Positions 1 through 35,894 of a stretch of DNA of 35,894 nt are shown here, one piece after another; within the stretch, counting starts at the first letter, position 1, and each line of letters starts with the position of its first letter. The notes below the pieces were generated by a model that saw only the letters and a program-made list of their open reading frames with translations, was not told the origin of the DNA and made no database searches. A program made the position numbers and the translations under genes. The stretch covers positions 1-35,894 of the forward strand of contig JADZBP010000099.1 in the NCBI GenBank assembly GCA_020852055.1. Reading direction: 5' to 3'. The stretch comes from Candidatus Latescibacterota bacterium (GTDB taxonomy: Bacteria > Latescibacterota > UBA2968 > UBA8231).

Positions 1-1565
1 TCATCAAAAAACTCTCGGCAGCCAAGGACGAGGACGAGAAGGCCAAGCTGCAGTTGATCGGCCAGTTCGGGGTGGGTTTCTATTCGGTATTCATGGTGGC
101 CGAGCGGGTGGTGCTCACCACCCGGTCCGCCGACCCCGCGGCTGAGGCGGTGCAGTGGGAGTCCACCGGCGGGGGCACCTATACCCTGGGCCCGGCCGAC
201 CGTCAGGAACGCGGCACCGAGCTGAAGATCTACCTGCGCGCCGATTGTGAGGAGTACCTCGACGCCCACAAGCTGGAGCAGATCATCCGCCGCCACTCCG
301 ACTACGTGGGCTACCCCATCAAGGTGGCCGGCAAACAGGTGAATTCGGGATCGCCGCTGTGGACCAAGCCGCGCAGCCAGGTCACCGAGGAGCAGTACCA
401 CGAATTCTACACCCATATCAGCGGCGACCACGACAAACCCCTGGCCTACGAACACATCGCCGTGGACATGCCCATCCAGTTCCAGAGTGTGCTCTATATC
501 CCCAGGCAGTCGCCCATGGAACTGCTCTTCCGGCCCGAGCCGCGCATCGCCCTCGACCTGTACGTCAAGCGGGTCTTCATCCAGGACGACTGCAAGGAGT
601 TGCTGCCCATGTACCTGCGCTTCGTGCGCGGGGTGGTGGACTGCGACGACCTGCCGCTGAACGTGTCGCGCGAGACCCTGCAGCACAACCCGGTGGTGAC
701 CAAGATCCGCGCCAACCTGGTGCGCCGGCTGCTGGGCCTGATCGAAAAGATGGCGCAGGACCGAACCGAGGATTACCTGGTCTTCTGGCGGGCCTACGGC
801 ATCGTGCTGAAGGAGGGCATCGCCGCCGACCACGAGCACCACGACCTCTTGGCCCGCCTGCTGCGCTATTCCTCGTCCATGGGAGAAAACTCCGAAGCCC
901 TGGTCTCGCTGCAGGACTACCTCGACCGCATGAAGGATGGGCAGGAGAAGATCTACTACCTGGCCGGCGAGAAGGGCGCCGTGGCCCAGAGTCCCTTGCT
1001 CGACGCCTTCCGCCAGCGCGGTCTGGAGGTGCTCTTCCTCACCGACCCGGTGGACGAGTGGGTGATGAACCGCCTGGAGAAATTCGAGGGCAAGACCTTC
1101 CAGGCCATCGACGCCGAGGACGTGGACCTGGGCAAGGAACCCCGCATCGAGGGGGCGAAGGAGGATCGCGAGCAGACTGTCGAGTTGATCAGCTTCCTCA
1201 AGAAAACCCTGGCCGAGCGGGTGGCCGATGTGAAAGAGTCGCAGCGGCTCACCGACAGTCCCTGCGCCCTGGTCACCCCCAAAGGCGGGCTGAGCCACGA
1301 CATGGAGCGGCTGCGGAAGATGACTGACCGCCAGTTCTCGCCCAACCGGCGGGTGCTGGAGATCAACCCCCGCCACCCGGTGATCCGCAACCTGGGCGTG
1401 CACCTCGAAAAGAAGCGCCAGGGCGCCCAGCTTGAGGAGTGGGCCCACTTCCTGGTGGACTACGTGCTGCTCGGGGAAGGCACGGTGGAAGACCCGCAGC
1501 GGGTGGTGCGGAATATGAACACCATCATGAACGATGCCAGCGCCCACCTGGCAGAGGAGGCCTGA
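1..1565 (+). CDS. htpG: Molecular chaperone HtpG (bacterial Hsp90), 5'-truncated by the window edge
   Basis: HtpG is the cytoplasmic ATP-dependent Hsp90 chaperone. The reading frame is open from base 3, and about 520 residues are present. E. coli HtpG has 624, so roughly the first 100 residues, including the first ATP-binding motifs, lie upstream of the window. The first visible landmark is the family signature LIGQFGVGFYSVFMVA, the end of the N-terminal GHKL ATPase domain. Then come RGTELKIYLR, the middle-domain client and hydrolysis region with PLNVSRETLQ, and the C-terminal dimerisation domain with LEINPRHPVIRNL. The apparent TTG start at base 54 sits inside the conserved domain and is not a real start. 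The stop is at 1563-1565, and a strong ribosome binding site for proA is embedded in the last codons. Family assignment is secure; only the N-terminus is unseen. Confidence 0.97.
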   Translation, partial: IKKLSAAKDEDEKAKLQLIGQFGVGFYSVFMVAERVVLTTRSADPAAEAVQWESTGGGTYTLGPADRQERGTELKIYLRADCEEYLDAHKLEQIIRRHSDYVGYPIKVAGKQVNSGSPLWTKPRSQVTEEQYHEFYTHISGDHDKPLAYEHIAVDMPIQFQSVLYIPRQSPMELLFRPEPRIALDLYVKRVFIQDDCKELLPMYLRFVRGVVDCDDLPLNVSRETLQHNPVVTKIRANLVRRLLGLIEKMAQDRTEDYLVFWRAYGIVLKEGIAADHEHHDLLARLLRYSSSMGENSEALVSLQDYLDRMKDGQEKIYYLAGEKGAVAQSPLLDAFRQRGLEVLFLTDPVDEWVMNRLEKFEGKTFQAIDAEDVDLGKEPRIEGAKEDREQTVELISFLKKTLAERVADVKESQRLTDSPCALVTPKGGLSHDMERLRKMTDRQFSPNRRVLEINPRHPVIRNLGVHLEKKRQGAQLEEWAHFLVDYVLLGEGTVEDPQRVVRNMNTIMNDASAHLAEEA

Positions 1566-1566
1566 G

Positions 1567-2889
1567 GTGGACCTGCGCGACAGCGCCCGCCAGGCCCGCC
1601 AGGCGGCCCGGCAATTGGCGCTCTCCACCGGCGCCCAGCGCGACGCCGGCCTGGAGGCCATCGCCCTGGCTCTGGAAGCCCGGCGCGAAGAGATCCTCGC
1701 CGCCAACCGGCAGGATCTGGAAAATGCCGCCGCCTTGGTCGCCAGAGGCGAGTTGGCCCAGCCCCTGGTCAAACGCCTCGACCTGGGCGGGAAAAAGTTC
1801 GCTGCCATGGTCGAGATGGTGCGCAGCGTGCGGGGCCGGGCCGATCCCCTGGGCCGCACCCTGACGGCCACCGAGCTGGATACGGGCCTGCGCCTCTTTC
1901 GGGTCAGTGTGCCCATCGGGGTGATCGGGGTGATCTTCGAGTCGCGGCCCGACGCCCTGGTGCAGATCGCCGCCCTGTGCCTGAAGGCCGGCAACGCGGT
2001 GCTGCTCAAGGGCGGCCGCGAGGCGGCGCGCACCAACCAGGTGCTCTACGAGGTGATCGCCACGGCCACCGCCCGGGCCGGCCTGCCCCCGGGCTGGATC
2101 TGGCTCTTGGAAACCCGCGAGGAGGTGAAGGGGCTCCTGGCCCTCGACGAGTACCTCGACCTGATCATCCCGCGCGGTTCCAACGAGTTCGTGCGCTATA
2201 TCATGGAGAATACCCGCATCCCGGTGACCGGCCATGCCGACGGTATCTGCCACGTGTACGTGGACCAGGCCGCGGATCTGGACAAGGCGCTGCGCATCAG
2301 CGTGGATGCCAAGACCCAGTACGTGGCGGTCTGCAACGCCGCCGAGACCCTGCTGGTGCACCGCGATATCGCCGCGGCCTTCCTGGCGCGCGCGGTGCCG
2401 GCCCTGCGGGAGAAGAAGGTGGAGCTGCGGGGGGATGCCCTTGCCGCCGGGTTGGTGCCGGGCGCTTTTGCCCCGGCCACTGAGGAGGACTGGCGCACCG
2501 AGTACCTCGACTATATCCTCGCGGTGCGGGTGGTCGACAGCCTCGAGCAGGCCGTGGAGCACATCAACCACTACGGCAGCCATCACACCGACGCCATCGT
2601 CACCGAGGACCCCGCATCGGCCTCCCGTTTCCTGCAGGCGGTGGACTCGGCCTCGGTGATCCACAACGCCTCCACCCGTTTTGCCGATGGGTTTCGCTAT
2701 GGGTTGGGCGCCGAGGTGGGGATCAGCACCGGCCGGCTGCACAGCCGGGGGCCGGTGGGGTTGGAGGGGCTGACCAGCTACAAGTACATCCTCGAGGGGG
2801 ACGGCCACACGGTCGACGACTTTGAGGGGGCGCACCCACGCCCCTACGCCCACCACCCGCTCACGTCCACCTGGCGGCCTGCGGAATGA
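1567..2889 (+). CDS. proA: Gamma-glutamyl phosphate reductase (glutamate-5-semialdehyde dehydrogenase)
   Basis: This is the second enzyme of proline biosynthesis. It reduces L-glutamyl 5-phosphate with NADPH to glutamate 5-semialdehyde in the cytoplasm. The protein is about 440 residues, slightly longer than the usual 415-420 because of a short Pro/His-rich C-terminal tail. Aldehyde dehydrogenase-fold landmarks are [20 protein letters not shown], the nucleotide-binding LLKGGREA, the catalytic Cys256 in [12 protein letters not shown], and the ProA signature [15 protein letters not shown] near the end. I chose the GTG at 1567 because AGAGGAGG at 1553-1560 lies 6 bases upstream; the longer frame from 1534 would overlap htpG. 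It starts 1 base after the htpG stop, so the two are probably co-transcribed. The usual partner proB is not in the window. Confidence 0.96.
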
Positions 2890-2899
2890 GAGGCAGATG

Positions 2900-3247
2900 A
2901 TGAAACAGGCCGGCGTGCCGATCAAACGGCACATCTTTCTGTGCGCCACCCCCACCAAGGCCAAGTGCCATCACGACGACACCGGGGCCCGCTGCTGGGA
3001 GTTCCTCAAGAAGCGGCTGCGCGAACTGGGGCTGGGCGACCCGCGGCAAGGGGGCATCCACCGCACCAAAGCGGATTGCCTCCGGGTCTGCGAGCGAGGC
3101 CCGGTGGCCGTGGTCTACCCCGAAGGGGTATGGTACCACTCCCTGACCCCCGAGGTGCTCGAACGCATCATCCAGGAGCACCTGATCGGCGGCCGGGTGG
3201 TGGAGCAGTATCTCACCCCCGAGCCCTTTCGCAACCTCGAGGCTTGA
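2900..3247 (+). CDS. Thioredoxin-like [2Fe-2S] ferredoxin
   Basis: A small electron-transfer protein of about 115 residues from the thioredoxin-fold [2Fe-2S] ferredoxin family (Aquifex Fd4 and NuoE-C-terminus type). Numbered from the 2900 ATG, it has the N-terminal HIFLC strand (Cys15), further cysteines at 23 and 32, and the paired C-terminal motif CLRVC (Cys60, Cys64), followed by [19 protein letters not shown], which is typical of the family. Four of the five cysteines should ligate the cluster; which of Cys23 or Cys32 is the second ligand is unclear. Two ATGs at 2897 and 2900 are possible. GAGAGG at 2888-2893 gives better spacing to 2900. The SD overlaps the proA stop codon, which suggests coupled translation. 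The redox partner is unknown. Confidence 0.85.
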
Positions 3248-3263
3248 GTTTCCCACAAAAGAA

Positions 3264-3302
3264 AACGCGGCGCCCCCTTGGGAGCGCCGCGTTAGCTTTT
3301 TT
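3264..3302. terminator. Bidirectional intrinsic terminator between ferredoxin gene and csp1
   Basis: A perfect 10-bp stem (3264-3273 with 3284-3293, AACGCGGCGC arm, 10-base loop) is followed on the plus strand by six T (3297-3302). On the minus strand it is followed by TTTTCTTTT. It can therefore end both the htpG-proA-ferredoxin transcript and the converging cold-shock transcript. Confidence 0.88.
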
Positions 3303-3309
3303 AGCCGGT

Positions 3310-3331
3310 CAAAGGGGCCGAGGCCCCTTTG
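3310..3331 (-). other. GC-rich 10-bp hairpin just downstream of csp1
   Basis: CAAAGGGGCC (3310-3319) pairs perfectly with GGCCCCTTTG (3322-3331). It lies 6 bases past the csp1 stop and is not followed by a T run. It probably acts as a 3'-end stabilising or pausing stem upstream of the terminator at 3264-3302. Confidence 0.6.
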
Positions 3332-3337
3332 TGGTGC

Positions 3338-3550
3338 CTAGTTCGACAGGGTTACGTCCTGAGCCTGGGGGCCCTTCTGGCCCTCGACGACTTCGAACTC
3401 AACTGCCTGTCCTTCGCCTAGGGAACGGAAACCCTCGCCGCGAATGGCGCTGTAGTGGACGAAAACATCGCCGCCGTTGGCGCGGGTGATAAAGCCGTAA
3501 CCCTTGGCGTCGTTGAACCACTTGACCGAGCCGGTCTCGCGCTGTGCCAT
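3338..3550 (-). CDS. Cold-shock protein, CspA family (copy 1)
   Basis: A 70-residue single cold-shock domain that binds single-stranded RNA and DNA and acts as an RNA chaperone. Both ribonucleoprotein motifs are present: RNP1 as KGYGFI, inside [14 protein letters not shown], and RNP2 as DVFVHY. The length is exactly that of CspA. A ribosome binding site (GGAGGT, 9 bases before the ATG) is visible on the minus strand. It is nearly identical to the second copy at 3678-3890: the proteins differ by V/I in RNP2 and by G/A in the RSLGEGQ/RSLAEGQ segment. It is preceded by its own structured leader. Which E. coli csp paralogue it corresponds to cannot be decided from sequence alone. Confidence 0.96.
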
Positions 3551-3604
3551 GAGAAAAATACCTCCATGATGGTGAACTGTTGAGACAGGGCGTTCCGAAC
3601 CACT

Positions 3605-3655
3605 CGCGGGGTAGGATCTACTTCGGGTAGTAAGCTACTGCGGGGTAGAACGGCT
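3605..3655 (-). repeat. Leader of csp1 with GTAG/CTAC mini-hairpin repeats
   Basis: On the minus strand, the untranslated region before csp1 holds two complete units of the motif found before csp2: GTAG-(3 nt)-CTAC at 3611-3621 and GTAG-(4 nt)-CTAC at 3627-3638. A half unit lies at 3645-3648. The flanking bases (CAGCCGTTCTA on one side, CCCCGCGAG on the other) also match the csp2 leader, so leader and gene were duplicated together. Role in cold induction is inferred. Confidence 0.7.
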
Positions 3656-3669
3656 GCCACGTGTATGAA

Positions 3670-3695
3670 GTGACCTCTCAGTTAGAGAGCGTCAC
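3670..3695 (-). other. Hairpin spanning the csp2 stop codon
   Basis: GTGAC-CTCTC (3670-3679) pairs with GAGAG-C-GTCAC (3685-3695) with one bulged base and encloses the csp2 TGA (3678-3680). No T run follows on the minus strand, so it is a weak terminator at best. It may be an attenuator or stabilising stem between the two csp genes. Confidence 0.5.
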
Positions 3696-3890
3696 GTCCT
3701 GGGCCTGAGGGCCTTTCTGGCCTTCGACCACTTCGAACTCGACTGCCTGTCCTTCGGCGAGAGAACGGAACCCCTCGCCGCGAATAGCGCTATAGTGGAT
3801 AAAAACATCACCACCATTGGCGCGGGTAATGAAGCCGTAACCCTTGGCATCGTTAAACCACTTAACGGAACCGGTTTCGCGCTGAGCCAT
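3678..3890 (-). CDS. Cold-shock protein, CspA family (copy 2)
   Basis: A 70-residue cold-shock domain with RNP1 KGYGFI and RNP2 DVFIHY. The ATG at 3888-3890 is chosen because AAGGAGGTGA lies 8 bases upstream on the minus strand. An upstream in-frame extension (18 residues) would run through this ribosome binding site and lacks similarity to copy 1, so it is rejected. Synonymous differences from copy 1 are scattered, so the duplication is not brand new. The leader has four hairpin repeats against two and a half for copy 1, and a promoter candidate lies upstream, so this may be the proximal gene of a csp2-csp1 transcript. Confidence 0.96.
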
Positions 3891-3954
3891 GGATGAATCA
3901 CCTCCTTCTGACATAAGATTGGGATATGGTACGAAGCCTTCCAAACCTCTCGCG

Positions 3955-4020
3955 GGGTAGGAATCTACTTCGGGGTAGGATCTAATTCGGGGTAGGGATC
4001 TACTTCAGGTAGGCTCTACT
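3955..4020 (-). repeat. Leader of csp2: four tandem 17-18 bp GTAG/CTAC hairpin units
   Basis: On the plus strand the unit reads CGGGGTAGGATCTACTT. Its copies are anchored at GTAG positions 3957, 3975, 3992 and 4009, giving a period of 18, 17 and 17 bases. Three of the four can form a 4-bp GTAG/CTAC stem with a 3-4 base loop; the second has a CTAA variant. As RNA on the minus strand this is a row of tiny hairpins between the promoter and the ribosome binding site of csp2. Confidence 0.8.
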
Positions 4021-4057
4021 CGGATTAGAACGGCTGTTTTAAAGGCTGCGAGTGTTC

Positions 4058-4090
4058 AGTATAGTATATGACAAAAAAGTAAAAAAGCAA
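4058..4090 (-). promoter_or_regulatory. Candidate sigma-70-type promoter for csp2
   Basis: On the minus strand TTGCTT (4085-4090) is followed after 16 bases by TATACT (4063-4068). An overlapping second TATACT lies at 4058-4063. The promoter would overlap the rpsU terminator and produce a leader of about 160 bases, similar in length to the long leader of E. coli cspA mRNA. Confidence 0.55.
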
Positions 4091-4110
4091 CCTAATATTT
4101 CGCCGGTTGC
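4081..4110 (-). terminator. Intrinsic terminator downstream of rpsU
   Basis: GCAACC (4087-4092) pairs with GGTTGC (4105-4110). On the minus strand the stem is followed by six T, then AC, then six more T. It lies 45 bases past the rpsU stop. A shorter CTTTTT on the plus side could give weak termination the other way. Confidence 0.8.
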
Positions 4111-4155
4111 CTTTTTAGGCTTCGATAGGGTGGAGCAGGAAGGCCACGGGAGCGA

Positions 4156-4434
4156 TTATCTGCCGACGGGTTTGCGGCGATCAGCCCCTCCCTTGCGATC
4201 CGCAGCCTTGCGCTCCTTCCGCTCCGCCATCGGGAACTCGGCCAGGCGCAGGGCCTTCTTCTGGCGGCGGATGCTCTTCTGCTTGTCTATCTTCTTCTGC
4301 ACCGACGGTTTAGTGTAGAAGCGCTTCTTCTTCAGGTCGCGCAGCAGGCCGGTCTTCTTGGTCTTGACCGAGAACCGCCGCAGCGCCTTCTCAAAGGGCT
4401 CGTCGGCATAAACTTCGACACTGAAGTTGATCAT
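4156..4434 (-). CDS. rpsU: 30S ribosomal protein S21
   Basis: S21 is a small basic protein of the 30S platform that helps mRNA base pair with the anti-Shine-Dalgarno sequence during initiation. The 92-residue product begins with VEVYADEPFEKALRRF, followed by the conserved basic helix region RDLKKKRFYTKPS. It is about 20-25 residues longer than typical S21 (64-71). The extra length is a Lys/Arg-rich C-terminal tail, a kind of extension common in S21. AGGGA precedes the ATG by about 8-9 bases on the minus strand. Its position just upstream of two cold-shock genes groups it with translation and cold-adaptation functions. Confidence 0.95.
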   Translation of the reverse strand: MINFSVEVYADEPFEKALRRFSVKTKKTGLLRDLKKKRFYTKPSVQKKIDKQKSIRRQKKALRLAEFPMAERKERKAADRKGGADRRKPVGR

Positions 4435-4649
4435 TGTAAACCATCCCTGAGAGCTAAAAATCAGTAGGATTACACCAAAGACCTGTTGCCGGGCGTGACT
4501 TCAGTCACGGCGCAGGGGTCCGATAAAAATAGGCGTTGGACCGGACTTGGGCAAGCCCTGCGGGGCCTCGGAATGTATTTTGTGCCGTGTTCCGGTGGCG
4601 GCCTATACGGGAGTTTAGGTTCTCAAACCGGGGATGATGTTTCTGTAAA
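4435..4649. other. Non-coding gap between rpsU and the 2OG oxygenase, with a 7-bp palindrome
   Basis: No credible coding frame is seen in this stretch. It contains a near-perfect inverted repeat, CGTGACT-TC-AGTCACG, at 4494-4509, about 60-75 bases upstream of rpsU. This is suited to a dimeric regulator or a short stem in the rpsU leader. A TGTAAT on the minus strand, closer to rpsU, could be a -10 element, but I find no good -35. I cannot match the region to a known RNA family. Confidence 0.4.
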
Positions 4650-5483
4650 TCAAGACCAAACAAAGACTTCTGGTTGTTCCGGGGAGTAGCCAATAAAAAC
4701 TGCCAACACGATCCTGGGCAGGTCGCCCGGTACGGCCGGCACCTCGTGAATACAGCGGGTATTGAAGAAGTAGAGGTCACCTGGTTCGAGGTCTACCCGG
4801 CAATGGGCGATGTTGTTCTCGGCCGCATACTGGTGAAAGGTGTTGTCGGCGATATGGGGCTGGATCTGAGGGGTCCACAGGCACTGGTGCAGGATGGCCT
4901 GGGTGCTTTCGCCCTGGTGGGTGGCGTTCTGGAAACAGAGCACTCCGGCAAACTGGTGGAGGTAGCGGGAGACGGCATAGTTGAAGCGTTCTTCTCGCAA
5001 CACCACGTGGTCGATGTGGGGGCGGTAGGTATGGCCGGTGTAATGGATGCGGAAGATGGCTGGCCCGTACTGGCGGCCATCGGGCTCGCGGGCCACCAGC
5101 ACCTGGTGCTCTCCGGCCAGGGTCTGGAGGGCGGCGTAGATCGTCTGCACCGGATCGTCGAAGCCGGCGAAGAGGGTCGAGAAGAGTTGGCGGGTGCCGG
5201 CGGCGTGCTGCAGAAAGCGTTCCTGATCCGCGCCTAGATTGCCCAGGCTGGTGCCGATGTCGATGCGGGACCGGGTATCCTTGCCCGAGGTATCCTGTGG
5301 ATCGCGGATCAGGCCCTGGTCGATGAAACGCCGGATCAGGCCCTGGCAATGGGCTGGGTCGAAGGCCCGGCGCAGGACGAAGGCGGGTACCTGGGTCTCG
5401 GCCAGGGCGCGCAGGGGGTCTGGGTACTGGGAGCGGAGGGTCTGCAGCTTCGTTTCGACCGGGGTCCAAGGGGCGGCGGGCAT
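4650..5483 (-). CDS. Fe(II)/2-oxoglutarate-dependent oxygenase-like protein
   Basis: A 277-residue cytoplasmic protein with the double-stranded beta-helix facial triad: HID (His156, Asp158) in RPHIDHVVLREE, and distal His246 in NTRCIHEVPA. Arg257 follows in DLPRIVLAVFIGYSP, the position that usually holds the 2-oxoglutarate carboxylate. LEPGDLYFFNTRCIHEV is the typical GD-F-H stretch of hydroxylases. The substrate is not predictable; prolyl/aspartyl hydroxylase-like or small-metabolite hydroxylation are both open. The ATG at 5483 is preferred over the upstream GTG at 5531 because AGGAG lies 6 bases before it. It is divergent from the PhyH gene at 5604. Confidence 0.82.
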   Translation of the reverse strand: MPAAPWTPVETKLQTLRSQYPDPLRALAETQVPAFVLRRAFDPAHCQGLIRRFIDQGLIRDPQDTSGKDTRSRIDIGTSLGNLGADQERFLQHAAGTRQLFSTLFAGFDDPVQTIYAALQTLAGEHQVLVAREPDGRQYGPAIFRIHYTGHTYRPHIDHVVLREERFNYAVSRYLHQFAGVLCFQNATHQGESTQAILHQCLWTPQIQPHIADNTFHQYAAENNIAHCRVDLEPGDLYFFNTRCIHEVPAVPGDLPRIVLAVFIGYSPEQPEVFVWS

Positions 5484-5508
5484 GGAGATCTCCTGGGTGA
5501 GTTGGCCT

Positions 5509-5538
5509 AATCTATTCAGGGGGAGGGACACGGGTCAA
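5509..5538 (-). promoter_or_regulatory. Candidate promoter for the minus-strand 2OG oxygenase
   Basis: On the minus strand TTGACC (5533-5538), an 18-base spacer and TAGATT (5509-5514) precede the ATG at 5483. This would leave a leader of about 20 bases containing the AGGAG site. Confidence 0.5.
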
Positions 5539-5603
5539 ACCGCTGGCTTGCCCCATCGGGTGAACTGGTGCAGATTGGGGCACCCTAAAACAGGAGATGC
5601 CGC

Positions 5604-6437
5604 ATGCCCCCCATCGACAATGCCATGCCCGACCTGGAGCGCCGTCTGGAGTTTACTCCGGCGTCGGAGGATCGCGCCGCCAAACTTAGCCGGCAACAGG
5701 TGCGGGAATATAATGAGAAAGGCTTCGTGTTCCCTCTGGAGGTATTCAGCCCGGAGGAGGCCATCGCCAACCGGCGCTACTTTGACCAGCTCATGGAACA
5801 GGCGGCCCAGACCGGCTGGAACAGCTACTCGATCAATGGCTGGCATCAGCACTGCGCCGGCATCCACGACCTGGTGACCGAACCCCGTATCCTCGATTAT
5901 GTCCAGGATCTGCTGGGTGAAGATCTGGTCTGCTGGGGCACCCACTACTTCTGCAAGATGCCCGGGGACGGCAAGCGGGTCAGCTGGCACCAGGACGCTT
6001 CCTACTGGCCCCTCACCCCCAGTCAGACGGTCACGGTCTGGCTGGCCATCGACGACGCCGACCTGGAGAACGGCGCCATGCAGGTCGTTCCCGGCTCCCA
6101 CCGCCACGGGCAGATTTCCTTTGAGCCCAGCGCGGTCGAGGAGAGCAACGTGCTCAACCAGACCGTACACGGGGCGGAGCAGTACGGTGGGGCGCCGGTG
6201 GCCTTTGCCATGAAGGCGGGCCAGATCTCGCTGCACTCCGACCTGCTGCTGCACGGCTCAGAACCCAATCACTCCCAGCGCCGCCGCTGTGGCCTGACCA
6301 TGCGTTTCGTGCCGCCCCAGGTGCGGGCCCACCGCGGGTGGAACGGCCGTTCGGTGATCTGCCGGGGCCGCGACCCGGAGGGGCACTGGGCCCACGTGCC
6401 CCGACCCGCCGGCGAGCAGATTCCGGCCAAGGGGTGA
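5604..6437 (+). CDS. Phytanoyl-CoA dioxygenase (PhyH) family protein
   Basis: A non-haem Fe(II)/2-oxoglutarate dioxygenase of the PhyH/EctD superfamily, 277 residues. Iron ligands are visible as His129-x-Asp131 in SWHQDASYWPL and His217 in LLLHGSEPNHSQRRRCGLTM, where the following Arg should bind 2-oxoglutarate. LENGAMQVVPGSH is the family's classic central motif. Bacterial members hydroxylate diverse small molecules, so phytanoyl-CoA is only a family name here. AGGAG lies about 7 bases before the ATG. The family is especially abundant in Latescibacterota and related lineages, which supports the taxonomic guess. It is unrelated in detail to the divergent oxygenase at 4650-5483, although both share the fold. 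Confidence 0.9.
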   Translation: MPPIDNAMPDLERRLEFTPASEDRAAKLSRQQVREYNEKGFVFPLEVFSPEEAIANRRYFDQLMEQAAQTGWNSYSINGWHQHCAGIHDLVTEPRILDYVQDLLGEDLVCWGTHYFCKMPGDGKRVSWHQDASYWPLTPSQTVTVWLAIDDADLENGAMQVVPGSHRHGQISFEPSAVEESNVLNQTVHGAEQYGGAPVAFAMKAGQISLHSDLLLHGSEPNHSQRRRCGLTMRFVPPQVRAHRGWNGRSVICRGRDPEGHWAHVPRPAGEQIPAKG

Positions 6438-6529
6438 GGGTGCTTTTGCGTTCAGGGGGAGGTTTGAGCATTTTATTTAACATTGAATCATTTTACTCCC
6501 CCGACTCCTGCAATAGTTAGAGGCATCTG

Positions 6530-6979
6530 ATGGGCAGCCATTACCCGGGCACCGAGGGCGAGGTTCGCGCCCTCAACGCATATATCAAACTGCTGCGCGC
6601 CGCCGAGTCCTTGAACGCGCGCATGAGCCAGAAGGTGGCGGCCCACCGCCTGACCCTGAGCCAGTTCGGGGTGCTGGAGGTCCTTTGCCATCTGGGGCCG
6701 CTGCCGCAGTGCAAGCTGGGGGAAAAGCTGCTCAAGAGCAGCGGCAATATCACCATGGTGGTGGATAATCTGGAAAAGCTGGGTCTGGTGGAGCGCCGGC
6801 GCGATAGCGGTGACCGGCGGGTGGTCACCGTACACCTGACGCCGGAAGGGCGCGCGTTGATCGAGCGGATCTTCCCCGAGCATGTGGCGATCATCCTTGA
6901 GGAAATGGGGGTACTGGAGGGGGGGGAGCAGGATGCCTTGGCCCGGCTGTGCCGCAAGGTGGGCCTCAAAGGCGGCTGA
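6530..6979 (+). CDS. MarR-family transcriptional regulator
   Basis: A 149-residue winged helix-turn-helix regulator. The recognition region is SQFGVLEVLCHLGPLPQCKLGEKLLKSSGNITMVVDNLEKLGLVER, shown here only by its ends: SQFGVLEVL and VVDNLEKLGLVER. The wing is RDSGDRRVVTVHLTPEGRAL, a hallmark of MarR. Family members bind palindromic operators as dimers and are released by phenolic ligands or oxidation. The only Cys residues I see are in VLCHLG, PQCKL and RLCRKV; whether any is redox-active is unknown. It follows the PhyH gene by 92 bases, which include an unusually AT-rich stretch at 6470-6495, a likely promoter or operator region. Its targets may be itself and the neighbouring oxygenases. 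Confidence 0.92.
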   Translation: MGSHYPGTEGEVRALNAYIKLLRAAESLNARMSQKVAAHRLTLSQFGVLEVLCHLGPLPQCKLGEKLLKSSGNITMVVDNLEKLGLVERRRDSGDRRVVTVHLTPEGRALIERIFPEHVAIILEEMGVLEGGEQDALARLCRKVGLKGG

Positions 6980-6998
6980 GAGCGGGGCAACCTGCCAT

Positions 6999-7027
6999 GC
7001 CCTCAGGGGCGCGTTTTTTTGCGCGCC
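6999..7027 (+). terminator. Probable terminator after the marR-type gene
   Basis: A short GCCC/GGGC stem (6999-7010) is followed by GCG and seven T (7014-7020). A second overlapping stem GGCGCG/CGCGCC (7008-7027) uses the T run as its loop. The two are mutually exclusive. Strength is uncertain because the stem preceding the T run is only 4 bp. Confidence 0.45.
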
Positions 7028-7087
7028 TCCGAGACTTTGAGGCCTGGTCCGGCGTCCTAAGTAGGGACTTGTCGGTATTGGCGTTGA

Positions 7088-7116
7088 TTGTCAAGGCAGA
7101 CGAAAAAGAGAATACT
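7088..7116 (+). promoter_or_regulatory. Candidate promoter for the M6 metalloprotease gene
   Basis: TTGTCA (7088-7093), a 17-base spacer and AATACT (7111-7116), about 70 bases before the ATG at 7188. The -35 matches consensus at five of six positions and the -10 at four of six. Confidence 0.45.
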
Positions 7117-7187
7117 CTAACATAGGGGAGGCTCAACCGCCTCTTCCGCTGTGGCGCGGTGCTCAGTCTGGCGACAAGAGAGGTCCC

Positions 7188-10100
7188 ATGCAAGGGTTGG
7201 CCCTTCTTCTCTGCGCGGCCCTACTGGCGGTGGGGCAATCCGGTGCCGCAGAGCTGGTGTGCGCCGGCACCACCTCCTCGGCGTCACCTGGACGCAGCAT
7301 CGCCGGCAAGATCATCGCCGCCAGCGCCTCGCCCATGCAACTACACCGCGGCCAGGTGCAGGCTCTGGTCCTCTTTGGCCGCTTCGCCGACGAAACCCCG
7401 GCCTCGCATACCGCCCCCGAATACGCCACCCGCCTTTTTGCCCCCGACCAGGTGGGCAGTCTGACCCATTTCTATCACGCGATGTCTTCCGGGCAGTTCG
7501 AACTGCGGGGGCAGGCCATGTCCCGGCGTTATGCCTCGCTCCGCCCGGCTGCCGCCTACCTGAACCCCGCGCCGGGCAAACTGGGCAGCTACGGCCAGTT
7601 CGTCCGCGAGGTGCTCGAACAGGCCGACGCCGAGGTCGATTTTACCCGCTACGACAACGATGGCCCCGACGGGGTGCCCAATTCGGGGGATGACGACGGG
7701 GTGGTGGACTACCTCTTCGTGATGGTGAGTTCCACCCCGCGCGGTTTCATCCTCGACGGGGCTACAGGCATCGCGACCCTGGGCCTGAAGGGTCCCTTCA
7801 TCTCGGCGGACTGGGGGGCGAGGGGGCAGCCCATCCAGGTGCAGTCGGGCAGCGACCACGGCAGCATCGGCCAGGAGGGCACCTTCTCCCAGACCGTGGG
7901 CACCATGGCCCACGAGTTTGCCCACGGCATGGGTCTGCCGGACCTGTACGATCTGGATTACGACGATCCGGGAGAGGACAGCGCCGGGGTGGGGCGGTGG
8001 TGCCTGATGGGATGGGGCGCACACGGCTGGAAGGGCGACGATGGCCCCAATCCCTTTTCTGCCTGGTGCCTCAAGGAACTGGGATGGGTCGGGCTGGACA
8101 ACGAGCGCCTGGTAGAGGTGGGAGGCGACACCACGAGCCTGGAGTTGGCGGCCCTGCTGCAGGGGGGGCAAATCGCGCAACTGCCCCTGCCGGCGGCGGC
8201 GGTGGATGCCTTCAGCACCGCCGAGGAGTACCTGCTGCTGGAGCAGCGGACCCGCAGCGGCAGTTACTACGACCGCCACCTGCCCGGCGAGGGGCTGCTG
8301 GTCTGGCATGTGCGGCCCCAGTCGGGGACCAACAACGACGAACGCGCCAAGCAGGTCGATCTGGTCTGCGCCGACGGCCTGTACCAGGACGCCGGCTATC
8401 CTCGGGGCCGCCGCGCCGAGGGCAGAGAGGGCCAGGATAACCTCGATTACTGGGCGCACGACGAGGCCTTCAGCCAGGCGCACAACGGCAACATGGGCGA
8501 CGCCACCGACCCCTTTGACGGGACCCGCTTCACCCGGCTGGAAAAACTGGGCAACCCCTCCATCGATCCCTATGGCACCATCCCGGACCAGGCCCGTGGT
8601 CCGGGCCTGCGCCTGCGGCGCCAGGGCGAGCGCATGCGTATCGACGTGGAGCGCCTGCGCTGGGCCGGCACCATCCGCCGGGAGACGCACTGGGCCGGCG
8701 AGGTGCTGGTGGACGGCGACGTGCTGGTGGCGCCCGGAGGACGCCTGGTCATCCATCCTGGCACCCAGGTGCGTTTTGCCGGCAGCGATCGCCTGCACAC
8801 CGGCCGCGATCCGGGCCACAGCGAACTGGATATCCAGGGGGAGTTGATCATCAAGCAGGCGTCGGGGACGCGCAATGGCAAGGTGGTCGACAAGGTCAGC
8901 TTCGAGCCCCAGACCCCGGGGCAGAGCTGGTACGGGATCATCCTCAACCCGGCACACCTGGGCCGCATCGAGGTGCCCGACAGCAGTTATGAGATGCACG
9001 GCGCCCAGTACGACAACGTGCTCCTGCCCGGCGCCCCGCCCGACGCCCGCGGCAAGGTGGTCAAACAGGTGCGCCTCATCGACGTTTCTGGCCTGGAGAC
9101 GGCGGGCAACGGCGATGGCCGCCTGCAACCGGGCGAAACCTTCCGCTGCGTGGTGGAAATCGACAACTGGTCCCTGACTTCCTACGAGGAGGTGACCGCC
9201 GAACTGGCGTGGAACAGCGGGTCGATCAGCCTGGCCGACAAACCCCTGGAGCGGCGGGCCAAGTCGGCACCTGCCGGATTGTTCCCCGGCACCCAACTGC
9301 CCATCGAGATGCCGCCCTTCACCCTGAGCCCGGCCGCGGTGCCCGGGGACAGCCTGGTCCTTACCCTCAAATTGGGGTATAAAGGGAAAGCCAACTGGTC
9401 CACTGACAAACTCTCCTTTGCCGTCCAGGGGCGATATCCCGAACACCAGGTCCAGTTCGCCACCCCGGGCCAGGTACTGCGCGGCACCTCGGCGCGGCTG
9501 GTCGCCGGCCAGACCGCTCGGGTAGAGGTGCAGATTCAAGGGGATGTCACCGGCGCCGAGCTGGTATTGCGCTCGCTGCCCGAGTTGACGCCGCTGGCCG
9601 AAGTGGCCATGGTGCGCAAGGCGAATCGCCTGGGCAAGCGGGTGTTCGAAGGCCAGGTGCGTCTGCCGGAGCCGGGCCTGTACGAGGCGCGCCTGCGGGT
9701 GCAGGGGGCGGGTGGCACCGCAGCCTTCAGCCCGGCCTCCCTCGATCTGTGGGCCACCGCCGACCCGGACTCGCTGCCCATCCTGGTCTTGGTGGGCGAG
9801 GCTTACCTGGACAGCCCGCGGGCGGCGCTGCGCCAGGCGCTGGAGCAGTTGGCCGCCGAGCTGGGTCACCCGCTCTATATAGTGGACAGCGCGCCGTCCT
9901 CCCCGGCGCTGTACGAAGCCCTGCTGCCGCACTACGCCGGCACCGGGGAGGTGGTATTGTGGCTGGGCAAATCCATGGACCGGGATACCCAGGAGCTGCT
10001 TGCCGATTTCCTCGAGGGGGGCGGCAGGCTGGGGTTGATCTCCGGCACGCTCAATCTGTCCAGCAAGAGCAGCAGCAGTTCCCTGGCGCCCTTGCTCCAC

Positions 10101-13100
10101 GTCCAGAGCCTGACCCGCACCAGCGCGGTCGAGGTGCGTAGCCCGGACGCCGAGGAGGGCATCCAGTTCACCCAGGCGCACAGCGCCATGCAACTGCTCG
10201 CCCCGGCCGAACCGATGTTGCTCGACGACCAGCAGCAGGTGGCGGGCATGCGCTTTGAAAGCGGGACCTACCGGCTGGTCTACCTGCCCTTCGATCTGGA
10301 CAGCCGCAACAAACAGGCGGTGAGGCATCTGCTCGAATCGACCCTGGCCTTCCTGCGCGGGGCCATTGTCCAGGCAGCGCTGGAGGCGCCGGGGCGCGAG
10401 GTGGCCGAAGGGGTGAGTCTCCTGCCGGCGGGCGAAGGGGTGGCGGTGCTGGCCACCGCTGGCCGCGAGGTGGCCCAGGCCCGGCTGGTGCTCCGGTCCT
10501 TCCCCGCCATGGACAGCGTGCTCGAGGTGCCCATGCGCCGGCAGGCGGGGCAGTTCAGCGCCACTCTGGCCGTGCCGCCCGGAGTGGGCCATTATCACCT
10601 CTCCCTGCGCCTGCGCGACGCTCGGGGGAAGACGCTCTACAACACCGCTGGCCTGCAGGCCCTGGCCCTGATGCCCGAGCGGCCTTTCCTCCTGGTGTTG
10701 AAGGGACAGCGCCTGGCCCGCGACCGGACCAACCTGCAGACGCTCTTTACCGCCCAGGCTGAATCCCTGGGACTGAAAATGGCGGTGCTCGACGAGGGCC
10801 TGGCCGCCAGCGGCGAACTCTACCAGAACCTCCTGAGCCGCTACCTGGCCAAAGCTGAGCTGGCGGTGTGGCTGGGCGGGGTGATGGAAACGGCGGAGCA
10901 GGCCGCTTTCCGCGCCTTCCTCGGGCGGGGCGGCCATCTGTTGCTGGCTGCGGCCGGGCTGGGCAACACCGCAGAGGCCAAGGCCTTTGCTCAGGAACTG
11001 ATGCACGCCTCCTCGGTTTCGGCGGTGGGGACCAACGGCAACCGGGTGAACCAGTTGATGCGCAGTGCGGGCGCCCTGGAGGGGGCGGCGATGGAGTTTG
11101 CCGTGCCCCATAGCATCCTGGCCCTCTCGCCCCCGGCGCTGCCGGTGCTGCGGGACGGCAGGGGCGAGGTGGCCGGCCTGCGGGTGGACACCGGGGGGTA
11201 CCGGGTGGCCTATCTGCCTTTCGAACTGACGCGGATCAGCCAGGCGCTGGTGCCGGCCCTGGTCAGCCCGCTGCTGGCCTTTCTGCACCGGGGCGAGGGC
11301 AGGGCGGCGACGTTTGAGGCCGACGGCATGGGCGGGGCGGGGAATCTGCTGCTCACGGCTCCGGGCCGCCCCTTTACCCTGCGGGTGCGGGCCGACGCCA
11401 GCGCCGCGGCAGTGGTCGCCTTCAGCCTGCCCGGCATGGACTCGGTGGCCCAGGCCCCGCTGCGGCTGCAGCAGGGGGTCTTCTCCGGTGAACTGACCTT
11501 GCCGGCCTCGGGGCAATATCTGCTGATGACCCGCCTGACCCGAGGGGATCAGTCCTTTTTCAGCGGCCGCAGCGTGCAGGCAGCGCCCTATCTCTTCACC
11601 GGCGGGAACCAGGCCCTGATTTTTGTCGACGAGCGGTACACGGCCGCCGAACGCCAGGCCCTCAGGATCGATCTGGAGGAGTCGTTGGGCGGTCTGGGGA
11701 TGCGGGCGGATTTTGTCGACCAGGCGCCTGCCGAAGCGCTGCTCTACCAGGCCCTGCTGGAGCGCTACCTGGAGCCGGGCAAACTGGTGGTATGGCTGGG
11801 CCGCGACCTGGGAAGCGCAGCGCAGGCGGCTTTCAGCCGCTTTGCCGAACGCGGTGGCCGGCTACTCCTGGCCTCGGCCTATCTGCCCCAGGGCGAGAGC
11901 GGCGTTTTCCTGCGCCAGGTTTTCCGCATCCAGGCGGCAAAGGCCTCATCACAGAAGGAGGCCTTTGCCGGCATCGGGGAGGAGTTCTCCGTCCGCTATT
12001 TTCCCCTCACCCTTGAGGCGCCGGCCACGGCCGCCCTGGTGAGCCGCAACGGCGGGGTGGCCGGCCTGCGCCTCAACACGGGCACCTACCGGGCGATGTA
12101 CCTCGCCTTTGATCCCAAGAACATCGAGCCGCCGGCCGGGCGCCGCGGGTTGTTCACGGCGGCGTTCACCTTCCTCGGCGCACCGGCCAGCACCCAGGCG
12201 CCGGTGGTGATCAAGCAGGTGATCGCGCCCGGGCCGGTGGCAGTGCTCGGGCCGCTGGTACCCCAGGTGGTGGTGCGCAACGACGGCACTCAGATCACCT
12301 CGCGGTTCCGGGTGGGTTACCAGGTCCTGCGCGGCGACAAGGTGCTGCTCAGCACCGACCAGGAGGAGTTGCCCCTGGCTGCCGGTGGTGAACGCACCCT
12401 GAGCTTGCCGCCCTGGGTGCCGGTGGTGGCCCTAGACCTGCACCTCCGTCTCGGGGTCCGGAGCGGGACCGGCGAGTGGGAATACCTGCCGGCCCAGCCC
12501 CTGCGCCTGGTCGAGGCCCTCACCCGTTTTGCCCAGGTGGGCCTGCCCGGCGAGACGGGCGCCGGCAACGGGGCGGGTTTCGTCGACGCCGACAACGACG
12601 GGGATCTCGACCTGTACCTGGTGCGCCGGCTGGGGGCCAACCAGTACTTCCGCAACGGAGGTGATGGTTTTGCCGAGCAGGGACAGGCTGCGGGCCTGGC
12701 CGACCAGGGGTTGGGCCGCGGCCTGGCCCTGGGAGACTACGACGGCGATGGCGATGTGGACCTCTTCCTGGTCAACGAGGACGAAGACCATCTCTTCCGC
12801 AACGAGGGGGGCGGCCGTTTCGCCGACCGCACCGCCCAGGCCGTGGCCGACTCCTTCACCTCGCTGGCCGACGGGGGCTCGGGCCGCAGCGCCGGCTTTT
12901 TCGACAGCGACAACGACGGCGACCTCGACCTCTACCTGGTCAACTCCAGTGGACCCAATCGCTTTTTCGTCAACGAAGGTCGGGGGTTTGCCGAACGGGC
13001 GGCGGTCCTGGGCCTGGCCGACGAGGGCACCGGCAAGGGGCTGGCCCTGGCCGATTGGGACAGCGACGGGGATGTGGACCTCTTCGTGGCCATCCAGAAC

Positions 13101-14168
13101 GGCGGCAGCCGGCTCTACCGGAACGAACGCGGGCGCTTCACCCCGATGAACGAGGCGCTGGGGCTGGATTTCGCCGAAGGGCAGATTGGTCCCGCCTTCG
13201 GCGATTACGACGGGGACGGCGACCTGGATCTCTTTGTCGCCAACGAGTGGAGCACCAACGAGCTGTGGCGCAACGACGGGGGCTCTTCTTTTGCGCTCCT
13301 GGCCGACAGCCTGGGCCAGAAGAGCACCGGGGCGGGCTGGGGCGACTTCGACAACGACGGCGACCTGGATCTGCTGACCACCGCGGTCAATGTCGCGGCC
13401 GGCGGCGACCAGTTCTTCCAGAACCGCGGCCAGGGCTCGCTGGTGCCAGCCGGCAGCCTGATGGACCTCAGCCCGGTCAGCAACGGCCGGGGCCTGAGCC
13501 TGGCCGACTACGACGGCGACGGCAACCTCGACCTCTTTGTCGCCGACAGCGAGAAGAGCCGGCTCTACCACAACGAGGCGGGGCGCGGCCACTGGCTGGA
13601 ACTGGAACTGGCCGGCCCGGCCGCCAACCGCCAGGGCCTGGGCGCCCAGGTCGAGGTGGTGGCCGGGGGCCGGCGCCAGACCCGCCAGCTCTTTGCGGCC
13701 TTTGGCTACGCCAGCCAGGGACCGGCGCGCCTGCATCTGGGCCTGGGCCGGTCCGCGCAGGTGGACACCCTGAAGGTGCGCTGGCCGGACGGGACCCGCA
13801 GTGTGCGGGCCAGGGTGGCCGCCGACCAGCGCCTCGAACTGCGCCATCCGGCCCTGGTCCAGTCCCGCAAGACGGCCAGCGGGTCCGCCTTGCAGGCGGG
13901 GCTCCTGCCCGCTTATCCGAACCCCTTCAACGCCGCCACCCTCATCCGTTTCGCGATTGCCCAGCCCGGCAGGACGCAGCTGGAGATCTACGATCTGCTC
14001 GGGCAACGGGTGCGGGTGCTGGCCGAAGAAGCGCTGGCTGCCGGGGCGCACCAGCGCCTGTGGGACGGCCGCGACCAGGCTGGCCTGCCGGTGGCCAGCG
14101 GGGTGTATTTCTGCCGGCTGTACAGCGCCGGCCAGTTGTTCCGCCAGCGCCTGCTCCTGCTCAAGTAG
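7188..14168 (+). CDS. Giant secreted M6-family metalloprotease with FG-GAP, UnbV and C-terminal sorting-like domains
   Basis: 2326 residues, predicted exported. A signal peptide covers roughly residues 1-20. The M6 (immune inhibitor A-like) zinc protease domain spans about 40-470, with His242-Glu243 and His246 in MAHEFAHGMGLPDLYD. Beta-sandwich segments follow. Next are three diverged copies of a module of about 305-310 residues (starting near 777, 1083 and 1395). Each copy is an Ig-like strand region plus an alpha/beta domain with a VVWLG...GGRLLLAS core. Seven FG-GAP/VCBS calcium-loop repeats (DADNDGDLDLYL type) lie at about 1785-2120, an UnbV/CRTAC1-like domain at about 2155-2225, and a FlgD-like/T9SS-type tail with AYPNPFN at about 2240-2326. 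The protein probably digests or binds extracellular protein. AGAGAGG precedes the ATG. It is likely co-transcribed with the DUF2914 gene. Substrate and export route are unknown. Confidence 0.9.
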   Translation: MQGLALLLCAALLAVGQSGAAELVCAGTTSSASPGRSIAGKIIAASASPMQLHRGQVQALVLFGRFADETPASHTAPEYATRLFAPDQVGSLTHFYHAMSSGQFELRGQAMSRRYASLRPAAAYLNPAPGKLGSYGQFVREVLEQADAEVDFTRYDNDGPDGVPNSGDDDGVVDYLFVMVSSTPRGFILDGATGIATLGLKGPFISADWGARGQPIQVQSGSDHGSIGQEGTFSQTVGTMAHEFAHGMGLPDLYDLDYDDPGEDSAGVGRWCLMGWGAHGWKGDDGPNPFSAWCLKELGWVGLDNERLVEVGGDTTSLELAALLQGGQIAQLPLPAAAVDAFSTAEEYLLLEQRTRSGSYYDRHLPGEGLLVWHVRPQSGTNNDERAKQVDLVCADGLYQDAGYPRGRRAEGREGQDNLDYWAHDEAFSQAHNGNMGDATDPFDGTRFTRLEKLGNPSIDPYGTIPDQARGPGLRLRRQGERMRIDVERLRWAGTIRRETHWAGEVLVDGDVLVAPGGRLVIHPGTQVRFAGSDRLHTGRDPGHSELDIQGELIIKQASGTRNGKVVDKVSFEPQTPGQSWYGIILNPAHLGRIEVPDSSYEMHGAQYDNVLLPGAPPDARGKVVKQVRLIDVSGLETAGNGDGRLQPGETFRCVVEIDNWSLTSYEEVTAELAWNSGSISLADKPLERRAKSAPAGLFPGTQLPIEMPPFTLSPAAVPGDSLVLTLKLGYKGKANWSTDKLSFAVQGRYPEHQVQFATPGQVLRGTSARLVAGQTARVEVQIQGDVTGAELVLRSLPELTPLAEVAMVRKANRLGKRVFEGQVRLPEPGLYEARLRVQGAGGTAAFSPASLDLWATADPDSLPILVLVGEAYLDSPRAALRQALEQLAAELGHPLYIVDSAPSSPALYEALLPHYAGTGEVVLWLGKSMDRDTQELLADFLEGGGRLGLISGTLNLSSKSSSSSLAPLLHVQSLTRTSAVEVRSPDAEEGIQFTQAHSAMQLLAPAEPMLLDDQQQVAGMRFESGTYRLVYLPFDLDSRNKQAVRHLLESTLAFLRGAIVQAALEAPGREVAEGVSLLPAGEGVAVLATAGREVAQARLVLRSFPAMDSVLEVPMRRQAGQFSATLAVPPGVGHYHLSLRLRDARGKTLYNTAGLQALALMPERPFLLVLKGQRLARDRTNLQTLFTAQAESLGLKMAVLDEGLAASGELYQNLLSRYLAKAELAVWLGGVMETAEQAAFRAFLGRGGHLLLAAAGLGNTAEAKAFAQELMHASSVSAVGTNGNRVNQLMRSAGALEGAAMEFAVPHSILALSPPALPVLRDGRGEVAGLRVDTGGYRVAYLPFELTRISQALVPALVSPLLAFLHRGEGRAATFEADGMGGAGNLLLTAPGRPFTLRVRADASAAAVVAFSLPGMDSVAQAPLRLQQGVFSGELTLPASGQYLLMTRLTRGDQSFFSGRSVQAAPYLFTGGNQALIFVDERYTAAERQALRIDLEESLGGLGMRADFVDQAPAEALLYQALLERYLEPGKLVVWLGRDLGSAAQAAFSRFAERGGRLLLASAYLPQGESGVFLRQVFRIQAAKASSQKEAFAGIGEEFSVRYFPLTLEAPATAALVSRNGGVAGLRLNTGTYRAMYLAFDPKNIEPPAGRRGLFTAAFTFLGAPASTQAPVVIKQVIAPGPVAVLGPLVPQVVVRNDGTQITSRFRVGYQVLRGDKVLLSTDQEELPLAAGGERTLSLPPWVPVVALDLHLRLGVRSGTGEWEYLPAQPLRLVEALTRFAQVGLPGETGAGNGAGFVDADNDGDLDLYLVRRLGANQYFRNGGDGFAEQGQAAGLADQGLGRGLALGDYDGDGDVDLFLVNEDEDHLFRNEGGGRFADRTAQAVADSFTSLADGGSGRSAGFFDSDNDGDLDLYLVNSSGPNRFFVNEGRGFAERAAVLGLADEGTGKGLALADWDSDGDVDLFVAIQNGGSRLYRNERGRFTPMNEALGLDFAEGQIGPAFGDYDGDGDLDLFVANEWSTNELWRNDGGSSFALLADSLGQKSTGAGWGDFDNDGDLDLLTTAVNVAAGGDQFFQNRGQGSLVPAGSLMDLSPVSNGRGLSLADYDGDGNLDLFVADSEKSRLYHNEAGRGHWLELELAGPAANRQGLGAQVEVVAGGRRQTRQLFAAFGYASQGPARLHLGLGRSAQVDTLKVRWPDGTRSVRARVAADQRLELRHPALVQSRKTASGSALQAGLLPAYPNPFNAATLIRFAIAQPGRTQLEIYDLLGQRVRVLAEEALAAGAHQRLWDGRDQAGLPVASGVYFCRLYSAGQLFRQRLLLLK

Positions 14169-14171
14169 GTT

Positions 14172-15248
14172 ATGTCCAAGCTCGCCCACCTGTACCACCG
14201 CTACGAGAAATACGCCGCTGTCGTCTGTTTTTTTGGCGGCATCCTCTATGACAGCCTCACCCTGGGCCGCATCGACCGGCTCGCCGACAACCTGATCCTC
14301 CTGGCCTATCTGCTGGTCCTGGGCGGTCTGATCGTGCTCATCGGCCGGATCCAGACGGGCCAATCCCGCCACGCCCGCTTCCTCCAGTACCAGTGGCTCT
14401 ACCCGCTGGCGATCCAGTTCCTGCTGGGCAGCCTCTTCAGCGCCTACGCGGTGTTCTATTTCCAGAGTGTCTCCCTGACCCGCACGGCGGTTTTCTTTGG
14501 CCTCACCCTGCTGCTCCTGGTGGCCAACGAACTGGTCAAGGAGCGGCTGACCAACCTGCCCCTGCTGATGGGCATGTACTGCTTTTCGCTCTTCTCCTTC
14601 TTCATCTTTTTTGTGCCGGTGCTGCTGCACACCATGAATCGCTGGACCTTTGCCCTGGGGGTGGGGTTGAGCGCCCTGGCGCTGGCCGGGGTGCTGGCGG
14701 CCGTTTTCCTGCGGGCCCCGGACCGGACCGGTCTCCGTCCCAGCGGGCTGGTCGGCGGCGGGGTGCTGGCCCTCTTGCTGCTGCTCTACCTGGCGAACTG
14801 GATCCCGCCGGTGCCCCTGGCCCTGCGGACCGGGGGCATCTACCACCGCGCCGAGAAACAGGGCGTCGGGTATCGCGTCGAGATGGTCAGGCCGCCCCGG
14901 CATCTGTTCTGGAAGAAGTCGGAGGAGGTTTTCTACCTGAGGCCGGGAGACCGGGCCTACTGCTTCACCGCTGTCTTCGCCCCCACCGACCTGCATACCA
15001 CCCTCTACCACCAGTGGCAGCGCTACGACGAAAAGCGCGGCGAATGGGTGCAGACCGACCGCATGGGTTACCCGGTCTCGGGCGGACGGGAGGGCGGGTA
15101 TCGCGGCTTCACCTACAAACAGGCCCTCTTGCCGGGGGACTGGCGGGTGGACGTGGAAAACCCCGAGGGGCAACTGCTGGGCCGTCTGGCCTTCAGGGTG
15201 GAGGAGGCAGGGGACCGGAAGCTGGAGTTCATCTCGCTGGAACGCTGA
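14172..15248 (+). CDS. Polytopic membrane protein with C-terminal DUF2914 domain
   Basis: 358 residues. The first ~215 carry about seven hydrophobic helices, for example NLILLAYLLVLGGLIVLIG and AVFFGLTLLLLVANELV. The last ~130 are soluble and match the DUF2914 pattern: TTLYHQWQRYDEKRGEWV, then GGREGGYRGFTYKQ and GDWRVDVENPEGQLLGRLAF. The function of DUF2914 is unknown. Family context suggests an extracytoplasmic domain attached to an inner-membrane core, but no activity is established. It begins 3 bases after the protease stop and has no separate strong ribosome binding site, so translation is probably coupled. That pairing hints at a role in handling, sensing or exporting the giant protease, which is inference only. 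Confidence 0.82.
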   Translation: MSKLAHLYHRYEKYAAVVCFFGGILYDSLTLGRIDRLADNLILLAYLLVLGGLIVLIGRIQTGQSRHARFLQYQWLYPLAIQFLLGSLFSAYAVFYFQSVSLTRTAVFFGLTLLLLVANELVKERLTNLPLLMGMYCFSLFSFFIFFVPVLLHTMNRWTFALGVGLSALALAGVLAAVFLRAPDRTGLRPSGLVGGGVLALLLLLYLANWIPPVPLALRTGGIYHRAEKQGVGYRVEMVRPPRHLFWKKSEEVFYLRPGDRAYCFTAVFAPTDLHTTLYHQWQRYDEKRGEWVQTDRMGYPVSGGREGGYRGFTYKQALLPGDWRVDVENPEGQLLGRLAFRVEEAGDRKLEFISLER

Positions 15249-15279
15249 AGCGCGGCGAGAACGATAAGTTTTCGTTTTA

Positions 15280-15308
15280 TTCCCTTCCACGGCCTAAGTT
15301 GTTACAAT
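15280..15308 (+). promoter_or_regulatory. Weak candidate promoter before the signalling locus
   Basis: TACAAT (15303-15308) is a good -10, and TTCCCT (15280-15285), 17 bases upstream, is a poor -35. The region 15255-15310 is clearly more AT-rich than its surroundings. No Shine-Dalgarno is evident before the ATG at 15351. Confidence 0.35.
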
Positions 15309-15350
15309 CCACTCTAGCCACCCTATCCGCCTTATCCGCGAGCCGACTCC

Positions 15351-16382
15351 ATGCCGCCATCCGAGAAAAACGAACGCCTGCTCATCGTCGACGACACCCC
15401 CCAGAATCTCCAGGTCCTCGGCACCATCCTGCGCCAGCAGGGGTACAAACTCAATGTCGCCCAGAATGGCCGGCAGGCCCTGGAGGTGGCGAACAAAAAC
15501 CCGCCCGACCTGATCCTGCTCGATGTGATGATGCCGGAGATGGACGGTTTCGAGGCCTGCCGCCACCTCAAGGAAGACCCGCGCACCCGCGATATCCCCA
15601 TCATCTTCCTGACCGCCAAGACCGGGTCTGAGGACATCGTGCAGGGCTTCGAACTGGGCGGGGTGGATTATGTGGGCAAACCCTTCAATCCGGCCGAATT
15701 GCTCAAACGGGTGCAGACCCACCTGGAGTTGAAGGCGGCCCGCGAGCAGATCCAGGGACTGGCCACCAAGTTATCCCACTACCTGCCACCGCCGGTCTAC
15801 GACTCCCTGTTTTCGGGGGAACGGGACGCCCGCATCGAGTCGCGGCGCCGGCCCCTGACCATCTTCTTCACCGACATCGTCAAGTTCACCCCCCGGTCGG
15901 AGCGCATGGAGCCAGCCGAGTTGACCACCTGGCTCAATACCTACCTGAACGACATGGCGCAGATCTGCGCCCAACACGGCGGCACCCTCGACAAGTTCAT
16001 GGGGGACGGGATCATGGGGTTCTTCGGCGATCCCCAGACCAAGGGGGCGCCGGAGGATGCCCTGTCCTGTGTGCGTATGGCCCTGGCCATGTGCCAGCGC
16101 GCCGCCGAACTAGAGGTGCCCATCCGGGTGGGCATTGCCAGCGGCGAATGTACGGTGGGCAACTTTGGCAGTGAGACCCAGATGAGCTACACCATCATCG
16201 GCCGGCAGGTGAACCTGACCGCCCGTTTGGAGAGCAATTCGGAGCCTGGGCGCGTTCTGGTTTCGGAGGGCACGTACGAGCTGATCAAAGGGCAGGTCGA
16301 ATGCCAGCCCCGCGGCCCCATCCTGGTCAAAGGCATCGAACACGAGATCAACACCTTCTGGGTGGAGCGGCTGAAGTCCTGA
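15351..16382 (+). CDS. Response regulator with class III adenylate/guanylate cyclase output
   Basis: 343 residues. The N-terminal receiver (about 8-125) has acidic pocket Asp14-Asp15, phospho-acceptor Asp58 in [13 protein letters not shown] and Lys110 in [13 protein letters not shown] short helical linker contains [13 protein letters not shown]. The class III cyclase domain (about 165-340) keeps both metal aspartates, Asp175 in [10 protein letters not shown] and Asp219 in [14 protein letters not shown]. It also keeps the purine-specifying Lys215 and the transition-state pair Asn288/Arg292 in VNLTARLES. The Lys in KFMGD favours ATP over GTP, so cAMP is the likely product. The enzyme should be cytoplasmic and switched by phosphorylation. 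It heads a run of five further signalling genes and is the only clear effector among them, so it is the natural output of the kinases downstream. Confidence 0.92.
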
Positions 16383-16404
16383 ACGGCGCTCTCAGTTGAA
16401 AACA

Positions 16405-16418
16405 GGCGGTTCGCCGCC
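16405..16418 (+). other. UUCG-tetraloop hairpin between the cyclase and kinase genes
   Basis: GGCGG-TTCG-CCGCC forms a perfect 5-bp stem closed by a UUCG tetraloop, an unusually stable RNA element. It lies in the 52-base gap just before the GAGGA ribosome binding site (16422-16426) of the next gene. No T run follows, so it is more likely a stability or processing element than a terminator. Confidence 0.55.
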
Positions 16419-16434
16419 AGCGAGGAAGTGTTCT

Positions 16435-19400
16435 ATGTGGAAGAAGATCACCGGCCTCAAATTGACGGGCAAGATCAACGCCATGATCTTGCTCACGGTG
16501 CTGGTCATGGCGGGGCTGACGGTGTACGCCCATGGCCGTTTCCAGGCCTTTCAGGTCGAGTTGACTTCGCAGTTGATGAAGAGCACCTCGACCCTGGTGG
16601 CCCTGCCGCGGGCCAACCAGCGGGTGATCGAGATGGGCAGCCTGGTCAACCGGGCACTCACCCTGGACCACGAAGAGCAGTTGCGGGCCACGGAGGAGGA
16701 GCTCAAACTCCAGCGCCAGCACTTTGAGGAGAATATCGCCGAGGCCCGCCGCTTCTACCCCGAGTACGAGGCGCGGCTGGGCAGGATCGAAATGGAGTTC
16801 AGCCAGCTACAGGGGGAGGGCCTGCAGGTGGTGCAGGCCATGCTGCAGGGCAACGCCGCCCAGGCGCGGATGGTGCTGGTCGCTCAGTTCGAGGTGCACT
16901 CCCGCCTGCTGGTGCGCACCATACGCGAGCTGGGCAACGAGATCATCGCCCGCGAGCAGGAAAAGACCGCCGGGGAGAACAGGTTGATCGACGAGGAGAT
17001 CGTCGGCATCTGGAAGGTGCTCATCCTCAGCGCCCTGGTGCTGATGTTGGTGGCCGGCATCTTTGCCCGCGCCCGCATCGTCCGGCCTATTGTTGAACTC
17101 TCCCGCGCCATGAAAAGGTTGGCCGGCGGCGCCACCGACGTCCACCTTGAGGTCAACGGCCGGCGGGATGAGGTGGGGGAGATGCTGGGCAGCTTCCACG
17201 CCTTCCGCGAGGCCTTTGTGGAAAACCAGCGCCTGCGGCAGGAGGAGGAGGCCCGGCGGCAGGAGGCGGCGGAGAACAACCGCCGGCTGCTGGAGCAGAA
17301 TGAGCAACTGGCCCAGTTGCAGCAGGAGGCGCAGCGGACCCGCGAGCAGACCGAACTGATCCTCGGCGCGGCGGGAGAGGGGCTCTTCGGCATGGACACC
17401 GAGGGGCGGATCACCTTCGTCAACCCGGCGGCCTGCCGCATGCTGGGGTACGCTGGCGACGAGATGGTGGGGCAGTCCTCCCACGAGTTGTTCCACCACT
17501 CGCGGCCCGACGGCAAGCCTTATCCGGCCGAGGAGTGCCCGATGCGGGCGGCCTATAAACTCGGGGTGGTGTCGCGGGTGGAGGACGAGGTGCTGTGGCG
17601 CCGCGACGGCAGCGCCCTGCCGGTGGAGTACAACGCCACCCCCATCCTCCGGGGCACCCGGATCCTCGGCGCGGTGATCAGTTTCAACGACACCACCGCC
17701 CGGCGGGCCGCCGCGGAGAAGCTGCGCTCCCGCGAGGAGCAGTTCCGCAAACTGCTCGACGCCACCCCCGACGCCATGCTGGTGTCGGATGGCGAGGGCT
17801 TGATCACCATGATCAACCGCCAGGCCGAGGTGTTGTTGGGGTATACCCGCGAAGAGTTGCTGGGAAAATCGGTGGATAACCTGGTGCCGGAACGTTTCCG
17901 CGCCGGTCACCCCTCGCTGCGGGAGGGGTACGTCCGCAACCCGGATAACCGGGGCATGGGCAGCGGTCGTCCACTGTGGGCTTTGACCAAAGACGGCCGC
18001 GAGATCCCCATCGAGACCAGCCTCAGCCCCATCGAGACCGACGAAGGGCTGATGGTGATCAGTGCCCTGCGCGACATCACCGAGCGCAAACAGGCCGAGG
18101 AAAAGCTGCAGTTGGCGAATTTTCTCAACGACAACGCCCTCGACCTGACCAAGGCCGGCCACTGGCATATACCGCTGCAGGACGAAGCGGGCTGCTACAT
18201 CTCGTCGGAACGGGCCGCCGCCATCTTCGGCGATCCGCCGCGGGAGGGGTGGCGCTATCACCTGATGGACGAGTGGTTCGCCAATGTCACGGCGGGCGAC
18301 AGGGAAGCGGCGGAGGCGACGCTGGAAAACTACAGCGCCGCCCTGGCCGGGACCGTGCCCCGGTACGACGCCATTTATGCCTATAAACGCCCCATCGACG
18401 GCAGGGTCGTGTGGATTCACGCCATCGGCCATGTGGTCAGGGACGCCCAGGGCAACCCCACCGATATGTATGGCGTGACCCAGGACATCACCGAGCAGGT
18501 GCAGGCGGCCAAGGCCCTGGCCGAAGAGCGCGAGCGTTTGAGCGCGGCCATGGCCGGGGCCAACCTCGGCCTCTGGGACTGGCAGGCCGACCCCGACGTG
18601 CTCACCACCAACGATCTATGGTCTGAGATGTTGGGGTACCAGCGGGAGGAACTGGACGCGCTGTACGGCAACACCGCCGCCCGCTGGGCGAATATGGTCT
18701 ACCCCGACGACCTGGACACAGCGGTCTCCAACTTCAAGCGCTTCGTCAACAACGAGATCCATGAGTACCGCATGGAACTGCGGATGAAGACCAAGTCGGG
18801 AAAACCCAAGTGGGTGCTCTCCGCCGGGGATGCGGTGGGCCGGGACGAAACCGGCAAGGTGATCCGGATGGTGGGTATCCACCAGGACATCACCGAGCGC
18901 AAACAGTGGGAGGCGCAGGATCGCCTGATCGCCGCGGTGCGCGATGCCATCTGGCGTCTGGACGAGAGCAGCACCGAACACGACCTGACCGCGGTGATGC
19001 ACCGCGCCCTCACCGAGGCCGAGGTGCCGGTGTGGGCCTGCTGCATCAATCTGGTGGATGCGGCGGTAGACCCGCCGGCGGTGACCATCCACGGCTACAG
19101 CGTCAATGGCGGGCACAATGTCAAGGCGCTGGAACCCCAGCACGTGCCGCTGGTGGTCGATTTCTGGAAGAAGGGCGAGGTGGCCTATAGGCCGGACCTG
19201 CGCCTGGAGGACAGCCTGGGCGAGCGCAAGGGTTTCCCCAGTGGAGCGGTGCTCTGTATCGTCGATATCCCTTTCTCACGCGGCACCCTGGCACTCAACA
19301 GCCACGAGGCAGACGCTTTCGGCCCCTGGCTGGCGACCCTGCAGGAACTGGCCGTCGCCTTGTCCGAGGGTTTGCAGCGCCTCGACGATCTGCGGGCCCT

Positions 19401-22400
19401 GCGGGCGCGGACCGAACAGGCCGAGACCTCGGCCAAGGCCCTGGCCGAGGAGCGCGAGCGCCTGCAGAACATCCTCGACACCAGTCCGGTGAGCATCGCC
19501 TTCTCCACCAAGGGGATCTTCCGCTTCATCAATCCGCGTTTCGCCGAGACCTTTGGGGTCAAGGTCGGCGACCGGGCACCTGATATCTACGTACATGCGC
19601 ACGAGCGGGACACCCTCATCGCTTTGCTGAAGACCGAGGGCAAGGTGCAAAACCACGAGGTGCGCATGTACGACCGCGACCAGCGCGAGCGCGACATGCT
19701 GGTCACCTACCTGCCCATCGACTACGACGGCGAGGAGGGCGTCCTCGGCTGGCTGCTGGACATCACCGAGCGCAAACAGGCCGAGCGCGAGATCAGCGAG
19801 AGCCAGCAGCGCTTCAACCTGGCATTGCGGGGCACCAACGCCGGCCTGTGGGATTGGCACGCGGATACCGGCCAGGTGATCACCAACGAAATCTGGGCCG
19901 AGATGCTGGGGTACACCAAGCAGGAACTGGACGAGTTGTACGGTGCCCGCCTGGAACGCTGGTCCAGCCTGGTGCATCCCGACGACCTGCCCTACGCCAT
20001 GGCGGAACTGAACAAACACGCCAAAGGGGAAACCGAGGATTACCGTGCCGAATACCGGATGCGCACCAAGGGCGGAGGATGGACGTGGATCCTGGACACC
20101 GGCAGGGCCTCGGAGCGCGACGCCGAAGGCAACGCGCTGCGGATGGTGGGCACCCATCTGGACATCACCGAGCGCCGGAGCCGCGAGATGCGGGATGGCA
20201 TCCTGGCGACCATCCGCGAAACCATCTGGCGGCTGGACGCCAACAGCTCGGTAGACGATCTGGCCCAGGTGATCCATCGGGAACTCAGCAGACTAGGCCT
20301 GCCGGTTATCACCTGTGGTTTCAACCTGGTCGACCCCTCGACCGATCCTCCCGCAGTGGAACAGCACTTCTACGAGGTCGGCGCCGGCAACTACACCCAT
20401 CGCCCCGATCCGGCGGGGGTGGAGACGATTGTGGCCTTTTGGCAGAAAGGGGAGGTCGCGTACCGGCGTGATCTGTGGGACGATCCCGACTCGGAGGAGG
20501 CGCAGGGCTTCAAGCGGGATCGGCGCGACGAGATCCGGTGTGTGGTCGATATTCCCTTCGCCCGCGGCACCCTGGCCTTCAACAGCCGGGAGGTGGATGC
20601 CTTCGGGCCCTGGCTCGAGGTGCTGGGTGAACTGCCGGGGGTGCTGAACGAGGGGCTGCAGCGCCTCGATGACCTGCGGGCCCTGCGCGAGCGCACCGAA
20701 CAGGCCGAGGAAGCCAAAGAGGTCGCCGAAGCGGCGTCGCAGGCCAAGGCCGATTTCCTCGCCAATATGTCGCACGAGATCCGCACCCCGATGAACGCCA
20801 TCATCGGCATGGCCCACCTGGCGCTGCGCACCAAGTTAGATCCGAAACAACAGGACTACCTGGACAAGATCCAGCGCTCCGGCCAGCACCTGCTGGGCAT
20901 CATCAACGACATCCTCGACTTCTCGAAGATCGAGGCCGGCAAGCTCGACGTGGAGACCACGGACTTCGAACTGGACAAGGTGCTCGACAACCTGGGCAAC
21001 CTGATCGGCGACAAGGCCACGGCCAAAGGGCTGGAGCTGATCTTCGACCTGCCTCCGGATCTGCCCAACAATCTGCGCGGCGACCCGCTGCGCCTGGGCC
21101 AGGTGCTGATCAACTACGCCAACAATGCGGTGAAGTTCACCGAGAAGGGCGAGATCATCGTCCGCGTTCGCACGGTGGAAGAGGACGAGCGCGGGATCTT
21201 GACGCGTTTCGAGGTGCAGGACTCGGGCATTGGTTTGACCCCGGAGCAGAAGGCGCGGCTCTTCCAGGCCTTCCAGCAGGCCGACACCTCGACCACCCGC
21301 AAGTACGGCGGCACCGGCCTGGGGTTGGCCATCTCAAAAAAACTGGCCGACCTGATGGGTGGCGAGGTGGGGGTGGAGAGCGAGCCGGGCCAGGGCAGCA
21401 TCTTCTGGTTCACCGCCCGTCTGGGTCGGGGTGAGACCAGAAGGAAGGTGCTGCTGCCCGAGCCGGATCTGCGCAACCGGCGTCTGTTGGTGGTGGAGGA
21501 CAATCCGCAGGCCCGGCAGATCATGACCGAGATGCTGGAGAGCATGACCTTCCGGGTGGATGAGGTGGACACCGGGGAGAAGGCCCTGTCGGCGATCTCG
21601 GAGGCCGAGACCATCGGCGATCCCTTCCACATGGTTTTCCTCGACTGGCGCCTGCCTGGCATCGACGGCATCGAGACGGCCCGGCGCATCGCCGCCGCGC
21701 CGCTGAAAAACCCGCCGCACCGGGTGATGGTGACGGCCTACGGGCGCGAGGAGGTCTTCCGCGAGGCCGAAGGGGCGGGCATCGAGATCGTGCTGGTCAA
21801 GCCGGTGAATCCCTCCATCCTCTTCGACGCGGCGGTCCGCGCCCTGGGCGGCCATCTGGTGGAGGAGGAAGGCGGGCCAGTCCAACGCGGGGCGGGCACC
21901 ACCGAGGCGGACCTGGAGTCGATCAAGGGAGCGCGGGTGCTGCTAGTGGAGGACAACGAACTGAATCAGCAGGTAGCCATGGAACTGCTGAGTGAGGGCG
22001 GGTTGGTGGTGGAGTTGGCCGAGAACGGCGAGGTGGCGTTGCGCATGGTAGGGGAGAGATCCTACGACGCGGTGCTGATGGACATGCAGATGCCGGTGAT
22101 GGACGGGGTGGCGGCGACGCAGGAGATCCGCCAGGATGCCCGGTTCGCCAACTTGCCCATCCTCGCCATGACGGCCAATGCCATGGCCGGCGACCGGGAT
22201 CGGTGTCTGGCGGCCGGCATGAACGACCACGTGGCCAAACCCATCGATCCGGAGGTGCTCTTCGCCGCGCTGCTGCGCTGGATTCCGGCGCGAAAGTCCG
22301 AGCCGGCACCGACGCCGACCGCCAAAGCCCCGGCCACCAGGTCTGCTGGTGCCGCGGACCCGCTGGCAGCCATTCCCGGCCTCGATACCCGAGCGGCGCT

Positions 22401-22971
22401 GAAACGGATGCTCAACAAGCGGCCCATGTACGAACGCCTGCTGCGCCAGTTCGCCGCCGAACAGGCAGGGGCGGTGGCCAAGGTGCGCGCCGAACTGGAA
22501 GGTGGGGACCGGGCCAGCGCCGAACGGTCGGCCCATACCCTCAAAGGTATGGCCGGCACTCTGGGCGCCGGGGAGCTGCAGCAGCGGGCGGCGCTACTGG
22601 AACAGGCGCTCAAACAGGAGCGTGCCGTGGCCGAGTGTGAGCAACGGATGCAGTCCGCTGAGGAGGAGTTGCTGCGCGTGGTGGCGGCCCTGAAAGCGGC
22701 CCTGCCGGAGGAAGAGCCCACCAACGGGGTGCCCGCCCCGGCGGTGGCGGTGGACTGGGCCCGGGCCAAAGAGGTGGTGGAGCGATTGCAGGGGCTGCTG
22801 ACTGCGGACGATGCGGAAGCCATCGATCTGTTCGAGCAGGAGGCCGAGCTCCTGCGGCCGGCACTGGGGGCGGGGGCGGCGCCGGTGGAGCAGGGCCTGC
22901 AGGACTGGAACCTGGCGGCGGCGCTGGAGGCGTTGCGCCGGACCCGGGCAGCGCAGCCATCCCTATCGTGA
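16435..22971 (+). CDS. Giant membrane hybrid histidine kinase (HAMP, six PAS, two GAF-like, HisKA, HATPase, two receivers, HPt)
   Basis: About 2178 residues. The ATG at 16435 follows GAGGA by 8 bases and is preferred to a TTG at 16396. Order: TM1 (about 14-32), helical-bundle extracytoplasmic sensor, TM2 (about 192-214), HAMP (about 211-266), coiled coil, PAS1-4 (about 302-822), GAF-like 1 (about 832-989), PAS5 and PAS6 (about 1011-1251), GAF-like 2 (about 1254-1416). HisKA follows with His1447 in [15 protein letters not shown], then HATPase with VQDSGIGL and [10 protein letters not shown]. The receivers carry Asp1737 ([11 protein letters not shown]) and Asp1883 ([12 protein letters not shown]), and HPt has His2034 in [14 protein letters not shown]. 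It ends in a conserved helical tail. All phosphorelay residues are intact. PAS4-GAF1 and PAS6-GAF2 are an internal duplication. The signal is unknown; cytoplasmic PAS/GAF sensing seems dominant. Confidence 0.93.
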
Positions 22972-22982
22972 AGGAGCACTAG

Positions 22983-25900
22983 GTGTCTCAACGCCGCCGG
23001 TTCGCCTTCCCTGTGGTTATCGGTTGGATCGCAGCGCTGTGGTCGGCCGTCTCGGCGCCAAGCGCCCGGGCCCACAACGGCGCCGTGGCCATCGCCGTGC
23101 CGGTGGCGGGCATCCGGGTCGACGGCGACCTCTCGGACTGGCCGGATGACATCCCGGAGACGGCCATCACCCACACCGAATACGGAGACGCGCCGACCGG
23201 CGAGGGGGATCTGAGCGGCTGGCTGCGGGTAGCCTACGAGGGGTCGAAGGAGCGGCTCTACCTCGGGGTGCGGGTGCGCGATGAATCGCTGGTCATCGAC
23301 CGGCAAAACCCGGGGAGCTGGTCATCCCAGGACGGCTGCGAACTCTATCTCGACCTGGGCCACGGCGCCAAGCAATCCCCCGCCAGCCAGTACACCTTTT
23401 ACGGCGATCATGTCGGGACCGATGCCGGCGCCGGGGTGGAGCGGGGATGGCAGCGCACGGCGGAAGGCTACCAGTACGAGTGGGCCCTCGACCTGGGGCG
23501 GCTGCGCCAAGGCCAGGCGCCCCTCTCTGTACCCCGCAGCCTGGGCTTCGATCTGTCCCTGGGAGACCGCGACGCCGATGGCTCTTTTTCCTGGGTCGCC
23601 TGGGGCCCGGGGCCGGCGAAGCTGGAGTCAGTCGACCGGCGGGGCGACCTGTTGCTGGTAGCTAGCGGCGCCGGCAGCGGGCGCGTCCACGGCCGCATCA
23701 GCTGGCCGCAGGGCCAGGGGCTGGTCGGCGCCGCGGTGCGCCTGCAATCGGTGCCTGCCGCAGCCCTGTGGGCGCAGGTGAAGACGGATGCCCGCGGTGA
23801 ATACCGCGCCGAATTGCCCACCGGGCGCTATCGGGTGAGCATGGGGCCGCGCGAGGCGGAACTCGACCTCAGGCCAGGCGAAGAGGTCCGCTATTCTTTC
23901 GAGTTGCCGGCCCCGCGGGGGCGCGAGGTGCCGCTCGGGCCAGGCAAGACCACCGCTGCCGGGGTCGGCACCTGGCGGCAGGATTGGCAGAACTACTCGA
24001 TGCAGGACGGTCTGCCGGACGATGCCGTCTCCTCCCTGTGCCAGAGCGGCGACGGCGTGCTCTGGATCGCCACGGCCAACGGCCACCTCACCGAGTTCGA
24101 CGGTGAAGCCTTCACCACCTACGCTGCTGCGGATGGTCTGCCGCCGGGCGTGGTTCGCGCGTTGGCTGCCGATGGGGAGGGGGCCCTGTGGTTCGGCACG
24201 GATGCCGGCAATCTGGCGCGACTGCACGACGGGCGCCTCACCCTGTTCTCGGCGCAGGACGGGTTGCCCGTGGCCCCGATCCAGACGCTGCTCTTCGATG
24301 AAGCCGGCACGCTCTGGATCGGCACCCAGGGCGGCCTGGTGCGTTTCGACGGGAAGAGTATCCTGCCGCTGACGGTCGCCGATGGGCTTTCCGCAAACGC
24401 GGTCAAGTGCCTGGCGCGGGCCGCGAAGGGCGGGATCTGGATCGGGACCCCGGTGGGGCTGAACTACTACGATGGCAACACCTTCCGCAAGTATTCCGTC
24501 AGTGATGGACTGTCCAGCAACGATATCTGCACCCTGCTCGTCGATGCCGACAGTACCCTGTGGGTGGGAACGGCCGGTGGTGGGATCAATCGCTTCGAGG
24601 GCGAACGCTTCGTCGCTGCCAGGCGGATCGGCGAGCGCCTGCGCATCTCGGGTCTGCTGGAGGACGGCCGTGGCCGGCGCTGGATCGGCACCTCGCTCGA
24701 CGGGCTATACCTCGATGAGGGCGGTTCGTTGACGCAGTTCGGCGACAACCGGGGCCTGGTCGGGACCGTCGTCAACTGCCTGCTGATCGACCGCGAAGGC
24801 ACGCTGTGGGTGGGCACCCACGATGCGGGGCTCTCCCGCTATGAAATGGGCCGGCTGCAGACCTACCGGGCCGGCATCGACCTGCCCGAGTCCCGGGTCA
24901 CCCGTTTACTTCAGGATCGCCGCGGGGCGCTGTGGATCGCCACTGCGGGCGACGGACTGGTCCGGTGGGAGGGCAGTGCCCGGCGGGTGTTCACGACGTC
25001 GGATGGGCTGGGCAACAACGCGGTGTGGGTCCTGCTAGAAGACCGCGACGGGGTACTGTGGGTGGGAACGGAGGGCGGTGTCAGCCGGCTCGTCGGGGAG
25101 CGTTTCGTCCGCCTGGCCACGCCGGAGGGGCTGCCGCCGAACACCTGGGCGCTGCTGCAGGACCACACGGGTGCGGTCTGGATCGGCGCCCAGGGCGGCT
25201 TGGCCCGGTACCATGAGGGGCGCTTCGACCTCTATGGCGCCGAGGACGGCCTGGTCTACGCCGACGCGCGCTGCCTGATGGAGGACCGGCAGGGAGATGT
25301 CTGGATCGGCACGATCTACGGGCTCTCCCGTTATCACGAGGGCCGCTTCACCTCCTTCACCACCGCCGACGGGCTGGCGCACGATGACGTGCGTTCCCTG
25401 CTGGAAGCCAGGGACGGCCAGATCTGGGTCGCCACCCAGGCGGGGGTCAGCCGCTACGACGGCAGCCGTTTCGCGAACCTGACGGTGCAGGAGGGGCTGG
25501 TCAGCAACGACGCCTTGGCCCTGCTGGAGGACCGCGCAGGTACCGTCTGGATCGGCGCCAATGGCGGCGTTGGCCGCTTCGACGGCGAGGTGGTGCAGAC
25601 CCTCCTGCCCCGCGACGGGTTGGCGAGTCGCAGCGCCGGGGCACTGCTGCAGGATCTCGACGGCCGCATCTGGATCGGCGGGCGCGGCGGCCTGACCCGT
25701 TACGAGCCCGCACCTGCGCCTCCGACCGTCCTCCTCACCGAGGTCATGACCGACCGGCCCTACGGCCCGCAGACCGCGGTGCGCATCCCCTCCACGCAGC
25801 GATTCCTCGCCTTCGATTTCCGCGGGGTGAGCCTCAAGACGCGGCCAGAAGGCATGGTCTACCGCTATCGCCTGGGCGGGCCGGAAACCCCCTGGCAGAC

Positions 25901-28805
25901 GACGCGCCGCCGGCGCGTCGAGTTTACCGACCTGGAAGTGGGGGACTACACCTTTGAGGTGCAGGCGGTCAGCCGCGATCTCGGGCGTTCGGTCCAAAAC
26001 GTCCGGACACTCGTCGCCGTGCATCCGCCCTATGGCCAGATCGGGTTGTGGTCGCTGCTCTGCCTGACCCTGGTGGGTTTGGCGGGGGCTGGCGCAAAAC
26101 TCGTGCGGCGCAACCGGCAGGTGCGCACCCAGGAGGCGCGCTTCCGCAATCTGCTCGAATTGGCGCCCGATGCGGTCATCGTCGTCGACCGCGACGGCCG
26201 CATCGTGTTGGTGAATGCGCAGACCGAGAAGATGTTCGACTACCGGCGCGAGGAACTCCTGGGCGAAGCTGTCGAGGTGCTGCTCCCCGAACCGTTTCGG
26301 CAATCCCACGTCGGGCACCGCGCCGGTTTTGTCGCCGAGGCACAGACCCGGCAGATGGGCGGGGAGCGGGTGTTTTCCGGCCGCCGCAAGGACGGGCAGG
26401 TGTTTCCGATCGAGGTCGGCCTCAGCTCGCTGGCCACCGACGAGGGCATGCTGGCCTTTGCCAACGTGCGCGACGTTTCCGAGCGGGAGCGGGTGCAGCG
26501 GGAGTTGGAGAAGGCCAGGGAAGCTGCCGAGGTCGCCCGCGGGGTCGCGGAAGCAGCCTCCCAGGCCAAGGCGGATTTCCTGGCGAACATGTCGCACGAG
26601 ATCCGCACGCCGATGAACGCCATCATCGGCATGGCCCACCTGGCGCTGCGGACCAAGCTGGACCCCAAGCAGCAGGACTACCTCGACAAGATCCAGCGCT
26701 CCGGCCAGCATCTGCTGGGCATCATCAACGACATCCTGGATTTCTCCAAGATCGAGGCCGGCAAACTCGACGTGGAGACGGTGGATTTCGCGCTGGACAA
26801 GGTGCTCGACAATCTGGCCAGCCTGATCGGCGAGAAGGCGGCGGCCAAGGGGCTGGAGCTGATCTTCGACCTGGATCCCGGCCTGCCCAACGACCTGCGC
26901 GGCGATCCCCTGCGCCTGGGGCAGGTCCTGATCAATTATGCCAACAACGCGGTGAAGTTCACCGAAAAGGGCGAGATCGTCGTCCGCATTCGCAAGGTGG
27001 AGGAGACGGAGGCCGGGTTCCTCGCCCGCTTCGAGGTGCAGGACTCGGGTATCGGGCTCACCCCCGAGCAGAAGGCGCGGCTCTTCCAGGCCTTCCAGCA
27101 GGCCGATACCTCGACCACGCGCAAGTTCGGCGGCACCGGGCTGGGCCTGGCTATCTCCAAACGCCTGACCGAACTGATGGGCGGCGAGGTCGGGGTCGAG
27201 AGCGAGGCGGGCCAGGGCAGCACCTTCTGGTTCACGGCGCGCCTGGGCCGGGGCGAGGCGAAGAAGAGGATCTTGCTGCCCGAGCCGGACCTGCGGAACC
27301 GGCGCCTGTTGGTGGTGGAGGACAATCCGCAGGCCCGCCAGATCCTGACCGAGATGCTGGAGAGCATGGCCTTTCGGGTGGACGAGGTGGACAGCGGCGA
27401 GAAGGCCCTCTCGGCCATCTCCGAAGCCGAAACCGCGGGAGATCCCTTCCATCTGGTTTTCCTCGATTGGCGCCTGCCCGGTATCGACGGCATCGAGACG
27501 GCCCGGCGTATCGCCGCCGCGCCCTTGAAAAACCCGCCGCACCGGGTGATGGTGACGGCATACGGCCGGGAAGAGGTCTTTCGCGAGGCCGAAGGGATGG
27601 GCATCGAGATCGTGTTGGTCAAGCCGGTCAACCCTTCGATCCTCTTCGACGCCGTGGTCCGGGCCCTGGGGGGGGAACTGGTGGCGGAGGAGGGGGGACC
27701 CACCCAGCGCGGGATGGGCAGTACCGCTGGTGACCTGGAGTCGATCAAGGGGGCGAGGGTGCTGTTGGTGGAGGACAACGAATTGAACCAGCAGGTGGCG
27801 ATGGAGTTGCTGGCCGAGGGGGGGCTGGCGGTGGAACTGGCCGAGAACGGCGAGGTCGCCCTGCGCCTGGTAGGGGAGAAACCCTACGATGCGGTGTTGA
27901 TGGACATGCAGATGCCGGTGATGGACGGGCTGACGGCCGCACGCGAGATCCGCAAGGACCACCGCTTCGCCAAACTGCCCATCCTGGCCATGACCGCCAA
28001 CGCCATGGCCGGCGACCGGGACAAGTGCCTGGAGGCGGGCATGAACGACCGCGTGGCCAAACCCATCGACCCCGAGGTGTTGTTCGCGACCTTGCTGCGC
28101 TGGATTCCGGCGCGGCACCCCCAAGGAGGAAAAGAGACCATGGCCAGCGCTGCCCCGGCAGCCACTGTGGTCGCGGCGGGCAGCGAAGCGACCGATCCGC
28201 TGGCCGCCATTCCCGGCCTCGACGCAGCGGCGGCGCTCAGGCGCCTGCTCAACAAGCGGCCCATGTACGAGCGGCTGTTGCGGCAGTTCGCCGGCGAGCA
28301 GGCCGGGGCTGTGGGCCTGGTGCGGGCCCAACTGGCAGCCGGTGACGCGGCATCGGCCGAGCGCAGCGCCCACAGCCTCAAGGGCATGGCCGGCACCCTG
28401 GGCGCCGGGGAACTGCAGGCACGGGCGGCGCGCCTCGAACAGGGGATCAAACAGGGGATGCCCGCCGACGAACTGTCCACCTGCGCCGACCAGGCGGAGG
28501 CGGAACTGGTCCGCCTGGTCGGCGCCCTGCAGATGGCCCTGCCACCCGAGGCGGCGACCGGTTCGGCAGCCCCGCCCCCGGATCTGGACTGGGTCCGGGC
28601 CAAAGAGGTGGTGGGCCAACTCGAGACGCTGCTGGAAGCCGACGATGCGGCGGCCATCGACCTCTTCGAGCAGGAAGCCGGGCTGTTGCAGGCGGCCCTG
28701 GGAACCGGGGGGGAGCCGGTGGGCCGGGCGTTACAGGATTGGAACCTGGTGGCGGCGCTGGAGGCGTTGCGCCGGGCCCGGGCGGCAGTGGCCGGGCTTT
28801 CGTGA
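22983..28805 (+). CDS. Two-component regulator propeller hybrid histidine kinase with CBM9-like N-terminus and C-terminal HPt
   Basis: 1940 residues. It starts at GTG 22983, 6 bases after AAGGAG, and 11 bases after the previous stop. A signal peptide (ending near AHNG) precedes a CBM9/DOMON-like domain (about 35-226, IRVDGDLSDWP), a carboxypeptidase-regulatory-like fold (about 230-315), and 14 propeller repeats of the DGL...LWIGT...GL type (about 336-906, two seven-bladed propellers). A Y_Y_Y domain (about 936-1003), one TM helix (about 1020-1042) and PAS follow. The cytoplasmic core is HisKA with His1205, HATPase, receivers with Asp1495 and Asp1641, and HPt with His1797. Propeller kinases of Bacteroidetes sense polysaccharide fragments and usually end in an AraC-type domain; here the end is HPt. 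The outer part therefore probably senses an extracellular glycan or similar ligand. Confidence 0.93.
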   Translation: MSQRRRFAFPVVIGWIAALWSAVSAPSARAHNGAVAIAVPVAGIRVDGDLSDWPDDIPETAITHTEYGDAPTGEGDLSGWLRVAYEGSKERLYLGVRVRDESLVIDRQNPGSWSSQDGCELYLDLGHGAKQSPASQYTFYGDHVGTDAGAGVERGWQRTAEGYQYEWALDLGRLRQGQAPLSVPRSLGFDLSLGDRDADGSFSWVAWGPGPAKLESVDRRGDLLLVASGAGSGRVHGRISWPQGQGLVGAAVRLQSVPAAALWAQVKTDARGEYRAELPTGRYRVSMGPREAELDLRPGEEVRYSFELPAPRGREVPLGPGKTTAAGVGTWRQDWQNYSMQDGLPDDAVSSLCQSGDGVLWIATANGHLTEFDGEAFTTYAAADGLPPGVVRALAADGEGALWFGTDAGNLARLHDGRLTLFSAQDGLPVAPIQTLLFDEAGTLWIGTQGGLVRFDGKSILPLTVADGLSANAVKCLARAAKGGIWIGTPVGLNYYDGNTFRKYSVSDGLSSNDICTLLVDADSTLWVGTAGGGINRFEGERFVAARRIGERLRISGLLEDGRGRRWIGTSLDGLYLDEGGSLTQFGDNRGLVGTVVNCLLIDREGTLWVGTHDAGLSRYEMGRLQTYRAGIDLPESRVTRLLQDRRGALWIATAGDGLVRWEGSARRVFTTSDGLGNNAVWVLLEDRDGVLWVGTEGGVSRLVGERFVRLATPEGLPPNTWALLQDHTGAVWIGAQGGLARYHEGRFDLYGAEDGLVYADARCLMEDRQGDVWIGTIYGLSRYHEGRFTSFTTADGLAHDDVRSLLEARDGQIWVATQAGVSRYDGSRFANLTVQEGLVSNDALALLEDRAGTVWIGANGGVGRFDGEVVQTLLPRDGLASRSAGALLQDLDGRIWIGGRGGLTRYEPAPAPPTVLLTEVMTDRPYGPQTAVRIPSTQRFLAFDFRGVSLKTRPEGMVYRYRLGGPETPWQTTRRRRVEFTDLEVGDYTFEVQAVSRDLGRSVQNVRTLVAVHPPYGQIGLWSLLCLTLVGLAGAGAKLVRRNRQVRTQEARFRNLLELAPDAVIVVDRDGRIVLVNAQTEKMFDYRREELLGEAVEVLLPEPFRQSHVGHRAGFVAEAQTRQMGGERVFSGRRKDGQVFPIEVGLSSLATDEGMLAFANVRDVSERERVQRELEKAREAAEVARGVAEAASQAKADFLANMSHEIRTPMNAIIGMAHLALRTKLDPKQQDYLDKIQRSGQHLLGIINDILDFSKIEAGKLDVETVDFALDKVLDNLASLIGEKAAAKGLELIFDLDPGLPNDLRGDPLRLGQVLINYANNAVKFTEKGEIVVRIRKVEETEAGFLARFEVQDSGIGLTPEQKARLFQAFQQADTSTTRKFGGTGLGLAISKRLTELMGGEVGVESEAGQGSTFWFTARLGRGEAKKRILLPEPDLRNRRLLVVEDNPQARQILTEMLESMAFRVDEVDSGEKALSAISEAETAGDPFHLVFLDWRLPGIDGIETARRIAAAPLKNPPHRVMVTAYGREEVFREAEGMGIEIVLVKPVNPSILFDAVVRALGGELVAEEGGPTQRGMGSTAGDLESIKGARVLLVEDNELNQQVAMELLAEGGLAVELAENGEVALRLVGEKPYDAVLMDMQMPVMDGLTAAREIRKDHRFAKLPILAMTANAMAGDRDKCLEAGMNDRVAKPIDPEVLFATLLRWIPARHPQGGKETMASAAPAATVVAAGSEATDPLAAIPGLDAAAALRRLLNKRPMYERLLRQFAGEQAGAVGLVRAQLAAGDAASAERSAHSLKGMAGTLGAGELQARAARLEQGIKQGMPADELSTCADQAEAELVRLVGALQMALPPEAATGSAAPPPDLDWVRAKEVVGQLETLLEADDAAAIDLFEQEAGLLQAALGTGGEPVGRALQDWNLVAALEALRRARAAVAGLS
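28123..28142 (+). promoter_or_regulatory. Internal in-frame Shine-Dalgarno and ATG ahead of the HPt domain
   Basis: AAGGAGG (28123-28129) is followed after 10 bases by an in-frame ATG (28140-28142, Met1720) in the linker between receiver 2 and HPt. Initiation here would give a free protein of about 220 residues containing HPt (His1797) and the C-terminal tail. The homologous linker in the upstream kinase (around 22290-22340) has neither the SD nor the ATG. Confidence 0.45.
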
Positions 28806-28816
28806 AGGAGGAATCG

Positions 28817-30064
28817 ATGCACCAGGGCAGCCGGCTGCTGATTGTGGATGACACCCCGCAGAACCTGCAGGTGTTGGGGGGCATTCTGCGCGAACAGGGG
28901 TACAAGCTGAGTGTGGCGCAGAGCGGGGCGCAGGCCCTGGAGGTGGCCCGGCGGGTGCTGCCGGAGCTGATTCTGCTGGATGTGATGATGCCCGAGATGG
29001 ACGGTTTCGAGGTGTGCCGGCACCTGAAGGCCGACCCGGCGACGGCGGAGATCCCGGTGATCTTCCTGACCGCCAAGACCGAGGCCGAGGACGTGGTGCG
29101 GGGTTTTGAGCTGGGGGCAGTGGACTACGTGACCAAACCTTTCAACCCGCCCGAGTTGCTCAAGCGGGTGCAGACTCATCTCGAACTGGCCCTGCTGCGC
29201 CGCGACCTCGAAAAACAGGTGGAGGAGAAGACCAGCCAGCTGCTCCAGGCCCAACGCCTCGAATCCATGGGGCAACTGGCGGCCGGCATTGCCCACGAGG
29301 TCAACTCGCCCATGCAGTTCATCGGCAACAACACCGACTTCCTCTCGCAGGCGCTAGAAGAGTTGGCCGCTCTGCGGCGGCAGTACCACCAGCTCTACGA
29401 GCAGGCGCGTATCGGGGGGGCGGTGGCGCCGGAACTGCTCGAAAAGATGGCGGTAGCGCTGGAGGCGTGCGAGGTCGAGTACCTGGACAGCGAAACCGAA
29501 AGGGCGCTGGGCAAGATCCAGGAGGGGGTGAAGCGGGTGGTGGAGATCGTCGAGGGCATGCGGGAGCTGGCCCATCCCGGTGGGCGGGAGAAGGTGGCGG
29601 CCGACCTCAACCACCTGGTGCACTCGGCGATAACCGTGTGCCGCAACGAATGGAAATACGTCGCCGACCTGACCCTCGATACGGACCCCGGCCTGGCGCC
29701 GGTGCAGTGTTTCCCCGGCGAGTTGAGTCAGTGTATCGTCAACCTGGTGGTCAACGCCGCCCACGCCATCGCCGAGGCGGCCGGCCCGGGGGGCGCCAAA
29801 GGGCAGATCGGCGTTTCCCTGCGGCCTGCCGGGCCGTGGGCCGAGATCCGGGTGGAAGACAACGGCACCGGCATTCCGCCCGAGGTGCAGCCCCGGATCT
29901 TCGATTTCCTCTTCACCACCAAGGAATTCGGCAAAGGCACGGGCCAGGGCCTTTCGCTGGTGCAGCGGGTGATCCGCGACCACCACGCTGGCGAGGTCTG
30001 CTTCGAGACGGCGATGGGCAAGGGCACCACTTTTCTCCTGCGCCTGCCCCTGAGCCAGGCGTGA
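28817..30064 (+). CDS. Soluble receiver-histidine kinase (copy 1)
   Basis: 415 residues with no membrane segment. The receiver (about 1-120) carries Asp55 in [13 protein letters not shown] and Lys in YVTKPFNPPELL. A coiled-coil linker leads to a kinase core with His160 in GIAHEVNSPMQFIG, an extended helical region, N box CIVNLVVNAAHAI, and G boxes VEDNGTGIP and GTGQGLSLVQ. ATG 28817 is chosen because AAGGAGG overlaps the preceding stop and lies 5-6 bases upstream; the longer frame would invade the propeller kinase. A receiver fused upstream of a kinase suggests it is both a phosphoryl acceptor and a donor, relaying or branching signals from the hybrid kinases. The receiver DNA is nearly identical to that of the next gene. 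Confidence 0.92.
   Translation: MHQGSRLLIVDDTPQNLQVLGGILREQGYKLSVAQSGAQALEVARRVLPELILLDVMMPEMDGFEVCRHLKADPATAEIPVIFLTAKTEAEDVVRGFELGAVDYVTKPFNPPELLKRVQTHLELALLRRDLEKQVEEKTSQLLQAQRLESMGQLAAGIAHEVNSPMQFIGNNTDFLSQALEELAALRRQYHQLYEQARIGGAVAPELLEKMAVALEACEVEYLDSETERALGKIQEGVKRVVEIVEGMRELAHPGGREKVAADLNHLVHSAITVCRNEWKYVADLTLDTDPGLAPVQCFPGELSQCIVNLVVNAAHAIAEAAGPGGAKGQIGVSLRPAGPWAEIRVEDNGTGIPPEVQPRIFDFLFTTKEFGKGTGQGLSLVQRVIRDHHAGEVCFETAMGKGTTFLLRLPLSQA
28856..29205 (+). repeat. Near-identical receiver-coding tract, copy A
   Basis: 350 bases that match 30123-30472 without gaps. I count about seven mismatches (about 98% identity), six of them synonymous; the one replacement is Arg to Gln in C(R/Q)HLKAD. 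Identity drops sharply just outside both ends. Confidence 0.85.
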
Positions 30065-30077
30065 GGCAGGTGTACCC

Positions 30078-31352
30078 ATGAGCGAGGCGACCGAACGCCG
30101 GCTCTTGATCGTGGACGATACCCCGCAGAACCTGCAGGTGCTGGGGGGCATTCTGCGCGAGCAGGGGTACAAGCTGAGTGTGGCGCAGAGCGGGGCGCAG
30201 GCCCTGGAGGTGGCCCGGCGGGTGCTGCCGGAGCTGATTCTGCTGGATGTGATGATGCCCGAGATGGACGGCTTCGAGGTGTGCCAGCACCTGAAGGCCG
30301 ACCCGGCGACGGCGGAGATCCCGGTGATCTTCCTGACCGCCAAGACCGAGGCCGAGGACGTGGTGCGGGGTTTCGAGCTGGGAGCAGTGGACTACGTGAC
30401 CAAACCCTTCAACCCGCCCGAGTTGCTCAAGCGGGTGCAGACTCATCTCGAACTGGCCCTGCTGCGCCGCGATCTGGAGCGACAGGTCGCGGAGAAAACC
30501 GGCCAGCTCCGCCGCGAACACGAGGAGCGCCTGCAGGCCGAGCACAAGCTGGCCCAGGCCCGGCGGCTGGAAGGTCTGGGCCGGCTGGCCTTTGGCGTAG
30601 CCCACGAGATCAACACCCCCTTGCAGGCCGTGGCCAGCAACCTGCAATTCCTCGGTGAAACCTTGCCCGAGTTGCAGCGGGGCCTGGAGCAGTACACCCG
30701 CCTGCACGCCCTGGTGCGGGCCGGGCAGGTGGATGTGGCCCAGCTCAAAGCCATCGAGGAGGAACTGGCTGCCAACGGGTTCGACTACCTGGCCGGGGAA
30801 TGGCCCAAGGCCCTGGCCAAGGGGCGCAGCGGGGTGGAACGGGTGGGCCATATCGTGCGCGCCATGCAGGAACTGGTCCACTCCAGCGACGCGCAGAAGG
30901 TGCCCACCGATCTCAATCAGTTGGTCGCCAGCACCGCCGAGGAGTTGCACCCGCGCTGGCAGCCGGTGGCCGAGTTGAAACTGGATCTGGAGCCGGACCT
31001 GCCCCTGGTGCCCTGCCTGCCGGGGGATATGCGCCAGGTGCTGGTCCACCTGATGGCCAATGCGGTGGACGCGGTACAGGCGGCGGACCGCGGCCGGGGA
31101 CGGCTCCTGCTTTCCACCCGCAGCCAGGCCAACGAGGTGGTGTTGCGCCTCGGCGACACCGGCGCCGGCATTCCCGCCCGGGCCCGCGACCGGATCTTCG
31201 ATCCCTTCTTCACCACCAAGGAGGTGGGGGCGGGTATGGGCATGGGGTTGGCCGTGGTTTACGAGGTGGTCGTCAACCGCCTCGGCGGAGCGATTGCCTT
31301 CGAGTCCGAGGTAGGCCGGGGCACTGTTTTTGCCGTACACCTGCCGCGTTAG
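30078..31352 (+). CDS. Soluble receiver-histidine kinase (copy 2)
   Basis: 424 residues. The receiver (about 7-122) has Asp57 and is almost identical to that of the preceding gene. A long coiled-coil linker rich in Glu/Arg leads to HisKA with His176 in GVAHEINTPLQAVASN and an ATPase domain with GDTGAGIPARARDRIFDPF and GMGMGLAVV. The kinase halves of the two neighbours are clearly more diverged than the receivers, with different N and G box wording. No membrane segment is seen. The gene begins 13 bases after the previous stop with a modest GAGGCAGGT ribosome binding site. It probably takes phosphate on its receiver from an upstream kinase or HPt and modulates its own kinase activity; targets could be the cyclase or the HD-GYP-like protein. 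Confidence 0.92.
   Translation: MSEATERRLLIVDDTPQNLQVLGGILREQGYKLSVAQSGAQALEVARRVLPELILLDVMMPEMDGFEVCQHLKADPATAEIPVIFLTAKTEAEDVVRGFELGAVDYVTKPFNPPELLKRVQTHLELALLRRDLERQVAEKTGQLRREHEERLQAEHKLAQARRLEGLGRLAFGVAHEINTPLQAVASNLQFLGETLPELQRGLEQYTRLHALVRAGQVDVAQLKAIEEELAANGFDYLAGEWPKALAKGRSGVERVGHIVRAMQELVHSSDAQKVPTDLNQLVASTAEELHPRWQPVAELKLDLEPDLPLVPCLPGDMRQVLVHLMANAVDAVQAADRGRGRLLLSTRSQANEVVLRLGDTGAGIPARARDRIFDPFFTTKEVGAGMGMGLAVVYEVVVNRLGGAIAFESEVGRGTVFAVHLPR
30123..30472 (+). repeat. Near-identical receiver-coding tract, copy B
   Basis: Partner of 28856-29205 (about 98% identical over 350 bases). The gap between the copies is about 920 bases. Confidence 0.85.
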
Positions 31353-31375
31353 GCGGCTTTGAGGGAGAGTTGCAG

Positions 31376-32563
31376 ATGGCCGAGTGCCGCATCCTTTTTG
31401 TCGACGATGAACCCGATCTGCTGGAGGGCATCGGCCGCATGCTCTTTCGCGAACGCCAGCGCTGGGAGATGCATTTTGCCCCCAGCGGGGTTGCCGGCCT
31501 GGCCGAGTTGGCCAAAGCGCCTTTCGCCGTGGTGGTGGCGGACATGCGCATGCCGCAGATGGACGGCATCGAGTTCCTCAAGCGGGTGCGCCAGGCCGCG
31601 CCGGATACGGTGCGCATGATGCTGACCGGCAACACCGATCAGGAAACCGCCATCAAGGCGGTCAACGACGGCAACGTGTTCCGCTTCATGACCAAGCCGG
31701 TCGAACGCGAGACCCTGGTGAAGGTGATCGAGGCCGGCGTCGAACAGCACCGGCTCGTCACCGCCGAGAAGGAGTTGCTCAGCGGCACCCTCATCGGCAG
31801 CGTGCATCTGCTCACCGAGTTGCTCTCCGAGACCGATCCAGACTCCTTCGCCCACGCCCTCTGGCTGCGCGATATGGCGCGCACCGCGGTCCGGGAGATC
31901 AAGGTCCCCAATGCCTGGGAGGTCATCCTGGCCGCCACCCTCTCCCGCATCAGCTACCTCACCCTGCCCACCAGCCTCGCCAACAAGGCCCGCGCCCGGC
32001 GCGAACTCTCGCCCCCCGAGCAGGAGGTGGTGGCCCAACTGCCGGCCGTGGGGGCCAGGCTCATCGGCAAGATCCCCCGCCTGGAAGGGGTGAGCAAGAT
32101 CGTGCTCTATCTGGGGAAGAACTTCGACGGCAGTGGCCTGCCCGACGACAAGGTGGCCGGCCAGGAGATCCCCATGGGGTCGCGTATCCTGCGCATCTTC
32201 GACGACCTGGCCCTTGTATCCAATGCCGAGAAATCGCGGTACCGCATCCTCAGCCTCATGCAGGAGCGCCGCGGCTGGTACGACCTGGACCTGCTGGACC
32301 GGCTCTTCCCGGTCTTTGTGCCTCCCCGCAGCGCCGGGGAGGGCGACGAGGAGGTGGTGGAGGTCACGGTCGACGAGTTGCATCTGGGCGACCGGGTGCT
32401 GGCCAATGTCATGAGCGAGGATGGGCAGTTGATCCTGGCGCAGGGCAACCGCATCTCGCCGGCCTCCCTCGAAAAGATCCGGGTGAGTTCGGTGCTCACC
32501 GGGGTCAAGGAGCCCATCCTCATCGAGAAACGCTTCGCCAAGGAAAAAAAGGATTCCGCTTGA
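31376..32563 (+). CDS. Response regulator with degenerate HD-GYP-like output domain
   Basis: 395 residues. The receiver (about 4-120) is intact: Asp10/Asp11, Asp56 in VVVADMRMPQMDG, Lys107 in RFMTKPVE. The second half resembles HD-GYP c-di-GMP phosphodiesterases of the RpfG type, most clearly in NFDGSGLPDDKVAGQEIPMGSRILRIFDDLA. However, the HD of HDIGK is replaced by Leu-Ser near 189-190 (AATLSRISYLTLP), the HHE motif is missing (VLYLGKNFDG) and GYP reads GLP. It is therefore likely to be a catalytically dead binding or scaffold domain. A C-terminal region of about 70 residues (VTVDELHLGDRVLANVMSED onward) looks like a small beta domain. ATG 31376 has GAGGGAGAG 6 bases upstream. It is the last gene of the signalling run. 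Confidence 0.85.
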   Translation: MAECRILFVDDEPDLLEGIGRMLFRERQRWEMHFAPSGVAGLAELAKAPFAVVVADMRMPQMDGIEFLKRVRQAAPDTVRMMLTGNTDQETAIKAVNDGNVFRFMTKPVERETLVKVIEAGVEQHRLVTAEKELLSGTLIGSVHLLTELLSETDPDSFAHALWLRDMARTAVREIKVPNAWEVILAATLSRISYLTLPTSLANKARARRELSPPEQEVVAQLPAVGARLIGKIPRLEGVSKIVLYLGKNFDGSGLPDDKVAGQEIPMGSRILRIFDDLALVSNAEKSRYRILSLMQERRGWYDLDLLDRLFPVFVPPRSAGEGDEEVVEVTVDELHLGDRVLANVMSEDGQLILAQGNRISPASLEKIRVSSVLTGVKEPILIEKRFAKEKKDSA

Positions 32564-32588
32564 GGCAGGGGGGCGATTGCCCTATACT
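32560..32588 (+). promoter_or_regulatory. Candidate promoter giving a leaderless MFS transcript
   Basis: TTGAGG (32560-32565), a 17-base spacer and TATACT (32583-32588) lie so close to the ATG at 32597 that transcription would begin at or within 1-2 bases of the start codon. No Shine-Dalgarno is present between 32565 and 32597 at usable spacing. Confidence 0.55.
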
Positions 32589-32596
32589 TGCGCCCC

Positions 32597-33847
32597 ATGC
32601 CTGCCCCCCACGATCCCTACGCCGCCTTCCGCCACCGCAACTACACCCTGTTCATGGCCGGCTCCCTGCTGGCCCAGATCGGCGGGGGTGGCCAGGGCCT
32701 GGCCATCGGCTGGGAACTGTACCAGCGCACCGGGCAACCTCTCGCCTTAGGCATGGCGGGCCTGGCCCAGGCCCTGCCGATGATCCTGCTGACCCTCTTC
32801 GCTGGGTACCTGGCCGACCGCTTCGACCGCAAACACCTGCTCATCCTCAGCATCAGCGGCGGGGCGCTGATGTCCGCGGCCCTGGCCCTGCTCTCGGTGC
32901 TTCAGGGGCCGCTGTGGATGATCTACGCGCTCCTGGCCCTCAACGCCTCGGTGCTCACCCTGGGCCGGCCGGCGCGCACGGCCATCCTGCCCCTGCTGGT
33001 GCCGCGCGAGGTGCTGGAAAACGCCGTGGCCTGGCGGACCAGCACCATGCAGGTCTCCTCGGTTGCCGGCCCGGCCCTGGGAGGGCTGATCATCGCCTTC
33101 AGTGTGCCGGCCGCGTACCTGGCCAGCGCGGCGGCGGCCGGGCTCTTCGCCCTGCTGCTGGCCCTGCTGCACCTGCCTCCGGCCGAGAAGGCCACCAGCG
33201 GCATCAACTGGTCGCAGTTGGTGGCCGGGGTGCACTTCGTGCGCGGCCAGAAGCTGATCCTGGCCGCCATCTCCCTTGATCTCTTTGCGGTGCTGCTGGG
33301 CGGGGCCAACTATCTGTTGCCGGTGTACGCCACCGATATCCTCAAGGTGGGTGAACGCGGCCTGGGACTCATGCAGGCCGCTCCGGCGGTGGGGGCGCTG
33401 ATCACCGCCCTGTTCATGGCGCACCGGCCGCCCATGCAGCGGGCCGGCCGCACCCTGCTGCTGGCCGTGGCCGGCTTCGGCGGCGCCACCATCTTGTTTG
33501 GCCTATCCCACTCCTTCTATCTCTCCCTCTTCGCCCTCTTCCTCACCGGGGTTTTCGACAACGTCAGCGTGGTGGTGCGCCACACCCTGATCCAGCTGCT
33601 CACCCCCGACGCCATGCGCGGCCGGGTGGCGGCGGTCAACGGCATCTTCATCGGCTCCTCCAACGAGCTGGGTGGTTTTGAATCCGGGGTGGTGGCCCAG
33701 GCCTTCTCGCCGGCGGTCTCGGTGGTCAGCGGCGGCATCGGCTGCCTGCTGGTGGTGCTGGCCACGGCGCTGGCCTCGCCCCAGTTGCGGCGCTTCACCT
33801 CCTTTAAAGAAGCCGTCGAGGCCCACCAGGCCCAACAGCAGGGGTAA
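32597..33847 (+). CDS. MFS transporter, EntS-like exporter subfamily
   Basis: 416 residues with about 12 hydrophobic helices, an inner-membrane proton-driven transporter. The N-terminal pattern FRHRNYTLFMAGSLLAQIGG and the loop GYLADRFDRKHLLI (the MFS loop 2-3 motif, D-R-R/K type) are typical of the EntS/MFS_3 group of small-molecule and siderophore exporters. FDNVSVVVRHTLIQLLTPDAMRGRVAAVN is a further family hallmark, here in helices 10-11; it is given by its ends FDNVSVVVR and MRGRVAAVN. The ATG at 32597 is preferred over a TTG at 32588 that overlaps the -10 element. The cargo is unknown. It is followed by the enolase-superfamily gene with only 4 bases between them, so the cargo may be a sugar acid or a derivative. 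Confidence 0.85.
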   Translation: MPAPHDPYAAFRHRNYTLFMAGSLLAQIGGGGQGLAIGWELYQRTGQPLALGMAGLAQALPMILLTLFAGYLADRFDRKHLLILSISGGALMSAALALLSVLQGPLWMIYALLALNASVLTLGRPARTAILPLLVPREVLENAVAWRTSTMQVSSVAGPALGGLIIAFSVPAAYLASAAAAGLFALLLALLHLPPAEKATSGINWSQLVAGVHFVRGQKLILAAISLDLFAVLLGGANYLLPVYATDILKVGERGLGLMQAAPAVGALITALFMAHRPPMQRAGRTLLLAVAGFGGATILFGLSHSFYLSLFALFLTGVFDNVSVVVRHTLIQLLTPDAMRGRVAAVNGIFIGSSNELGGFESGVVAQAFSPAVSVVSGGIGCLLVVLATALASPQLRRFTSFKEAVEAHQAQQQG

Positions 33848-33851
33848 CGCG

Positions 33852-35015
33852 ATGAAGATCATCCAGCTTGAAACCTTTCTCACCAACGCCGGCCTGCGCA
33901 ACTATCTCTTTATCCGCCTGCACACGGACACGGGCCTGCACGGCTGGGGGGAGGCCTCCCTCGAATGGCAGGAACTGACGGTGCAGACCCTGGTCCACGA
34001 GTGGGTGGAGGAGCGGGTGCTTGGCAGAGATCCCTTCGACATCGAGGCGGTGATCGGCGGCCTGATCCGCGACCAGTACCAGGGCGGGGCCACGGTGCTG
34101 ACCGCCATTAGCGGGGTGGAGCTGGCTCTGTGGGACCTGGTGGGCAAGGCTTGCGGCCAGCCGGTGTACAAGCTGATGGGCGGCCAGTGCCGCGAGCGCT
34201 TGCCGGCCTACGCCAACGGCTGGTACGGCGGGGCGCACACCCCGGAAGAATACGCGGTGCGCGCCCAGGAAGCAGTGGAGCGCGGGTACCGGGCGCTGAA
34301 GTTCGACCCCTTTGGCACGGCCTGGAAACACCAGAGCCGCGCCCAGTTGGCCCAGTCCGAGGCTCTGGTGGCTGCGGTGCGGAAAGCTGTGGGCGAGGAG
34401 GTGGAGCTGATGATTGAGGTGCACGGTCGGCTGGCCGTGGAGGATGCGGTGGAGACCGGTCTCCGCCTCGAAAAATATCGGCCCTGTTGGTACGAGGAGC
34501 CAGTCACGCCCAGCAGTATCGAGCTACTGCGGCAAGTGAGCGCGGCCCTGCCTTTCCCGGTGGCAGCCGGCGAGCGGCTCTACACCCTGGAGGAGTTCCA
34601 CCAGCTCATCACCACCCGCGCTGCCCATATCGTGCAGATGGACCCGGCCCATTGCGGGGGGCTGCTGGTCAGCAAGAAGATCGCGGCCATGGCCCAGGCC
34701 CAGGATCTGCGCATCGCCCCGCACTGCTCCATCGGCCCGGTGGCCCTGGCTGCGGCCCTGCACCTGGATTTCTCCACGCCCAATGCCTTCATCCAGGAGA
34801 ATTTCGCCGACTACGACGTGCCCTGGCGGCAGATCTTGGCTTGCGGGTGGAATCCCTGCGAAGGGGGGGTGTTCTCGCTGCCCGACAAACCGGGGCTGGG
34901 GGTGGAGATCGACCCGGCGGTGTGCCTGGCGCATCCCTACCGCAAGAACAGCTTCCCCTCGCTGTGGGATGACCGCTGGTTGAAGGATTTTACGCAGAAC
35001 GAAAAGCCGTCATAG
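33852..35015 (+). CDS. Enolase-superfamily sugar-acid dehydratase/racemase-like (mandelate racemase subgroup)
   Basis: 387 residues with the capping domain and beta-barrel of the enolase superfamily. These enzymes abstract a proton alpha to a carboxylate using Mg2+. Metal ligands appear as Glu189 (MIEVHGRL), Glu215 (CWYEEPV) and Glu241 (VAAGERLYT). The general acid/base candidates are His191, the Asp264-His291 dyad (IVQMDPAHCGG; IAPHCSIGP) and Lys150 in ALKFDPFG. This layout resembles galactonate dehydratase-type members, though the first metal ligand is Glu rather than the usual Asp. ATG 33852 is chosen because the frame upstream runs inside the MFS gene; no strong SD is seen (GGTAACGCG), suggesting coupling. 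The substrate is probably an aldonic or uronic acid, not assigned further. Confidence 0.88.
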   Translation: MKIIQLETFLTNAGLRNYLFIRLHTDTGLHGWGEASLEWQELTVQTLVHEWVEERVLGRDPFDIEAVIGGLIRDQYQGGATVLTAISGVELALWDLVGKACGQPVYKLMGGQCRERLPAYANGWYGGAHTPEEYAVRAQEAVERGYRALKFDPFGTAWKHQSRAQLAQSEALVAAVRKAVGEEVELMIEVHGRLAVEDAVETGLRLEKYRPCWYEEPVTPSSIELLRQVSAALPFPVAAGERLYTLEEFHQLITTRAAHIVQMDPAHCGGLLVSKKIAAMAQAQDLRIAPHCSIGPVALAAALHLDFSTPNAFIQENFADYDVPWRQILACGWNPCEGGVFSLPDKPGLGVEIDPAVCLAHPYRKNSFPSLWDDRWLKDFTQNEKPS

Positions 35016-35351
35016 ATCGGCCGCGTCGGGGAGCGACCCACTCCGACCTCTCTCCAGGCGCGGACTTGCCGCTCTGCTCGCTAGCCCTACCCCTCAGCCC
35101 TACCCCCTCAACGCCCCATACGTTGGGGCGTTGAGGCTCCGCTCTCCCCTCAGCCCCTCCTGCGTCCTTTCCTGTCCAGCCACTCCCCGGGAAAGGTCTC
35201 TGGGGTCATCTCCCCGCCGCGTCTTTTCTCTTGGTTCCCCTGAAATATCTCGTGACCAGGCCCAAATATGACTGGGCCATTTCACGGTTCCCCCGGTTGG
35301 CGGCTCTTATTGGGGTGAAAGCGTTCATCCCCTTTGGTGAAGGAGAACCGA
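35016..35351. other. Non-coding gap with several inverted repeats
   Basis: 336 bases without a convincing gene. C- and T-rich stretches (CCCCTCAGCCC-like, 35085-35165) replace the usual coding pattern. Besides the 13-bp hairpin at 35106-35136, there is a GGCCCA/TGGGCC inverted repeat at 35259-35278 (8-base loop) in the upstream region of the last gene, which could be an operator or short stem. No U-rich terminator is obvious after the enolase-type gene. Confidence 0.5.
35106..35136. other. Perfect 13-bp hairpin in the intergenic gap
   Basis: CCTCAACGCCCCA (35106-35118) pairs without mismatch with TGGGGCGTTGAGG (35124-35136) around the loop TACGT. It is the strongest stem in the gap and sits 91 bases after the enolase-type gene. 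It lacks a following T run, so it may be a Rho-associated or RNA-stabilising stem, or a dispersed palindromic element. Confidence 0.65.
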
Positions 35352-35894
35352 ATGAGCACGATGCGTTGGGTCGTCGGAGCGCTGTTGATGATCTTCCAGG
35401 TGGGGGTGTCGGTGGCCAGTGAACCCGCTTGGAGTGATACTCAGGAATTGAGGGTTGGAGGCACAGTGCAGGGGCGGGTGGAGATGGAGATCAGGGATGG
35501 ATGGCTGCACGTCCGCCGCTTCGACACGGGCAAGGAGTTGGTCTGGGAGGTGGTGCTGTGTCGGGCCGAAGCGGCGGTACCTCCTGTAGTGAGGACGGAT
35601 GGGGCGCTGGAGGTGCGCGACGCCAGAGAGAGGTATTTCATCAGAGAGTTGGTAGGCACTAGCCGGGTCAACGGGATGCTGGAAAAGCCTGAAGCTGAGC
35701 AGCTTGATCCCCAAGCGCTCCTCGCTGCAAGTGCTGGAGATGTGGGCAAGATGTTCGATACACTATTCGATAAAATGAAGGCCGTACCCAATGGGGTTGA
35801 TACGGCCATCTTGGACGGAGCGAGTCGGCAAGCCGGAGAGGGAGGAGGGGTGGTTGCCGGTATCTGGGCGAAAGGGTCATGGGAATGGGTGACA
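35352..35894 (+). CDS. Unrecognised secreted protein, 3'-truncated by the window edge
   Basis: The frame is open from ATG 35352 to the last base (181 codons, no stop). GAAGGAGA ends about 6 bases upstream, a strong ribosome binding site. The N-terminus MSTMRWVVGALLMIFQVGVS followed by VASEPAW looks like a cleavable signal peptide. A beta-type segment follows (VGGTVQGRVEMEIRDGWLHV, RRFDTGKELVWEVVLC), then a helical, Gly-ending region (GDVGKMFDTLFDKMKAVP; QAGEGGGVVAGIWAKGSWEW). I recognise no family. Codons such as AGG, AGA, CTA, ACA and GTA are more frequent than in neighbouring genes and the G+C is visibly lower, consistent with a more recently acquired or lowly expressed gene. Confidence 0.72.
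   Translation, partial: MSTMRWVVGALLMIFQVGVSVASEPAWSDTQELRVGGTVQGRVEMEIRDGWLHVRRFDTGKELVWEVVLCRAEAAVPPVVRTDGALEVRDARERYFIRELVGTSRVNGMLEKPEAEQLDPQALLAASAGDVGKMFDTLFDKMKAVPNGVDTAILDGASRQAGEGGGVVAGIWAKGSWEWVT

Follow-up and report, generated by a model that had tools for sequence, protein, structure and literature searches.

The window, a 35,894-nucleotide stretch of DNA from Candidatus Latescibacterota, contains an open reading frame for a large M6 metalloprotease, in which an original prediction made from the sequence had placed three diverged copies of an Ig-like plus alpha/beta module at 9517-12180, between the protease and FG-GAP parts. This raises the question of what the repeated module is, how widely it is distributed and what it may do inside a protease.

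Gene order and triplication of the module

Profile searches (Pfam and NCBIfam) and self-alignment of the protein gave the following order of features, in window coordinates.

7188-14168, + strand: single open reading frame, M6 metalloprotease with the triplicated module, 2326 aa
7188-7250, + strand: likely signal peptide (MQGLALLLCAALLAVGQSGAA), from reading the sequence
7380-8309, + strand: M6 catalytic domain (TIGR03296, PF05547)
8631-9434, + strand: region after M6 in common with the insert-less counterpart of congener G003 (about 55-60% identity)
9435-13892, + strand: block of three modules, linker, FG-GAP and UnbV, missing in the syntenic counterpart of G003
9489-9770, + strand: copy 1, Ig-like half (self-alignment)
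9771-10361, + strand: copy 1, GATase-like alpha/beta half (self-alignment, homologue alignment)
10422-10679, + strand: copy 2, Ig-like half (self-alignment)
10680-11294, + strand: copy 2, GATase-like alpha/beta half (self-alignment, homologue alignment)
11349-11606, + strand: copy 3, Ig-like half (AlphaFold2; strands at module residues 8-78)
11607-12182, + strand: copy 3, GATase-like alpha/beta half (AlphaFold2, model residues 89-277; Foldseek PDB search with the whole module)
12567-13607, + strand: FG-GAP repeats, outer bounds approximate (PF13517, 7 stretches, E 1.3e-44)
13635-13835, + strand: UnbV_ASPIC domain (PF07593, E 1.1e-19)
13902-14168, + strand: C-terminal T9SS type A-like sorting / FlgD-Ig tail (TIGR04183, PF13860)

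The order along the 2326-aa protein was thus M6, modules, FG-GAP, UnbV and tail, in agreement with the position proposed for the module. The M6 domain matched PF05547 with 43.5 bits (Pfam cut-off 22) and TIGR03296 with 116 bits in a six-frame scan of the genome and 110.4 bits on the protein (cut-off 110.8), and its zinc motif HEFAHGMGLPDLYD (HEFAH, HExxH type) begins at 7911. Six calcium-loop motifs of the DxDxDGDL type were found in the FG-GAP region (at 12585, 12735, 12903, 13053, 13203 and 13344), and the tail matched PF13860 (FlgD-Ig) with 32.3 bits (cut-off 27).

Copies 1, 2 and 3 corresponded to residues 768-1078, 1079-1387 and 1388-1672 (window 9489-10421, 10422-11348 and 11349-12203), with a pairwise identity of 32-35% over 257-311 residues (BLAST E 1e-26 to 1e-30). 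Smith-Waterman scores between copies were 284-299, about 38 SD above shuffled sequences (maximum 70 in 500 shuffles), and the repeat was not seen in the remainder of the protein by the same alignment test (scores 39-54). The triplication was therefore confirmed, all nine motifs quoted for it were found in the order claimed, and the strong divergence of the copies rules out an assembly duplication. The proposed bounds were accurate within about 30 bases, except that 9517 is one base off the reading frame (9516 or 9519).

Predicted fold and family assignment

Copy 3 was modelled with AlphaFold2 from an alignment of the other two copies and three homologues (pLDDT 84.2, pTM 0.69). The model showed six to seven strands up to residue 78, forming an Ig-like half, followed by alternating alpha and beta elements at 89-277, so that the proposed composition of the unit held, and structure prediction and fold search, the check suggested for it, gave an alpha/beta domain for this copy. 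The Ig-like half is modelled as a beta-sandwich of about 85 residues; a viral structure library matched mostly this half of copy 3 (BFVD, 84-100 columns, target TM up to 0.80).

When the whole copy 3 model was compared with the PDB using Foldseek, proteins with GATase-like domains were matched at E values from 5e-7 to 5e-5. The best was the GH5 enzyme Op5Man5 (7bob, E 5.4e-7), and the others included aminodeoxychorismate (ADC) synthase (E 9.3e-7, probability 1.00), GH164 Bs164 (6t5o, E 2.6e-6), a beta-1,2-glucosyltransferase of Ignavibacterium (7vkx, E 8.9e-6) and chain BBB of E. coli aminodeoxychorismate synthase (187 residues, E 1.0e-5, target-normalised TM 0.56). The query TM was just 0.40-0.48 because the model aligned only in part; from the alignment length and the types of target, we read the aligned part as the GATase-like domain. 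On the model, then, the alpha/beta half is a class I glutamine-amidotransferase-like fold. The prediction had left the choice between a glutamine-amidotransferase and a flavodoxin-type fold; the second was rejected, since none of the 50 top-ranking PDB matches was a flavodoxin.

Cysteine is absent from all three copies, and across six homologous alpha/beta domains neither an acid nor a base nor a nucleophile is conserved throughout, as had been anticipated from the lack of obvious catalytic residues. The invariant columns of these six domains were G, L, Y, W, F, G, G, L and G, plus Y and F where present; being limited to these residues, they exclude a classical GATase triad, and such a pattern would be expected of a structural or binding domain.

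No Pfam or NCBIfam model scored over its cut-off on the triplicated region, so the view that the repeat belongs to no named domain stood at the level of sequence families, while its fold turned out to be one already described. The best sub-threshold Pfam matches were GLMA_2nd (20.2 bits, cut-off 27.7) and DUF4350 (19.7 bits, cut-off 30.4), which we take to be members of GATase-like groups, and NCBIfam gave no match at all on the module. A six-row profile of the Ig plus alpha/beta unit gave only sub-threshold matches to PDB sequences, with 7vkx at E 0.07. These sub-threshold similarities point the same way as the predicted fold.

The module can be set beside four known systems. It is like the class I GATase superfamily (ADC synthase, 8hx8 / 8rp2) in its alpha/beta fold (Foldseek E about 1e-6 to 1e-5), but it lacks the catalytic Cys that acts with His and Glu in those enzymes, is paired with an Ig-like half in a predicted exported protein and has no family-level sequence match. 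Its best PDB fold matches were the trimerisation (B) domains of the GH42 type (7bob, 6t5o, 7vkx); in those proteins a TIM barrel precedes the domain, which touches the barrel of the neighbour, whereas the Latescibacterota module follows M6 and is Ig-paired in tandem. The CBM87 domain of Agd3 is likewise an alpha/beta/alpha domain inside a secreted multidomain enzyme, but one module member matched it only at chance level in sequence (E 0.12), and it was not among the top 50 Foldseek matches. Finally, the protein shares with M6 proteases bearing a T9SS tail (TIGR03296 plus TIGR04183) the HExxH catalytic domain, the sorting tail and the presence of SprA in the genome, and differs in its middle, which here consists of three Ig plus alpha/beta modules and FG-GAP/UnbV and in the paralogues of other repeats.

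Distribution of the module and predicted export of the protease

An HMM of the alpha/beta half detected the module in 4 of the 64 genomes of the phylum (G000, to which the window belongs, G001, G003 and G063), always in M6 proteases or the remnant of one, and in G000 the full module is carried by one gene only. In G003 (contig C201) and G063 (C149) the M6 domain is followed by a single Ig plus alpha/beta module; the sorting tail comes directly after it in the G063 protein, and the C201 contig ends just past it. A weak match in G060 (E 0.008) sits in a glycosidase-like protein. Two other M6 proteins (L123 of G003 and L018 of G000) contain regions weakly related to the Ig half.

A profile search of genome contigs with the M6 domain yielded 80 loci, mostly labelled Latescibacterota and some Gemmatimonadetes, which sets the lineage of the window in or near Latescibacterota; none carried the module except the records matching G003 (L144) and G063 (L164). 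The same kind of search with the alpha/beta alignment gave no relatives, and no plasmid or viral contigs with the module were found. The idea of a general module of the secreted proteins of this lineage was thus rejected by the HMM searches of the 64 phylum genomes and the 80 M6 loci. Among the CAMAVQ records (L093, L096, L100, L101, L124 and L155, titled 'Gemmatimonas phototrophica isolate MaH-09apr19-249'), the M6 genes matched those of congener G004 and the L101 and L077 reading frames aligned identically; the organism name looks wrong.

Eleven M6 domains were found in G000, on contigs C4, C29, C48, C75, C99, C111 (two), C159, C202, C251 and C305. The paralogues examined keep M6 and, where Pfam was applied to it, usually the tail, and they differ in their middles, which contain WD40, sortilin/BNR, carboxypeptidase regulatory-like repeats or a right-handed beta-helix. 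With M6 and tail constant and the middle swapped, the middle probably sets the targeting. The tail of the window protein reached 34.1 bits with TIGR04183 (cut-off 23) and 16.7 bits with Pfam Por_Secre_tail, under the cut-off of 27. SprA, a protein of the T9SS translocon, was present in all 20 genomes examined, the window's own among them (SprA_N, 102 bits), which together with the sorting tail suggests that the protease may be exported by T9SS. M06 peptidases are among the enzymes proposed to attack algal-wall glycoproteins in single-cell Latescibacteria genomes (PMC4454575); nothing was found in the papers searched on M6 with FG-GAP, nor on Latescibacteria with type IX secretion.

One locus in four congeners and the possible role of the module

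The flanks of the locus are syntenic in four congeners, with htpG and proA upstream and a gene for a DUF2914 protein downstream. Elsewhere in the window, a 293-aa protein (4650-5531, - strand) matched the WelO5 carrier-protein-independent halogenases (74.7 bits, cut-off 27). WelO5 halogenases have His-x-Gly at the site where this protein reads His-Ile-Asp (YRPHIDHV), and it may be a hydroxylase-type relative. A PhyH (phytanoyl-CoA dioxygenase family) gene adjoins it (5604-6437, + strand), and both genes are also on the syntenic G004 contig. At 15351-22971 (+ strand) lie a response regulator-adenylate/guanylate cyclase fusion (15351-16382) and downstream of it, a hybrid histidine kinase of 2191 aa that combines HAMP, receivers and Hpt with many PAS domains.

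The protease gene was found in a different state in each congener. G000 has the full 2326-aa protein. The G003 counterpart (C147 = L171, JACPJE010000292) is an M6 protein of 844 aa that lacks the modules and FG-GAP block; it shares 60% identity with the window protein across residues 1-749 and 77% identity in its tail, the protein junction falling at residues 749 / 2236 and the DNA gap at 9186-13910. In G001 (C69 = L016) the equivalent of window 6967-11470 is lost and the gene begins within the Ig-like half of copy 3, leaving a remnant of the long form (L016 1329-4032, - strand) with a frameshift near residue 1632. Since G001, like others, is a metagenome bin, an assembly error may explain this frameshift; contiguous upstream synteny supports the 5' truncation. 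In G004 (C130) the gene is missing, with about 36 bases in its place.

Among M6 relatives with a recognisable tail, the closest ones (up to about 880 aa) lack the block, their tail lying 12-61 residues beyond the aligned region, and in an unrooted tree of the M6 region the window and G003 proteins are adjacent, outside the rest of that set. Both observations make gain of the block by insertion in the window/G001 lineage, rather than loss in G003, the simpler account. A genus tree from HtpG had support of 24-50 and was poorly rooted, so that it is also compatible with loss of the block in G003.

Judging from the dead GATase-like domains, the tandem Ig modules, the FG-GAP part and the middles exchanged among paralogues, the triplet and FG-GAP/UnbV probably form a non-catalytic stalk or contact arm of a predicted exported M6 protease, an explanation that we favour with moderate confidence. 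The zinc metalloprotease would be exported, presumably via T9SS, the modules would hold it away from the export tail and let it touch substrate or matrix, and the block would have arrived as a unit and been readily lost. A GATase-like fold is able to acquire other chemistry. A model of all three copies (905 aa, pLDDT 52, pTM 0.31) gave no confident relative arrangement, which leaves rod-like spacing conjectural. The loss or decay of the block in congeners implies that its function is dispensable, and the position of the tail almost directly after the shared region in the insert-less counterpart implies that the protease needs no long stalk.

The main rival, possible at a tentative level, is that the GATase-like halves bind carbohydrate or glycoprotein, the triple copies giving avidity for an extracellular polymer whose protein part M6 cuts. 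The top fold matches are glycosidases with such a domain, the alpha/beta/alpha domain of Agd3 can bind glycan (PMC7229062), and the chance-level CBM87 match and the proposal on algal-wall glycoproteins (PMC4454575) lean the same way; however, GH42-type enzymes use the domain for quaternary structure and not for sugar (PMC8233224), and no cluster of conserved aromatics was found on the surface, the shared residues being one Trp, in a core strand by alignment, and two Tyr.

It is rather unlikely that the block accreted neutrally, as a mobile segment of protein with no selected role in the protease. The full, block-less, truncated-frameshifted and absent states at the same locus would fit such drift, but the 2326-aa frame is intact, as are the FG-GAP and UnbV motifs, and core residues are kept among copies at about 33% identity, which argues that the copies have stayed foldable over a long time. 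Equally doubtful is that the dead GATase-like plus Ig unit is a new Latescibacterota family of extracellular binding modules, tandem-amplified and moved in a block with FG-GAP/UnbV into M6 proteases to retarget them.

Highly improbable is an intra- or intermolecular trimerisation device like the related domain of GH42, GH5 and GH164 glycosidases, as the B-domain fold matches and the copy number of three might suggest, because the B domains of Op5Man5 have no mutual contact and touch the TIM barrel of the neighbour (PMC8233224), the window protein has no such barrel, relatives carry one copy and the three-copy model shows no confident arrangement; a pseudo-trimer of trimerisation domains was rejected on the published contacts and the low pTM of that model.

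The protein is thus a rare and labile case in which known folds are combined in an unusual way within a known protease family, and not a new system. If the stalk or contact-arm reading is right, an unnamed Ig plus inactive GATase-like module would join the catalogue of extracellular domains, and the same locus would present, within one genus, a large predicted exported protease with and without a middle of ~1,480 residues. The 11 M6 domains with their swapped middles suggest how these uncultured bacteria may diversify their protein-degrading tools.

Follow-up and report, generated by a model that had tools for sequence, protein, structure and literature searches.

In the Lvr system, phosphotransfer from LvrA to LvrB provides an experimental precedent for a hybrid kinase that drives a receiver-led kinase (PMC5863495); the LvrB paper describes how phosphorylation of the receiver forms a coiled coil along the helix and frees the kinase, and reports that linker lengths favour multiples of seven. 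In Rhodospirillum centenum, CheA3 phosphorylates REC1 of CheS3, which is proposed to restrain the CheS3 kinase (PMC3868531). The GacS receiver cluster of Pseudomonas brassicacearum comprises receivers of hybrid kinases, located between kinase and Hpt domain or at the terminus, and the available portion of that paper contains no mention of a recent near-identical DNA tract; for classical two-component pairs, the same source names avoidance of cross-talk as a major pressure that separates specificity residues after duplication (PMC8175716). Gene conversion is named merely as a possibility in the accessible part of another study (PMC4603909). Our search found no literature on concerted evolution of paralogous two-component receivers, and 'intragenic gene conversion' did not occur among the literature matches listed. 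The novelty of the locus described here is modest: both the process and the protein class are known, and it is the arrangement that was not found described among the matches listed.

The window (i.e., the whole 35,894-nucleotide stretch of DNA that was analysed) carries six genes on one strand, in the order R3-cyclase, H1, H2, R1K1, R2K2, and REC-HD (Table 1), separated by gaps of 11–23 bases; only ahead of H1 does the spacing depend on the start codon used, at 13 or 52 bases. An Rfam search of the window gave no match at gathering scores. R1K1 contains Pfam matches to PF00072 (residues 8–119), PF00512 (151–191), and PF02518 (302–413); R2K2 contains PF00072 (10–121), PF00512 (170–201; 22.4 bits, under the cut-off of 26.9), and PF02518 (317–423), and no further Pfam family was found in either protein at E 0.001. 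Both proteins have the receiver directly N-terminal to the DHp-CA portion without any other domain, the arrangement that defines Rec-controlled kinases, and they look like Rec-controlled histidine kinases of the LvrB type ("hybrid response regulators"). The phosphorylatable Asp and His are D55 and H160 in R1K1 and D57 and H176 in R2K2; active-site residues beyond these were judged by eye.

Table 1. Coordinates of the genes and sequence tracts discussed in the text (positions in the window).
Feature	Coordinates	Strand	Description	Basis
R3-cyclase	15351..16382	+	Third same-family receiver, fused to adenylate/guanylate cyclase domain	77% DNA identity to R1 (BLAST); 257/350 over tract
H1	16396..22971	+	HAMP/PAS-array hybrid kinase ending HisKA-HATPase-REC-REC-Hpt; candidate phosphodonor	Pfam; start TTG 16396 or ATG 16435
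H2	22983..28805	+	Propeller (Reg_prop, Y_Y_Y)-PAS hybrid kinase ending HisKA-HATPase-REC-REC-Hpt; candidate phosphodonor	Pfam
R1K1	28817..30064	+	Receiver, signalling helix, HisKA-HATPase kinase; 415 aa	Pfam PF00072, PF00512, PF02518; structure model
5′ flank	28832..28852	+	RLLIVDD codons at the receiver's first strand	Same protein; silent differences in 5/7 codons (5/8 with next codon)
Tract copy 1	28853..29203	+	Near-identical receiver	Base comparison and codon scan; range in earlier note 28856-29205
3′ flank	29204..29248	+	Start of signalling helix	11/15 aligned residues same; silent differences 5/11
R2K2	30078..31352	+	Receiver, signalling helix (14 residues longer), HisKA-HATPase kinase; 424 aa	Pfam, alignment
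Tract copy 2	30120..30470	+	Near-identical receiver	Base comparison and codon scan; range in earlier note 30123-30472
REC-HD	31376..32563	+	REC-HD_5 response regulator with different receiver face; candidate K1/K2 target	Domain search, face comparison

The structure model of R1K1 (mean pLDDT 87.6, pTM 0.46) is confident per domain and contains one unbroken helix (residues 111–200) that joins receiver alpha5, the signalling helix, and the first DHp helix, with pLDDT values of 65–72 at residues 141–160. The six best full-length fold matches of this model in the PDB were LvrB chains (E down to 5.9e-24), and LvrB also matches R1K1 by sequence; whole-chain superposition on LvrB was poor (TM 0.35–0.40, rmsd about 24 Å). 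Against the NCBIfam model for LvrB (NF047466), R1K1 scored 128.5 bits and R2K2 112.1 bits; the curated cut-off of 500 was not reached, and the two proteins are therefore called LvrB-like rather than LvrB. Features shared with the Lvr system as described include the Rec-DHp-CA order in a protein of about 380–425 residues, the long helix modelled in R1K1 as running from alpha5 through the signalling helix to the DHp, and a hybrid kinase upstream in the same operon; in addition, E149 and G152 of R1K1 align with E150 and G153 of LvrB, its described knee and pivot. The equal D-to-H distance of 105 residues in R1K1 and LvrB was rejected as evidence, as it arises from compensating indels (K-to-H 53 versus 55), and the alignment on which the heptad phase of the R1K1 and R2K2 helices would be compared with that of LvrB likewise carries indels. 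However, the Lvr system as described has one such kinase, whereas two adjoin here with one receiver sequence; the R1K1 receiver is nearest to PleD in the PDB (44%) and remote from LvrB's receiver; and both upstream hybrid kinases here carry Hpt domains, unlike the Lvr system in the part of its description available to us. CheS3 resembles the present proteins in having an N-terminal receiver that is phosphorylated by a second kinase of the cluster and controls the C-terminal kinase; it differs in its two receivers, PAS domain, HWE kinase, control described as inhibitory, and donor (CheA3) (PMC3868531).

The earlier note on this DNA had claimed that the two receivers differ at about seven of 350 bases, nearly all of them silent, next to strongly diverged kinase halves. 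Base-by-base comparison of 28856-29205 with 30123-30472 (offset 1267) gave exactly seven mismatches in 350 bases, at positions 28874, 28894, 29005, 29019, 29107, 29116, and 29140; six are silent, and the seventh (29019) changes Arg68 to Gln, so that 115 of 116 residues are the same. The longest exact run between the two copies is 110 bases. Identity between the kinase halves is 41% (108 of 264 aligned residues), which bears out the second part of the claim. The exact alignment and breakpoint test that the note had proposed were both run: a scan that sought the segment most depleted of silent differences returned 28853-29203 (30120-30470 in R2) with 6/113 silent differences and a likelihood ratio of 48.2, a value reached by none of 500 permutations (maximum 29.7), and the edges were sharp. 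The tract corresponds to residues 13 to 129 of R1K1; it opens with alpha1 and extends to where the signalling helix starts, and each kinase keeps its own signalling helix outside it.

Silent differences, counted on protein-aligned genes read as codons and only where both codons specify the same degenerate amino acid, number 5/8 before the tract, 6/112 within it, 5/11 directly after it, and 42/106 in the kinase halves. The count within the receivers becomes 7/112 in a three-way slice with R3 that is shifted one codon into the flank, and 11/119 when the whole domain and its flanks are taken. If synonymous codons were chosen without relation, as computed from the codon usage of eight window genes, 52.3/112 differences would be expected in the tract, where six were seen, and 50.9/105 in the kinase half, where 42 were seen; the kinase halves are thus near saturation and the tract is young. 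Outside the tract, same-offset windows of 50 bases contain only 8 to 21 matches, in part, on the 3′ side, because of the 14-residue length difference; immediately 3′ of the tract the proteins still match (DLEKQVEEKTSQ versus DLERQVAEKTGQ) while the DNA has diverged. A young patch inside older homology is the signature of gene conversion.

Ectopic gene conversion occurs between bacterial paralogues. The present case resembles such events in its short near-identical tract, sharp edges, and nearby homologues, and differs in that it is limited to the input domain, the two kinases being otherwise diverged. Gene conversion is, on these sequence comparisons, the best account of the near-identical receivers and a probable one: as direct copies 1267 bases apart, they would have been homogenised recently by ectopic conversion, long after the kinase halves had split. 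Our main reading, to which we assign a probability of roughly 0.62, combines such a recent conversion of the receivers on two old Rec-controlled kinases with a wiring to a common phosphodonor. Another reading, that the complete receiver-kinase gene was recently duplicated in tandem and one kinase half then diverged fast or was replaced, would agree with the adjoining position, same orientation, and same domain order of the two genes; it is very improbable given kinase halves that are 41% identical with silent sites near saturation (42/105 versus 50.9 expected), and it is contradicted by the sharp edges inside coding homology.

Several pairs of related genes served as controls. The tandem cold-shock (csp) gene pair of the same window is alike at 68 of 70 residues, yet differs at 28/66 silent sites, so protein constraint is not the cause of the likeness between R1 and R2; R1 and R3 differ at 36/87 silent sites. 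Strong selection on protein and codon use, keeping the receivers alike without recombination, might be proposed from the 115 of 116 identical residues, but it has almost no probability left, being refuted by these two controls together with the diverged flanks within the same receiver fold. R1 and R2 are also the most alike of 261 within-locus receiver pairs in 120 loci (97% DNA identity over the whole domain; some places were counted twice because loci overlap), and the runner-up, at 89%, pairs the first receiver of H1 with that of H2, again within the window.

The window is contig C99 of a 5.63-Mb assembly, and the state of this assembly (333 contigs, 92% complete, 7% contaminated) is what could suggest an assembly or strain-mix artefact, in which the receiver was duplicated or mis-joined by the assembler. 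Assemblies usually go wrong at repeats about as long as the reads, and common sequencing reads are longer than 110 bases. The longest exact run here, 110 bases, is below common read length; the copies differ at seven positions, the sequences bordering them on the 5′ and 3′ sides are not alike, neither reading frame is interrupted, and no further copy was seen on another contig among 43 matches listed. These 43 matches came from an assembly-wide receiver search in which 40 of 216 first-look candidates were scored; among them, the best other match to the R1/R2 receiver is R3 (15375-15727, 77% DNA identity), the remaining matches of more than 250 bases are 65–71% identical, and the rest are shorter. 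With R3 as outgroup, four of the seven mismatches are new in R1, two are new in R2, and one can be assigned to neither; changes have therefore accumulated in both copies after the event, a point against a simple assembly error, and we regard the artefact as improbable. The direction of transfer, R1 to R2 or R2 to R1, was tried on the flanks and the seven mismatches with R3 as outgroup and gave mixed signals, so neither direction is proposed.

The earlier note had read the pattern as either recent conversion or a recent domain transplant. Recent conversion is well supported by the sharp edges in gap-free, silently diverged homology; a fresh transplant onto a receiverless kinase is less likely, because the RLLIVDD start and the DLExQVxEKTxQ helix are shared in the same register outside the tract. 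Under a transplant, one of the kinases would have gained its receiver as a new domain copied from the neighbour, without a prior receiver. A fresh insertion would be expected to bring its own flanks or to stop at non-homologous sequence, whereas the tract begins in the region of the receiver's first strand, ends in the helix, and has gap-free protein with diverged silent sites on both sides. The flank motif LLIVDD and an LExxVxERTxxL-like helix are widespread, the latter in many unrelated N-terminal parts that were inspected, and prior homology of the flanks is therefore uncertain.

The relatives of the kinases provide the points in favour of a transplant. The searches within the phylum covered 60 and then 64 genomes, the window's own counted; no orthologue of R1K1 or R2K2 was recognisable in the 63 other genomes (four of the same genus), since the best-scoring outside kinase matches were 45% identical for K1 and 41% for K2 (both in genome G052), with some shorter matches to K2 reaching 44%. 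The conversion is consequently deduced from one genome. A scan of 84,980 species genomes, which may lack entries for the window's genome itself and for very close ones, gave among its best 80 loci a top match of 41% over residues 6–413 (L011), and the best segments of the other full-span matches among these 80 loci listed reached up to 49% (L012). A quick tree of 46 kinases placed K1 and K2 within a group of 14 (SH-aLRT 94); a sister relationship of K1 and K2 found no support in this tree, which has three long branches including that of K2. K1 is 50% identical to the L011 kinase and nearer to kinases of other bacteria than to K2, a point that counts in favour of a transplant. In addition, among 16 K1 relatives hand-picked for inspection from the 46 kinases, receiver-like N-terminal parts (at least 30% identity to R1 over at least 100 residues) were seen in three (L011, 30/100; L021, 62/121; L138, 41/110), with a weak match in L012 (23/109), and the N-terminal parts of the remaining ones appeared PAS-like by eye; only L021 exceeds 40% identity to R1 over more than 45 residues. 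The mostly PAS-like inputs indicate that receiver and kinase histories differ. Weighing both sides, we consider a transplant unlikely and conversion between receivers that were already in place the better explanation.

A quick tree of 61 receivers, selected by their likeness to R1 (115 were found, and 54 with less than 52% identity to R1 were left out), grouped R1, R2, and R3 together (SH-aLRT 86) and R1 with R2 (94); no set with window receivers reached 95, and the grouping followed locus rather than output domain. Three tandem receivers of a relative from the same class (G036:C29) also group together (84), with outputs that Pfam identifies as an ATPase-type kinase half, a weak GAF match, and a HisKA-ATPase kinase. 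In contrast to the window, tandem receivers in the two Bacteroidetes loci L032 and L034 cluster with their orthologues (97 and 87).

Partner choice in two-component signalling is set by alpha1 and the beta5-alpha5 region. On these presumed donor-face residues, R2 is identical to R1 (18/18 in alpha1 and 13/13 in beta5-alpha5), R3 matches at 16/18 and 11/13, and the REC-HD receiver at 6/18 and 5/13. The single residue that differs between R1 and R2, Arg68/Gln, lies in alpha3 (helix 63–72 of the R1K1 model), away from alpha1 and the alpha4-beta5-alpha5 face. It may fairly be inferred from these identities that R1 and R2 have the same phosphodonor. For R3, whose cyclase gene lies 13 kb upstream, 90 of 116 residues (78%) are identical to R1 over the whole tract, and its face is therefore not clearly more conserved than the rest.

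A mechanism with a common donor is plausible from sequence, and we lean towards it to a limited degree. Phosphate would pass from the Hpt domains of the PAS-based H1 and the propeller-based H2 to R1, R2, and probably also R3. As in the LvrB description, R1 and R2 would re-dimerise once phosphorylated and the signalling helix would zip up, and this would switch K1 and K2 on, or off as in CheS3. K1, K2, or both would then act on another target, the first candidate being the REC-HD protein, whose gene comes next downstream. The outcome would be one input address for two different kinase outputs and a cyclase, with REC-HD addressed separately. R1 and R2 might instead be competing phosphate sinks, or heterodimer partners, of a single donor, with their identity balancing K1 against K2 instead of providing a common on-switch, and phosphorylation possibly being inhibitory. 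The phosphorylation of REC1 of CheS3 by CheA3, with its proposed restraint of the kinase, is a parallel for such inhibition (PMC3868531), and identical alpha4-beta5-alpha5 faces would permit mixed receiver contacts; however, mixed dimers would be disfavoured by helices that differ by 14 residues and kinase halves that differ at about 59% of residues, and we find this functional alternative rather doubtful.

With regard to the common-donor reading, the signalling helix of R2K2 exceeds that of R1K1 by exactly 14 residues (i.e., two heptads), so that the same receiver could drive both kinases in the same phase; equal heptad phase is expected by chance in one of seven cases. In a small, hand-made set of 19 receiver-kinase proteins collected by motif search (window pair included), K-to-H linker lengths occupied four of the seven heptad phases (10, 3, 3, and 3 proteins), in line with the published preference for multiples of seven, while D-to-H distances over 21 proteins were spread over all seven phases. 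If confirmed, the locus would offer a natural pair in which one receiver feeds two kinase cores through helices two heptads apart, and on which the coiled-coil model of LvrB could readily be tested. A receiving domain that has been made the same again, on kinases that are still different, fits selection for, or tolerance of, shared wiring. More tentatively, and with the odds clearly against the full combination, repeated conversion may keep one receiver "address" while kinase and cyclase outputs diverge (concerted input evolution), and the frame-matched direct repeats may in addition allow K1 to be lost by deletion, leaving R1 fused in frame to K2, so that outputs could be exchanged like cassettes.

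Older or similar events were sought elsewhere in the locus and its relatives. A colder middle stretch is present between R3 and R1/R2, but it was reached by 17/200 and 15/200 permutations, and an older conversion involving R3 is therefore not claimed. Among relatives, no cold segment was found in the tandem receivers of G036:C29, the first two of which are 80% alike in DNA, or in the two receivers of G000:C53 (reached by 77/200, 134/200, and 135/200 permutations). H1 and H2 have a common C-terminal half (81% DNA identity over 2.3 kb) with near-identical Hpt H-boxes, and different sensor halves, HAMP and PAS domains in H1 versus a Reg_prop propeller and one PAS domain in H2. Conversion within the shared halves was rejected (27/40 permutations reached the best segment); because silent differences are even along them (183/595), they are read from sequence as an older module duplication with no recent tract. 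H1/H2 and R1K1/R2K2 thus present the same pattern twice at different ages, a common signalling module on different other halves.

The hybrid kinase genes H1 and H2, which adjoin each other upstream of R1K1 and R2K2 (neighbouring receiver-kinase genes with a near-identical receiver tract), share a 2.3-kb HisKA-HATPase-REC-REC-Hpt half (81% DNA identity) along which silent divergence is even; their sensor halves are wholly unlike (a PAS array versus a propeller). Within the operon that also holds R1K1 and R2K2, this shared half thus represents a module duplicated at an earlier time. The cold-shock pair, which served as a control for protein constraint versus silent differences in the receiver tract, presented 68/70 residues alike and 28/66 silent differences. 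Judged by eye, the REC-HD_5 protein, encoded next downstream of the receiver-kinase genes, carries SR and NFDGSGLP where HD-GYP phosphodiesterases have HD and HH..GYP; it is possibly a non-catalytic output related to c-di-GMP.

Receivers are also re-used inside one locus in a class relative, where the re-use is old; the first two of its three tandem receivers show 80% DNA identity. The adjoining Sulfuritalea genes, with signalling ends 85–92% identical and differing N-terminal parts, are a further case of the module pattern in neighbour genes. A tandem array in Rhodocyclus purpureus has a step of ~192 bases and copies 82–92% alike.

Elsewhere in the window, a match to the WelO5-like halogenase family (PF22814, E = 1.1e-20) has a PhyH dioxygenase gene and a MarR regulator gene next to it; together they possibly form a small halogenation locus. 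A 2326-residue protein matches M6 peptidase and also contains FG-GAP repeats, ASPIC/UnbV and, close to its end, a FlgD-type Ig domain.

Coordinates of the features discussed (comparison loci, L-numbers, are numbered internally)
Feature	Sequence	Positions	Strand	Basis
Two tandem cold-shock genes, CspA-like	window	3340-3890	-	naming by eye
Putative halogenation locus genes	window	4653-5531	-	family matches
	window	5604-6434	+	family matches
	window	6530-6976	+	family matches
M6 peptidase-like protein	window	7188-14168		domain matches
H1 and H2	window	16396-28805	+	
REC-HD_5 protein	window	31376-32563		
Tandem receivers, one family, differing outputs	L111 (G036:C29)	66-434, 1165-1542, 4276-4653		
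Rhodocyclus purpureus array	L041	12192-14758		
Sulfuritalea genes, chemoreceptor-like	L061	1-629, 2427-3118, 3980-4671		by eye
	L079	4525-5215, 7147-7837		by eye
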